Origin: Amphibalanus amphitrite
Taxonomy: Eukaryota > Arthropoda > Thecostraca > Balanomorpha > Balanidae
Length of the DNA: 64,000 nt
Direction: 5' to 3'
NCBI RefSeq assembly: GCF_019059575.1
Contig: NW_024883024.1
Span: forward strand, 84,497-148,496
Below are positions 1-64,000 of this stretch, in pieces. A model generated the notes under the pieces. The model saw only the letters and a list, made by a program, of their open reading frames with translations. It ran no database searches and was not told the DNA's origin. Within the stretch, counting starts at the first letter, position 1. The number at the start of each line of letters is the position of its first letter. Made by a program: the position numbers and the translations under genes.

Positions 1-560
1 GTGACATGAGACTCACAGACTCACATGAAACTCATGGGATAACGTGAGGCCCACAGGGCACATGAGTTTCACAGGACCACAGACCCACACGCTCACAATG
101 CCTGTATGCTCATAATTTCACAGGCTCATAGGCTTAGAGACTCAAGGACTTGCATAAGGTCGCACAAGACTCGCAACACTATTGCAATAACTCACCATGT
201 CAACGTAGGAAATATGAAACCGGCAGCCATAAACTGAAAACTTCCGTCCAGACTTTTACTTTTCCATATTTACGAGACGGTGCGTTTGCAGGTTGACTAA
301 ACTTCAGCTAAGTTGAGCCTACACTAGGCCACTTTCGTGTCGTCCGCTTGTTCGCATCAATGATGTACGTGTTTCGGCAGAAACTAAATCATGTAAAGAA
401 CCAGTAGGTAAATACATCAAGTAAAGAACCAGACATGCTGCCCAGTGGCCTTATCAACTTTAATAGAACCACGGTTTTTATATCGTTCATAGACACACGA
501 AAAGGGTTTGATGTAAATCTACACTGAGATCAGTCGTGTTATTTTTAAGTTTATCTGAAT
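1..560. other. No gene seen; degenerate CTCACAGG-type repeat
   Basis: The first 180 bases contain loosely repeated CTCACAGG/CACATGA words that look like a decayed tandem repeat. Nothing coding is visible in the rest. Confidence 0.4.
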
Positions 561-574
561 TGTCACATGTGTTG

Positions 575-830
575 GTTTCTTGAAAAGACGGGCAGACGGG
601 TAGTCTGAGAAATGGTCAGAGGGACGGACGGTAGACGGACGGATAACGTTTACATTTTACTTCACTCTTCTGTCTGTCCGTAGGCTGACAGAACGGAACG
701 GACGGACAGACAGACAGGCAGACAGACGGACAGACGGACGGGACAGACGGTATGGACAGACGGGCAGGCGAACAGATTGACGAACGGACAGACGAACAGA
801 CAGACTAACCAATTGCAATGGTCGAAGGAT
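575..830. repeat. GACAGACGG-type microsatellite
   Basis: Imperfect tandem GACAGACGGACG units. Cysteine- and serine-rich translations of this stretch come only from the repeat and should not be read as a protein. Confidence 0.8.
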
Positions 831-1036
831 GAAGAGCAGAGTGGATTTAATCTACTGAAGATCACAAATCACCGCCACCATTAGTTCCAAACGACACAAC
901 GTCCACTGTCCAGTGCCCTGCCGCGACTAGGACTGCAGTGATACACCTGACATTGTGCGCCCCTCCCCCCTCCTCTACCCCCCCCCCCCTCCGTCCACCA
1001 CCACCCTGGCAGACAGACAGACGTGACTACTCCCAG

Positions 1037-1250
1037 ACCTCCATCTGGAAACAGTTACCGGTCCCTGACCGAGACGAGTCGGCCAGACCGGGACTACGGC
1101 TCATCGTCTCTGATCTCGGGCCGTGGCGGTCAGTACCGCGCAGCCGTGAACGGGATGAAAGAGAGACGTGATTTGAGACTAATAAAACAGTCTAAGCGGC
1201 GGGGAGAGTTATGTCGGGTGTCTGCATGTAAACCCACTAGAAACATCTGA
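1037..1250 (+). CDS. Possible terminal exon of an unrecognised gene
   Basis: A pyrimidine-rich tract ends in CTCCCAG at 1036 and is followed by an open frame of about 70 codons with strongly G/C third positions, for example TAC CGG TCC CTG ACC GAG ACG. The peptide is basic and polar (SYRSLTETSRPDRDYG) and ends at a stop at 1248. AATAAA occurs at 1181 and again near 1393, where a poly(A) signal would be expected. I recognise no domain. Upstream exons would lie left of the window. A competing frame in the same DNA is also open to 1171, so the frame choice rests on codon bias only. Confidence 0.35.
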
Positions 1251-1540
1251 TGAGTAGGAAACACAGAAAACGAGCCTCGGTAAAATTTAAGTTATCGAGC
1301 ACTTAAATGCACGGACCTTCATATTTACATTTACGTTTTATATTTCACTGCGCCCATCATTGGGAGCCAATGCCGTTACTGTTTTCTTTTTCAATAAACG
1401 AAGCTAATCTAAACTAAACCAAACTAAGGTAACTGAATTTGACGTAAACTGCCCACCAATACAGGATCCCAATCTGCGATGATATAAAATAGATATTTGA
1501 ACTGCAATCGTACACATAACACTTAGCCAGGTTCAAACAC

Positions 1541-1680
<140 letters not shown>

Positions 1681-1732
1681 CTCCGCTCCCCTCCCTTCAC
1701 TCTTCCCGTATTCCCCTTCTCTCCCCACTCAC

Positions 1733-1828
1733 CCGAGATATCCGGAAGGGCGTTCCGGCCGCGCCGTCCCCGTGCATCCGGAAGCCCCACGGCGGCCCGC
1801 CCTCCAGTACGATCTCCTTGGTCGTCAT
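1733..1828 (-). CDS. First coding exon of a PDZ-domain protein
   Basis: On the minus strand, ATG at 1828-1826 opens 32 codons that end exactly at a GTGAGT donor (GT at 1732-1731), phase 0. The peptide begins MTTKEIVLEGGPPWGF and ends GTPFRISR. The hydrophobic beta strand followed by PWGF is the start of a PDZ domain (the carboxylate-binding loop, GLGF in classical PDZ domains), and starting a protein this way is typical of the Zasp/PDLIM/Enigma and synaptopodin-2-like families that link to the actin or Z-disc cytoskeleton. The rest of the domain must lie to the left, probably outside the window. The exact family member cannot be decided from 32 residues. Confidence 0.75.
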
Positions 1829-2371
1829 CGGCTACAGCTGAGGCTTCCACAGGACCGTGTAACTGTAGACACCGGGTACCGCGTGTAACGGGACACGACC
1901 TGGGGGCAGTGCTGCCTCGGCTGCCCTCTCGGGGAAATGTCAGAGTGCACCGGGTGGAGATGTCGGTCACCGATGACGTGCTGCTGTCATCATTCCGCCG
2001 CAGTCATCATCTCTGTCATCTGACACGGGTCAGGCTAACGTCGCTGTCAGGTGACACTCATTCACCCCAGAGACCGTACGGCGTGCCGTTAAGTCCCGAG
2101 CACCCAATCAACAAATGGCAAAGGCCAAGATCGTTCAAACAGTGCCTTCGGTCATTTGTCAATCACCCAGCTCCGCTGGTGGTTTCACTGGACTGCAGGC
2201 CACAACAAACCCACGTGTGATAGGCTTCTCTCCATGTTAGTCACTGGCTCAGTCAATCCACACTCGTTTGTCAGTTGTCACACCGATATACCCCTCTCGC
2301 TGTCACTCTCAAACACCGGTCACACCACGTCCGACCGACGACCCGCCGACCTCCACCCTCCCGGCGACCAC
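1829..2371. promoter_or_regulatory. Possible bidirectional promoter region
   Basis: A CpG-containing interval between the minus-strand PDZ start codon and a possible plus-strand first exon at 2372. No TATA box or defined element stands out; the call rests on position and composition. Confidence 0.25.
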
Positions 2372-2465
2372 ATGGACCGCGACTGCCTCAGGCGTAAACA
2401 GAACGAGTCGCCGCCGTCGGCTGGCCGGCGGCAGCTGAGCCGGCCACATCGATCGGTCAGAGAAG
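2372..2465 (+). CDS. Possible first coding exon, uncertain
   Basis: ATG at 2372 opens a GC-rich frame (MDRDCLRRKQNESPPSAGRR...) that runs into AGAAG|GTAACG, an acceptable donor. No family is recognised. It could be a leader exon of a transcript running toward DCTN4, but DCTN4 has its own start codon at 3062 without an obvious acceptor just before it. Confidence 0.22.
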
Positions 2466-3061
2466 GTAACGACAGCGACATCTATAGAGAAAAGGTGTTG
2501 CTATCAGCACCACCTACCAGGAATGGATGAAATATGAATTGTGTATTCTTTGTGCCTATGCATTCCTTTTGGATTTAGATTTGTATATGTTACATTGAAA
2601 GTTGTGTTTAAAATATGATTTTGAACACATTTCTGTCTCTTCTCGATCCATTCCTTTCCTACTAAAATCCGATTTCATAAGACAGGAACTGATGCTGCAA
2701 ATCAAGTAGCTCAGTTCAGTTCTTTCAAAAATCTACTGCTTGACATTTTTCTTGGAATGAAGGTACTGGCTCACATGAAAAATGTAATGATTTCTACTAA
2801 AATATATTAAAAATCAGAATTCGTTTTAATAGTTTTATACGGACTAAAAAATATTAAAAGTGTCTGCGTTTTAGCACAAACATCCTGATTGAAACCTCTG
2901 CGCCATATATGTACAAATCCAAGGCCCTAAAACCAAGGCCCTAAAACATATACAAATCCTCTTTGCCTGCTGGCTAATATTGTGTGTGGGGTGGGGCGCG
3001 GTGAATATAGATTGCAATTTGTTATTTTTCTGTGATTTGTTGTGGCTTTGAAGACTCAAAC

Positions 3062-3205
3062 ATGGAACGAGCAAACGTCCAAGAAGCGTTTCTTTCTGAA
3101 CGTGTAAAGTACTTATGTTCTTGCGGCTTTTTGAAGCCAATTTACCGAGTTTATTTCTGTCGGCACTGCCAGAAGATAAGATGTGGAAACTGCGTCTCGC
3201 AGGAG
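3062..3205 (+). CDS. DCTN4: DCTN4 exon 1
   Basis: 48 codons from [10 protein letters not shown] to CVSQE; donor GAG|GTAATT, phase 0. It holds the first six zinc-ligand cysteines. Confidence 0.88.
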
Positions 3206-6200
3206 GTAATTTATCTAAATTGTTGATGTTGGTGTGTGAACGGATGACAGGTTCACTTCGCACAGATTTATTGCATATACCCACGAGCTTAGATTATGAG
3301 CATTGGCATCAGCCTGTGTCTTGCATTCTTCCGCAGATGGACTCGACGTACTGCAGTGGCTGCTTGGAGATGATGTCCAATGTGGAGGCGGGGCTGAAAA
3401 AGAACCGCTGCTCCACATGCAAGGACTGCCCCTCCTGTGGCCACACCCTCTCCACCAGGGCCACCAGCATCCAGGTGTGGAACGTAGCAGCATGCCCGAA
3501 CGGAACTTCTAAGCCAGCTGAAAGTTTGATTACCTACCTCAGTTGGGCAAACTAGACTTTTGGAATCAAAATATGGAGGCATCAATAATTTGATTCTGGT
3601 GGGAGGAGCCATGACCAAATATGGGCATGGAATCAATTTTTTGATTCATTTGGGTACACTTTTGACTTCAAATGAATCGTTACGGTTGAAAAAAGGCCCA
3701 TGACGGTGAGATTTTTCTTTTAAAAGGCAGAAAAATGTGGTAGGTTTGCAAAAAGTGTTACCTCAAAGCTAAGAAATTGTCCCTTTGGCCTTGTGAATGG
3801 GAAAAAGACAGAGCCACTGTCCATCACGTAAAAGCTGTTTTGAGGAAATCACACTGTATGTTATTTGTGTATCATGAATCACATACTAACCAATCAGCAT
3901 TTGTGTAAAATGGCAAAATGAAATTTTTAAACCCCTAATTATCATTGTTGTAGTGCTTTTATATTATTTATATGGTTTTTACCTGTTGCTTCAGTTTTTG
4001 TATTCTTGACATTTAAAAATTGTGAATTGTTATCAAATGTAGTGAAGGTAAAGTACAACAATGCTATAGGTATCAGTTGTGGTGCTGAGGATATCACTAA
4101 ATGAGAATAATAGCAAGATAAATGCTGTATTCTTGCAAGTCATTGTTGCCTATCTGTTAACATTACCTGTGAATCAAAATAATGATTAGCCAGCTGATGG
4201 GGAATCAATATTATGATTATCTGTTTAAAGTGAATCAATTCCTTGATTGTCTTTCACTACCTATAGAATTCAAATTGTTATGAAAGGAGCAATATTATTT
4301 TGCTTAGGAGATAGTTCAAGCATTTCTGTTCAAGATCAGGCATGCTCCTTCTTGAAACACTCTCTTATTTTTATGTGATTGGTAAGTTAGAAATGGTCTG
4401 CATTTATGCCCAAAAGGAATCAATCTTTTGATGCCTCCATATTTTGATTCCAAAGGTCTAGTTTGCCCAACTGACCTAACTGAGATTCTTACCAGGGTCA
4501 TTGGTAGTCAGCTGCTCATTCAGCAGTTTTCTACTTTGTGAAAATTGCCCTTTGCGGACGCCCGTGAAAACAGGGCGCCGGAGGGCATATTAGTCATGTG
4601 ACATTTTTAACTTGTCCCCCTCCGTGGGCCTTCTACATGCTAAATGTCACGTGTGAATTTCATGATCCTTGATCAAATCGCCCCAGGCGCCCTGTTTTCA
4701 CCGTCGTCCCCCTTTGCACATCAGCCTCAAAGTTAAAAGTAGAGCTGAACTGTGTGATCACTAATCAGGGACCATAAGTTGATGGCAAGTTGTAGAAACA
4801 GTTGTATTCATTCCTCTGAAAAATACAATGTATACCACAGAATTTCATGAAAAGAAGAATGACTTATCTCATGCCACTGATCACTGTCACTGCTCAGCAA
4901 ATGGCACTGCAGATAACTTTTAGATTGCTATTCTGACCAGACCTCATGAAAGTAAGTTTTTTTCTAGCCTAAGCAACGCACCGTTTTTTGTTTTTTCCAT
5001 TTTTATTTTATACAAGCTGAAGAAGAAACTTCCTGATAAGAGTAAATGAAGCTGACCTATCAGACATTTCAAATGATGCAAATAGTTGGCATCATTGACT
5101 ATGAGGCTAAACAACAGAGGAGATGACTTGCATGAACAATCAATGAATGGAATGAAAGTAGCCATTACATCAAATCGATATTATTTTTATTTTTGTATGT
5201 GTAGTTAAATTCACTGGAGCGCCCATTGAGTAGCAATATTTCCTAGCCTATCATCACTGATGCATTCACAGAATACGTTCTGTTCCCCAGGCCCCAAGTA
5301 TGGAGGATCCGACCAAGATCGTGCCCAGGAAGGTCTACTACGTGGCCTGCGGGTTCTGTCGCTGGACATCGCGCGACAGCAAGCTGCCCGACCAGAACGT
5401 CGGTCAGTAGCTCACTAGAATGTCTGTATTGTTTGTCAGAATGTTGGTCAGTAGCTCACTAGAATGTCAGTATTATTGTCAGACCGTTGGTCAGTAGCCC
5501 ACTAGAATGTCAGTATAGTCAGTCAGCACGTCGGTCAGTAGCTCACTAGAATGTCAGTATTGTTAGAACGTTGATCAGTAGCTCACTAGATCGTCGGTAT
5601 TATAGTCAGAATGTCGGTCAGTATCGCACTAGAATGTCAGTATTGTTAGTCAGAACGTCGGTCAGTAGCTCACTAGAATGTCAGTATTATAGTCAGAACG
5701 TCGGTCATTAGTTCACTAGATCGTCAGTATTATAGTCAGAACGTCGGTCAGCAGCTCACTAGATCGTCGGTATTATAGTCAGAATGTCGGTCAGTAGCTC
5801 ACTAGAATGTCAGTATTGTCAGGCAGAACGCCGGTCAGTATTGCACTAGAATGTCAGTATTGTTAGAACGTTGATCAGTAGCTCACTAGATCGTCGGTAT
5901 TATAGTCAGAATGTCGGTCAGTATCGCACTAGAATGTCAGTATTGTTAGTCAGAACGTCGGTCAGTAGCTCACTAGAATGTCAGTATTATAGTCAGAACG
6001 TCGGTCATTAGCTCATTAGATCGTCAGTATTATAGTCAGAATGTCGGTCATTAGCTCACCAGAATGTCTGTATTGTTAGTCAGAATGTCGGTCAGTATTA
6101 CTCCAGGACGTCATTTAATTGCGGAGCACGTTTGTCGCTATCTGATCGTCGTCGGTCGATACCGAAGCATATAATCGCCGATATTGTAATAAAACTCTGG

Positions 6201-9200
6201 TAGCCAGCAGATCAGGCGGCCGCCGGGGTGAGCTATCGCACCAATTTGCGATATTGATTATAATAGACATGCGTCAAGGTCTGTCAGCATTTGGCCAGTT
6301 TGTCAGCACCCTGCTAAGCATCTCAATCCTCATCCACAAATCATCTATAAAATCATACATGAGGTGCCTGGGCACGTTCGGCTAATTATGGTGAGAGAAC
6401 GAACTGGAACGTTAGTGGAAACAAGCTCCAAAAGTGGGAAGATAAGCTCGAGAATTTATATGTAAGCAGTGTGCTGTTTGTGATCATAACTTGTGAAGTA
6501 ACCCTCGAAGAATACCTTGCGTTATTGCGCAAAGTTGCACTGACTCCTGTATGTTCTGAGGTGCGACGTTTGTTTTGCGGCAGCGTCTGGCACGTGGACG
6601 GAGTTTGAGAACCCCGACTCGGAGCGGCTGACGACCCTCTCCGACAACTACCGGGCGCTGGCCGTGCTGGAACGATCCGCGGCGGAGCAGGGCAAATACG
6701 GCCGGCAGGATAAGTGAGTTGGGGGAGCAGGGGGACCGGAGCGGTCTGCGGCCGAGCAGGGCAAATGCGGCCGGCAGGATAAGTGAGTGGGGGGGGGGGG
6801 GTAGGACTGGAGCGGTCCGAGGGGGGAAGAACAGGGCAAATACGTCCGGCAGGATAAGTGAGTGGTGGGGGGGGGGGGGGCAGGGCAAATACGGCCGGCA
6901 GGATAAGTGAGTTGGGGGGGGGGGGGGGGGGGGGCTTGAGCGGTGCTAGAGGGAGAAGGGCAAATACGGGCCGGCAGGATAAGTGAGTGGGACCGGGAGG
7001 GGGAGGACTGGAGCCGGGTCCGCGGCGGAGCAGGGCAAATACGGCCGGCAGGATAAGTGAGTGTGAGTGGGGGGGGGGGAGGAAGGGCGACTGGAGCGGT
7101 CTGCGGTGGAGCAGGGCAAATACCAAATACGGCCGGCAGGATAAGTGAGTGTGAGTGGGGGTGGGGAGGGGATGATATCCTACAAATGCCAGGAAGTCTG
7201 GTACTGTGATGGTAGACGATAGACGTCATATAGAGACGTCGTATAGATAGACAAGACGATAGACTGTAAGTCACTTGGCAGGCAGGTACTGCCTGGAGCT
7301 AAATTCTTTGAATAAGCTGGTCAGGATGGAGGTGAGGGAATGTAATGCACTTCATGCTTCTCTGTGGTGTGCTCATCACCTCATGTTGCTCCATAAAGCC
7401 TGCTGTATGACGCTCCTCGCTCTCTTTTCCCCATCAGGACGCGCCGTTTTCTGGAGGGTAAGGGCAAGTTTGGCGCGATGGCGCGCGCCACCCGCAAACA
7501 GGCCGGCCTGCCGCCGTCCCGCTCCCTGGTTACCGCCAAGGTGAGTGTGGGTGGGACGACTCCAAAGTGACCGGGGCCGGGCTGCGTTATACCGTGACAG
7601 GAGAGCTGCTTGGGGTCTGGGGGTGTGGGTGGGACGATTCGACCAAAGTGCTTAGTGTCCTGGGCCTGGCTGCATTATACGTGACAACAGAGCTACGTAC
7701 GGGGGGGGGGGGGGGAGCAGATGAAGGGTTTGGCTCTGACAACCTACTGAGGCTGGTTTAAGGGAATGGAGGCGCTGTACAACAGCTTGCTGTATGATGG
7801 GGCTTCCTCCTGTGCTAGGGTCCGGCTGCTCGGAGTTGGTCCTAGAGATGGGTCCTGAGCTGTTTAAATCTGTTAATAGGAATGGATGCTGCTACTTGCT
7901 ACTGGTATGATATATCAAGCGAAAATGGCATGGTGTGTGAAGATAGTATTGATAACTTTGTCTTGTCCATCTTTCACTCACCCATATTGTGACCATACCA
8001 GGACCTGGACGCCAAAAGCCTGACGGAGATGGCAGAGCCGTCTCTTCCACTGAGCCTACGAGTACAATAACCCCTCCTCCTCCCCCAGGACTTGGACGCT
8101 AAAAGCCTGACGTAGATGGCAGAGCCGTCTCTTCCACTGAGCCTACGAGTACAATAACCCCTCCTCCTCCCCCAGGACTTGGACGCTAAAAGCCTGACGT
8201 AGATGGCAGAGCCGTCTCTTCCACTGAGCCTACGAGTACAATAACCGCTCCCTCCCATCCCCCAGGACCTGGACGCCAAAAGCCTGAAGGAGATGGCGGC
8301 GCAGCCCTTTGACGAGGCCGATGACGCGCTGCCGGAGTCGGCCTTCACCGAGCCGCTAGTGCTGACATCTGGTGAGAGACACGACAACTATCCCGCTACA
8401 AACGTAGCTGAATTCACGTAGTAAAAATCGTAGACACTTTACGATGGTTGTTATCAGTCTCGACGCTAATTTAAGTGTTTGGTAGAAATCGTGATATTAT
8501 TATTGATACGTACTTAACGTACATAGGTATTTCTATTAATGCGTATGACTTTCTTATGTGTATTTTTTAAGATATTGCATTTCTGTGTCTTGTGATCTCA
8601 ATACCCAAGTCGATTCATCCCAGAGTCATTCAGTATTTACTGTCACCATTGAATTGACGTGTCTGTCTCTGTAACAACCGGTAACAACACACCCGTATTC
8701 CTCCCCCAGTGACGACGCTAGCCCAGCGTCTGGCGTTCCCCCGGCAGTAATGTCTGCCTGTTTCCCCAGTGACGACGCTGGACCAGCGGCTGGCGTTCCC
8801 CCAGTGATGTGTATCTGTCTGTCTATAAGTTCCCCTACTGACGTCTATCTGTTCCCCAGTGACGACGCTGGACCAGCGTCTGGCGTTCCCCCGGTAGTAA
8901 TGTCTGTCTGTCTGTCTCTCCCCCAGTAGTAATGTCTGTCTCTCTGTCTATCTGTCCCCCCAGTGACGACGCTGGACCAGCGTCTGTCGTCCCCCCGGCA
9001 GTAATGTCTGCCTGTTTCCCCAGTGACGACGCTGGACCAGCGTCTGGCGTTCCCGGAGCTGCAGACTGAGCGCCAGGATCGTCTCCAGCCGCAGCACAAG
9101 CACGCCGAAATGAAGCGCTCCATGCGCTGCCGGTATTGCGACCACAACCTCAGCAAGCCAGAGTACAGCTGCATCAGCATCAAGTTCAGGATCCAGCTCA

Positions 9201-12200
9201 ACGCCTAGTGGGTAGCAGTCCTGGTTTCGGATGATATGCTCTGTGCTATCTCTTAGTTTCCTGTGGAAATAAATATCTTCGGGCCAAACACATTTCTAGG
9301 ATCTAAATTTGATTCTTTGATTTCACTTCAGTTTCCGACGTAGATCTCGAAGTGCAAACGAATTCGGATAGGCTCGTCGAACTACACTGACCCCACGTGA
9401 CCTCAGACTTAATCCGGCCGACAGCCGACCTCTGAGCTCTGACCTTTTTTCTGCCCCCAGCTACCACGTGCCGGACGTGAAGATTCTGTCTGTCGGCGAG
9501 CTGCTGGTCGGACAGCAGACTGAGACCGTGCTGACCTTCAGCAACCCCACCATCTACCCGGTAAGAATTCAGTAGTCGGCAATCTAACCCAGTGCTGACT
9601 CTCAGCAACCCCACCATCAACCCGGTGAGAATTCAGTAGTCAGCAATCTAACCTAGTGCTGACCTTCAGCGACCCCACCATCTACCCGGTAAGAATTCAA
9701 CAGTCGGCAACCTAGCATAGTGCTGACTCTCAGCAACCCCACCATCTACCCGGTAAGAATTCAACAGTCGGCAATCTAACCTAGTGCTGACTCTCAGCAA
9801 CCCCGCCATATACCCAGTAAGGATTGAGCTGTCAGCATCCTATGTACCTATGTGTTATTCATCAACTAAGGTCATTAGCACCTCAATAATGAATCGAACA
9901 ATGACCCTTAGCAGCTGCATCACCGCGTGTGCTAAGTGAAAAGTATTTGTGTTCTTGCGTAAGAATGATGATAATGGATAAATTATAGGTACTAAAGCGG
10001 TGCCTAGCCTTACCGTTGTGTCTTCGTCAAGTGTCAGATGTCACTGAAAATGACACTGACTCCGTGTCATCACTCCGTCAGATGACAATTCGTCTGGAGA
10101 AGTACCGTGAGCCGGACGAGGAGGAACTGCAGGAGAACCCTGATCCCGAGCACAAGGAGAGTTCTCTGCTGAGACCAGTCACACTGCAGAGGTGAGAATC
10201 CACACAGCTCTCTGCTGAGATCAGTGACACTGCAGAGGTGAGAACCGCGATCCGGAGCAGAAGGAGAGTTCTCTGCTGAGACCAGTCACCCTGCAGAGGT
10301 GAGAACTGAGAACCCACACAGTTCTCTGCTGAGACTTGCGATACTACAGAGGTGAGAACCTGGACCCCAAACACAAGGAGAGTTCTATGCTGAGACCAGT
10401 CACACTGCAGAGGTGAGAACCCGCACAGCTCTCTGTTGAGCCTGAATGGTTACCTTACAGAGGTAAGTACTCACACAGTTCTCTGCTGAGACTTGCGATA
10501 CTACAGAGGCGAGAACCCGGACCGTGAGCACAAGGAGAGTTCTTTGCTGAGACCAATGACACTGCAGGGGTGAGAATCCACACAGTTCTCTGCTGAGACC
10601 AGTCACACTGCAGAGGTGAGAATCCACACAGTTCTCTGCTGAGACCAGTCACACTGCAAAGGTGAGAATTCACATGGTTCTCTGCTGAGACCGTTCACGC
10701 CGTAGAGGTGAGAATTCACATGGTTCTCTGCTGAGACCGTTCACGCCGTAGAGGTGAGAATTCACACGGTTTACGGAACTCTGACCTTCGCTGCAGGGTG
10801 GAGCCGCGCGTTCAGCAGACTGACTAGCCCATTCTGCCCTCCGCGCCCGCTGAGCTCTGTATACCTCTGTTGAAATCTACTGATCTCCGTAGACCTCTGT
10901 TGACATCCACTGACCTATGATGACTTCTGTTGACCTATGCCTGACCTCCACTGACCTCTGTTGATACTATGTTTGCGCCTGTTGACCTTCACTGAACTCT
11001 ATTGACCCCTTTTGACCCCTGTTTACCCCTTTTGACCTCTATTGACCTCTGTTGACCTCTGTTGACCTCCCCTCAGAGTGGAGCCGGACATCCAGCAGAC
11101 TGCTGAGCTCACGCTGCCCTCCGCTGACTCCTGTTGACCCCTATTGACCTCTATTGACCTCTGTTGCCCTCTCTCCAGAGTGGAGCCGGACATTCAGCAG
11201 ACTGCTGAGCTCACGCTGCCCGCCGCCGAGGTGGTGCTGGCGCCCCGGGACGACTCGGCCGAGTTTGACGACGCACCGAGCTCCTCCGAGTTCCGAGACG
11301 ACCCCAGGTCAGAGGTCATCTGAGGCTCTCGTGCGGGGTCAGAGAGGTCATTTACGGCCGTATTTGGGCCATGTGGTGCCATACATAGTTCCGGGATGAC
11401 CCCACGTCAGGTCAATTAAGGATATCGTGGGGGTCAGAGCGGTCAGAAGCGTCGTCTAGATCAGGGACGCTCAGATCACTGCCGATCAGAGGTATCATAC
11501 AGATCTGCAGGCTGTCTCGGGAGGTCAGGGAGGCTATAATATAGGAGGTCGTCTTGTTCAGGGCTGATCTTAGGTTAGGCTGATCTCATGTTAGGCTGAT
11601 CTCAGGTTACATTGGGTCAAAAAGAGCCATTGACTTATGTAATGGGGAGGTCGCGAAATTGACCTGACCTTAGGTCATCGATATCAAAATTCCGAGATAT
11701 ACAAATTGTAGCTACTAATGACCTAATAATATCCTGCGACTTTCAAAGGCCTCCGACATCTACTGTAGCTCTGGCACGGTGACAAAGTTGCAAAAAAGTG
11801 ACTTGAGGTTGGGTCATTCAAAGTGACCTGGTGACCTGACCTTAAAAGGTAGGAGGTTCAAACTTGCACACCATGTGTAAAATTGATGAGGTTATAGTCA
11901 TATCAAATTTCGCGGCGCTACGCGCCGCGGTTTTCCCGCTATTCGCGAAAAACCTCAGGGGGGGGCGGATATCCGCCCCCCCCCCGTCGGTGCGAGGGTT
12001 AACGAATATTTCAGGCTAGTTAGGATACTCACTGTAGGTAATTCGAGGCCTTCGATACATTTTTTGTTGTCTGAGATCTGAGATATAATGGCCTCGGATA
12101 AATCTCCTCTAATTCTCCTCCCCCAGTGCGTTGGTGTGGTGGCAGGCTAACTGGGTCCGTCGAGTCCCCCCCCCCCCCTATAACACCCCCTCCACTCCCC

Positions 12201-12228
12201 CAGTGTGGTGGTGTCTCAGAGTCACCTT

Positions 12229-12307
<79 letters not shown>

Positions 12308-12765
12308 CTCAGCGTCGTCGTGTGGCGCCAGGCCAACAAGGTGGCTCTCCGTGTCCCCCTATAACACCCCCCCCCCTCCGCTCCCCCAGTGTGGTGGTGT
12401 GGCGTCAGGCCAACAACAAGGTGGCTCTCCGTGTCCCCCTATAACACCCCCCCCCCCGCTCCCCCCAGTGTGGTGGTGTGGCGCCAGGCCAACAAGGTGG
12501 CTCTCCGTGTCACCCTATAACACCCCCCCCCCTCCGCTCCCCCAGCGTCGTCGTGTGGCGCCAGGCCAACAAGGTGGCTCTCCGTGTGCCCGTCACACCC
12601 CTGCCGTCTGCCGGCGGCGGCCGCTGCTCCGCTGCCCTGCTACTCCACTACAGCTACACAAACACAATCGTCACTGGCGAGAGCAAGCAGCCGCAGACGC
12701 TCAAACTGCGCGCACGGCTCGTGGTCGATCTTGGGCAGGTCACCGCCGCAGAGGGCAGTGGTTAG
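3062..12765 (+). CDS. DCTN4: Dynactin subunit 4 (p62), complete 11-exon gene
   Basis: DCTN4 is the p62 subunit of the pointed-end complex of dynactin, the cofactor that couples dynein to cargo. Eleven coding exons splice in frame with GT/AG ends: 3062-3205, 3337-3474, 5291-5402, 6584-6713, 7438-7540, 8266-8371, 9024-9207, 9461-9560, 10082-10191, 11179-11307 and 12546-12765. They total 1476 nt (491 residues), slightly longer than the roughly 460 residues of vertebrate DCTN4. The N-terminal zinc-binding region has CxC at 19/21, CxxC at 33/36, 41/44, 54/57, 73/76, 79/82 and 114/117. Recognisable family motifs include [20 protein letters not shown] and [11 protein letters not shown]. The start was chosen because the conserved cysteine block begins 18 residues later; an upstream in-frame ATG at 3032 would add 10 residues. 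From exon 3 on, the introns carry arrays of duplicated exon edges. Confidence 0.93.
3337..3474 (+). CDS. DCTN4: DCTN4 exon 2
   Basis: 46 codons; acceptor TTCCGCAG, donor CCAG|GTGTGG, phase 0 at both ends. It encodes [13 protein letters not shown], then the cysteine cluster [20 protein letters not shown], a DCTN4 signature. Confidence 0.93.
3540..4473. mobile_element. hAT-like non-autonomous element in DCTN4 intron 2
   Basis: Terminal inverted repeats of about 50 bp begin CAGTTGGGCAAACTAG and end with the complement. The flanks are ACCTACCT on the left and ACCTAACT on the right, an 8-bp target duplication with one mismatch, as hAT elements make. The interior is AT-rich, has no transposase frame, and carries many AATCA/TGATT words. 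Confidence 0.82.
4550..4722. mobile_element. Short foldback element
   Basis: GGACGCCCGTGAAAACAGGG near 4557 pairs with GGCGCCCTGTTTTCACCGTC near 4688, giving a hairpin of about 170 bp. This looks like a MITE; the target duplication is unclear. Confidence 0.6.
5291..5402 (+). CDS. DCTN4: DCTN4 exon 3
   Basis: Acceptor TGTTCCCCAG; encodes [17 protein letters not shown] followed by [14 protein letters not shown]. The donor is CGTCG|GTCAGT, phase 1. The donor region is the seed of a long tandem array. Confidence 0.93.
5393..6105 (+). repeat. Tandem array copying the exon 3 donor
   Basis: About 16 units of roughly 43 bp. Each contains the last 8-10 bases of exon 3 joined to its 5' splice site (AGAACGTCG|GTCAGTAG and variants), then CTCACTAGAATGTCAGTATT. 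The first unit is the true exon-intron boundary. Confidence 0.92.
6584..6713 (+). CDS. DCTN4: DCTN4 exon 4
   Basis: Acceptor TTTTGCGGCAG. The phase-1 G of exon 3 plus CG TCT GGC gives [16 protein letters not shown], matching the ASGGW...ENP stretch of other DCTN4 proteins. The donor is GATAA|GTGAGT, phase 2. Confidence 0.9.
6678..7155 (+). repeat. Tandem array copying the exon 4 end and donor
   Basis: Seven occurrences of CCGGCAGGATAAGTGAGT, the last bases of exon 4 plus the 5' splice site, are preceded by GGCAAATACG and separated by G-runs and variable spacers. The first is the real boundary. The long proline-rich frames on the opposite strand come from this repeat. Confidence 0.93.
7438..7540 (+). 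CDS. DCTN4: DCTN4 exon 5
   Basis: Acceptor TCCCCATCAG. Encodes (K)[20 protein letters not shown] and continues to LVTAK; donor GCCAAG|GTGAGT, phase 0. Just downstream, intron sequence around GGGTGGGACGA is itself duplicated (7553 and 7630). Confidence 0.88.
7995..8265 (+). repeat. Three pseudo-copies of the exon 6 acceptor edge
   Basis: CCAG|GACTTGGACGCTAAAAGC-type copies of the exon 6 start occur near 8001, 8087 and 8177, each about 90 bp, upstream of the real exon at 8266. The second and third carry an in-frame TAG after AGCCTGACG, and the first reaches TAA after 22 codons, so none could serve as a working exon. Confidence 0.9.
8266..8371 (+). CDS. DCTN4: DCTN4 exon 6
   Basis: Acceptor CATCCCCCAG. 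Encodes [20 protein letters not shown] and runs to PLVLTS; donor TCTG|GTGAGA, phase 1. This is the only member of the local array whose frame stays open. Confidence 0.92.
8700..9023 (+). repeat. Pseudo-copies of the exon 7 acceptor edge
   Basis: CCCAG|TGACGACGCTGGACC plus AGCGTCTGGCGTTCC recurs near 8710, 8770, 8861 and 8964 before the real exon at 9024. Spacers contain TGTCTGTCTG runs. Confidence 0.92.
9024..9207 (+). CDS. DCTN4: DCTN4 exon 7
   Basis: Acceptor TGTTTCCCCAG. The G from exon 6 restores [18 protein letters not shown]. Contains [20 protein letters not shown], the best-conserved DCTN4 motif. Donor GCCTA|GTGGGT, phase 2. Confidence 0.94.
9461..9560 (+). CDS. DCTN4: DCTN4 exon 8
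   Basis: Acceptor TTTCTGCCCCCAG. Continues [20 protein letters not shown] and runs to FSNPTIYP; donor CCG|GTAAGA, phase 0. Corresponds to the NYIPEVRI...LTNP region of other family members. Confidence 0.92.
9530..9822 (+). repeat. Tandem array copying the exon 8 end and donor
   Basis: Five units of about 62 bp, each with AGCAACCCCACCATCTACCC|GGTAAGAATTC or a variant, then CAACCTAGTGCTGA-type spacer. The first is real; the others keep a usable donor consensus. Confidence 0.93.
10082..10191 (+). CDS. DCTN4: DCTN4 exon 9
   Basis: Acceptor CTCCGTCAG. Encodes [20 protein letters not shown] and runs to RPVTLQ; donor CAGAG|GTGAGA, phase 2. Confidence 0.85.
10155..10775 (+). repeat. Tandem array copying the exon 9 end and donor
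   Basis: A dozen or so irregular units of 40-80 bp, each with TTCTCTGCTGAGACCAGTCA, then CACTGCAGAG|GTGAGAATCC. Copies near 10258, 10373 and 10540 retain more exon sequence (CACAAGGAGAG), so unit length varies. Confidence 0.92.
10790..11178 (+). repeat. Pseudo-copies of the exon 10 acceptor edge plus TGACCTCTGT repeat
   Basis: GTGGAGCCG...CAGCAGACTG preceded by an AG acceptor occurs at 10798 and 11077 before the true exon at 11179. The DNA between is a degenerate TTGACCTCTGT tandem repeat. Confidence 0.88.
11179..11307 (+). CDS. DCTN4: DCTN4 exon 10
   Basis: Acceptor CCTCTCTCCAG. Encodes [20 protein letters not shown] and runs to SSSEFRDDP; donor CCCAG|GTCAGA, phase 2. The EFDD...FRDDP stretch matches the AEYDE...FQDDP region of the family. 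Confidence 0.93.
11563..12002. mobile_element. Right part of a GGTCA-rich TTAA element in DCTN4 intron 10
   Basis: Ends GTGCGAGGGTTAA at 12002, like the other TTAA-flanked elements here, and contains the shared word ATTCGCGAAAAACCT and TGACCTGACCT runs. No matching left end is seen, so it is truncated or decayed. Confidence 0.6.
12120..12545 (+). repeat. Pseudo-copies of the exon 11 acceptor edge
   Basis: Up to five copies (near 12127, 12202, 12312, 12390, 12469) of CCCAG|TGTGGTGGTGTGGCG and GCCAGGCCAACAAGGTGG, then CTATAACACCC and a C-run, precede the real exon at 12546. The first two are decayed. Confidence 0.92.
12232..12305. repeat. (AC)n microsatellite
   Basis: Pure AC dinucleotide run of about 70 bases inside the exon 11 acceptor array. 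Confidence 0.97.
12546..12765 (+). CDS. DCTN4: DCTN4 exon 11, terminal
   Basis: Acceptor GCTCCCCCAG. AG plus C restores [19 protein letters not shown], then [16 protein letters not shown] and [10 protein letters not shown], ending with TAG at 12763-12765. Matches the ...FRKANKVGIFIKVTP C-terminus of the family. Confidence 0.94.
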
Positions 12766-13755
12766 AGAGGCGGGTAGGGTAGGCATGGGACCGGCGAGAG
12801 AGCATTTGTAGGGCGGATAGGACAGAGAGAGTGCAGAGAGGAATAGAGGGGGCAGGCGATAGAGCGGCAGGGGAAAGCTGCTAAGGCTGGCGAGATGGGA
12901 GCGAGATGAGACAGCAGTCAGAAAGAGGAGAGATTGAGATAAGGAAGAGCTGTCACTTGTCAGTAACTAGATTGGAGAGTATTCAAGAACAGCGATGTAC
13001 GGGGAGCAGCTATAGGCTGAGAGAGTCACTGATGGAGCGATAGCCGTGTTTGGCAGGCGATTGAAAAGAAGGGAGAAAAGCGGAGGTAATAAAGGAGGGT
13101 GGTCACCAGCGAATGAGGAAGATAGGGAGTCGTAATTGCTAGTCGTAACGAGTGAAAGAGTCGTTAGTTGGGGTGTGTACTATCATGTGGAGGGAGACGT
13201 TTGGGATGCACAGCCGGTGATAGCTATCTTTTGCATCTGCTGACGGCGAAAATACTGGCAAAAGCTATCCTAACACTTCCTATTTATATGGTGTGTGAAA
13301 AGATGCCTTTCAAGTGAAGGGAATGCTGGATCTTTGCTTTGAGACGGCGCTTTGAGCAACGGTAGCCCACTATGTGGCTAGAGTGTCTTTGGGTGTTGGG
13401 CTACCGGTTCCCTACTGCCATCGCTCTCAGCGCAGCTGTGTTTCTATATAGAGAATGTGCCGAGGGGGGATGCGATCGGGAGGTCCTCGTTTGTGATCCG
13501 CTGAGGTCCATGACAGAGGTCTGGGTCCGTGTAGGTTACGCGTCTGTAACCCCCAATTAGCTAAGAGTTGGGTCGTGCACCTTTGAATTGAAGGCTTTTC
13601 AAGTGGTCTGGCTTGGACTCTTTCTCCGGTGTTGCTTTGAGTGTTGTGTGTTTTGAGGGAGATTGTAACATATTTTCTGTCCCTTAGACGAATGCGTTTC
13701 TTGCTTGTTTTCAACGGAATTGTGGATTACCGTTGCTTATTATTTATTCAGTGTT
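12766..13755. other. DCTN4 3' untranslated and downstream DNA
   Basis: Purine-rich (GAGAG words) up to about 13,150. AATAAA at about 13,087 is a possible poly(A) signal. No other gene is visible. Confidence 0.45.
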
Positions 13756-14049
13756 GTGATTGCCTGGCTTTTGGTCGCAGGCTGCCTTCTTAAGACTTTT
13801 GTTATCGTGGCGCAATGTAGCTGTGCTTTGAAAGCAAGTTTGGAAACTTCCACGTATCTGCTTACTGCTATGTGGATACCAGGCACTTTATCCCGTGAAG
13901 GAGTGATTGCCTGGCTTTTGGTCGCAGGCTGCCTTCTTAAGACTTTTGTTATCGTGGCGCAATGTAGCTGTGCTTTGAAAGCAAGTTTGGAAACTTCCAC
14001 GTATCTGCTTACTGCTATGTGGATACCAGGCACTTTATCCCGTGAAAAG
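13756..14049. repeat. 147-bp exact-looking tandem duplication
   Basis: Copies at 13756-13902 and 13903-14049, identical by eye except at the last few bases. The unit is a multiple of three, so frames stay open on both strands across it. I do not recognise the peptides. Confidence 0.92.
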
Positions 14050-14087
14050 GCCCACCACAAAAAGTTCCTTTTTGTGGTGGGCCTTTT
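14045..14087. repeat. Perfect 19-bp hairpin
   Basis: AAAAGGCCCACCACAAAAA at 14045-14063 is the exact complement of 14069-14087, with a 5-nt loop GTTCC. It sits directly at the end of the 147-bp duplication. Confidence 0.95.
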
Positions 14088-14542
14088 TGAGCTTCCAGCC
14101 TGTAAGGGACGTGTTCCGGTGAATGTGACTGACTGGCTTTTGTTACCTTCTTTAGGATTAGGGGCATCTTCTTTGAAGCCCCATAAAAACCGCACGTTGC
14201 ACTCTAAATGCACACTGTTCTTGTTGCGCGTAAATATAACTAAGCACGCACTATAAGGTGTTTTCAACACGTGGAAGTCTAATGGAGAAGACGACTGGGC
14301 GAGCTGAGAGTTCTGTTTACTCAGACAGTGTTGATCCGTCAGCGTCAGCGTAAAGCAGACCTTTAGTGATATCGTGATACCGGGCCGATCCGCCGACTGA
14401 CGGACACTGCTCTATCGTGATATGAACAAGGGAATCGGTTCCACCATGCGCCCGTCTCCCATACGATTGCCAGTCCCCGTAGACCGAGTTTTGCTCACGA
14501 TAGCAGCAGCTTTTAGGGACTAGTTGTTTACAAGACAATAAC

Positions 14543-15188
14543 ACCAGTCTGGGGACTACAGCGATTCACAGGACAGTAACATCAGTCCCTGGAGACTGCA
14601 GTTATACACCGTACAATATTTCCAGTAACTGGAGACTGCAGCTGTTAAAAGACAGTAACACCGGCTTGGAGACTACAGTTATACACAGGACAGTAACACC
14701 AGTTTGGAGACTGCAGTTATACACAGGACAGTAACACCAGCTTGGAGACTGCAGTTATACACAGGACAGTAGCACCAGTTTGGAGACTGCAGTTATACAT
14801 AGGACAGTAGCACCAGTTTGGAGACTGCAGTTATACACAGGACAGTAGCACCAGTTTGGAGACTGCAGTTATACACAGGACAGTAGCACCAGTTTGGAGA
14901 CTGCAGTTATACACAGGAAAGAAGCACCAGTTTGGAGACTGCAGTTATACATAGGACAGTAGCACCAGTCATTGGAGACTGCAGTTATGCACAGGAAAGT
15001 AGCACCAGTTTGGAGACTGCAGTTATGCATAGAACAGTAGCACCAGTTTGGAGACTGCAGTTATACACAGGACAGTAGCACCAGTTTGGAGACTGCAGTT
15101 ATACATAGGACAGTAGCACCAGTTTGGAGACTGCAGTTATACACAGGACAGTAGCACCAGTTTGGAGACTGCAGTTATACACAGGAAA
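14543..15188. repeat. 38-bp minisatellite
   Basis: About 17 units with core GTTTGGAGACTGCAGTTATA and ACACAGGACAGTAGCACCA. Units on the left are more divergent than those on the right. Confidence 0.95.
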
Positions 15189-15198
15189 GTCCCAGTAA

Positions 15199-15375
15199 AC
15201 ATGCCGACGTCGGCCCGACGTCGGGGTGACGTCGGCAACTCGGCATCGGCATGCCGACGTCGGCCCGACGTCGGTCCAGCCTCGGCACGACGTCGGCTGG
15301 ATGTCGGATATGCCCGCATGTACCGACGTCCAGCCGAGGTCCAGCCGACGTCGGGCCGACGTCGGACCGAGATCA
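15199..15375. repeat. GACGTCGG satellite patch
   Basis: Clustered GCCGACGTCGGC-type palindromes. The same words occur at 33,059-33,092 and 33,757-33,935, and two of the patches begin with CCCAGTAAACATGCCGACG. The LTR element at 15,392 is inserted in this sequence. Confidence 0.85.
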
Positions 15376-15391
15376 ACTGCTGAGGTCCAGC

Positions 15392-16067
15392 TGTTGGGGA
15401 GCGACACACGGCCGCCCGGCCGGCAGTCGGCGGCGGGCGCCGGCCGCGAATCCTGCAGCTCTGCCGGTGATGACGCGGCGGCTGCGGCGGCCGCTGATTG
15501 GTCGGTGGGCGCCCAGCCCCCCTATATAAGGCGGTGCATCGCCGGCAGCAGTCACCTATCCGTGCTTCTATCCTCAGGATACTGAAATCCTTCTCCTCCA
15601 AGCCGCAACCCTCCTCCGGGCTGGACAGTCAACTTTATCTCATGCGGGCTGCTCCCTTGGAGCGGCACCGCTGCTCCTGAGGGAGCGCACCCCGTAGCCG
15701 GGTGCAGTGAGTGCCTTGGGGCTGGGTGGCCTGTCCTCTGGACGGGCTCAGCCCCGGCGACTCACTAGGGTGCCTGCCCAGACCAATGTCTCCCCCTAAT
15801 TCCTATCATCCTTCCGGCTCTGCAATGGTCTTTTCGACCGAAAGGGCCTAACCCAACAAAACAAAAAAACAAACGGCAGCAGTCAGACGCTGAGCGGTGC
15901 GCTCGGCGGTCGGAGCTCCGGGGCGGCAGCGAGGAGGGAAAGCTGACAAGAGGTCCAATGGGATAATCGGGGGTGACTGCGGATTGCGCTGGCGTGTACC
16001 GTACGATCATTGTAAATATATTGATTAGCTGAACCGAGGTGTTTGCCGGTGGATGCGCGTCCGAACA
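15392..16067 (+). repeat. 5' LTR, split by a SINE
   Basis: 345 bp of LTR sequence plus a 331-bp insertion. It carries an inverted CCAAT motif (GATTGG at 15496) and a TATA box (TATATAAG at 15523). The SINE enters about 30 bp past the TATA box, close to the expected transcription start, so this LTR is probably disabled as a promoter. Confidence 0.92.
15555..15873 (+). mobile_element. SINE-like insertion in the 5' LTR
   Basis: A 319-bp insertion bounded by the 12-bp duplication CGGCAGCAGTCA (15543-15554 and 15874-15885). The uninterrupted sequence is present in the 3' LTR. It ends in an A-rich tail (CCCAACAAAACAAAAAAAC). The head contains TCCTCAGGA. Related copies lie at 33.16-33.65 kb, 21.5 kb and 26.6 kb. 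No clear tRNA-type A and B boxes are visible. Confidence 0.9.
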
Positions 16068-16069
16068 AC

Positions 16070-16087
16070 TGGCGCGGTCGGTAGGAC
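16070..16087 (+). other. Candidate primer binding site
   Basis: TGGCGCGGTCGGTAGGAC begins 2 nt after the 5' LTR. TGG at this position complements the CCA end of a tRNA; the particular tRNA is not identified. Confidence 0.55.
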
Positions 16088-16186
16088 TGTTCGGAAACAA
16101 GCGGACGCGCATTCATTGGCTTGCATCACCCCTAAAGTAAATTTCAATCTAATTTATTTTAATTGGCCTTAGTACAGCAACGTAAG

Positions 16187-17404
16187 ATGGAGAGAGAATT
16201 CCTACTTTTGACTAACTTTGAGAATTTCACGGGGGAGAACAAACAGGCATGGGGTCAATGGTACCGACGATTCCGGGCAAAGACGGCTGCGTTTTCCGAA
16301 GAAAAACGGCTGCAGGGCCTGCTCAGCCTTCTGCAGGGCGGCGCCCTGGATTACTTCGCCTCGCTGTCAGAGGATGTCCAAGGAAATCTCCAACAAACAG
16401 TAGCCGCATTGGAAGCCCGCTTTGGCACGGCAAAGAACGCAATGCAGGCACAAGCTGAACTGGCAAGCATCCGACAGCAGCCCGGCGAGGCGACTCGCGA
16501 CTTCGCGGACAGGGTGCGCCAGGCCAGCCGGGAGGCGTACCCGGGGGCGGCAGCCGGTGACCCGTCCGTGGAGGCGACTATCGTCAGCCGCTTCGTGTGC
16601 GGCCTCCGCGACGAACAGCTGCGGATGCGGGTGCTGACAAAGGACCCGGCCAGCCTCATGGAGGCCATGGATGTCGCCGCTAAATTCCAACAACAGCAGG
16701 ACGCACTCCGAGCGATGCGCCCTCCCAACGAGAGCGGTGAGGCGTTGGCAGTCCGAGACCGGGACGCGCCGGGCACAGATCGCCTAGACGCGCTGGAGAG
16801 GGGCATAGGGGACCTGCAGCGCGCCCTGCAGCGCCTTGACACAACGGGGCACGGGGCGGGGGCGAGGAACCCCCAACGAGGGCGACCGAACCCGAACAGG
16901 CAGGGCCCGGGGCGACGCTGTTTCCATTGCAATAGCCCGGACCACCTGATCCGCAACTGTCCGGCGCGGCAGGCGCAGGCCAACGAGCGGGCGGGGCGGC
17001 CCTTTCCACCCGGTTACCAGCAGGCGGGCCTGGAGTGGGCGGAACGCCCCCGTGGTCCGCCTGAGGAGGCCGGCGGATGGGCGCCGTTCTGTCCCGGGTG
17101 CAGCCGTGGGGGACAGCGATGGGCGGGGTGCCCGCCTGCCCCCGCGACTGCAGCCATAGGCACGCCTGATATCCCGCCGATGGAGGGCCCCGCCACACAC
17201 ACGGGACACTGGCAGCGGGGAAACACACAGGCAGCGGGGTGCGACCGTGAAGGGCAGCGGAGGGTGGGTTACCCACCTGCCCCCTACGGTACACCCGCCG
17301 CGGGACAGCCCGCACGCCAGGGACAAGGGTGCCCTCCCACACCCGCGGTCGTGCATAGGGACACTCACGTAGCTGCGGTGGGTCAGCCACAGGGAAACGA
17401 GTGA
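16187..17404 (+). CDS. gag: Retrotransposon Gag polyprotein
   Basis: 405 codons from ATG at 16187 to TGA at 17402-17404. Gag forms the virus-like particle shell and binds element RNA. The N-terminal half (FENFTGENKQAWGQWYRRF...) has the feel of Ty3/gypsy capsid domains. A CCHC zinc knuckle follows at residues 245-258 (C245, C248, H253, C258), flanked by Arg/Gly/Pro-rich sequence. The remaining 145 residues are proline-, glycine- and cysteine-rich, unusually long for a region after the knuckle. The start was chosen at the first ATG; an open stretch without ATG precedes it. The frame ends in a -1 frameshift signal that leads into protease. Confidence 0.88.
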   Translation: MEREFLLLTNFENFTGENKQAWGQWYRRFRAKTAAFSEEKRLQGLLSLLQGGALDYFASLSEDVQGNLQQTVAALEARFGTAKNAMQAQAELASIRQQPGEATRDFADRVRQASREAYPGAAAGDPSVEATIVSRFVCGLRDEQLRMRVLTKDPASLMEAMDVAAKFQQQQDALRAMRPPNESGEALAVRDRDAPGTDRLDALERGIGDLQRALQRLDTTGHGAGARNPQRGRPNPNRQGPGRRCFHCNSPDHLIRNCPARQAQANERAGRPFPPGYQQAGLEWAERPRGPPEEAGGWAPFCPGCSRGGQRWAGCPPAPATAAIGTPDIPPMEGPATHTGHWQRGNTQAAGCDREGQRRVGYPPAPYGTPAAGQPARQGQGCPPTPAVVHRDTHVAAVGQPQGNE

Positions 17405-17434
17405 GTACCGGTGCGACGGGGCCAGTACCGGTAC
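17392..17434 (+). promoter_or_regulatory. -1 programmed ribosomal frameshift signal
   Basis: The heptamer GGGAAAC at 17392-17398 is in the correct register with the gag frame (CAG GGA AAC), one codon before the gag stop. Six nucleotides later, GTACCGGT (17405-17412) pairs with ACCGGTAC (17427-17434), an 8-bp stem with a 14-nt loop. A -1 slip enters exactly the protease frame. Slippery site, spacer and structure together match known retroviral signals. Confidence 0.85.
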
Positions 17435-17833
17435 GTAATCCATCAGAGTCCCACAGCGCGGGGTTGACGGCGTCAGCCGTAGAGGTGCGGGTCGCGGGTC
17501 ACCAGGCTTGGGCTCTGGTGGATACCGGGGCCGACTTTTCCATGATGAGGGGGGATTTCTGGGACACGATCAGGGGAAGTTTGCACCTCCAGTCCTCACC
17601 AAGCACCCGGCTCGCAAAGGGGGCCGGAGGTAACGAGCTGCAGATGCTGGGAGTGGTGCGTAATTTGGGGCTCGAGATACGAGATAAGATAGTCGTCTGC
17701 CCGGAAGTGGAGATTGTTGGGGGTCTGCTGTATGATATGGTGCTCGGAAGGGACTTCTGCTGCCGCGAGAAAACAGTTATCGACGACGAGAACGGAGTCA
17801 TCAGGCTCGGAAGCTTGACGCTCCCCCTACCGT
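17399..17833 (+). CDS. pol: Retrotransposon protease, 5' part of pol
   Basis: Aspartic protease region read in the -1 frame after gag. The catalytic motif is LVDTGADFSMM with the DTG Asp codon at 17521, followed by a hydrophobic flap-like region and the MVLGRDF helix typical of retropepsins. The frame enters the 10.5-kb insertion at TA 17833-17834 and, read on, stops at 17886 inside the inserted DNA. The downstream pol part resumes in the same frame at 28319. Confidence 0.85.
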
Positions 17834-18205
17834 ACAGTAGGTCTATTAAAAAAGTCCCCAGCACCAGTGGGCGCTGCCTTCGCTGAGCCGAACCCCCGTC
17901 TGCCCGTCCCATATCGCGCCGGGCTCAGGTCAGGTAGGGTCAGCGGGACCGCTCGGTCCGGCCCGCGGGCGGTGGACGGGCGGCCGGTAACGCTTTCCGC
18001 CAGCCAGCTGTAGAATCCAACAAACGAGACGGCCACCACTCAGCGCAGTGAAACCGGTGTTAAAGAATGGCAGTAGATGTTCATGGCCACAATGATTATG
18101 AGATAGTCATTGTTAGCCCGTGCCCCACAGGAATGCCTAGACTTTCACGCCCTGTTGGAGGGGAAATGGGGATTGAGCATCATTCTTATAACTCAGCTTT
18201 GGGCA

Positions 18206-18487
18206 GTTAGTTTTTCTCACAGACAATGACAATACAAAAACAATGTAATAAGACCAGACGTTTCGACAACAAAGTGCCTTCGTCAGTGGAAAACAAGATA
18301 TAGGCTTTACATCGATAAAAAATATAGAAGATAATAAGTATAAAAAATCTATATTTTTATCGATGTAAAGCCTATATCTTGTTTTCCACTGACGAATATC
18401 CACTTTTTTGTCGAAACGTCTGGTCTTATTACATTGTTTTTGTGTAGTCATTGTCTGTGAGAAAAACAAAATGTTTGACTCTTCTCA
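18206..18487. mobile_element. Foldback MITE with 8-bp target duplication
   Basis: Flanked by TTTGGGCA (18198-18205 and 18488-18495). The other arm of the inverted dimer keeps the empty site near 27,955. The element is almost wholly an inverted repeat: CTCACAGACAATGAC at one end and its complement near the other, with arms of about 130 bp. An 8-bp duplication suggests hAT. It carries the CTGACGA...CGAAACGTC motif in each arm. Confidence 0.88.
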
Positions 18488-18869
18488 TTTGGGCATTTAA
18501 GTGGTATTCGAAGTAGCGTCGAAAGTAGCAAAAAGAAGAAAAAATACTTCAGCCAATTTTAGATCGGTTCAGAGCAAAAGGTCATGTCACCAGAGGTCAT
18601 CGATGGTAAAATTTTGCTTGGACAGGGTGCGTTGTGCGCACCGGTGCATGTGGTTTCCAATTTCCATGGAAACATCAACAGACTCGGAAGCTCGTAACGC
18701 TAGCGTGGAGCCGAATTCATATCAACCGCCGCTACAATGCATGGCAGCGCAGCGCAGCGTGCTGCAGCGCGGGACCGTGAAACACCGCCCAGGGCTATCC
18801 ATGTGTCAGGGCAATCCAACCCACGTGATGGGCTCGGCCCCAGCGGAGCATGAGGCTCAGGACTCCCGC

Positions 18870-18945
18870 CCAGGCCCCCTGTCTCCCCCTAATTCCTGTC
18901 ACCCTTCCCACTCTGAAATCGACCGAAAGAGCCTAACCTAACACA
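18870..18945 (+). repeat. SINE-like 3' tail
   Basis: CTGTCTCCCCCTAATTCCTG and CGACCGAAAGAGCCTAACC match the tail of the SINE at 15,790-15,870. The mirror copy lies at 27,510-27,585 in the other arm. Confidence 0.7.
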
Positions 18946-19167
18946 ACAAGCAGCTCGTTTACCGCTATGTCTGAATAATATTGTCAGATTTAATTAAGGT
19001 CAACGGCTTAGCATGTAAATAACAGCAACTGCCACCATCGGTATTATGAGAAAACCAATTGCTTTTCCACAAACACTAAAAGTTTTAGGCTAAACTTGCA
19101 TGAAATTAATTTTACAAGCCTCGTGTTCCTCTTATCAAAATACTTCGAATGAATCAAAAGTTGATCT

Positions 19168-19968
19168 TTAACCCTCGCCGGCATAGGCTATTTTGCATCC
19201 TTCGACGGCACAAGGGGGGGGGGCACGACCCCCCTCCCCCCTCGCGCTTGGCCCCTGATTGAGTTAGAGTTTCGCGGAAAAAACGAGCGTGCTGCCCGTC
19301 ACAAGAGGAAGCCAATGATACCCAATTTTAAGGTCCTAGGTCATCGGGTGATCTTCCAGGTCAGGTCAATGACCCGAAAATCGGGAAAATGGGGACCTGT
19401 TAGAAAGTCGTAAAGTGTGGCTGCTATGGGGTTTTCCGGGGTGCTGATCACGAATATCGTGTTATTTTGTATCAGAGATGATGTCTTAAGGCATTTAGAC
19501 CAGGTCGGGTCAGGTCAGGTCAGGTCAACCGGTAGGGATCACGACGGGTATTCGTAATACCTGTCATCCGCCTCTGACAGCTTCGTAACATGTTACGAAG
19601 GCACCAAAACTACTTCGTAAATGTTCAAATGGTTGCTAAATTCGAATTCAGCTCCGAAAACTAGCGCGCGTAGAAACATGTAAAACTCGAAAAAGTGAAC
19701 CGAGGTCACCAAAGGTCAATGACCTGACCTGACCTTCAGGTGATTCAGATGGTCAAAGGTCATTTGGGTCAGGGTCATGAAATTTTCAGGGTAGGTGTAA
19801 AATTTATCAATGCGAGGGTACTGAAAGTTTCGTCGCGATCGGCCGCTTTTTACGCGAGTTATTCGCGAAAAACCTTAGGAGGAGGGGGGGGGGAGTTGCA
19901 TCAACTCAAGTTGATGCAACTCCCTCAACTCAACAACATCAAGTTGCTCCCTTTGCCGGCGAGGGAGG
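19168..19968. mobile_element. GGTCA-rich TTAA element (left arm only)
   Basis: Starts TTAACCCTCGCCGGC and ends GCCGGCGAGGG; absent from the equivalent site in the right arm (near 27,280). The TTAA is intact on the left only. Contains four head-to-tail GGTCA units at about 19,505. An inverted relative lies at 40.9-41.75 kb. Confidence 0.78.
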
Positions 19969-20283
19969 TCATTTGAAGAATTTGGCCTATGTTCAAAGAC
20001 ATGACCTGACCAGAAATGGTCATGATGGATAGCAGGATATTAGATCCGTAGGTATCGTGAAACTTTACAAACACTTTAGATGATTTCATAACTTAAGCAT
20101 GTCTATAAAAAACATTTATTACATGGCTCATGTGTAAGCTGGGTGTGTGATCATGCTTACGAGTATGTTGAACGCAACTGATAATGTTCTGTTGGCCACA
20201 ATTTTTATATTTAATTTATCCTCCCGGATTTCATATTTCTATTAATGGCACCCTGACGATGTCGAGAAAAAACGCTTAGGAGA

Positions 20284-21460
20284 TCCCGCGCCCCGTAGGG
20301 GGGCCGAAACGGCCCCCCTGTCCTTTTCGGTCAATATCTCCTAAACGGCTGGAGATATCGCCACCAAACTTTCAGGACCCCTCCGGGCATCGATTTTACA
20401 CATTGCGACTAAAATTTTTCCAGAGGCTATGATAGGTTGGCCACAAATGACGCCAGAATGACGTCATGTTCTGTCATTTTCGACCGAAAAAAGCCCTTCG
20501 CGAGAAGACCTGTCAGGCCTACAGCTTTGAAGATACAGAAAATCAAAAATGATCAAGACATAAAAGGTGTAGAATTGACAGGGCTACAAAACTGCTATCT
20601 CGGATTTTCGAACTTTTTGAGTTTTGACCCCCAAAAATCAAAAAAGCATTTTCTTTGGATATATTAGCCAAAAAAATCTAGAAAGATTTTTGAGTTTCGA
20701 AAAACCGGAATATATGTGATAGTGCCTACCGTCTTCAATCTACATACCAAATTTCAGATCGACACCTCGTTTTGGCCAGGTTATAGCGAAAAAACTGTTC
20801 AAAAATGATGCCGTCAAATTTTCAAACACAATTTTTGGCAATTTTAGACCTCGTAGAGCAAAACAAAGACCACCATTAGACTCCACGTGACGAGCTACAT
20901 CGAATCGATACCCATATTATGCAAAAATATCAACTTCGAAATTTGACCTAATTTGACCTGACCTTGACCTGACCTTTACCAAAACGTGACCTAGGCCGGC
21001 CCCAAAGGCTGCCTAACCCACATAATCGCATTTGTCATGTAAAATGGACCATAAAACATGTATCACACCGCACGACACTTTCATATTGTGACCCCCGGTG
21101 ACCTGACCTCGCTGTGACCTGACCTGGTATCAGTGACCTCAGATAGCAAAGTATGTGTTTGACGAACAATATACCATCGATGGTTTTCAATAAATTACCA
21201 ATTTACTCGATTTTACAACACATTTCTTGAAATGCCTGTGAACGGTGAAAATCTGACCTTTGACCTGACCTGTGACGTCATCGGTTTGACCTAGGTCAAT
21301 GAAATTTGGTCACAAGGTAGTTCCCGGGTGGGGCTATCGAACGCCGTTTGAATTTTGAAAATCGGCCGGTAACGTTCCGAGATCTTAGGGGGGCCGAAAC
21401 GCCCCCCCCCCCCTCCTACGGGTGGTAGGGTCCGCCGGTAGCCCTACGGGGCGCGGGTTA
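20284..21460. mobile_element. GGTCA-rich TTAA element with CCCGCGCCCC ends (left arm only)
   Basis: Ends are CCCGCGCCCCGTAGG and CCTACGGGGCGCGGGTTAA. The right arm has the empty site (TTAA near 26,956). The left TTAA has been lost. Related to 43,505-44,690 and to the 53-58 kb outer element by shared interior words such as CACCAAACTTTCAG and GACGTCA pairs. Confidence 0.8.
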
Positions 21461-21507
21461 AAGCCTGAGATACATTCAGTATAAGGAAGGGTCAAGGGTG
21501 CTAGATT

Positions 21508-21836
21508 CCTTCCGTCCTTGCTATCCTCAGGAAAAACCAATCCGCATCGCCCCTAGTCTTCATGCTTCCCTCTCTGGACTGGAGGTCAACCCACCAGCCA
21601 ACCTGTAGTTGATGTCGGTTCCATTCCAAGACACATAACCCTCTTCGAGTGACCGTTGGGGAGACGGCTGGACCGCCCGACAGGGCAATCGTCCCACGGG
21701 AACAGTCACGCTTCCGAAGTCCGCAGATCACTCTCGCTGGCTCGCACAACCAAATTACTACACCAGAGCATAGTTATGTCATAGCTCTGCAAGGGCCTTC
21801 TCAGACCGAAAAAGATGGCTCCCAACAAAACAAACA
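21508..21836 (+). mobile_element. SINE-family copy within the dimer
   Basis: Begins with a TATCCTCAGGA head and ends with GACCGAAAAAG...CCCAACAAAACAAAC, like the SINE at 15,555. It is present in both arms (26,585-26,905 on the opposite strand), so it predates the dimer. Confidence 0.72.
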
Positions 21837-23660
21837 ATTTTCTCATTCAGTATTGTATCTCATCAGGCACCACATGTTTTCAGAGTGTTTATTATGCGTT
21901 CAAAAAAAAAAGGCGCCAGTTCAACTTTCTCCCATTGACTTTAGCGATCTCAAAATTGACCCGACCTTTCTGTCAGTAATGTCAAACTTGCAAAGTAAAC
22001 GTTTCAAATACATATACTGTTGCCCATTGAAATCGCTGAAGGTTCTAAAGCAATCGGTTAGTCGATGTATTTAGATATGATGAGCACAGGAACTTTCCTT
22101 GAGGTAAGGTCACTTGACGTGACCTGGTGTTATGACCTTGAATTGAAAGACTTGGGCGGGAAAAATGGATAATTTGAAATCTTAAAATGTTAGATTTTAA
22201 CAATAATTGCAAACACTATCCCGGCCAAATAGTGAGTGAGAAGGGAGCGATTCCCCAACCCCATGTTTAGCTCCTATAATTGAGCTAATTGCTAGAGCCT
22301 CGCGGAAAAAAAAACGAGCGCTTGCGTCGTTACGTGACGCAGCGACTGTCACCCCATTTTAAAATATCAGTGACCTCTTGGGCAGGTCAAGGGCACCAAG
22401 GCATTGGATCGGTTTTTGGTGAATAACTTCGCAAAAAAGGTCGCATTATCGTCATTTCGATACAATCGTGTTTTCTGTTCTCAGACGCGTCGATTTATAT
22501 GCTTTTTTGCTTAGGTGAAGCAATTTAGGATGTTTAGGTCAATGTCATGTTAGGGCAGCACAGGTCACGAAGCTGTTGAAAGGAGGACATGCTGCATAAC
22601 ATTTGATTCGACCAGTCTTGCAGAGTCCATTGATGGCTGTCCCGACTGGCTAGCTCATTTTGATCGGGAGTTATTGACGAGCACTCCTATTGACGAGCAC
22701 TCCGTCACGCAAGGTGAACAATGCAAAAGTGAAGCATTAAACCTTGCCAAGAATGTATGAAGTCACGATTTCATGTGCGTGAGGTATAGTTTAAGCTCAT
22801 TTCCGACGCCAAATTAACAGTTTTCATATTTTCCCATTATGCTTATATGACACTAAATGCATTACGGATTTGCATCATTTTATAACCGACAACCGTGCAG
22901 TCTGCAGAGGTTTACTTAAGACGTCATAGTTAAGTGACCTGACATGAAAACGTGGTTGATTTCAAATGATCCGGCTTGAATCAAATGTAAGGCATATGAA
23001 ATGTCAGCCTTCTATCATCAGTGTGCTTTGAGCTACCGCAAAAAAAAAATACATGGTGGCGGCATCCATCCCTTCTTCTCGGCCGGCGAGGGTTAAACCT
23101 CGCTTGGAATTATTGCAGATAATGATGCGACCGAAAACAAAGCATTTATCTGTGTCTAGAACGGCCGCTGACTTGTTGGACAAGATCCCCAATCTTAATG
23201 TGCTAGATGGGAATAAAATACTCGGCATATGATACATATATACCCCTCGATTTGCCCTCGCGCAAAGTCAATTCTAATCATCACTGTCGCTTTTTTATCC
23301 GAGATGATGTCGCCACTAAACGGGTTGTTTTGTTTGCTTGCTTGCGTTGAATGGTCATTACGGATTATTGAAGGATTATGATATAATAGGAATGGGGCAA
23401 GGGAGGATATGCACTGCAGTGCAGGTGTTTAATTTAGATCACAAAGGCATCGCTTCCGGCATCGTTTCCGGCATCGTGCAGAGTCACTATCTTCCCCTCC
23501 TCTGCACTGCGGCATCTCTGCGCCCCACACACGGCGTCCTCACTCCACGGCCGGCCGCCGCCAACTGACCCACTCGCCGGGCGCCGCGACCTGACCCGTG
23601 TCACTGCCGCGGCCTGCGCAATAGAGTCAGGGCTGGAATCCGGGGGTTCGGCCGGCCGGC

Positions 23661-23740
23661 CGCCTCTGGAGCGGGGGACTTTTTTAGTAGACCTACTGTA
23701 CAGTAGGTCTACAAAAAAAGTCCCCCGCTCCAGAGGCGGC
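23661..23740. repeat. Centre of the giant inverted repeat
   Basis: The arms meet with no spacer beyond the TA at 23699-23700; complementarity runs through GTAGACCTACTGTACAGTAG and outward for kilobases. Confidence 0.93.
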
Positions 23741-24482
23741 CAGCCGGCCGAACCCCCGGATTCCAGCCCCGACTCTATTGCGCAGGCCGCGGCAGCGACA
23801 CGGGTCAGGTCGCGGCGCCCGGCGAGTGGGTCAGTTGGCGGCGGCCGGCCGTGGAGTGAGGACGCCGTGTGAGGGGCGCAGAGATGCCGCAGTGCAGAGG
23901 AGGGGGAAGATAGTGACTCTGCACTATGCCGGAAATGATGCCTTTGTGATCTAAATTAAACACCCGCAGACGCAGTGCATATCCTCCCTCGCCCCATTCC
24001 TATTTTATCATAACCCTTAAATAATCCGTAATGACCATTCAACGCAAGCAAGCAAACAAAACAACCCGTTTAGCGGCGACATCATCTCGGATAAAAAAGC
24101 GACAGTAATGATTAAAATAGACATAGCGCGAGAGCAAATCGGGGGGTATATATGCATCACATACCCAGCATTTTATTCCCATCTAGCAAATCAAGATTGG
24201 GGATCTTGTCCAACAAGTCAGCGGCCGTTCTAGTTAGACACAGATAAATGCTTTGTTTTCGGTCGCATCATTATCTGCAATAATTCGAAGCGAGGTTTAA
24301 CCCTCGGCGGCCGAGAAGAAGGGGTGAATGCCGCCACCAGGTATTTTTTGCGGTAGCTCAAAGCACACTGATGATAGAAGGCTGACATTTCACATGCCTT
24401 GCATTTGATTCACGCCGGATCATTTGAAATCAACCACGTTTTCAGGTCACTGGTCAGTGGTCACTTAACCATGGCGTCTTAA

Positions 24483-25502
24483 CCCTCGCCGGCCGAGGGG
24501 GGTGCCGCCCCCAATAGTTTTTTTCGCGATAGCTCCGAACACGCTGGGGATAGAAAGCTGAAACTTGGCATACCTAACCTTTGATTCAAGCCGGATCTTT
24601 TGACACCAACCGCATTTTGGGTCAGGTCAGGTCACTGACCTATAGCGTCATAAGTGAGCCTCTGCACGGTCTTCCGATGTCGCAACTTCGCAACGCCCTC
24701 ACTGCCAGAGGAGATGTCACAGGGAAATGAAACTTGCAGGATCTAGTATCCATTATGAGTCTCACAACTTGTATATCTCGGATTTTTCCTAAAGGTCATA
24801 TGAGGTCAGGTCATTTTCGCGACCTCACCATTAGGTATAAGTCAATGGGGAAAAATGAAAACTGCTATTCTGGCGCCGGGAACGATCTCCAACTACCTCA
24901 AGCACACATAATCGTGATTTGATGCACTCCTTGCAAGGTTAGATGCGTCACTTTTGCAGTTTTGACCTTGCGTGACGTCATTTATGACGTCATCAAGGTC
25001 ATATTAGTTTTTCGTCAATAACTCCGGATCAAATTGAGCTAGCGAGTCGGGAAAGCCACCAATGGACTCAGGAAGACCTGCCGAATCGAATGATATGTAA
25101 CATGACCTCTTTCGACCAACTTCGTGACCTGGGGGTGCTGACCTGACCTTGACCTAAGGTCAACACCCCAAGTTGACCTGACCCGGACAAAAAGTATATC
25201 ATTCGACGCGCCTGAGCAAGGCAAACACGATGCTGCCAAAATTGCGGCTCTGCGGCCGTTTTTTGCGACGTTATTCACCAAAAACTGAACCGTACCTTGG
25301 GGCACTTGACCTGACCTCAGAGGTCACCGGTTGACCTAGGACCTTAAAATCGGGTACCAATCTCTGTGTCTCGTAACGGCGCACACGCTCGTTTTTTCCG
25401 CGACGCGCTAGCTCTACCTGGGGCGAAACGGCGAGGGGGGTCATACCCACCCACCCCCCCTCGGCCGGCGCGTATGTAGAAAACCAATAGGTCCGGCGAG
25501 GG
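24483..25502. mobile_element. TTAA-flanked CCC...GGG element (right arm only)
   Basis: 1020 bp bounded by TTAA at 24479-24482 and 25503-25506, ends CCCTCGCCGGCCGAG and GTCCGGCGAGGG. The left arm preserves the empty site, a single TTAA at 22916-22919. Nearly the same element sits at 56,369-57,385. TTAA duplication and CCC/GGG ends are the piggyBac pattern. No transposase frame. Confidence 0.88.
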
Positions 25503-26584
25503 TTAAGTAAACCTCTGCACGGTTGTCGGTTATAAAATGATGCAAACCCGCAATGCACTTAGTGTCAAGCATAATGGAGAAATATGGAAACTGTTAATTT
25601 GGCGTCGGAAATGATCTAAAATTACACCTCAAGCACTTCAAATCGTGACTTCATACAATCTTGGCAAGGTCTAATGCTTCACTTTTGCATTGTTCACCTT
25701 GCTTGACGTCATTTATGACGTCACTAGGGTGATAGGAGTGCTTCGTCAATAACTCCCGATCAAAGTGAGCTAGCCAGTCGGGACAGCCATCTTTGGACTT
25801 TGCAAGACTTGCCGAATCAAATGTTATGCAACATGTCCTCCTTTCAAAAGCTTCGTGACCTGTGTTGCCCTAACATGACATTGACCTCAGGTAAACATTC
25901 TAAATTGCTTCACCTACACAAAAAAGCATATAAATCGACGCGTCTGAGAACAGAAAACACGATTGTATCGAAATGACGATAATGCGACCATTTTTGCGAA
26001 GCTATTTACCAAAAACCGATCGAATGCCTTAGGGCCCTTGACCTGCCCTAAGAGGTCACTGATATTTGAAAATGGGGTACCAGTCGCTGCGTCACGTAAC
26101 GAAGCAAGCGCTCGTTTTTTCCGCGAGGCTCTAGCAGCTAGCTCAATTATAGGAGCTAAACATGGGGTTGGGGGATCGTTCCCTTCTCACTCACTATTTG
26201 GCCGGGATAATGTTTGCAGTTCTTGTTAAAATCTAGCATTTTCAGCTTTCAAATAACCCATTTTTCCCGCCCAAGTCTTTCAATTCAAGGTCATAACACC
26301 AGGTCACGTCAAGTGACCTTACCTCAAGGAAAGTTCCTGTGCTCATCATATCTAAATACACCGACTAACCGATCGCCTTAGAACTTTCAGCGATTTCAAT
26401 GGGCAACACTGTATGTATTTGAAACGTTTACTTTGCAAGTTTGACAGACAGTAAGGCCGGGTCAATTTTGTGATCGCTCAAGTCAATGGGAGAAAATTGA
26501 ACTGCGCTTTTTTGGACGGAACGCTTAATAAACACTATGAAAACACGTGGTGCTTGATGAGATACAATACTGAATGAGAAAATT

Positions 26585-26905
26585 GTTTGTTTTGTTGGGA
26601 GCCATCTTTTTCGGTCTGAAAAGGCCCTTGCAGAGCTATGACATAACTATGCGCTGGTGTAGTAATTGGGTTGTGCGAGCCAGCGACAGTGATCTGCGGA
26701 AGCGAGACTGTTCCCGTGGGACGATTGCCCTGTCGGGACGGTCCAGCCGTCTCCCAAACGGTCACCCGAAGAGGATTATGTGTCCTGGAATGGATCCGAC
26801 ATCAACTACAGGTTGGCTGGTGGGGTGACCTCCAGTCCAGAGAGGGAAACATGAAGACTAGGGGCGATGTGGATTGTTTTTTCCTGAGGATAGCGAGGAC
26901 GGAAG
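26585..26905 (-). mobile_element. SINE-family copy in the right arm
   Basis: Reverse-complement partner of 21,508-21,836; tail at 26,585 and CCTGAGGATAGCGAGGAC head at 26,883. Confidence 0.72.
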
Positions 26906-28318
26906 GGATCTAGCACCCTTGACCCTTCCTTATACTGAACGTATCTCAGGCTGTTAAATCTCCTAAGCGTTTTTTTTCTCGACATCGTCAAGGTGTCATT
27001 AATAGAAATATGAAATCCGGGAGAATAAATTAAATATAGAAATTGTGACCAACAGAACATTATCAGTTGCGTTAAACATACTAGTAAGCATGATCACACA
27101 CCCAGCTTATATATGAGCCATGTCATAATCATTTTTGATAGACATGCTTAAGTTATGAAATTATCTAAAGTGTTTGTAAAGTTCCACGATACGAATCTAA
27201 TATCCTGCTATGCATCATGACCATTTCTGGTCAAGTCATGTCTTTGAACATAGGCCAAATTTTTCAAATGACCTTTATAGATCAACTTTTGATTCATTCG
27301 AAGCGTTTTTTTTTTATAAGAGGAACACGAGGCTGGTAAAATTAATTTCAAGCAAGTTTTAAGCTAAAAACTTTTAAGTGTTTGTGGAAAAGCAATTGGT
27401 TTTCTCATAATACCGATGGTGGCAGTTGCTGTTATTTACGTGCTAAGCCGTTCGCCTTTATTAAATCTGACAATATTATTCAGACATAGCGGTAAACGAG
27501 ATGATTGTTGTGTTAGGTTAGGCTCGGTCGATTTCAGAGTGGGAAGGATGACAGGAATTAGGGGGAGACAGGGGGCCTGGGCGAGAGTCCTGGACCTCAT
27601 GCTCCGCTGGGGCCGAGCCCATCACGTGGGTTGGATTGCCCTGACACATGGATAGCCCTGGGCGGTGTTTCCCGGCCCTGCGTTGCAGCACGCTGCGCTG
27701 CGCTGCTGCATTGTTGCGGCGGTTGACATGAATTCGGCTCCACGCTAGCGTTGCGAGCTCCCGAGTCTGTTGATTTTTCCATGGAAACTGGAAACCCAAT
27801 GCACCGGTGCGCGCAACGCACCCTGTCCAAGCAAAATTTTACCACCGATGACCTCTGATGACATGACCTCTGGCTCTGACCCGATCTAAAATTGGCTGAA
27901 GTATATTTCTTCTTTTTGCTACTTTTGACGCTACTTCGAATGCCACTTAAATGCCCAAAGCTGAGTTATAAGAATGATGCTCAATCCCCATTTTCCCTCC
28001 AACAGTGCGTGCATAGGCATTCCTTTGGGGCACGGGCTAACAATGACTTTCTCATAATCATTGTGGCCATGAACATCTACTGCCATTCTTCAACACCGGT
28101 TTCGCTGCGCTGAGCGGCGGCCGTCCCGTTTGTTGGATTCTACAGCTGGCTGGCGGAAAGCGTTACCGGCCGCCCGTCCACCGCCCGCGGGCCGGACCGA
28201 GCGGTCCCGCTGACCCTATCTGACCTGAGCCCGGCGCGATATGGGACAGGCAGACGGGGGTTCGGCTCAGCGAAGGCAGCGCCCACTGGTGCCGGGGACT
28301 TTTTTAATAGACCTACTG

Positions 28319-31300
28319 TACTACACAGAAGTGAGGCCGCAGCGCGCACGGGTCATGCTCACGCAGACGGTGGTAGTTCCTCCCAGGTCAGCAATGTGCG
28401 TCTCCGCCCGTCTGTTGAGCCTAACGGGGCGGTCGGTGCCACTGTTGGAAGGCGAGGGCGTCATCGAACCCAGCGGCACCTTAACGAGAGAGGACCTGCT
28501 GATGCCGCGTGAGGTCGTGAGGATCGCAGCAGGTGGCTGCGTGCCCGTCCAACTCACCAATCCAGGCTTCGAAGAGGCAACTCTGCTGAGGGGCAGTGAC
28601 GTGGGCACGTTCTTCGCGTTCTCCCCTGTCCCTGATGGGGAGTTCGAGCTGTGTGAGGGACAAGAGGCCCGGGTCAACGCGGTCGCGGAGGATGGGGAGC
28701 CGGACACGGACGAGTGTGGGAGTGCGGGAGAGCACCCCGATGTAGACCTCAGCGAGTGTGACCTCTCCCCGTCCGGCAAGACGCGACTACAGAAGCCGCT
28801 CACCGAGTACAAAGACATCTTCAGCCGTCACGACGGCGACATCGGACACACGCACCTCGTCGAACACCAGATCGACACAGGCGATGCTCGGCCGATCAGG
28901 CAGCCGCCTCGCCGAATCCCGGTGTCGGTCCGTGCCCAGATCGAGCGCCAGAAGGAACAGATGCTTCGTGACGGGATCATCGAACCAAGTATGAGCCCGT
29001 GGTCGTCTCCAGTGGTGTTGGCCCGAAAGAAGGACGGCACGTTCCGGTTCTGCGTGGACCTGCGAGCCGTAAACGGGGTCACAAAGGGATTCGCTCACCC
29101 CCTACCACGCATCGACAGCACACTTGACAGCTTGGCCGGCGCCTCAAAGTTCTCCACCTTGGACCTCGCTAGCGGATACTGGCAGGTCGGCATCACACCC
29201 GAAGACCGTGAAAAAACTGCATTCAGCACCGGCAGTGGCCTGCACCAGTTCCGAGTGATGGCAATGGGACTGAAGAACGCCAGCGGAACGTTCCAGCGGC
29301 TGATGGAGCTGGTCCTCGCTGGGATGGACGCCACCACCTGTCTGGTCTACCTGGATGACATCGTGCTGTTCAACCGGTCCGAGGATGACCATCTCAGCAC
29401 TCTTCGAGACGTGTTCCAGCGGATCAGAGAAGCGGGACTCAAACTGAAACCCAAGAAGTGTGTCCTGGCCAGGAAAGAAGTCACTTTCCTCGGACACCGC
29501 GTCTCCAAGGATGGGGTGAAACCAGACCCACGCAACGTCGAGAAGGTGCTGTCGTGGAAAGAACCCGCAACAAGCGATGAGATGTGCAGCTTTCTCGGGC
29601 TATGTGGGTACTACGCTCGGTTCATCGAACACTACACAGAAGTCAGCCGGCCGCTGCGGGTGGCTTCTCAAGCCCCCGGCAAGCTGAAGTGGACTGACGA
29701 GATGCGGACCTCCTTCGGCCGACTGAAGCAGGCTCTTAGCTCTCCACCGCTCTTGGCGCTGCCCACGTTCCGGGGCACGTTCGTACTCTACACAGACGCG
29801 TGCAACACCTCCGTGGGGGCGGTGCTCACCGAGCGGGTCGACGGCGATGAGCGGGTCATCGCGTACGACAGCAAAGTGCTCTCGAAAGCCGAGACACGAT
29901 GGCCGACGTACGATAAGGAGCTGTGGGCAGTTGTACACGCCATTCGGAGGTTCCGGCAATACACGGTCGGCGCGCCGTTCCTTGTGGTCACTGACCATCG
30001 ACCCCTGGCCAATATCCCAAAGTCCATAGCAGTGGAGCGTGATGGGACAGGACGACGTGGGCGGTGGGCGGTGGAGTTGAGCTCGTTCGAGTTCGAAGTT
30101 CAGGTGCGCGCGGGTTGCGCCCACGGGAACGCCGACGCCATGTCACGCCAGCCCCCGGGACCCACACCGTCGGTCGTATGCATGACACGGTCAGAGCCGG
30201 CGGGCAGCGAGGCTCCGCCCGCATGCCGACCCCCGGTCGATGAGCTTGGGCATCGCGAGCGGCCAAAGGCTGCGAGCACTGGCTTGGTGAGGCGCTGCGC
30301 ACAAGTCTGCGCGCGGGCGGCGGCCCTCCTGACTGGCACCGTGCGGGCCGTCTTTCGGTCAGCGGGACCAAACCGACGGCTACAAAGCACCCCAACGCCC
30401 TCGCACAGGGTCACAGTCGAGCTCCAAGGACCCGGGACGGGTCGTTGCGGGGGCGGGTCGCCCAGCAGCGGCTGCGTTACGGACGTGATGACCTCGAGGG
30501 TGCAGGGAACGGAAAGCGCGAGCCACTGCGAGGGCGGGAGGCCCAGCAGCGGTAGCGCAGGCGAGCCCGGCACGCAGACCGCCCAGGCCGACGTGGAGGT
30601 TGATTCTGCCAGTAAAATTCTATTGGTGACGGGCGAGGACGCACGCGCCTTCGCCCACACGGGTGTTGACGGCGACGCTGGTGATGCCAGCCCGCTGGAG
30701 CAGCGGAGCGCCATGCAGAGGGCGCAAGAGGAGAGCTCACCACTCAACTATGCCCGACGGTGTATCGGCCAGCAGACACCCTTCGACATCCCTATGCTGG
30801 AGAAGTGGGGTCAGATCCTGGGATCAGGAGGTCACCATGTTCGGATGGTGGACGGTCTCGTCGGCGTCGACACGACGAGCGGGTTCAGGGTGGCAGTGCC
30901 CCCCTCTCTGCGCACCCGGGTGATGCAGCTGGCGCACGAACCACCAACGAGCGGACACATGGGCCACCGACGCACCACGCTCAGGGTGAAAAGAAACTTC
31001 GTGTGGCCCGGGATGTACAAGGACATCAGGGAATACTGCAAGACGTGCATCCTCTGCCAGAGGCGAAACAAACCCACACCGTCGCCAAGAGCCCCGATGC
31101 AGACTGAGCTGGCCACACATCCTTTCGAGCGCATAGCCGTCGACATCACGGAGATGGCAACGTCGGCGAAGGGGAACAGGTACGCACTAGTCGTGATGGA
31201 CTATTTCTCTAAGTACGTGCGTGTATATCCCATGCCCGACCAGAAGACCGAGACGATCCTCGATGGCGTACTGGACTGGGTGTACGACTTCGGCGTGCCG

Positions 31301-32209
31301 GAGAAGCTGCACTCGGACCAGGGTCCGCAGTTCGAGGCAGGCCTGTTCAAGCTCATGTGCGACAGACTGGGGATCCACAAGACTCGAACAACCCCGTACA
31401 GACCCCAAAGCGACGGAATGGTCGAAAAATTCAACGGAACCTTGAAGGACATGGTCAGTAAATACATCAAAAAGGACGGGTCAGACTGGGACGTCGACAT
31501 CAAGGCGTACACGTTCGCCTACAACTCGTCGGTACACCACACCACCGGACACACGCCCTTCTCACTGGTCCACGGCTTCGAGCCGCGCACACCCCTGGAC
31601 GCGGAGTTCGGACCTCCACAACGACTGGTACCGGTACGAAGTTACGCGGAGGACCGGCTGGCCGCCATGAGAGCAGCTCGGGAGCTGGCGAAGAAGAACG
31701 CAGTGAGAGCCACGGATTACGCCACGGAGATGTATGACCGTAGGGCACGCCAAAAGGCGTATCACACCGGTGACAAGGTGTGGGTGCGCGACTTCCGGGC
31801 GGCAGCCGGCGGGAAGCCGAAACTCGGCCTACGGTACAAGGGCCCGTGGGTGGTAGAGGGCCACGGGAGTAAGGAAAGAAGAGGGGACACCTACCGAGTG
31901 CGGGACAGCGCCGGTAAGGTCAAAGTGTGGCACCACGACCACCTGAAGCCGTTCGAAGGCGACAACGGGGGTGGGGGTCCTCAGCGGTGCGGGCGTCCCG
32001 GGCAGCCCCCTGAGCTCTTCCTGGGTCGGACGGGCTGGTCACCGCGAGACAGCAGGCCGCTGATCGCGGTATGGTGCGCTCGGCATCGCCCAGATCACGG
32101 CGAGGGACACGAGCCGATCCCGACCGCCCTTGGGCCGCCTGCGCCGTACCGAACGCGGTACGGGCGGCTCAGCCGCCCTCTCGCCCAATACCAGGCGGGG
32201 GGCTCGTGA
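28319..32209 (+). CDS. pol: Retrotransposon Pol: RT, RNase H, integrase
   Basis: About 1296 codons continuing the protease frame. Reverse transcriptase: FCVDLRAVNGVTKG, then QFRVMAMGLKNASGTFQRLM and the catalytic YLDD at 29348-29359. RNase H: LYTDACNTSVGAVL, YDKELWAVVHAIRRFRQY, VVTDHRPLANI. Integrase: an HHCC zinc finger (from about 30,934, with CKTCILC near 31,040) and a catalytic triad at codons 31142 (D), 31316 (D) and 31424 (E), exactly 35 residues between the last two. A C-terminal KVWVRD...GPWVV...DHLKPF segment resembles the GPY/F module. No internal stops. The open frame actually starts 78 nt earlier, but those codons belong to the inserted element and are not pol. Confidence 0.93.
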   Translation, partial: YYTEVRPQRARVMLTQTVVVPPRSAMCVSARLLSLTGRSVPLLEGEGVIEPSGTLTREDLLMPREVVRIAAGGCVPVQLTNPGFEEATLLRGSDVGTFFAFSPVPDGEFELCEGQEARVNAVAEDGEPDTDECGSAGEHPDVDLSECDLSPSGKTRLQKPLTEYKDIFSRHDGDIGHTHLVEHQIDTGDARPIRQPPRRIPVSVRAQIERQKEQMLRDGIIEPSMSPWSSPVVLARKKDGTFRFCVDLRAVNGVTKGFAHPLPRIDSTLDSLAGASKFSTLDLASGYWQVGITPEDREKTAFSTGSGLHQFRVMAMGLKNASGTFQRLMELVLAGMDATTCLVYLDDIVLFNRSEDDHLSTLRDVFQRIREAGLKLKPKKCVLARKEVTFLGHRVSKDGVKPDPRNVEKVLSWKEPATSDEMCSFLGLCGYYARFIEHYTEVSRPLRVASQAPGKLKWTDEMRTSFGRLKQALSSPPLLALPTFRGTFVLYTDACNTSVGAVLTERVDGDERVIAYDSKVLSKAETRWPTYDKELWAVVHAIRRFRQYTVGAPFLVVTDHRPLANIPKSIAVERDGTGRRGRWAVELSSFEFEVQVRAGCAHGNADAMSRQPPGPTPSVVCMTRSEPAGSEAPPACRPPVDELGHRERPKAASTGLVRRCAQVCARAAALLTGTVRAVFRSAGPNRRLQSTPTPSHRVTVELQGPGTGRCGGGSPSSGCVTDVMTSRVQGTESASHCEGGRPSSGSAGEPGTQTAQADVEVDSASKILLVTGEDARAFAHTGVDGDAGDASPLEQRSAMQRAQEESSPLNYARRCIGQQTPFDIPMLEKWGQILGSGGHHVRMVDGLVGVDTTSGFRVAVPPSLRTRVMQLAHEPPTSGHMGHRRTTLRVKRNFVWPGMYKDIREYCKTCILCQRRNKPTPSPRAPMQTELATHPFERIAVDITEMATSAKGNRYALVVMDYFSKYVRVYPMPDQKTETILDGVLDWVYDFGVPEKLHSDQGPQFEAGLFKLMCDRLGIHKTRTTPYRPQSDGMVEKFNGTLKDMVSKYIKKDGSDWDVDIKAYTFAYNSSVHHTTGHTPFSLVHGFEPRTPLDAEFGPPQRLVPVRSYAEDRLAAMRAARELAKKNAVRATDYATEMYDRRARQKAYHTGDKVWVRDFRAAAGGKPKLGLRYKGPWVVEGHGSKERRGDTYRVRDSAGKVKVWHHDHLKPFEGDNGGGGPQRCGRPGQPPELFLGRTGWSPRDSRPLIAVWCARHRPDHGEGHEPIPTALGPPAPYRTRYGRLSRPLAQYQAGGS

Positions 32210-32416
32210 GCTGCGGGGACTGCAGCCACTAAAGCGTGTACAAATTCGATCGGTGTGAGGGAATGTATATGTGTATGTCGCTCGGGTGTTCTAGTGTTGC
32301 TCTAGTTTTGTTAAGGTAGTGCCAGGCTCAGGACGGGACCTAGTTAAGATTCCCTTGAAGTTGCCTGGGGTGATGTGCATGCCGTCGGGAGATTATCAAT
32401 TCCTTTTGTCCACAGT

Positions 32417-32851
32417 ATGGATCCTACTCCTAGCCTCCTGTCCGAGATCCTGGAGGGTTTCCAGGACGCATCGTTCGAGCACCTGTGGGGAGCGCACCAG
32501 ACGGTCGACACGGCGTCCGACCCCTTCCCGGCTGCGCCCGGCACGGTGGGGGGCGGTGCGCCCACACCTCCGCCGCACCTTAGCGCTCCGAAAAGCCACC
32601 TGATCATCGGGGACTCGATGGTCCGGCGCGCGAAGTTGCGCGCTGCAAGCCAAGATTCGTCGGGGCGGCTGAGTGAGCGGCCGTGCACCTCTCCTATGTG
32701 TAGGGGGGGTGTGTGTTGGGGAGCGACACACGGCCGCCCGGCCGGCAGTCGGCGGCGGGCGCCGGCCGCGAATCCTGCAGCTCTGCCGGTGATGACGCGG
32801 CGGCTGCGGCGGCCGCTGATTGGTCGGTGGGCGCCCAGCCCCCCTATATAA
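32417..32851 (+). CDS. Extra ORF between pol and 3' LTR
   Basis: ATG at 32417 opens MDPTPSLLSEILEGFQDASF and runs to PHLSAPKSHLIIGDSMVRRA, continuing into the 3' LTR and stopping at 32851. HLIIGDSMVRR resembles block I (GDS) of SGNH/GDSL-type hydrolase folds seen in some retroelement accessory proteins, but the rest of that domain is missing. No membrane segment is present, so it is not an envelope-like gene. It may be a captured fragment or non-coding. Confidence 0.4.
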   Translation: MDPTPSLLSEILEGFQDASFEHLWGAHQTVDTASDPFPAAPGTVGGGAPTPPPHLSAPKSHLIIGDSMVRRAKLRAASQDSSGRLSERPCTSPMCRGGVCWGATHGRPAGSRRRAPAANPAALPVMTRRLRRPLIGRWAPSPPI

Positions 32852-33058
32852 GGCGGTGCATCGCCGGCAGCAGTCAGACGCTGAGCGGTGCGCTCGGCGG
32901 TCGGAGCTCCGGGGCGGCAGCGAGGAGGGAAAGCTGACAAGAGGTCCAATGGGATAATCGGGGGTGACTGCGGATTGCGCTGGCGTGTACCGTACGATCA
33001 TTGTAAATATATTGATTAGCTGAACCGAGGTGTTTGCCGGTGGATGCGCGTCCGAACA
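32714..33058 (+). repeat. 3' LTR, intact
   Basis: 345 bp, TG...CA, TATATAAG at 32845. A G-rich stretch (TAGGGGGGGTGTG) immediately upstream may be the polypurine tract. Confidence 0.93.
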
Positions 33059-33159
33059 CAGCCGACGTCGGGGCGACGTCGGACCGACATCGGCCGCTGT
33101 TTTGACCGTTAAAATAATATAAACCACATGTTTCATGTTTCATAAAGAGCTTCTGTATT

Positions 33160-33648
33160 CAAAATATCCTCAGGAAACTCAAATCTTTTTCCACGCCGCA
33201 ACCAGCTGATCCGGACTGGACGGGAAACTTTGTCCCATTTGGGATTGCCCGTAAGCCGAGCTCGCCCGTAGCCGGGTGCGGTGAGTGCTTGGGGGCTGCT
33301 CGGCCTATCCTTTGGTCAGGCTCAGCCCCGGCAACTCACCAGGGCCGGGCCCAGTTCAGATAGAAAGGCCAGTCGGCAAGTGTCACTTTGCCAAAGTGCC
33401 ACTTATCAAAGGGACACTTTGGGAAACGTTGGTGCAGGTGTGTAAGAGTGGCTAACTATATGAATCCATTGTGGGGTCGCCCTTTCCAATAAGTGTCACG
33501 TAACAGCAATGGGACCAGGGACTCTATATGAACTGGACCCAGGGTGCTCGCCAAGAAGACCAATGTCTCCATCCTATCATCCTTCCGGCTCTGAAATGGT
33601 CTTGTCAGACCGAAAGGGCATAACCCAACAAAACAAACTAGATTCGCT
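33160..33648 (+). mobile_element. Longer SINE relative of the 5' LTR insertion
   Basis: Shares the TCCTCAGGA head, GCCCGTAGCCGGGTGCGGTG core, TCAGCCCCGGCAACTCAC and GACCAATGTCTCC...ATCCTTCCGGCTCTGA tail with 15,555-15,873. It has about 190 bp more in the middle (33,345-33,555), including AAGTGTCACTTTGCC repeats. Confidence 0.8.
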
Positions 33649-33651
33649 ATC

Positions 33652-33760
33652 TGGCTGCGTGGTGTAGTGGTTAGCGCACTAACCTCGCGTTCGAATGACA
33701 CGGGGTTCTAATCCCATCGCCGGATGATGCTTTTGGCGTGTTGTCCCAGTAAACATGCCG
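33652..33760 (+). mobile_element. tRNA-derived SINE head
   Basis: GTGGTGTAGTGGTTAGCGCA is an A-box-like promoter and GGGGTTCTAATCCCATC a B-box-like one, about 30 bp apart as in tRNAs. The arms do not fold into a good acceptor stem, so it is a SINE rather than a tRNA gene. A second, 5'-truncated unit follows at about 33,768. Each unit leads into CCC(A)RTAAACATGCCGACG. Confidence 0.72.
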
Positions 33761-33935
33761 ACGTCGGCGAATGGGGGGCTCGAATCCCGCCGCTGGTTGA
33801 TATTTTTGGCGCGTTGTCCCAATAAACATGCCGACGTCGGCCCCGTCGGTCTAACGACAAACGATCTCGTCAACCTCGGCAAACGACCTCGGCCCGACGT
33901 CGGCTCGACGTCGGCTGGACTTCGGCTGGACGTCG
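33757..33935. repeat. GACGTCGG satellite patch
   Basis: Same palindromic word family as 15,199-15,375, here directly downstream of the tRNA-derived SINE units. Confidence 0.8.
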
Positions 33936-33939
33936 GTCC

Positions 33940-34500
33940 CAAGCACATGAAATCGTGGTTTCATGCACTCCTTGTAAGGTCCGATCATGAAACCACGATT
34001 CCATGCGCTTGGGCTAGTGTTAGGTCATTTCCGGCGCCAAAATAACAGTTTTCATAGTTCCCCCATTGACTTACAGTGGTGAGGTCACGTGACCGAACTG
34101 ACCTCATGTGACCTATGGAAAAAATCCGAGATATACAAGTTGTGAGACCTCTGGAGGATACTACGTCTTGTAAGTTTCAACTTCCTGTGAAAGTTCCTCT
34201 GGCACTGAGGGCGTTGCAAAGTTGCAACATCCGAGGACCGTGCAGAGATTCATTTATGACGTCATAGGTCAGTGACCTGACCTGACCTGAAAGGGCCGTT
34301 GGTGTCAAAAGATTCAGCTTGAAGAAAAGATTATGTATGCCAAGTTTCAGCTGTCTACACTCAGCGTGTTTTGAGCTGTTGCGAAAAAACCTATGTATGA
34401 GGCGGCACCCGCCCCGCCCCTTCTCGGCCGGCGATTAATGTACTAGTTTATGTACATTGTACATGTATGAGCAGATGTATGTAGTATTTTAGCATATGCC
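33940..34500. mobile_element. Half of a palindromic TTAA element plus host flank
   Basis: Matches 47,690-48,260: the AAATCGTGGTTTCATGCACT palindrome, CCCCCATTGACTTACA, TGACCTGACCTGACC, GGCGGCACCCGCCCC, then TTAATGTACTAG. The left arm is missing. Confidence 0.72.
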
Positions 34501-34735
34501 GAAGTATGCCTTTAGCATTAGCGCGAGCGTGCGGTAAAAGCTTTTTGGATTAAACCGCATAATGTTGAAGTCAATTGAGCAAAGGTTTCGGCCCATGGGC
34601 AAAACATTTTATCAGCGAGATTTTGTAGCATTTCCTGAGGCGGAGGAAGGTGCTGGAAAAGAGCTTAACTGATAGAAATCTAACGTGAACTTACGTGTTG
34701 CATTTGGTCGCTTTGAACTATTGAACAGATTGTAA

Positions 34736-36923
34736 CAGGGCCTATTTTAACATGTTAACTGGGGTGGCAAAACCCACCCCAGTGGTGCGGTTTTCCACCC
34801 AAGTCGTCTTGCTTTGCCACCCCAGTGCAAAACAGCCCAAAAGTCTGCCCACAGATATTGGCTGCCGACAATCACGGAGGCGACACATTCTTGGGGCGAA
34901 CTCAGCTTGACAGGGGGAAAAGGGCTCACTGAGGCGCCACCACCACCAATGGGATGCCCTCTCACTACTGGGGGCGCCCTGCCGCAACTGTGGCGCCCTA
35001 CTTTTTTATAAATTTAGCTTGAATGTTTGAATGGACGGATTGACAGAGCCGGAGCCCACGCTAAGCAGAGCTTGTTGCGTAGACCCCGACCCCTACCGTC
35101 TGATCGCGCAATTCCGGGTAACGGAATAATTTAGATGCCTAAGTTTAACGTGCCCTTCAAAGCCGGACACAACCTGTCCCACTCAACTGACTTCAACTGG
35201 CTGCGGCTGCTCCCACCAACCGCAGACCATCCCCGTCAGGAGTCTCAAATATCGAGCACCGGAGCGACTCGAACCCGGGCTCTCACTACCGGGAGTCCGG
35301 TGCTCTACCAACTGAGCTATGGGACTCTCTAATTCGATTGGGACACACTACCGGCAATGGGGCGCCCTACCAGCACTTGGGCGCCTACCACGACTGAAGA
35401 GCCCTATCAACATTCGGGCGCCCAGACACGATTGGGGCGCCACACCACTACTGGGGCGCCAACTGCACCTTTGGGAGCCCTATCAGTATCGGCCGCAAAA
35501 TTAAATTTGTCATTTGGCTATGAGACAGGCCGTGTGATCAACAATGGATTTTCAAACGCACGTGCACGCATTGCTTCTGACGAGGGTATTTCCAAGAGAA
35601 AAATCTGGCGGGCGGCGGTTTAACCCGCGCCCCACTGGGGGTCCTGGATTTCCACGCCCTGCTGGGGAGGGGGGGGGGGGGCGGGGATTTGAACACCCCC
35701 TTCTAAGTCGGCTCCTGGGCCAAGTAGCGACACGCGGTAAGCGGCATCCGAAAGGACGTCAAAAACCATGACGAAAATACCCACTTGTTATTTTTTTAGG
35801 TCAGGTCAAAGGTCAGGTCACCAAAGGTCATCAAAGGTCAAATTTTGTTATTTCAACATTTTTCGAAACTGCCGACGGACAACTCGGGAACCAATAGAGC
35901 TACAGCGCCGCGGAAAAGCGCAATCGATAGCTCTTTTACAGGGCTTTCTGAATAATGTTCTCAGGTTTGACCTCAGGTCAACGGTTTAGCCTCCAGAGTG
36001 CAAAAACTTCGTTTTCTTCAATAACTTTTGACTCAAGAGAGACACGACAGTATTTTTGCCAGCATGGTGTTCCTCTCGTCTAGACGCGTCGAATGAACTA
36101 TAATTTGACCTTGAAAGGTCAACTTGAAAATTTGACTACAGGTCAAGGTAATGACCTGACCGGAAAAGGTCGTGCTGCATATCAGTCGATCCGCAACGTC
36201 GAGCCGAACACATCTAAGGCGTTTTCATCGCTCTAGCTTGCCTCTATCAGAAGTTATTAGCGAAAAACTGTTAGATACCATTCGTGACCTGATATGACCT
36301 CGGGGGCATAACGAGGGGTCACGGGTGCCATTTTCTGGTTCAGCGTGTCATGTTAACTCGTAATTTAGTGTTTGAAAATGTTTAGAATGGCGTTCGTCTA
36401 AAAGAGGCGCTTTTCAATTTTCTCCCATTGACTTATACCTAATGGAGAGGTCGAAAAATTGACCTGACCTTAGGTCATCGATATCGAAATTTCAAGATAA
36501 AGTGACCTCGAGTGACGCCGGCTGCTTGGTATGGGAAGGTGTTTATCATGGACGGATCGGGGGGGGGGGGGGGGGGATTTGAGGGCCATCGGCATAAGCA
36601 GTAAAAGTTCTCTGACGAAAGGGGGTTGCACCATGCACAGCCGACTTTTGGCTTAATTCTTTCCATGCATCGCCCGAAAGGGCTATGTTAGAAAAAAAAA
36701 CTATGCCAACAAAGGCCTCCAGACACTTTCCCGAAACGTTAGTCCTTACGTACTACCGTCACAAAGAAAAGATTCTGAGACTCGATCGCGACGCCCCCCC
36801 CCCCATCGAAATGCTGCGCACAGCAGTATTTCGGTGGGGGGGGGGGGGGGGGCGCCAACACAAGAGACAGGGGCGCCACCACTGCCTGGCCACCCCAGTC
36901 CAATTGTCTTAAAATAGGCCCTG
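34736..36923. mobile_element. hAT-like element, 2.2 kb
   Basis: Flanked by an exact 8-bp duplication GATTGTAA (34728-34735 and 36924-36931). Ends CAGGGCCTATTTTAA and its complement, with ACTGGGGTGGC repeated subterminally. CAGGG ends and 8-bp duplications are hAT hallmarks. No transposase. Contains GGGCGCC-rich repeats, a tRNA-like sequence and part of a CCCGCGCCCC-ended element starting at TTAA 35620. Confidence 0.9.
35261..35329 (-). tRNA. tRNA-like sequence, probably a pseudogene or SINE head
   Basis: On the minus strand, CCCATAGCTCAGTTGGTAGA (D arm and A box) and CCGGGTTCGAGTCGC (T arm and B box) are excellent. The anticodon arm (ACCGGACTCCCGGT) leaves only a four-base loop if fully paired, and the acceptor stem is poor, so function is doubtful and no amino acid can be assigned. 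Confidence 0.45.
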
Positions 36924-36931
36924 GATTGTAA

Positions 36932-38737
36932 ATGTTGGTTTTCAATAAGATAATATTTTACATCCTAATGTACAGACAGATTAATTAATCACCTACATTT
37001 ACAGCGTCAATTTCATGCCTTTTACAACTGCAATGAATTGACAAAAAACGCATTTCACATTGATCAGTAAAAACTTTATTCATATTGACATGGGTAAAAA
37101 ACCAAGCGCTCACTTCACAAGATTGTATACCTTCCACTCTTCTCTAATATTGAAAACAAACGTTACTCTAGCTTCTTATATGACATAGATTGAAGTAGGT
37201 GTTCTTGGTTTGATATGAATCCAACTCAGAACCAGACACAAGGATGGAACACAGTGATCTTGAGTCGGCTTGGTTTATTATCTTGGTCAGGGAATCAGAG
37301 GCGGCGGAAGGTATTTTGGGATGGGGGGGCACACCTGATCCTTCCCGGAACCTAGGGTACCCCCAAATCTAGTTTTCTCACCGGTTTTAGGCCACTTATT
37401 TTTCACCCCTTGGCCTTTACAACGAAAAATCGAAACGAAAACATTTGCAAAAAGTGGGATATCCCGTCTCATCTGAGTCAAGGAACTACCTTTTTGGTAA
37501 CTTGGAATAAACGTTTAAAGCTTTCACACATGAGCTGTCAAATCAGGTATAGAGGGGGATTTTTTTACTTAAATAGGTATTGTCTTCCATTCAGCTTTTC
37601 TTTGAGGCCCACGGCCGCCAATATAGGGAGGACAAGCTGCCCCGACGGTTCCTGGCCCTATGAAACTTTGTGGGGGCAGCGCCTGCGCCCCCCACGGCCC
37701 CAGAGTTGTGGGGGCAGGCTACCCCCATGCTGCCCCCCGGCTCACGAGTCTATGCCGGCTGGCGTCTGGCAGAGTCGCGGGGAAAGGCCTGTGGCACGCT
37801 CAGACGCGCTTCTGTGACGTCCGCATGCCGGGCCACTCGCGTTCCGTCCTACTCTTCCGGTTACCGGTAGCTCGTAGATAGCTGCTTGATTTCTGAGCAT
37901 TATGTGTGGAGGGCGTTTGGTGGAAATGTATGATATTTAGAGAATGAATATGTGCTTACATGTTGTCACAGTCTTCTGCGTTAGAACGCTCCATAATGAA
38001 GGTTGTTTCTGGTTAACATTTCGAAAAGGTAATAAATCTATGAAATTATGTTGGTAGATTTCCGATTTCGATTCCTCCGGTTGGAGGGTCTCAAATACCT
38101 ACATTACGAGCCCTCCCCCCGCCGAAAAGTTGGAGGGGCTCAGCCCCCGCTAGCCCCTCCAGCCGGTTCCCGGGAACCGCCCCTCTGGTTCCCGCGCCAC
38201 TGCGGCAAGTCCAGTTCAAATACGTGTAGCACGCTGTGGCTGTCGCCGTGACTGTTGTTCGCGTTGAACAACTTGCTTCCTTTAAACCAATGACGTCATT
38301 AAAGTTAGCCAATTATTGGCTATTGCAAACCTTTTTGGTTGGTAACACTCGCACTGCAAAATGCTAGCCAATGTGATCAAAATATGTACGACGACATTGA
38401 CAACAATATCAATCCATTCCAAATTACTCGCTCTATTACCTAACTTAAAAAGGTACTCAGCCAAACTGGCATATGTTCATGACGTAGTATGGAAGTATTG
38501 TGGTACTTCGTCGATAACAATTTGGGGGGGGGGGCAAAAAGATATGTTTGCACCCCCACCCTGGAAGATGGGGGGGGGGCGCCGTGCCCCCGCTGCCCCC
38601 CCGCTTCCGCCGCCACTGCAGGGAATATGTACATTTTTAGTTCTTGATATTCTGTCTTGGTTTTTTCACTTCTTTCAAGCATGTAAAATTGTTAAAGGAG
38701 CTTAAATATGGAAATTAAACGGCATATGCTAAAATAA
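36932..38737. other. Transposon-rich DNA, no gene recognised
   Basis: AT-rich DNA to 37,280, then patches of G-run-rich sequence (37,310-37,380; 37,600-37,860; 38,090-38,210; 38,520-38,630) that look like ends of hAT-type elements. Boundaries could not be paired. Confidence 0.4.
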
Positions 38738-38877
38738 ATATCACACTTGGGCCGGAATGTTTCATTCAGGACCTCGGGCTTTGTTGAATTTTCCGCCCTC
38801 GACCTTCGGTCTCGTGCGGAAAACTCAACAAATCCCTCGGTCCTGAATGAAACATTTTACCGGCCCCGTGTGATATT
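38738..38877. mobile_element. 140-bp foldback MITE
   Basis: ATATCACACTTGGGCCGG at the left and CCGGCCCCGTGTGATAT at the right, continuing as TTTCATTCAGGACC against GGTCCTGAATGAAA and AACTCAACAAA-type inner arms. Nearly all of it is stem. Confidence 0.82.
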
Positions 38878-38884
38878 ATATAAT

Positions 38885-39142
38885 CTCACCTAAAATATAT
38901 CACTAATTCATGTTCGACACATGCTTATGTTGTTACAAATATTCACTCATTATATTTTCAATTTATTTGACTTTTATGCATGACGAATATTTACTTCTCA
39001 AAAATAGGTGCTATCTCCAAAATGAAAATTTTTCAGATTTCGGGGACCACACCATCGGATTCCTCACAAAATTTTGGTTCAGAAAACATTAAAATTGGAG
39101 ATGGGTATTTTCAAAAGTTATTTACCGTCTTTTGGGGCAATG
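38885..39142 (+). repeat. Solo copy of the 45.5/48.5-kb inverted arm
   Basis: TCATGTTCGACACAT, TGACGAATATTTACTT, TCGGGGACCACACCATCGG and ACCGTCTTTTGGGGCAATG match both arms of 45,479-48,531. Confidence 0.82.
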
Positions 39143-39223
39143 TGCTTGCATTGCAATAAACATCTAATAATTTGCATGTGTGTAGGGTAACTATCATTCG
39201 GTGTAATTTGCTACGAAACAGAT

Positions 39224-39486
39224 TAGAGATGTCAATCGGATACCAACTTTTTGGTATACCGATACCAAACCGATACCAACTTGGTATTTGGTATTTCAAT
39301 CGTAATGTGTTTGGTATTTTGTTGGTATCATAAGCCCTTACTAATGTGTAAGAGGCTAAGAAATCGGTAAAAAGTTGGTATTTCCCCTCAGTTTCCCAAG
39401 TTGGTTTGGTTTCGGTATTTTCCCATGGTTTTGGTTGGTATTTGGTTTGGTATCGGTATTCCGATTTTCCGTAATTGACATCACTA
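39224..39486. mobile_element. 263-bp hAT-like MITE rich in TTGGTAT
   Basis: Exact 8-bp duplication AAACAGAT (39216-39223 and 39487-39494). Ends TAGAGATGTCAAT and ATTGACATCACTA. The interior is mostly TTGGTATTTGG and GATACC words. Confidence 0.9.
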
Positions 39487-40084
39487 AAACAGATCCTTTG
39501 CTGGGGATCACAAAAGTCACCCCAACCCAACTCTTTTTGACGAACCAATCGGCCTGCATTTATCCGCCCCTGCTTACCGTAAATCATAAAAGTGTGCCAG
39601 GAACGACAATAGGACTGAACACGACTCCCTAAACAGAGGCTAAACCGCAAAGTCACCGTGGCCCATCTACCAGTGTCTCATTTTTCAATGTTTTGACTCT
39701 CGTCCTCCCACTTTGATGGATTCTATGGAAATCCGAACAGTGGGAGGTCTTTTGCCAGTGAATGACACCGGTCGGGCCGAGCGGTTATCCTCAGTTCTTT
39801 TCAGACGGCTCTGTCAGTCGCTATCCGAAGCACGCCCGTCCACCGATACCTGATCTGCCATAGTCCAAGTCTAAAAGCGTGCGGTAGTCTCCGCCTACCC
39901 TCAGCTTCTTCTGTGGCGCTGGTATCTTCGGTCGTCTCCGGCTGGTGAACCCGTCTCTGGCATTGTCTCGGAGCTCACAGGTCAAGACAATCGACTTTCC
40001 GACTCTGCATGTGGGGTCTCAGCCGTGTGGTGAATAGAAAATCAACCACATCGCGTTCCCGATTGCGATCATCAGGTTGAGCTG

Positions 40085-40190
40085 TCAGTCTTCAGTCGTC
40101 AGTCGTCAGCGGTCACTCGTCAGCCTTCAGTCGTCAGTCTTCAGTCGTCAGTCGTCGATCATCAGTCATCAATCGTCCGTCACCAGAAGT
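40085..40190. repeat. TCAGTCGTCAG tandem repeat
   Basis: Imperfect TCAGTCGTCAGTCTTCAG units about 200 bp upstream of the exon at 40,380. Confidence 0.85.
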
Positions 40191-40379
40191 CGATCGTTTC
40201 TCCTCACTCTTCAATCATCAGAAAATTGACTCATCTTGAAATTGAAACGGCCGCTCGTCCCACCACATACTTCTTCTCTGCGCTCCCGACGAGCACGTCA
40301 GGGGCCTCTGTGACCAGGCGGCGAGCTCCCAGTGACCTGCCGTTACCCGCTGACCTGCCGCTCCTGGTGACCTGACACG

Positions 40380-40505
40380 ATGAGGATCACCACACCTCTG
40401 CTACTGCTGTTCGTGTGTCTGAACTCAGTCAGTGGGTACGGCCTCAACTTCGTCCGCTTCGTGACCAACTTCTTCATACACCCGGCGCTGCTGGACGACT
40501 GGGAG
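40380..40505 (+). CDS. Signal-peptide first exon A
   Basis: 42 codons ending exactly at GAG|GTGAGA, phase 0. MRITTPLLLLFVCLNSVSG is a clear secretory signal, followed by YGLNFVRFVTNFFIHPALLD and DWE. Two similar exons follow at 43,108 and 49,528, with the same length, phase and arrangement: a signal, then an N-F motif, aromatic/proline residues, A-L and an acidic or basic end. I do not recognise the family. The next exon may be 59,177. It may be an alternative first exon or the start of a separate gene. Confidence 0.6.
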
Positions 40506-40532
40506 GTGAGAGACAAGGAGAGAGAGAGCGGG

Positions 40533-40674
<142 letters not shown>

Positions 40675-40884
40675 CAGAGAGAAGGGGTGAACTCATTGGC
40701 CTCGGATATCGGCAGTTATTAGTTCTTGGTTTTGTTTGAAAAGTTGATTTATGAGACAGAAACATTTTGCCCATTACGTTGGTCAAAAATATTTATTGAT
40801 GTTTGCCTGATTAAAGTTGTTTTCTCTCCTATCAAAGACAGTTGATTCAAAACAAACATTTACATCCAGCTCTCACGTGTCAGC

Positions 40885-41745
40885 CCGTTTTTTTTTTTTT
40901 TTTACCAGCTCGCCCGTATTATAGGGATTGGGGGTCGAACGAAAAATCATCTCGATTTTTCGCGAATAACTCGCTAATCGTGACGAAACGTTCAGTACCC
41001 TCGTGGTAATCAATCTTACACCTCCGCTGAAGATTTCATGTGACCCGAATGATCGTTGACCTGTGACCTATACTTTCCGAGACCATGTTTGGCTGGAATC
41101 GATTCCGCGTATGTTGGCTCTTATTAGCCGCGCGTTTGCAGTCTTTTCGTGGTTTCAAGCGTTCAAACGTGTGATATACCTAATGTTGCCCCTATGCATC
41201 AGGGTGGGTATCAAGGTCCCCTGAAGGTCTGGTCAGGTCATTGACCTTTGATGACCTCGGTCCACTTTGTCAAGTTTTACATGTTTCTAGGATAGTTTTT
41301 GGAGCTAAATTCCAATTTAGCAGCCATTTGAACATTTACGAAGTCGTTTTGGTGCCTTCGTAACATGTTAGGAAGCTGTCAGAAGCGGTTAGACACCTAC
41401 TAGAATACCCGTCACGACCCCTACTGGTTGACCTGACCTGACCTGACCCGACCTGGTCTAAATGCATGAAGACATCATCTGTGATCAAAACTAACATTAT
41501 AATCGTGATCAACAACCCGAAAAACCCCATAGCAGCCACACTACGACGTTCTAACAGGTCCCAATTTTCCCGACTTTTGGGTCATTGACCTGACCTGGAA
41601 GTTCAACCAATGATCTAGGACCTTAAAATTGGGTATCATCGGCTTCCTCTCGTCATGGGCGACACGCTTTTTTTCTTCCGCGGAGCTCTAGCTCGATCAG
41701 GGACGAAACGGAAAGGGGGATGCAACGGATCTCCTTCTTATACAT
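40885..41745. mobile_element. Inverted relative of the 19.2-kb GGTCA-rich element
   Basis: Reverse-complement matches to 19,200-19,900: TTCGCGAATAACTCGCT, TACGAAGTCGTTTTGGTG, GGTTGACCTGACCTGACC, ACCCCATAGCAGCCACAC. Boundaries are not clear. Confidence 0.75.
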
Positions 41746-41959
41746 ACGTTCGCGGCTGGCAAAACACCAATATGGGCGGGGTTTAGTGCCACGAGTTCTT
41801 GATATGAAGTATGAGGCAGGTGCTCATTTGACCAGCACGGATATGTATCGCTCCACTAACGTCTTCCCGGCGACCCGGACTACCTTGTTCTGGTGCTCAT
41901 CAGCTCATAAATTCGCCGCCGCTGTTATTGGGTTCATAGGAGTTATGTTGGCCGATTAG

Positions 41960-43107
41960 CGAGAGCCGGGCGCAAACTGTCTTTCGTCATGCTTCGTTTG
42001 AAAAAGTGTGGCACTAAGCGGTAAATTATGCTCATTTATTCAGGCATTGAACGCACCAATGGGGCACGCTTGTTCTTTGCATCGTATTCGGTATGATAGG
42101 TAATACAAATTCGTCAGATCATTTTAACTGAATTGCATTGTTGGTACACATAACATATTTATTATTATACCTAATATGATACATAATTTGTAATCATACC
42201 TATTCACACTTTATTTTTCTTATTCGGGTACCCGCTCGCGCCTACCAGCGCTAATTTTGACATACATATAAACAGCATAACTATAGGTAGATAGAAATGT
42301 TTTCAGTGCTAAAAATATTATAATGCCCGCTCTTTTCTCTCTCCCCTCCCCCCCTCTCTCTCTCCCTCTCTCTATTTTTCTCTTTCTCTCTCCTCTCTCC
42401 ACCACGTCCACGATTTTACATTATTTGCATTAAAATGTTTTTGAGTCGGTGGCACCACCCCAAAATTTGAACAATTCCAACTCCATATATATTTGCATCA
42501 CGATGTTTGTCAATAAGAGTATGCAGGTCATTGTTGTTTCTGTGCTGCTATATGACAAACAAGGTCAGTAAATTCACATTGCCCTGTATCACCACAAAGA
42601 CATGTCTCAAGTCCCGCCGATAGGGAGTCACTGAGCTCACGACCACAGGCGTGTCTCCAGTCAAAAGAGTGACAATTTACATACGATCACCCTTCTGATC
42701 GAGACACAGTACACAGTCCACCCGTTACTGCATAGGAAACGAGTTTCTATAAAACCCGAGCCCCACATATGACACGGGTGACGATTGAGCGGTGACTGTT
42801 ACTGTGTGGTCGGTGCTGCGAGGCGGTCTCTGTGCCATATTAGGCTCATTTTAGTGTTGCGTGACTGCATTGCGAAGACCTACATTATAGTGTTGTAAAA
42901 ACGGGGTGCTGAAACACAGTTTTCAAAATTTAATCCAAAACCACAAGCATCTTCGATCTGAGTTATCTTCGATAACTTGAATTACTGGTTAGAATGTCTT
43001 GATCAGTGGCAAATACGTTCTCTTGATAGCAACTTATCTGCTTTTCACCCGCCTTCAATCCGCAAAAACCAGTATTCATCTGAAGCACTGAACCACTTCC
43101 AGTCGCC
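41960..43107. other. No gene seen
   Basis: AT-rich DNA with a short CT-rich patch at 42,335-42,400. Contains the sequence upstream of exon B; no promoter motif stands out. Confidence 0.4.
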
Positions 43108-43227
43108 ATGCGACTTATTTCGCTCTTGTGGCTGCTGATATGCGCCTGGCCAGTGACTGCGATTCTAAACTTCGAGCCGTATCCGCTTTCTTATTTCATC
43201 GAAGTTCCAGCACTGCAGCATATCAAG
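43108..43227 (+). CDS. Signal-peptide first exon B
   Basis: 40 codons, MRLISLLWLLICAWPVTA signal followed by ILNFEPYPLSYFIEVPALQH and IK, ending at AAG|GTAAGG, phase 0. Architecture parallels exons A and C. No family recognised. The start is the first ATG in the open stretch and gives an ideal signal sequence. Confidence 0.6.
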
Positions 43228-43504
43228 GTAAGGATGTTACACACATCTTGTAAGAAGCAGATATTCTTGCATTGTTGCGCGCAGTCGCAATACAATCGAG
43301 ATTTTTTTTCAGCAGAACTCCATATTATTATCATTTTGGTTCAACCATTACACGTATGGGCCTTTTCGCAGCAGCTGACGATACGTGAGATCACGGGTGA
43401 GGTTGGTCGAACTCCCCAACCCTTTGACCTCTGAATGAGGTAGAGGTTGGCGGGAAAAGAGCGCGCTGCTCACGGCGAGACAAAGCCGATGCATCTAAAC
43501 TTAA

Positions 43505-44690
43505 CCCGCGCCCCATGGGGGGGGGGGGGGCTATTCATAGCCCCTGCCGTTTTTCTGCAATAACTTCAAAGCGGCTTAACATTTCGCCGCCAAACTTTCA
43601 GTACCTTCGGTTGCATCAATTTGACACCTTGTGTCAAAATATGAACTTCCTAGCTACCATAGGTCAGCTGGAAATGACGTCAGAATGACGTCATGTTCGG
43701 CCGATTTCGACACATGACATTGAACCACCGCAATCGCTCCCAAGAGCTCAGTTTTTAGGTTAGATCCAATTTCTTTGTATGAGAGGACTCAAAATAGACT
43801 GTGCTATCAAACTTTTATCTCGGACTTTCCAAATATTGACAATTTTGAAAATTATAGATAATAAAGTTCAAAATTTAAATTTTTATATTTTTTTCAAAAA
43901 CTTTTGACTTTTCGAAAAAAAACGGTATATATGTGATACAACACATGCTTATGACTTACTCTAGCAAGTTTTATCTAAATATCTTCAAAAATGGCCAAGT
44001 TATACGCATTATTGCTAAAAAATTCACAATTATTAATTTTTCAAATCAATTTTTCAGCAAGTATTTGACATTGCACACCAATATGAATAGCACCATCGTG
44101 TTCCTGAGCTCAAACGGCATCCACTAAACACCTTTGTTGTTGAAAAAATCTGACTTCAAAATTTGCCTTTTTTTACCTGTGAGTGAACTTATCTAAGCTA
44201 AATTCAACTCAAAATGACCTCAAATAACACAAAAGACATCAAATTCGAAATCTATGGCCTAAAAGGACCATAAAACATGTGTCACGTGACCGACGCATGA
44301 TACAATATTTCCGTGACCTGTGATGACCTGACCCTGACCTGAAAATTTACGTAAAGATTTGGTACCCACAGGATAGCTAAAGCAGCTGTTCACGAGTGTG
44401 AAAACAAAAAAATTAACCTTATCTGACTTGTAAGACGGCGGCCAGAGCCCAAACTGTGAACAAACCAAAATGCTAATAATTTTTACTTTGACCTGACCTG
44501 TGACGTCATCGGTGACCTCGAGGTCATTGAAATTAGGTTTCTTTCGACAGTTTTTCCGGGGCTATCAGAGGCCGTTTGAATTTTGGCGATCCGCCGAGTA
44601 GTTTCGGAGTTTGGAGGGAGGCTATGGAGAGCCCCCCCCCCCGTAGGGCGCGTTATACGCAGACCCCAGTGGGGCGCGGGTTAAGGTCAT
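43505..44690. mobile_element. TTAA-flanked CCCGCGCCCC element
   Basis: Exact TTAA at 43501-43504 and 44691-44694; ends CCCGCGCCCCATGGGG and CCCCAGTGGGGCGCGGG. 1186 bp, related to 20,284-21,460. Contains AATGACGTCAGAATGACGTC and TGACCTGACC runs. Confidence 0.88.
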
Positions 44691-44699
44691 AAGTCATTT

Positions 44700-45478
44700 G
44701 CTAACCCGACAGGCGACAAGTCAGTTCAATGACGTATAACTCATGCAAATTGTGACTTGATATTGCAACTAGAGTAGACTTTTTTAAAGTAATATTTATG
44801 ATAAACGGATAGCTAAGAAAGATAGCAAGAACGATAAGTTATGAAGTAACGTAGGCACCAGTTACTAAGCCTGGGGCTGGCACCATAAGCAATTTTCAGT
44901 GGTACTTACAAAAACACATTTACCATTGTATGAATCGTGACCAAAACTATATGTATTATATACCTCGACTTATTCCTTCGACTTACTCACACAAGAAGAC
45001 CGGCATACCTCCTGCCTAGGCTCAGGTAGTTACTGCATGCGCTATGATATTAAAAGTTGTGTTATTAGACCGCGACTCTGTGCTCTGCAATCAGCCCTGA
45101 CCCAGCCTCCTATCTCAGACCCGGCTCGTATAATCCCGCTGAGGATATGTATCGGCTGGTGTCAGTCATATATCGCTCTGCACCGGTCCGTGTGCAGTCT
45201 GGGCCATCCGTATCGGCCGAATTATCGGCCCCCTGACCAGCACGGAGCGTCCTGTGCAGTGCTGTTGAGCCCAGCCACCGACCAGTACCCTGCCGCGGCT
45301 CCTGAGAGAGGGGTGTGCTGAGTGGTCATCAGACGCGGAACAGTGAACAGTGAACAAAGTGAGGTGGCGTAGAGGTTTATCACGAACGTCCGAATTTCGG
45401 GTGGAGCTTGTGGAAATCGGCAGCCACAGCATTCTCAGTGTAGTGCGTCAACAATATAAAAAGTCTTCACCCAGTATG
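44700..45478. other. No gene seen
   Basis: A GC-richer patch at 45,060-45,420 has short open frames but no convincing exon. Confidence 0.35.
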
Positions 45479-45828
45479 CACATTGCCCCAATAGACGGTA
45501 AATAACTTTTGAAAATACCAATTTCCAATTTTAGTGTTTTCTGGACCAAAATTTTGCGAGGAATCCGATGGTGTGGTCCCCGAAATCTGAAAAATTTCCA
45601 TTTTGGAGATAGCACCTATTTTTTGAAAAATAAATATTCGTCAGGCTTAATAGTCAAATAAATTGGAAATATAATGAGTTAATTTTTGTAACAACACTAG
45701 AATGTGTCGAACATGAATTAGAGATATATTTTAGCTGAGATGATACTATATCTGCGCATACATGTACATGAACTAGTACATTAACCCTCGTCGGCCGAGA
45801 AGGGGTGGGGCGGGTGCCGCCTAATAGG

Positions 45829-47306
45829 CAGGGTTGGCAGGGGGTGGCAAAAACTGGTTTTTGCCAGTGGTTTTAACCGGTTTAAACCGGCTGGCAGAAA
45901 CCCTGGTGGCAAGAACTGGCAAAAACTGGCTAAAACTCAGATGGCCAAACCTACAACTCTTCTAGTTAGGAATGGATTTGAAATGTACGAATGCATTTCT
46001 GGTAGTTATATAGATGCACTAAACATCCTAAAGCTGCCTCATTACTTATCCCTGCTTAAAATGTCTATGCATGTCGGTAGACAATAGACATCCACAACGG
46101 AACGTATTTCCATGTAGGGGAGAGTGGGGCAAGACAGCCACGGTAAGTAAGGTGCCATGCGGTGCCGTGCGCAATGCATATCAGTGGCAGATGCCCCTTC
46201 GCACTTCTGATTGTGCAGGACTCACCCAGTCACTCTTGCACTGGCTCATTTGTCACCCCAAAAGGCATCTTACTAGCTCCTTATGGAAAGCCCATGAAAA
46301 TGTTTGAGTTATGAAGCATTTCAATGGCCAATGTCACTTCTGAGGCCTGTTTCACTAACAAATAAAGTGTGTAATTACAAAGAAAAAACTTGAGTTTAAA
46401 AGAAATAATTACCAACATTTGAAATTTGGATTTCACGAAACCTTCGGGCATGAATTTTGAGTTTAAAATTTGCAAACTTTTTTACAAGAAAAAGTTTGCT
46501 AGAAAACACGGGAATCGCAAACTTTCTGTTTCACGAAGACCAGAAACTTGAAAGAAAACATCGTAATTACAAACCTGAAATTCCAGTGGTCATGACGTTC
46601 GGAATTTTGATACTTTTTGTGCAATGATGCAAAGCAATCAATTATTTAAAACAAATATGATATGCTGAGTCATTATATGCTCTTTTTCACTTAGCACATT
46701 CCCTACGAACCAGCTACGAGCAATAAATAAATATCGTCATGTTTTGTCATTCGCGCGCCATAATTGCATTAAACAGTCTTCTGCTGTCAAATGTTTTACG
46801 TGTTATTTTCTTTCAATAATAAGATATTGTGAACTATCATTTATACCACTCAGAAACAGCATCATTATTTTTAATTTATTCCTGCAATTTCTAACATGAA
46901 AACTAGACATAGTTTGATAAAAAGAAGCAATATCTGTAACATGTTAAAGTTCTTGATTAAAAACAATTTTATTGTTTACAAGTTTATTTACCAACTCTTT
47001 TTATCGGAGGTGCCGCTGGTGATGAAGTTTAGTGAAACCCGATTTTACATAGTTTGCAAAAATACTTATGAATTGTAAAGTTCAAACACTTGTAATCGCA
47101 AGTTTTTAGTGAAACAGGCCTCTGTTTGAAAGCATAAAGCTTTCACCGAATTCTCCTTAAAATGCTTCATGTTCAAATTCATGTCCAAGCATAGCATTGC
47201 GATATTTCTTAGTTTTTGCCAGTTTTTGCCACTTTTTGCCGGTTAAAACCGGTTTAAACCGGCAAATGGCATAAACTAGTTTTTGCCGGCAAAAATGCCA
47301 ACCCTG
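45829..47306. mobile_element. hAT-like element nested in the TTAA element
   Basis: Exact 8-bp duplication CTAATAGG (45821-45828 and 47307-47314). Ends CAGGGTTGGCA and TGCCAACCCTG; subterminal GCAAAAACTGG and TTAAACCGG repeats. 1478 bp, no transposase. Confidence 0.92.
46343..47121. mobile_element. Innermost element, PIF/Harbinger-like ends
   Basis: Ends AGGCCTGTTTCACTAA and TTAGTGAAACAGGCCT, with a 3-bp duplication CTG on both sides (46340-46342 and 47122-47124). 779 bp, AT-rich. Short duplications of this kind suit PIF/Harbinger elements. Confidence 0.78.
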
Positions 47307-48578
47307 CTAATAGGGCTTTTCGCGATAGCTTAAAACTCGCTTAGGGTAGACAGCTGAAACTTGGCATACCTAATCTTTTATTCAAGCTGGATCTTTTGAC
47401 CTCAACTGCGTTTTCAGGTCAAGTCAGGTCACTGACCTATGACGTCATAAATGAGCCTCTGCGAGGTCCTCAGATGTTGCAACTTTGCAACGCCCTCAGT
47501 GCCAGAGGAACTTTCACAGGAAGATGAAACTTACAGGACGTAGTATCTTTCAGAGGTCTTACAACTTGTATATCTCGGATTTAATCTAAATGTCACATGA
47601 GGTCAGGTCGGTCACGTGACCTCACCATTATAAGTCAATGGGGGAAATATGAAAACTGTTATCTTGGCGCCGGAAATGATCTAAAACTGTCCCAAGCACA
47701 TGAAATCGTGGTTTCATGTACTCTTTGTAAGGTCCGATCATGAAACCACGATTTCATGTGCTTGGGATAGTTTTAAATCATTACCGGCGCCAAAATAACA
47801 GTTTTCGTATTTCCCCCATTGACTTATAATGGTGAGGTCACGTGACCGACCTGACCTCATGTGACATTTAGATTAAATCCGAGATATACAAGTTGTAAGA
47901 CCTCTGAAGGATACTACGTCCTGTAAGTTTCATCTTCCTCCTCTGAAGGATACTACGTCCTGTAAGTTTCATCTTCCTGTGAAAGTTCCTCTGGCACTGA
48001 GGGCGTTGCAAAGTTGCAACATCTGAGGACCTCGCAGAGGCTCATTTATGACGTAATAGGTCAGTGACCTGACCTGACCTGAAAACGCAGTTGAGGTCAA
48101 AAGATCCAGCTTGAATAAAAGATTAGGTATGCCAAGTTTCAGCTGTCTACCCTAAGCGAGTTTTAAGCTATCGCGAAAAGCCCTATTAGGCGGCACCCGC
48201 CCCACCCCTCCTCGGCCGACGAGGGTTAATGTACTAGTTCATGTACATGTATGCGCAGATATAGTATCATCTCAGCTAAAATATATCTCTAATTCATGTT
48301 CGACACATTCTAGTGTTGTTACAAAAATTAACTCATTATATTTCCAATTTATTTGACTATTAAGCCTGACGAATATTTATTTTTCAAAAAATTGGTGCTA
48401 TCTCCAAAATGGAAATTTTTCAGGTTTCGGGGACCACACCATCGGATTCCTCGCAAAATTTTGGTCCAGAAAACACTAAAATTGGAAATTGGTATTTTCA
48501 AAAGTTATTTACCGTCTGTTGGGGCAATGTGTGTGGTTAGAACTGAAGTGCTATTGTAGTTATTTGGCCGTGGTTTAA

Positions 48579-49495
48579 CCCGCGAGTTGCTGGGGGGGGG
48601 GCGTTAAACGCCCCCACTTTTTTCGCCGGGCCATAGCATAAAAACGGCGCGCCGCAGGCGCGCCAAATTTTGGGTACCTGTAGGGAATTGATTGAAGTTT
48701 ATTGTGACAAAGTTTCAAAAAAATCGGTTGGAAAATTTTTGAGATATCGAGGTTTTAGTGACGTCATGATTTCTGAGTTTTCGACCAAAAACGGCATATG
48801 TTCAAAAAATCATATAAAATCACAGAATAGACATACAGACATGCCGTAAACGCCATTAGACTGCCAATACCATGATCAATCAAATGGCTATCTTCGATTA
48901 TTGATTGTCGCTCCGCATTTTCCATAATCTTGAACTGAATCTTGGCAATTTTTCGTGACTACTTCACGACCATGATACATGCATTTCTTAAATTGAACTT
49001 TTTGAGCCAAACACGTACACATATGATAAAATGAATGTCACCATCGTGTTCTACGCCCCAAATTACCTATAAAACATGTGTCACAGGCTGCGAATATCAG
49101 TTTTGATTTTCGGGGATATGTGCCTACCCGGTTGACCTGACCTTGACCCTGACCTATGTTTGACTGACCCCTACATGGGGCTGACACTCTTGTAGGTCTT
49201 ATATGATGGATTGTGCACCGTTTGGACAGAGTTTATGACGAGAGGCGCCCATTGCGAAGTCCTGAAGTCCATGCTACTGAAAGCCCGATTTCAGGTGTTT
49301 GACCTGACCTTGACCCGACCTGTGACCTCAAAATTCAACTTTAAAGTACTCATCTGAAGCGTCTCGTCGCGCTCTTTCGTTTGCCGCCTCGTGCGTTTCG
49401 CTGCGCCTATTGGTTCTCGAGTTATGGGCTGGGGGCGTTTAACGCCCCCCCCCCCAGCAAACGGTGGGTGGCGAAATACCCCAGCAACTGCCGGG
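48579..49495. mobile_element. TTAA element ending 28 bp before exon C
   Basis: TTAA at 48575-48578 and 49496-49499; ends CCCGCGAGTTGCTGGGG and CCCCAGCAACTGCCGGG. 917 bp. Its right end lies 28 bp upstream of the exon C start codon, within the 5' leader or core promoter. Confidence 0.86.
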
Positions 49496-49527
49496 TTAAG
49501 ATTGAATGGAACATCGCTCTGCCGATC

Positions 49528-49656
49528 ATGAGAGTCGGTCTGCTACCACTGCTACTGGCGGCGCTAGCTCTGCTACCTGTCAGTGAACAGCTTTTCAACT
49601 TTAATTCGCTCCCGGTTGTATTTCTGACGGCAGACGCCGCGTTACAGAACTGGAAG
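49528..49656 (+). CDS. Signal-peptide first exon C
   Basis: 43 codons, MRVGLLPLLLAALALLPVSE signal, then QLFNFNSLPVVFLTADAALQ and NWK, ending at AAG|GTGAGA, phase 0. Shares the signal, N-F, A-L plan with exons A and B. A longer open frame starts upstream inside the transposon, but the signal peptide begins here. Confidence 0.62.
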
Positions 49657-49796
49657 GTGAGAGTGGCCATCAGAGTACCGCTATTTTTCCCAAGTGGTTA
49701 TTTACGAACAATTGTAATAGTTTCTTCTCGTGTTATTCTCTGTCTGTTGTTACTGTTTTTCTATTTCTGTCTAGTTGTTTGCCTCTCTGAATCTGG

Positions 49797-50302
<506 letters not shown>

Positions 50303-50863
50303 CAACATATTGTCCAAGAAGGTCGTGAAATTTGTAAGGTGAATTTCGTGAAATTCATTATATAGGCATGCTGAAATGTACCTTATTCTCGCTTTTTCGA
50401 TACATGAACTTATAATCAGGTCGTAGAAAAAAGGATAGTTTACTTCTTCCACCACAAACGCCACAAAACCAGCCAGTCAATGCAAATAAAATCAAGTCCT
50501 CTAAGTGCACCGCAAAAAAGCGCTGAAGTGGAACGCGCCTCCAACATCCAAACAATAACGTGCCAACTGCCAACTCCTCTCCATGGACCTTTGTAACGCC
50601 TGTTGTCATCCCAAAGTCCGCCTCAGGTTTCAGCTGTGCCAATGGTCCTCACTTGCCATTCATGGTATTCACTCGTCGCCCGCTTGTCTGCCGCTGAACT
50701 CCTGTTCAGCGGTCTGTGACGGAACGATGTCGTGTCAGACAGGAACAAATGGCGACGGCGCCTGGCGACATGCCACCCGACGCCTGGCGACATGCCACCC
50801 GACCACCACCTAATGGAGGTCCGCTGTTGACCTCGTGACCCGGCCAGGACATGCACTGCGGAG

Positions 50864-51557
50864 CAGGGGCGTAGCCAGTATTTCCTCCAGGATGGGGCCA
50901 AACTTACAGGGGCCCAAGGTAAACCCCCTCAAAATCCAAAAAGTCATCGGATTTCATCCACTATTTTTTGGAGGGGGCCCAAATAATTTTTAAAAACCAT
51001 TTAAAAAATGAAAAAATGTTAGAACTGAGGGGCAAGCAGTTCATGGGTGCCTGCTAGATCGGCCCACGAATAGCTTCATAGAGTTGCTCAACCGGTTCTG
51101 AAGGCGGTCTTGAGGGCCCCGTTGGTCGGATGAGGGTCCTTCAGACCGCCAAAGGCCCCTACAGCCCATGGCAGCCTCGTAAGCCGTCTGAGGGTCATGT
51201 AACCCGTCTAAGGGCAGGGGCGTAGCCAGGATTTTCTTCAGGGAGAGGGGGCGATCCAACCGAAAGGGGCCCGTGTGAGCGAAGGGGCCCAACATTTTCT
51301 TAATTTCATGACGTAGTTATTTGCTTAACTACCTTAAAATTACGAAGGGCCCCTGCGAACCCAATGGAGAGGGCCCCGAGGGGCCCAGTGGCAAAGTCTC
51401 AGGCCCGAAAGGCCCCCGCGAACCCAGTGGAGTGCCCCGAGGGGCCCTTACGCTACTTTTATTGTGCCCCTTACCGTACTTGTGACACCGCGATGGGGGC
51501 CCTTTTGGGCTCCAAGGGGGGGCATGGCCCCTATGCCCCCCCTTGGCTACGCCCCTG
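50864..51557. mobile_element. hAT-like MITE with CAGGGGCGTAGCCAG ends
   Basis: Exact 8-bp duplication CTGCGGAG (50856-50863 and 51558-51565). Ends CAGGGGCGTAGCCAG and TTGGCTACGCCCCTG. A second left end of the same type lies at 51,217, so one copy may sit inside another. Rich in GGGGCCC. Confidence 0.9.
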
Positions 51558-51565
51558 CTGCGGAG

Positions 51566-53054
51566 CTGAGGTCGGCGGGATTGACCTCGTGACCCGCCCG
51601 GGACAGATGTCGCGGCGCTAAAGGCGGCGAGAACGTCTGGGTTACTCAAACCGGATCCGATGATCGGATAATGCGGGAAGTATGTAGCTGAGTTAGTCTG
51701 ACGCAATGGGCATTGTCATTTATAGGTCGTAGGAACACTGCTCAAATTTAATTTCATTAATTTCATCACCAGTTTTTGAACGCATTGGTAATTTTACCAT
51801 ATGTATGTGGGTAATTAAAGCCTCTGGTTCTGGTCATTCGCTCGGTGTGCGTGCATAGTAGTGAACTAGGGTGACCCGCGTGCTCCGCAACGCGAAAAGG
51901 GATATTTTCGATCGGCGGGTGTTCGGTTGTTCTTGTGTCGGTTGGGTTATCTATCCATTTCGGTCGATTGCTTTTTGACGGCTAAACGTTTTGGTTTGTG
52001 GAAAAAATATCCACCGCATCGCGGTGCCCGTGTCTGATAAGCATGCTTTCCACTTCAGAATCTGTCAAATGTGCTTTATACTTTAGGCGCGTAGTTTTAT
52101 GACAAATTAAAGGCGTAGATAATTTTCACTAAAAATCGTTTTGCAGAGGTTTGAAACATTTATATTTTTAAGAATACTGTTGCTTGTCATGCAAACGTGA
52201 TGATAGGATCTAGGGGAGAATTGAATGCTCTTTCCAATGATAGCATTTTCAATTGTCAAACGTATCAGGTTAAGCAGCGAAATCCGTGCAATTATTTAGT
52301 GGCACATTTTGGACAAATACCATTTAATTCAGCGATTTTTTCCACATTGTTTTTGATCAATTAGTTTTTCACAATTTTTCCATGAGAGACGGTACATTTT
52401 TATTGCTAATAGGCGCTGTTTCAACTCATTCCGTCTGACGATCACCTGAAATTAATATAAATTCCAAAATCCGTAAAAAACGTCCATTTTTCAAAAGAAA
52501 GTGTCCTCCCCGGTGCACGTGGCGCGTGCCAACCCCTGCACCGCACACCATTCGATAGCCCGTTCGATTCTCTACACGATGCTGTTTTCCCCGTACCGGT
52601 CGGGCCCACGGTTACCGAGATATTGCACCGGGACCGGACCCGTGTCGGGCAAATTTGGCTGTTTTCGCCCGTTTTTGCCAGCCGATTAATACATGTAAAG
52701 TCTATGACGCGAATTTGCACTTTTTGGGCACGCGCCACGCGCTCGCTATCGATCCGATCGAGCTGAGACCCATCAAAGGCACGTTGTCCATCCTTGTTCT
52801 ATGAGTTGCGCAAACTTCAGCGCGGTAGGTGCCACGGTGTGACCTGTAACCCGCGCTACGTAGCACCATGTCGCGACCTTCGTAATAGACAGAAACTACG
52901 TCACCACAAATAGTAATATAGATTTATAAGCCAATTTCCCTACATTGCTAATAGTGAGTTTATTAATAGTAGATACGAGTAGTTTACCAGTGCTTGGGAA
53001 CTTTTCATATTGTTATTGAAAAGAAAAATTAGCCAGCATTTCAACAATGCTTGG
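51566..53054. other. No gene seen
   Basis: AT-rich with a GC-richer patch at 52,500-52,680. Short open frames only. Confidence 0.4.
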
Positions 53055-53100
53055 TTAACCTTCCAGGCGGTGTGGGGGGCATTTTTTGCAGCCCCCTTAA

Positions 53101-53970
53101 CCCTATTAGTGGCAGGGGGGGTTGTTTTTATCCATCCCTCAGGTTTTTCGGGAATATCTCCGAAACCGCTAAAGCTATGATGCTGAAATTTTCTGACTTT
53201 TCCTAAAACCAAATTGGGCACATTCCCTGAAAATTTCAAGTTCATAACTTTATCAGGGGCGGCTCCAGAGCACTGGGAATTGGGGGGTCCTATTCGTGAA
53301 GCGAGTCATTTGGGCGAAGATCACGATGCTGCACCAGTTTTACGAACAGTGAATGAAAGGTATCATGTAATAGCATATACAAAGTTATTGTGCATCCTCT
53401 TTTGACACGTTTTTGCTATAATAGGCGGATCCAGGCGTCCAAAAAGGGGGGTTATTTTTTACCTCCCAACATAGGTGCCCTGACACCGCCTATGCATGAC
53501 CAATACAATTTTAGTCGTTCTCTCATAAGAAAATTGTAACATAACAAGACCATTGCCACCCTTTTTAGAAACAGTACCAACATAAACCTTATTTACTATA
53601 CTTTTTGTGTACCCCCAATCTCAATGATCTGTATCCACCTATGATTTTTGAAAATGCATATTTTTAGGATCCATGTGAATTCCTGGTTCATTCTCTATCG
53701 ATCGGCAAAAGTTGCGTTAAGATTGGTTCAGAAACCTGGCCGTGATAAACAGTCTAAAATGTATCTGCAATTTGCCCGTTTTTACCCCCTCTACCCCCCT
53801 ATTGACATTTTTTTTTTTAGAAATGTAGATCTCGTTGAGCCAAATCGAATGCCGTTTGAATTTTGAAAATCGGCCGGTTAGATCTCGAGATATCAAGGGG
53901 GGGGGGTCGTAAACAGCCCCCCCCCCCCTGCCACTAATATGGGGTAGCCAGGAGCCTGCCACTAATAGGG
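53101..53970. mobile_element. Inner TTAA element with CCCTATTAGTGGCAGG ends
   Basis: TTAA at 53097-53100 and 53971-53974; ends CCCTATTAGTGGCAGG and CCTGCCACTAATAGGG. 870 bp. Contains TATCTCCGAAACCGCTAAAG. Poorer in GGTCA than the others. Confidence 0.88.
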
Positions 53971-54907
53971 TTAAGTTTTTTTTCGATATATCTCGAGAAC
54001 CGCTGCGCCGATCGTCACCAAACTTTCAGTACCCTCCCGGGAGTAACTAGCGCACATGGTGACCACATTTTTTTTTCCCAAAGGCTATGATAGGTTGGCC
54101 GCTAATGACGTCAGAGTGACGTCATTTCTGCCATTTTCGACCCAAACAAGGGCTCCGCCACCGGGGGGGACGGGGGGGACACGTCCCACCCAACCAAAAT
54201 GTTGGGTGGGATATAGTGTCTTTTGTCCCCCCCAAAAATCTGTCCAAATTTCCCCTTTAGTTATATAAACGTATTACAGATTTTGTCACTCTAGATTCTA
54301 GAAGAAAGGGAACGGCCACGGGGTAAGCCTATGAAGGAAAAATGGCTAGCGGAGGATTACTTCATATGGAAGCGATTGCTTTCAAACTCCATTGCCGCCT
54401 TTTATTTCATTTTTCAAGTTGTGGGAGGTTAACAGGCTTTTGCCGTAATACGTAATGTGCAAATATGTACAGAGCTGAAAAAATGGCTTGGCTGTCTCCA
54501 ACTGTACAATAACAGGCTCAATTATGTCTCCCTGTCTCAAATTGTGCAGATATGACATACCACATAATACATATGTCATGGACAACATGGATTATACACA
54601 TATGTACATTGGTTACATTTTTCTTTTGAACGTTTTCACCAAAATAACAGGTAACAATCGACCGCCCAAATGGTAACAGAAATATCTTGATATTTTAATG
54701 CACGAACATTACAACTTGGTGTCAATGCTAACGCTAGCGGCAAGCAGCGTGATAGTGGCCGTGAAACGGACAGGCGTTTTTAGACGGTCGCCATAGTGTC
54801 CGCGCCGGCGAGCGCCAGATGAAAGCGCCCATTGTTACATTTTATGGCACACAGATGCTACCATTGGGCCCCAATCCCATACTGAACGATACGTAAGCGA
54901 ATGCAGA

Positions 54908-55005
54908 TGTCTGGGCATCGCTCCGAGCGGCGAAGAGCCTCCGCCCTACCCCATCCGGGCTAACCTGTGCCCGGGCGCCCAACATTTGTTGGGTGGCCGG
55001 GCCGC
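54908..55005 (+). repeat. 97-bp dispersed repeat, copy 1
   Basis: TGTCTGGGCATCGCTCCGAG, AGAGCCTCCGC and CCCAACATTTGTTGGGTGGC; direct copy at 55,925-56,021. It includes the palindrome CCCAACATTTGTTGGG. Confidence 0.88.
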
Positions 55006-55174
55006 CTGTGGCCCGCGTGACGGGTCGGTGGTCAGGGGGCGCCGCCTCGCGTGGGTAGAGGTGCGAGGCGGCGTGGGCGGAGGCCGACGCTATCACCTGC
55101 AGTGTAGTGATACCCTAGATTGTGAATATCTATATTTGTGATGTATGAGTGTTAATCAGATGAAGGCATTGAAG

Positions 55175-55430
55175 CTAGCTGCAATAGTTTGAGAACTTCG
55201 GAAAGATGTCATAAGTTTTGCAAGTTTCTAAAAACGTGATGTCCAGGTTGCATTTTGCGGCCTTCTTCTCATGATCGATCAGTTTGAAAACGTCTTTGAA
55301 CGTAGATCTTCTGTGTGATCTCTTGATATGATCGAAAAGTCGTTCATGTTTTGGTCGTAGAAGTAAAAGAAACTTCACCAAAAGACAGCTCAAGGCAGTA
55401 ATCATATTCCAGACCGGTTTCGGCACGTTT
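55175..55430 (-). pseudogene. Possible Penelope-like retroelement N-terminal fragment
   Basis: On the minus strand an open stretch reads HIKRSHRRSTFKDVFKLIDH followed by KCNLDITFLETCKTYDIFPK. A lysine-rich helix then LDITFLETCxxxxxxPK is a pattern I associate with the region before the RT of Penelope-like elements. It is a fragment with no RT core. A hammerhead-like motif lies immediately upstream on the same strand. Family assignment is tentative. Confidence 0.35.
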
Positions 55431-55448
55431 AAGCACCATCATCAGTGG
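55409..55448 (-). ncRNA. Hammerhead-ribozyme-like motif
   Basis: Minus strand reads CCACTGATGATGGTGC, TTAAAC, GTGCCGAAACCGGTCTGG. CUGAUGA and GAAA core boxes flank a 5-bp stem (GGUGC/GUGCC), CCA/UGG can close stem I and GUC sits at the cleavage position. An extra U precedes stem II and stem III has no loop, so activity is doubtful. Confidence 0.35.
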
Positions 55449-55924
55449 GCATACATGTTACATTCATGATACATGACAAAACAAAGTTAATACAAAAAAT
55501 CGTAGTTCAAAATTCACAAGTCGTTACATCGTTTAAACATTCGGATCAATCGCTACATTCTTTTAAAATCGGTTGATGCTCTCAGTTTGAGAATGTTTCT
55601 AGTTTGAATTCTCTCTAGTTTGAGAATGTTTGGGGCAGGGTAACAAACGTTTGCATTGAAGCGCTGTTCTCGTAATGGCCAACATATGGTGAATACATAT
55701 CGTGGTATCGACTGGTCCTTGTGGATGATGCATGTAGAGTAGCTGATTAATTTATCCCGAGTGCAATAACTATATAGCTCTTTGCTTTTGTATAAAAGGT
55801 GACAACAGCATTGTTTAAACTAAGGTGTTGTGTATATCTTACCATCAACAAACGATTCAAAATAAAAATTAACTAAATTCGCAACTGAATTCGCGACAAG
55901 TAGATACATGCATGTACCTATTCA

Positions 55925-56021
55925 TGTCTGGGCATCGCTCCGAACGGCGAAGAGCCTCCGCGCTACCCATCCGGCCTAATCCGTGCCCGGCCGCCCAACA
56001 TTTGTTGGGTGGCCGGGCCGC
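55925..56021 (+). repeat. 97-bp dispersed repeat, copy 2
   Basis: Direct copy of 54,908-55,005 with a few substitutions. The two copies bracket the Penelope-like fragment. Confidence 0.88.
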
Positions 56022-56368
56022 TGGCCACCCGCTATTCTTACAACCGTCTTTGATTTGCGAGACCGCTCCCCCCCCTTAACCTGAACTCCGTGGCGGAGCC
56101 ACTGGGCAAACCTTTTTTTTTACTCTACTTAAAAAAAAACAATCGCGCCAGGGCTATGACGAAAAATAAGTAGCCTAAATCCGATGAGAAAACAGGATTT
56201 GGGGGTACCCTAGGTTTAGAGGACACACAGGGCGATGAGCGAAGAATTGTCCCCCGTCCCCCCCAACCAAAAGTCCGTGGCGGAGCCCTTGGACCCAAAA
56301 AAAGATTTCCCGGGAAGAGCTGTCAGGCCTACAGCTTTAGAGATGCATAAAAATGTTTCAGACATAAC

Positions 56369-57385
56369 CCTCGCCGGCCAAGGGGGGTGCCGCCCCCCAT
56401 AGGGTTTTTCGCGATAGCTCCGAACGCGCTGGCGATAGAGAGCTGAAACTTGGCATACCTGACCTTTGATCCAAGCCGGATCTTTTGACACCAACCGTAT
56501 TTTTGGGTCAGGTCAGGTCACTGACCTATGACGTCATAAGTGAACCTCTGCACGGTCTTCAGATGTCGCAACTTCGCAACGCCCTCACTGCCAGAGGAGA
56601 TGTCACAGGGAAATGAAACTTGCAGGATCTAGTATCCATTATGAGTCTCACAACTTGTATATCTCGGATTTTTCCTAAAGGTCATATGAGGTCAGGTCAT
56701 TTTCGTGACCTCACCTTTATAAGTCAATGGGGAAAAATGAAAACTGCTATTCTGGCGCCGGGAACGATCTCCAACTATCTCAAGCACACAGAATCGTGAT
56801 TTGATGCACTCCTTGCTAGGTTAGATGCGTCACTTTTGCAATGTTGACCTTGCGTGACGTCATTTATGACGTCATCAAGGTCATATTAGTTTTTCGTCAA
56901 TAACTCTTGATCAAATTGAGCTAGCGAGTCGGGAAAGCCACCAATGGACTCAGGAAGACCTGCCGAATCGAATGATATGCGACATGACCTCTTTCGACCA
57001 GCTTCGTGACCTGGGGGTGCTGACCTGACCTTGACCTGAGGTCAACACCCCAAGTTGACCTGACCCGAACAAAAAGTATATCATTCGACGCGCCTGAGTG
57101 AGGCAAACACGATGCTGCCAAAATCGCGGCGCTGCGGCCGTTTTTTGCGAAGTTATTCACCAAAAACTGAACCGTACCTTGGGGCACTTGACCTGACCTC
57201 AGAGGTCACCGGTTGACCTAGGATTTTAAAATCGAGTACCAATCTCTGCGTCTCGTAACGGCGCACCCGCTCGTTTTTTCCGCGTCGCGCTAGCTCCACC
57301 AGGGGCGAAACGGCGAGGGGGGGTCGTAACCGCCCCCCCCCCCTCGGCCGGCTCGTATGTAGAAAACCAATAGGTCCGGCGAGGG
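56369..57385. mobile_element. CCCTCGCCGGCC element with ATAA target duplication
   Basis: Same family and orientation as 24,483-25,502 (1017 vs 1020 bp) but flanked by ATAA on both sides (56365-56368; 57386-57389). The related sequence at 20,561 retains a single ATAA at the equivalent point. Confidence 0.88.
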
Positions 57386-58357
57386 ATAAAAGGTTTTGAA
57401 TCAAAAGGGCTACAAAACTTCTATTTCGGTTTTTCGAATTGTTTGGATTTTGACCCCCAAAATTAAAAAAAAAATAGGTTTTCGAATATAATAGCCGAAA
57501 AATCCAAAAAGATTTTTGAATTTCGACAAAACCGGAATATATGTGATAGTCCCTACCGCCTTCTATCTACATACCGAATTTGAGATCGATACCTCTTTTT
57601 TTGGCCAAGTTATAGCGAAAAAACTGTTCAAAATTGATGACGTCAAATTTTCAAACTCAATTTTTAGCAATTCTAGACCTCGTAGCGCAAAACAAAGACC
57701 ACCACCATTAGACTCCCCGTGACGAGCTGCATCGAATCAATACCCATTTTATGCAAAAATATCAACTTTGAAATTTGACCTTTTTTGACCTGACCTTGAC
57801 CTGACCTCCACCAGAAAGTGACCTTAACCGTACCTGATGGTCGGTTAAGGCCACTTAACCAGCAACAGGTCAACAGGTCAACAGGTCATAACCAACACCA
57901 TTGAGTTGGAAATGAAAAACTGGCCATAAAACATGCATCGCATAACCTTAGTAAAGTTGGGCTTATGTGGTGACCCTTGGTGACCTTTGGTGACCTGACC
58001 TGTGACCTGACCTGGTATGACCAGTGACCTCTAATAGCAACATATGTACTAGACAACTGACGCCTTATCGCTGATTTTCGAGAAAATGCGTTTTACTCGG
58101 TGTTATAGCGCTTTCCCTAGAAGCCCCGTGAACGGTGAAAAATTTTATCTTTGACCTGACCTGTGACGTCATTGGTGACCCCGAGGTCAATGAAATTTGG
58201 TTGCCCTGGACAAATTTGACAGGGCTATCGAAGGGCGTTTGAATTTTTTGGATCCGTCCAGTAGTTTCGGAGATACGGGGGGGGGGGCAAAAAAATGTCC
58301 CCCCCCCCCCACCACCGCGCGGAAGGTGGCCGGGAGTCCCACCGCCTGCCGGGTTAA

Positions 58358-59176
58358 TGGTGTCTACATACTCCTTGTTTCGCATTTTCCGTGATCTAAA
58401 ACAGGGTATACTTTCAAACGATATGAATCTATTATGGGACCTCATTTGACATAAATACAGCTATTGATCCCAATAATATAGCTGCATTGCATTGAGTGCA
58501 TCTCTCGCTCCATAGACACCCATTAGCAATGCCAATTCCACTCAAACACGTCAATGAGAGGCTATGACCGTCGATATCGGTCATGTAAACAGCGACTTGA
58601 CGCGGGGTCTGCATTGAGACCAGGCTCCGGCGCCCCCAGCGTGATGACTACTGTCGATAACCGACACTGCGACCATCCTGCTCTGGTAGAGGTCAATGAA
58701 CGCGCGCTCACTCAGCCGGATTTAGAATTTAACACGGTGACTATAAATAGGATTTAACACGGTGACTATGAATAGGATTTAACAGGGAGTGATATCTATT
58801 TTGACACGGTTTGAGCATCGACCGTTATCATTCGAGTTATAAATCGTAATTCGCCAGTCGTCGGCCGTTGCATTTCAAGCTTTCAATGGAGGACTACGCA
58901 GGTCATTATGATTATCTTCTCGTAGGTATTGACCATGGGCGCCTATGCCGCAAATTTTGGAGCTAAAGGAGCGTAACGCTTGATTAGAACATAACTTTTC
59001 TTCCAGGAACTGTGTCGCTAATCGCAATAAGCTAATGGTGCTTTGAGATGTTAGTTTGTATTGTGACTGGAAAATACTTACTTCGATACCATTTGGCGTT
59101 TGCTGTTCATTCCTTGTGTTCTCCCGGAGTTGTCTTGATTTTTCTGACTCTATCACCGTTCCCTCCGTTATTGCAG
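58358..59176. other. No gene seen; short tandem repeat at 58,733-58,790
   Basis: GGATTTAACACGGTGACTAT repeats about 2.5 times. Upstream DNA is otherwise unremarkable; the end holds a good pyrimidine tract (CCGTTCCCTCCGTTATTGCAG) for the exon at 59,177. Confidence 0.45.
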
Positions 59177-59405
59177 TATGCTCCGGCCGTCGGCGCTGTT
59201 CTCCTATTGGTTGCCATCGCTGTGGCGCAGTACGGTTTTCTTCCAATTCGACCCGCCCGACTGGTGGCGAAACTGGAGAGCCGGTATCTGGGCCGCACAG
59301 AGCGGAGACACGGCAGACGGAGACCGAGACAGGCCGGAGACACGGAGAGAGACATGGGAGGTGGCGACGGAGACACGGCCGGAGCTGCTGGAGACCGTAC
59401 TGAAG
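59177..59405 (+). CDS. Internal exon, frame ambiguous
   Basis: Bounded by a strong acceptor (ending TTGCAG at 59176) and donor GAAG|GTAGGC. Two frames are open throughout. If joined in phase 0 to exons A-C it reads YAPAVGAVLLLVAIAVAQYG and continues FLPIRPARLVAK..., a membrane segment followed by an arginine-rich tail, giving a small type I membrane protein. In the other frame it reads FFQFDPPDWWRNWRAGIW to ELLETVLK, with higher G/C third positions like DCTN4, ending in phase 0. Either is possible; codon bias favours the second, exon phase the first. Confidence 0.55.
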
Positions 59406-59702
59406 GTAGGCAGCCGTCGCAGGCTGGGAAACACGGGATAGTGAATAGTGGGATACAGTCAGTAATGGGGATGAGCAATGAAGTAAGAACGTTGGCCTGT
59501 CTGTCTGTATCTAGTGGGTAATGACAATGTCAGGTGACAATAAGTAGAACTTTTGCTAAGATACCTCACCTGTCTGTCGACTATCACTCACTGTCAGTGA
59601 CTGAGTGATCGACCATATGGATGGACACGTATTTTCGCATGACATGGATATCATTGGATTGTTCCGCTTCTAATGTTGTCTTTGCGATGTCTTCGTTTCC
59701 AG

Positions 59703-59830
59703 GCAGCCTTGGTGTTAGGCGAGGCATTGCGGAGGCACGGTCCCGCTCCCAGCGCCACCTAGACCGACCACCCGGTCCCGCTGGGCCAGCGGTATCGGGA
59801 CGTTCCCGCAACCAGCGCCACCTAGACTGA
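59703..59830 (+). CDS. Possible short terminal exon
   Basis: Acceptor CGTTTCCAG. In the codon-bias frame it adds AALVLGEALRRHGPAPSAT and stops at 59762; in the membrane-protein frame it adds about 42 Arg/Pro-rich residues and stops at 59830. Either could be skipped in favour of 62,331. Confidence 0.35.
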
Positions 59831-62330
59831 CCGCAGCGACACCGGGTGGCAGACCACAGTGACACCTGGAGCGATTGGAGCGACATCTGTGCGGGGTTTA
59901 CAGGGCGATAGAGAAGGAGCGACAAGCAGTGACTGTAGGAGACTGAGTGTTGTGACTGTGGAGTGTGGGAGAGTGGTTTAGGACACAGGTTTGTTTTAGG
60001 CAGTTTGTGAAATGATGAGGGTATTATCAATCACTCTGGCTCATCAAGAGATCAACTTTCCCTAACTTGCCCGAACTCTTGCCGAACAGTAAGACGGTGA
60101 ATCGTGGCCTGGTGCCGCAAAGACGGACAACCCATATTTCACAGTTTGACTATTTTCTGACTTTTTCATTTTTTATACCAGAGGGTACCGGAAAATACTC
60201 GACCAAGGGCCAACAGAACGCCAATTAACCGTACCCGGGAATAACGTTCATTGGCGTTCTACGTGCTTAAGACCTTGGAAGTTCTAAGTAAGTTTCATCA
60301 TTCTACCGTACACGCCCTAGAATGCATGAGATATTGCTTCTTATGCTCTGAATGAATGCTTGTTTCTGATTTCTGTCCGATTTTGTTTAGGAAAGCTTTT
60401 ATGCGTTTGCACGTCCATTGTTCTGGCTATGCATTAGTATTGAAAAATGGGCATCCGTGAAAGGTATTTGTAATGTGTATAATGTATGTACATAAGTGGC
60501 CTAGTCTAGGCAGATAGCGTTTATTTATCTAGACGCTGCCTGAGGATATTTATTTACCTATTTATTTCATGTATTTTTGGTGTTTTGCTCGTAGAAAACT
60601 CGTCATAATATCTCTATTTATTGTTCCTTAATTGCGTGGTATAGATGTTATTTGATATGTATAACATGCACACGGTAAAAGTAGAAATAAAAAGTTATAT
60701 GTACCAATGTCTGCTAGTGTTACACATGTTTTCCAACTGTGTCAGATGTAATACAACATACGTAAATCTGCAACAAATCTGCCAATTCGATCTAATATCA
60801 GGCACGCCATTGACAGCATTCTGTCGACTCTCGCCGTCGTTGCATGATATTGATTACCATATGAGTACATACGTTTATCCTAGATATTATTTTTTATTGA
60901 TAGTCAAGTTTCTTGCGGTATTATATTTCTCGGTTGTTTTTAATGAATTGCTTCAAAGTCTGTTGTTTTATACAACTATGGCGCATTTATTGTTGTTCAT
61001 ATAACACAACAACATCCTCTATATACGCATTCACGTAGAAAGAATTTCACTGCAGATACACAGACAATACATTCGCAACACGGCAGCGAACACATGCTTC
61101 ACCACATTCACGACATGGCTCAGACTGGTGACCTCTGCGACCCGGGCCAGGTCAAAGGTCAAGGTCACGCACACTTTTTGGCAAACGACAGGCGTCACCG
61201 AAAAATGACGCGAATTGACCATGGGATGGTCTCCCATTACTGAATTCAGGTTAATTTGTTAGAAGAGCGGTCATCACATCAGTCTGGCAGTTACAGTCAC
61301 ACCGGACTGATGACTGACGCCCACTGATGACGTCACATATGACGTCAGACCACGCTGGACAGGGCCGCAGCTGGTCCAGAGCCAGCCGAATCGAATGCAC
61401 AACCGAATCAGGTACGCTCCATTTACACACTACAGACACCAGCGGTACAGAGGCTGAGGGCGAGGCGGATCGGTACCACGAAATAGGGGATCGGTGCGGT
61501 AAGCAGACACAGTCGCAATCGATTAGGCGAGTTTCAGACGCCGTCAATATAATTTTGTTCGCCGTTCATGAAATTGGCATGATTACACACGTTATGTCAT
61601 GTGCTTTAGAAGAACAAAATCATTTGATATAGTTAGCTAAGTGTTGTTAGTGGATTAGACCGGGCGATTATCGAGCAAAAAGGCACTAAAGGGCAAGGCC
61701 CGGGAAGCAGCGCATACAGTGGTTTGGCATTATGATGTTAAAGCTTGCTTATTCATATAAATAAGCGACAATAAATACACTTCTGGCACATAGCGTAGCA
61801 GGCACAATTTTAAAGTCGAAGTACCGATAAGTTTTCCAGCGTTTCTGCTAAAGGTAATGATCAGTGAAGTGGAAAGCTGAGGTCCGTTTATCCAACGAAA
61901 ATCGATTACAAACGTCCCGAAACAGCGAAAAGAACGAAGCAGCACCTCAAAGGCACAGCAATAAGGCTTACTTTTTTCGTTACATCTACAAGTGTTAGGA
62001 ATGATGTGGGAGGCGTGAGTTATGTTTGACGATATGGCGAACATCGGGAGAAGAATAAATATCTTATCGTTGTGAATCGAGTGTAACAGAAGGTTACATA
62101 TTGTGAGTCAAGCGATACAAGCTACGTCCAGCTGCCTTTGACACCCATGCATTCAATAAAATAATGCACGTTATTCAGCAAAACAAACTGAAACATCAAA
62201 AAATAGCATGACAAAGTACATCATCAGTCACTTTCACGCTACCAGAACATTGACAATTTTCACACATTGGCCACTGCAGCACTACAAACACTGACACAAT
62301 CCACAACCGCGGCTGGGTCTCAGTGTTCAG
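59831..62330. other. No gene recognised
   Basis: Mostly AT-rich. A piece ending AACCGAATCAG|GTACGC at 61,412 could be an exon (…SRIECTTES) but support is weak. Confidence 0.4.
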
Positions 62331-62597
62331 CGGATAGAGTGCACCTGCACTCGGACCACAGCTGCCGGCCTGCTCCGCCAGTCCAGGGCAGAGGTGGTAT
62401 CACCGAAATCGTCCCCTGCGCCACCATCGCGCCGCGCTGCGCCACTTTTGTACCGGCGAGACCCGCTCGGCCGGGCACGGTATCTAGAAGACCAGCTTCT
62501 CCGCTCGCGAGACCAGCTCAGCGAGTATAGATGGCGACACCGTCGGAACGTCCCGCCGCCGACACGGCTGAGCGACACTAGTGACACCTCGCGGTAA
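62331..62597 (+). CDS. Terminal exon of an unrecognised gene
   Basis: Acceptor CTCAGTGTTCAG; 88 codons in phase 0 to TAA at 62595-62597. The peptide has a proline/serine stretch (SPKSSPAPPSRRAAPLLYRR), then RARYLEDQLLRSRDQLSEYR and PPPTRLSDTSDTSR, a charged, probably cytoplasmic C-terminus with a short helix. Phase 0 matches the codon-bias frame of 59,177. A second frame stays open for 67 codons. Confidence 0.55.
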   Translation, partial: RIECTCTRTTAAGLLRQSRAEVVSPKSSPAPPSRRAAPLLYRRDPLGRARYLEDQLLRSRDQLSEYRWRHRRNVPPPTRLSDTSDTSR

Positions 62598-62643
62598 CAC
62601 GCACAGTTATAGTTTATAGAGCCACCGCTCGGTGGCGCCGGAA

Positions 62644-62808
62644 TCAATAGACGTATATCCTCTTGAGCTGCGCTCTACAGTGCTCGGGGATTGTGCAGCC
62701 GTGGATTTCGATCTGTTTCTTCAGCAGCGAGCGCTTCAGGTGACGCTTCATGATCTTCAACCGGCCCTTCCACAGCTTCAGGCCCCGGTTAGGCGGGATG
62801 TAAACGAA
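62644..62808 (-). CDS. Terminal exon of an unrecognised minus-strand gene
   Basis: On the minus strand, acceptor CTCCTGTTTCAG then 54 codons plus stop: FVYIPPNRGLKLWKGRLKIM, RHLKRSLLKKQIEIHGCTIP, ending LKRIYVY. Strong G/C third positions, a good acceptor and a clean stop make it convincing. The peptide is very basic (KGRLKIMKRHLKRSLLKK). I do not recognise the family. Upstream exons lie to the right, probably outside the window. Confidence 0.65.
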   Translation of the reverse strand, partial: FVYIPPNRGLKLWKGRLKIMKRHLKRSLLKKQIEIHGCTIPEHCRAQLKRIYVY

Positions 62809-64000
62809 CTGAAACAGGAGAGGTCAGGTCAGATCACCGGCTCGGCAGGGCGTCTAAACCTGGGGAAACATTTCCACCGATGGTTGGAACAACAGCAATC
62901 TTTCCCACCCTCAGGATCAATCCCTGATTGTCCATGCCGTCCTGGCTAATGGTTACCCCACCAGACAGCCGGTCAAGGTTGCTCTAATGGCTCGGTATGT
63001 TTTTCCGGGGAGACCTTTAGCGCTGCTCAGGAGGTGGTGTGTCCATCACGAGGACCCTATTCCCCGAGAGTGGCTCATTGGATAAGTCTTATTGAAATAA
63101 GTAAGCGTATCAATGTAGCTTATATCCAATAGCTGACCTTAGCGATCTAGAAATATATTTTAGCGTCACATTACTGGACATGCCACGTTCGTATGAGATA
63201 ATGCAGGAAGACCGGTAGGTAGGTTGTTGACACTAAAATATAATCAGCTTTGAAATCGGATAATACAGCTAAAAGGTCCTGCTCGCTACCAAAAGGAAGA
63301 GAGCTGGCGCCTAAGTCAAATGCTATATGACCATCACGCTTGCATGACGTTAACAACAGTGGCATCATTTGAAATAAGTTTTTTTGTAAACAAGGCCAGT
63401 AGCTCGTTTATTTTTCTTCCCTTTTCGTGATAGCGCGGTTCGTCTTATTTCATGAAAACCCGAGAGAAGTGTCCTTGAACCAAAGCAGATAGTCCCAAGA
63501 GCTTCCCGAAGTATAATCAGGATCCCGGAAGTTTTGTGGCTTAGCCTCGGCAGAAGAAGGACTGGTGCGTTTTAGTAGATTTAATTCCTTATATTCCCAT
63601 CTCTTGGCACGCTCTCTGCAGGCTCCCAGATCCGTAGACCCACTGTGTGCCCCATAGATCGATTCTCACCTGCAGAGTTGGCCTACGTTACGTTATTTTG
63701 AAGTTTTCGGTAACCCGTAGCTGTCAGTACCGTTTCGTAGCGTAATTGGGATGTTTCGGTAGCGTAGTACGGAAAATAATAGAATAACGTAGGAACTACG
63801 AAATGCATTCCGTAGCAATTACAGGTCAGCGGTATTTGTATAAGGTACATATTTTTTGTTTTTACTCATATCGTCACCAGACCTCCGGCCTTTTACACGG
63901 ATGTGAGGCGCAGGCTATATGAATACCAACTGAGTCTTTCTTACGGCCGACCGACACCGGGGATTTTCCACTGAGGAGTCCCAGGGAATTCCCTGTCGGA
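62809..64000. other. No further gene seen
   Basis: Intron of the minus-strand gene at least in part. 63,665-63,840 contains repeated GTAACG/CGTAG words that may be one end of a hAT-type element starting CAGAGTTGG. Confidence 0.4.

Follow-up and report, generated by a model that had tools for sequence, protein, structure and literature searches.

Tandem arrays of exon edges and their splice sites at eight junctions of the dynactin subunit 4 gene of the barnacle Amphibalanus amphitrite

Eight of the 20 exon-intron junctions in the gene for dynactin subunit 4 (DCTN4, dynactin p62) of A. amphitrite are accompanied by extra copies, or decoys, of the exon edge together with its splice site. These arrays are genuine and provide a striking case of a structure that is already known, the "mirages" of amphioxus, defined as tandem repeats spanning exon-intron boundaries, which were named in Adh3 and also found in globin genes (PMC3087553). 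It is likely that they are mirage-type minisatellites, resulting from tandem duplications that favour exon edges and are tolerated through splicing at the innermost site, with DCTN4 as an extreme case. What is new is the barnacle host, the density of the arrays within one gene, and an excess of duplicated acceptors in unrelated genes. The kind itself is not, although a sequence-only reading of this DNA had known of no gene with so many affected junctions: amphioxus mirages have been described in the papers cited here (PMC3087553, PMC3902484).

The window, that is, the whole stretch of 64,000 nucleotides that was analysed, forms part of contig C1527 in an assembly of 808 Mb. The DCTN4 coding region was modelled at 3062..12765 on the forward strand and consists of 11 exons, which give an open frame of 491 amino acids and define 10 introns, all 10 with GT-AG ends. 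Exons 1 to 4 lie at 3062-3205, 3337-3474, 5291-5402, and 6584-6713, exons 5 to 8 at 7438-7540, 8266-8371, 9024-9207, and 9461-9560, and exons 9 to 11 at 10082-10191, 11179-11307, and 12546-12765 (all on the forward strand). The best database match of the window protein is a dynactin subunit 4-like protein of A. amphitrite (99% identical over the full length), and it also matched the solved structure of dynactin subunit 4 (9b7j_K, E 1.1e-98). Two DCTN4 matches are listed in the assembly, namely, the window on C1527 and a second copy on contig C1002, whose exon model produces a protein that is identical, letter for letter, to the database entry P0001 (dynactin subunit 4-like).

An ungapped search of the window, in which each junction was represented by 15 + 15 bases and at least 22/30 had to match, detected extra copies at exactly eight junctions, donors 3, 4, 8, and 9 and acceptors 6, 7, 10, and 11, and at 0 of the 12 others. 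This is precisely the set named in the sequence-only reading. A profile listing, from which matches beyond the intron of the respective array and some of the weaker matches inside that intron were dropped by hand (C1002 included), contained 16, 6, 4, and 11 decoys at donors 3, 4, 8, and 9, and 3, 4, 2, and 5 decoys at acceptors 6, 7, 10, and 11. The exon-derived part of the array units measures about 10-59 bases, as judged from the array limits and the exon model, with the limits at acceptor 7 set by eye. Both figures agree well with the 2-16 copies and 10-60 exon bases reported earlier. In a gapped search 9/20 window junctions passed, the ninth being donor 10, which has one diverged decoy (11387..11427, forward strand) that keeps the GT but carries a changed last exon base; it is also present in C1002.

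The arrays, all on the forward strand, have unrelated sequences and unit lengths at the eight junctions, in accordance with the earlier proposal of an independent origin at each of them. The donor-3 array (5393..6097) comprises 16 decoys, spaced by 40-44 bases, of the last approximately 10 exon bases plus the donor, and the donor-4 array (6669..7166) has 6 decoys, spaced by 49-88 bases, that contain the last approximately 45 exon bases, the donor, and a G-run. At donor 8 (9528..9825) there are 4 decoys at a spacing of exactly 64 bases that include the last approximately 33 exon bases, and at donor 9 (10133..10771, two repeat-finder rows merged) there are 11 decoys, spaced by 46-61 bases, with the last approximately 59 exon bases. 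Among the acceptors, the array of exon 6 (7998..8297) contains 3 decoys with the first approximately 32 exon bases, spaced by 87-90 bases, and that of exon 7 (8696..9049) has 4 decoys with the first approximately 26 exon bases, spaced by 60-104 bases. The acceptor-10 decoys (10783..11226) are located at 10797 and 11077 and the real site at 11179, corresponding to spacings of 102-280 bases, and a 10-base repeat occupies positions 10851-11069 amid them. The acceptor-11 array (12113..12591) includes 5 decoys with the first approximately 46 exon bases at spacings of 77-109 bases, and an AC run lies within it at 12232-12305. A genome search with the donor-3 and donor-9 arrays retrieved only the two DCTN4 copies among the best candidates scored. 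For these two arrays, the idea of a dispersed satellite was therefore rejected, with the same scope of the best candidates listed, which also answers a doubt raised at the outset.

The C1002 copy possesses decoys at the same eight junctions, mostly fewer and in part degenerate: 3, 2, 3, and 6 at donors 3, 4, 8, and 9, and 1, 3, 1, and 3 at acceptors 6, 7, 10, and 11 in the profile listing. Its donor-8 decoys are diverged and spaced by 38, 33, and 105 bases, as compared to the 64-base unit of the window. When C1002 was searched with the window queries in the ungapped mode, more than one site was found solely at donors 4 and 9 and acceptors 7 and 11. A gapped search with its own junctions returned 7/20 (donors 3, 4, 8, 9, and 10 and acceptors 7 and 11); acceptor 6 fell short of the required 7 matching bases to either side of the junction, and the decoy of acceptor 10 was missed because it is 404 bases away and the search spanned 350. 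Since both copies carry decoys at these eight junctions but in different numbers, it is scarcely credible that the arrays are an artefact of assembling long-read repeats. A single assembly stands behind both copies, but these are on two contigs that are 79-94% identical in their larger aligned blocks, differ in decoy copy numbers, and both maintain an intact coding frame. To the extent that contigs assembled separately can tell, the arrays are genuine, in keeping with the sequence-only reading.

C1002 is colinear with the window across the gene and its flanks, the coding regions diverge by 5.2%, and 54/249 four-fold sites differ. From this sequence comparison, the C1002 copy is probably the other allele of the window gene. 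The two were treated as alleles given the two matches, the colinear flanks, and a divergence that falls within the range of alleles of another barnacle, Balanus improvisus, for which values of 5.5% (range 2-11) and of about 20% between alleles have been published (PMC8270832). The C1002 gene may instead be a paralogue, considering that eight other contig pairs are closer to each other (mean identity of 90-96%) than the DCTN4 pair (79-94% by larger block), but the DCTN4 divergence is inside the range reported for barnacle alleles in that same source.

Decoys in both copies have largely retained their splice signals. GT or AG was found in 68/73 decoys, corresponding to 46/51 donors with GT and 22/22 acceptors with AG, so that the claim of a conserved splice consensus stands. 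Of the 68 intact decoys, none would keep the reading frame on use, and the exon-derived parts, as had also been noted, no longer code. The splice dinucleotides deviate from the majority in 5/146 cells, as compared to 79/733 cells in nearby exon columns, and the 5 changes contrast with about 20 for random column pairs drawn from these arrays (P 0.001-0.006); the decoys share ancestry and are not independent, so the significance of these tests is overstated. The low variation may reflect constraint or, alternatively, repeated copying from the real edge. These data bear on selection for splice-site redundancy, according to which spare sites would aid splicing or cushion the effect of mutations in a highly polymorphic species. 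The intact GT or AG and the constancy of the dinucleotides are as this explanation would predict, but none of the decoys is a working spare, since the frame is restored by none of the usable ones; furthermore, the decoy numbers differ between the two gene copies, shared ancestry inflates the statistics, and most of the junctions surveyed in other genes (see below) have no decoy. We consider this explanation quite unlikely. Use of the innermost splice sites in the C1002 copy predicts exactly the protein P0001, a result obtained from DNA and the database protein.

Whether exon edges are preferred depends on the level at which the question is asked. There is no enrichment at the level of positions in DCTN4, where 8/20 junctions are affected and repeats cover 35% of the intron 30-mers. 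This coverage, together with further arrays just 3' of the gene at 13756-14046 and 14530-15190, is compatible with chance, in that DCTN4 might be located in a minisatellite-rich region and have short introns, so that edges are caught without any preference. However, all eight arrays with long units touch an exon edge, for which random placement gave P of about 4e-6 to 9e-5, or 5e-5 to 1e-3 when two short-period interior arrays were added. The arrays in this test were merged and typed by hand from repeat-finder and profile rows; in the automatic table, before merging, 7 arrays of the window copy count as edge arrays and 4 as interior, as against 2 and 4 for C1002, where pieces of edge arrays are split off or end just short of the exon. 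An interior duplicate is also present in DCTN4 intron 5. GC content was discarded as the cause of the preference, as affected and unaffected edges do not differ clearly in this respect (P 0.24 on the exon side and P 0.09 on the intron side). As the placement test is post hoc, the gene having been picked for its arrays, other genes were surveyed.

The survey covered introns of chaperonin (CCT), myosin, and cullin genes that were not chosen for repeats. The introns were identified through domain matches, from which their junctions were inferred, and joined by splice score and frame. There were 92 joined introns, 85 of which were kept (7 with a join score <3 were dropped), and merging of haplotypes left 58 distinct introns. 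Three methods were tried, and the strong acceptor result stems from the third, the gapped search. The ungapped survey (66 introns) revealed extra copies at 5/132 junctions versus 8% of interior windows, which would be in line with chance; this interior 8% consists mostly of a few long interior arrays. Array placement by repeat finder was also weak, with 3/7 arrays spanning an edge (P 0.05-0.15, or 0.28 with all periods from 14 bases), and P reached 0.001-0.005 solely if edge-adjacent arrays were counted.

In the gapped search at a score of 18, matches were found at 9/85 acceptors, 0/84 donors, and 47/1099 interior positions, and shuffled introns produced 0/169 at a score of 16 or 18 and 1/169 at 14. 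With one haplotype per intron, 6/58 acceptors have a local duplicate, whereas 0.85 would be expected if they behaved like the interiors of these introns (P 3e-6), and the number increases to 7/58 if either haplotype counts. Matches were most frequent close to the acceptor, with 6, 9, and 7 of 58 at distances of 0, 10, and 20 bases on its upstream side, and dropped to 1-4 of 53-58 at 30-100 bases. No survey donor (0/57) has a local duplicate, and the count was 0 at every offset tried (53-58 scored). Similarity between polypyrimidine tracts was rejected as the source of the acceptor matches, since comparisons across introns gave a match in just 1/3306. The nine acceptor alignments represent local duplicates, offset by 36 to 139 bases, and 3/9 contain only 7-8 exon bases. 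Acceptor matches scoring <18 were dropped, including L026 (16), for which a wider-window alignment stops short of the junction, and an acceptor-like repeat at the chaperonin locus L015 was left uncounted because no exon was recognized there by eye. The survey introns also contain 13 interior duplicate clusters in 47 kb, some of which are parts of edge arrays.

The small survey shows that tandem duplications strike acceptors more than intron interiors in this barnacle, and it provides initial evidence that tandem duplication in this genome favours exon edges, most of all acceptors. Chance capture of edges is therefore unlikely, given the acceptor counts of 6 versus 0.85 from their own interiors and 6/58 versus 1/3306 across introns, although the ungapped result and the placement values of P 0.05-0.28 speak for it. 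As the survey donors gave 0/57, the preference seen there is one for acceptors, whereas in DCTN4 donors are affected as often as acceptors; DCTN4 also exceeds the survey in frequency (9/20 versus 6/115 junctions, P 2e-5). The suggestion of a recurrent process in the sequence-only reading holds in so far as edges are favoured and acceptors of unrelated genes are involved, but not for survey donors, and its question of whether exon-edge arrays occur in other genes of this genome has the same divided answer.

Mirage-type minisatellites would account for these observations as follows. Local tandem duplication of about 35-100 bases would copy a segment straddling an exon edge, junction by junction, and most arrays would then grow and shrink like ordinary minisatellites. 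Extra copies on the intron side would be spliced out with the intron, and the copy nearest to the other end of the exon would stay in use, most simply via exon definition. A duplication at an edge would therefore be nearly neutral, whereas one inside an exon would not, and the preference for edges would most probably stem from a mutational bias around the splice site. More tentatively, and with somewhat less than even confidence, barnacle exon edges, above all the 3' splice site, may be a genome-wide hotspot of tandem duplication, at which decoys arise independently in each haplotype and arrays come and go within the species. If so, the variants from which exon-edge shifts and intron gain could start would be visible as standing variation.

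Clear parallels emerge with the amphioxus mirages, which were also reported in the troponin C and PGBD5 genes (PMC3902484). According to these studies, mirages affect 5' or 3' exon ends, have many copies with AG or GT, and leave splicing undisturbed; they occur in the globin genes BflGb6 and BflGb9, with BflGb6 haplotypes of 6 and 3 units, and the Adh3 mirage shows somatic length instability (PMC3087553, PMC3902484). DCTN4 shares with them the tandem copies of a boundary-spanning segment, the involvement of both exon ends (4 donors and 4 acceptors), the retention of AG or GT in many but not all copies (68/73), and copy-number differences between haplotypes, if the window and C1002 copies are alleles. 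These four are the mirage features on which DCTN4 gave a clear result. The differences are that the host is a barnacle, an arthropod, that an acceptor excess over intron interiors was measured, and that eight junctions of one gene are involved, each with at least 2 decoys in the window (the number of Adh3 junctions is outside this comparison). No arthropod arrays at exon-intron boundaries were named in the literature searched, i.e., titles and the starts of abstracts of open-licence papers.

Boundary repeats are also found in the human genome. The minisatellite of IFI6 (6-16) has a donor-like site in each repeat unit; its units are short, and a single junction of this one gene is involved. In segmental duplications, human genes have internal tandem repeats at exon-intron boundaries, with minisatellite units spanning the edge, that can create novel introns and alternative transcripts (PMC2812944); unlike in these cases, the C1002 DCTN4 protein is as predicted from the innermost sites.

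Another proposal of the sequence-only reading was slippage seeded at AGGT-like sites, which could be regarded as an initial step towards the gain of introns by tandem duplication (Rogers model). The duplications do include splice signals, and donors 9 and 10 read AG/GT (the slash marking the exon edge), but donors 3, 4, and 8 read CG/GT, AA/GT, and CG/GT, the unaffected donors 1, 2, and 5 are themselves AG/GT, and half of the arrays sit at acceptors. Nor was a new intron noticed in either gene copy. An AGGT that could supply both new splice sites is found at donor 9 alone among donors 3, 4, 8, and 9, and we regard this mechanism as very improbable. In potato, a duplicated segment crosses an intron-exon boundary in the RdRp intron gain (PMC4974935), and in Drosophila, likewise an arthropod, seven introns were ascribed to tandem duplication at proto-splice sites, with no arrays described in the available part of that report (PMC2891723). 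In these systems, as in the Rogers model, new introns are the outcome, whereas the DCTN4 arrays sit in existing introns, and their bearing on intron gain by tandem duplication is indirect.

Within the sources cited here, descriptions of boundary arrays concern some human genes and a small number of genes in amphioxus. Amphioxus is also a very polymorphic animal, and a second, distant animal of this type with eight arrays in one gene and an acceptor excess suggests a general process. Splice-site duplications that segregate would make it possible to measure their origin, the choice of the spliceosome between real and decoy sites, and the rate at which gene structure changes.

Differences between haplotypes are not confined to DCTN4. 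A chaperonin acceptor decoy is seen in just one of the two haplotypes. The array-bearing edges of the myosin loci L028/L029 did not enter the 58-intron sample, since the domain model failed to match their exons. One myosin donor outside the sample has an array with a 32-base unit in one haplotype, whereas the other haplotype shows just one decoy, at a distance of 124 bases; at a later exon, the acceptor is accompanied by four decoys in one haplotype but by one in the other. Most simply, exon edges have been duplicated repeatedly, with haplotypes differing at one and the same edge. At the L021 acceptor, the start of the unit and the exon sequence that follows the unit share ATG, a single case that would fit microhomology.

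The two DCTN4 copies of the assembly differ in intron 5, where the copy on C1002, the second DCTN4-bearing contig and probably the other allele, carries an insertion of more than 2 kb that is absent from the window copy. Because the end of this insertion matches window positions 15552-15855 at 94%, it looks like a mobile element carried by one of the DCTN4 copies. Just 3' of the gene lie a perfect tandem duplication of 147 bases (13756-14046) and a 17-copy array with a 38-base unit (14530-15190), and the repeat-rich stretch therefore extends beyond DCTN4. A pair of adjoining frames was identified at 16163-17886, one of which has gag-like matches (PNMA and Retrotrans_gag) that fall below the curated cut-offs, while the other has an aspartyl protease match above its curated cut-off. 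An open frame of 1322 aa at 28241-32209 combines reverse transcriptase, RNase H, and integrase domains and belongs to a Ty3/gypsy-like element.

Among the loci retrieved in the survey of chaperonin, myosin, and cullin genes, a repeat of 20 bases, with the sequence GGGGCACCACAGGCCTGTCA or one closely similar to it, is common to three, namely, L018 (1321-1931), L025 (2770-3428), and the myosin locus L029 (5699-6036), the genes of which are either unrelated or haplotype-paired. In contrast to the edge arrays, this repeat looks like a dispersed satellite.

The database model of DCTN4 from the gooseneck barnacle Pollicipes pollicipes (P0002) is flagged LOW QUALITY, and its frame is lost just past the start of exon 11, the position of an array in A. 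amphitrite; perhaps the P. pollicipes gene has an array at this exon start as well.
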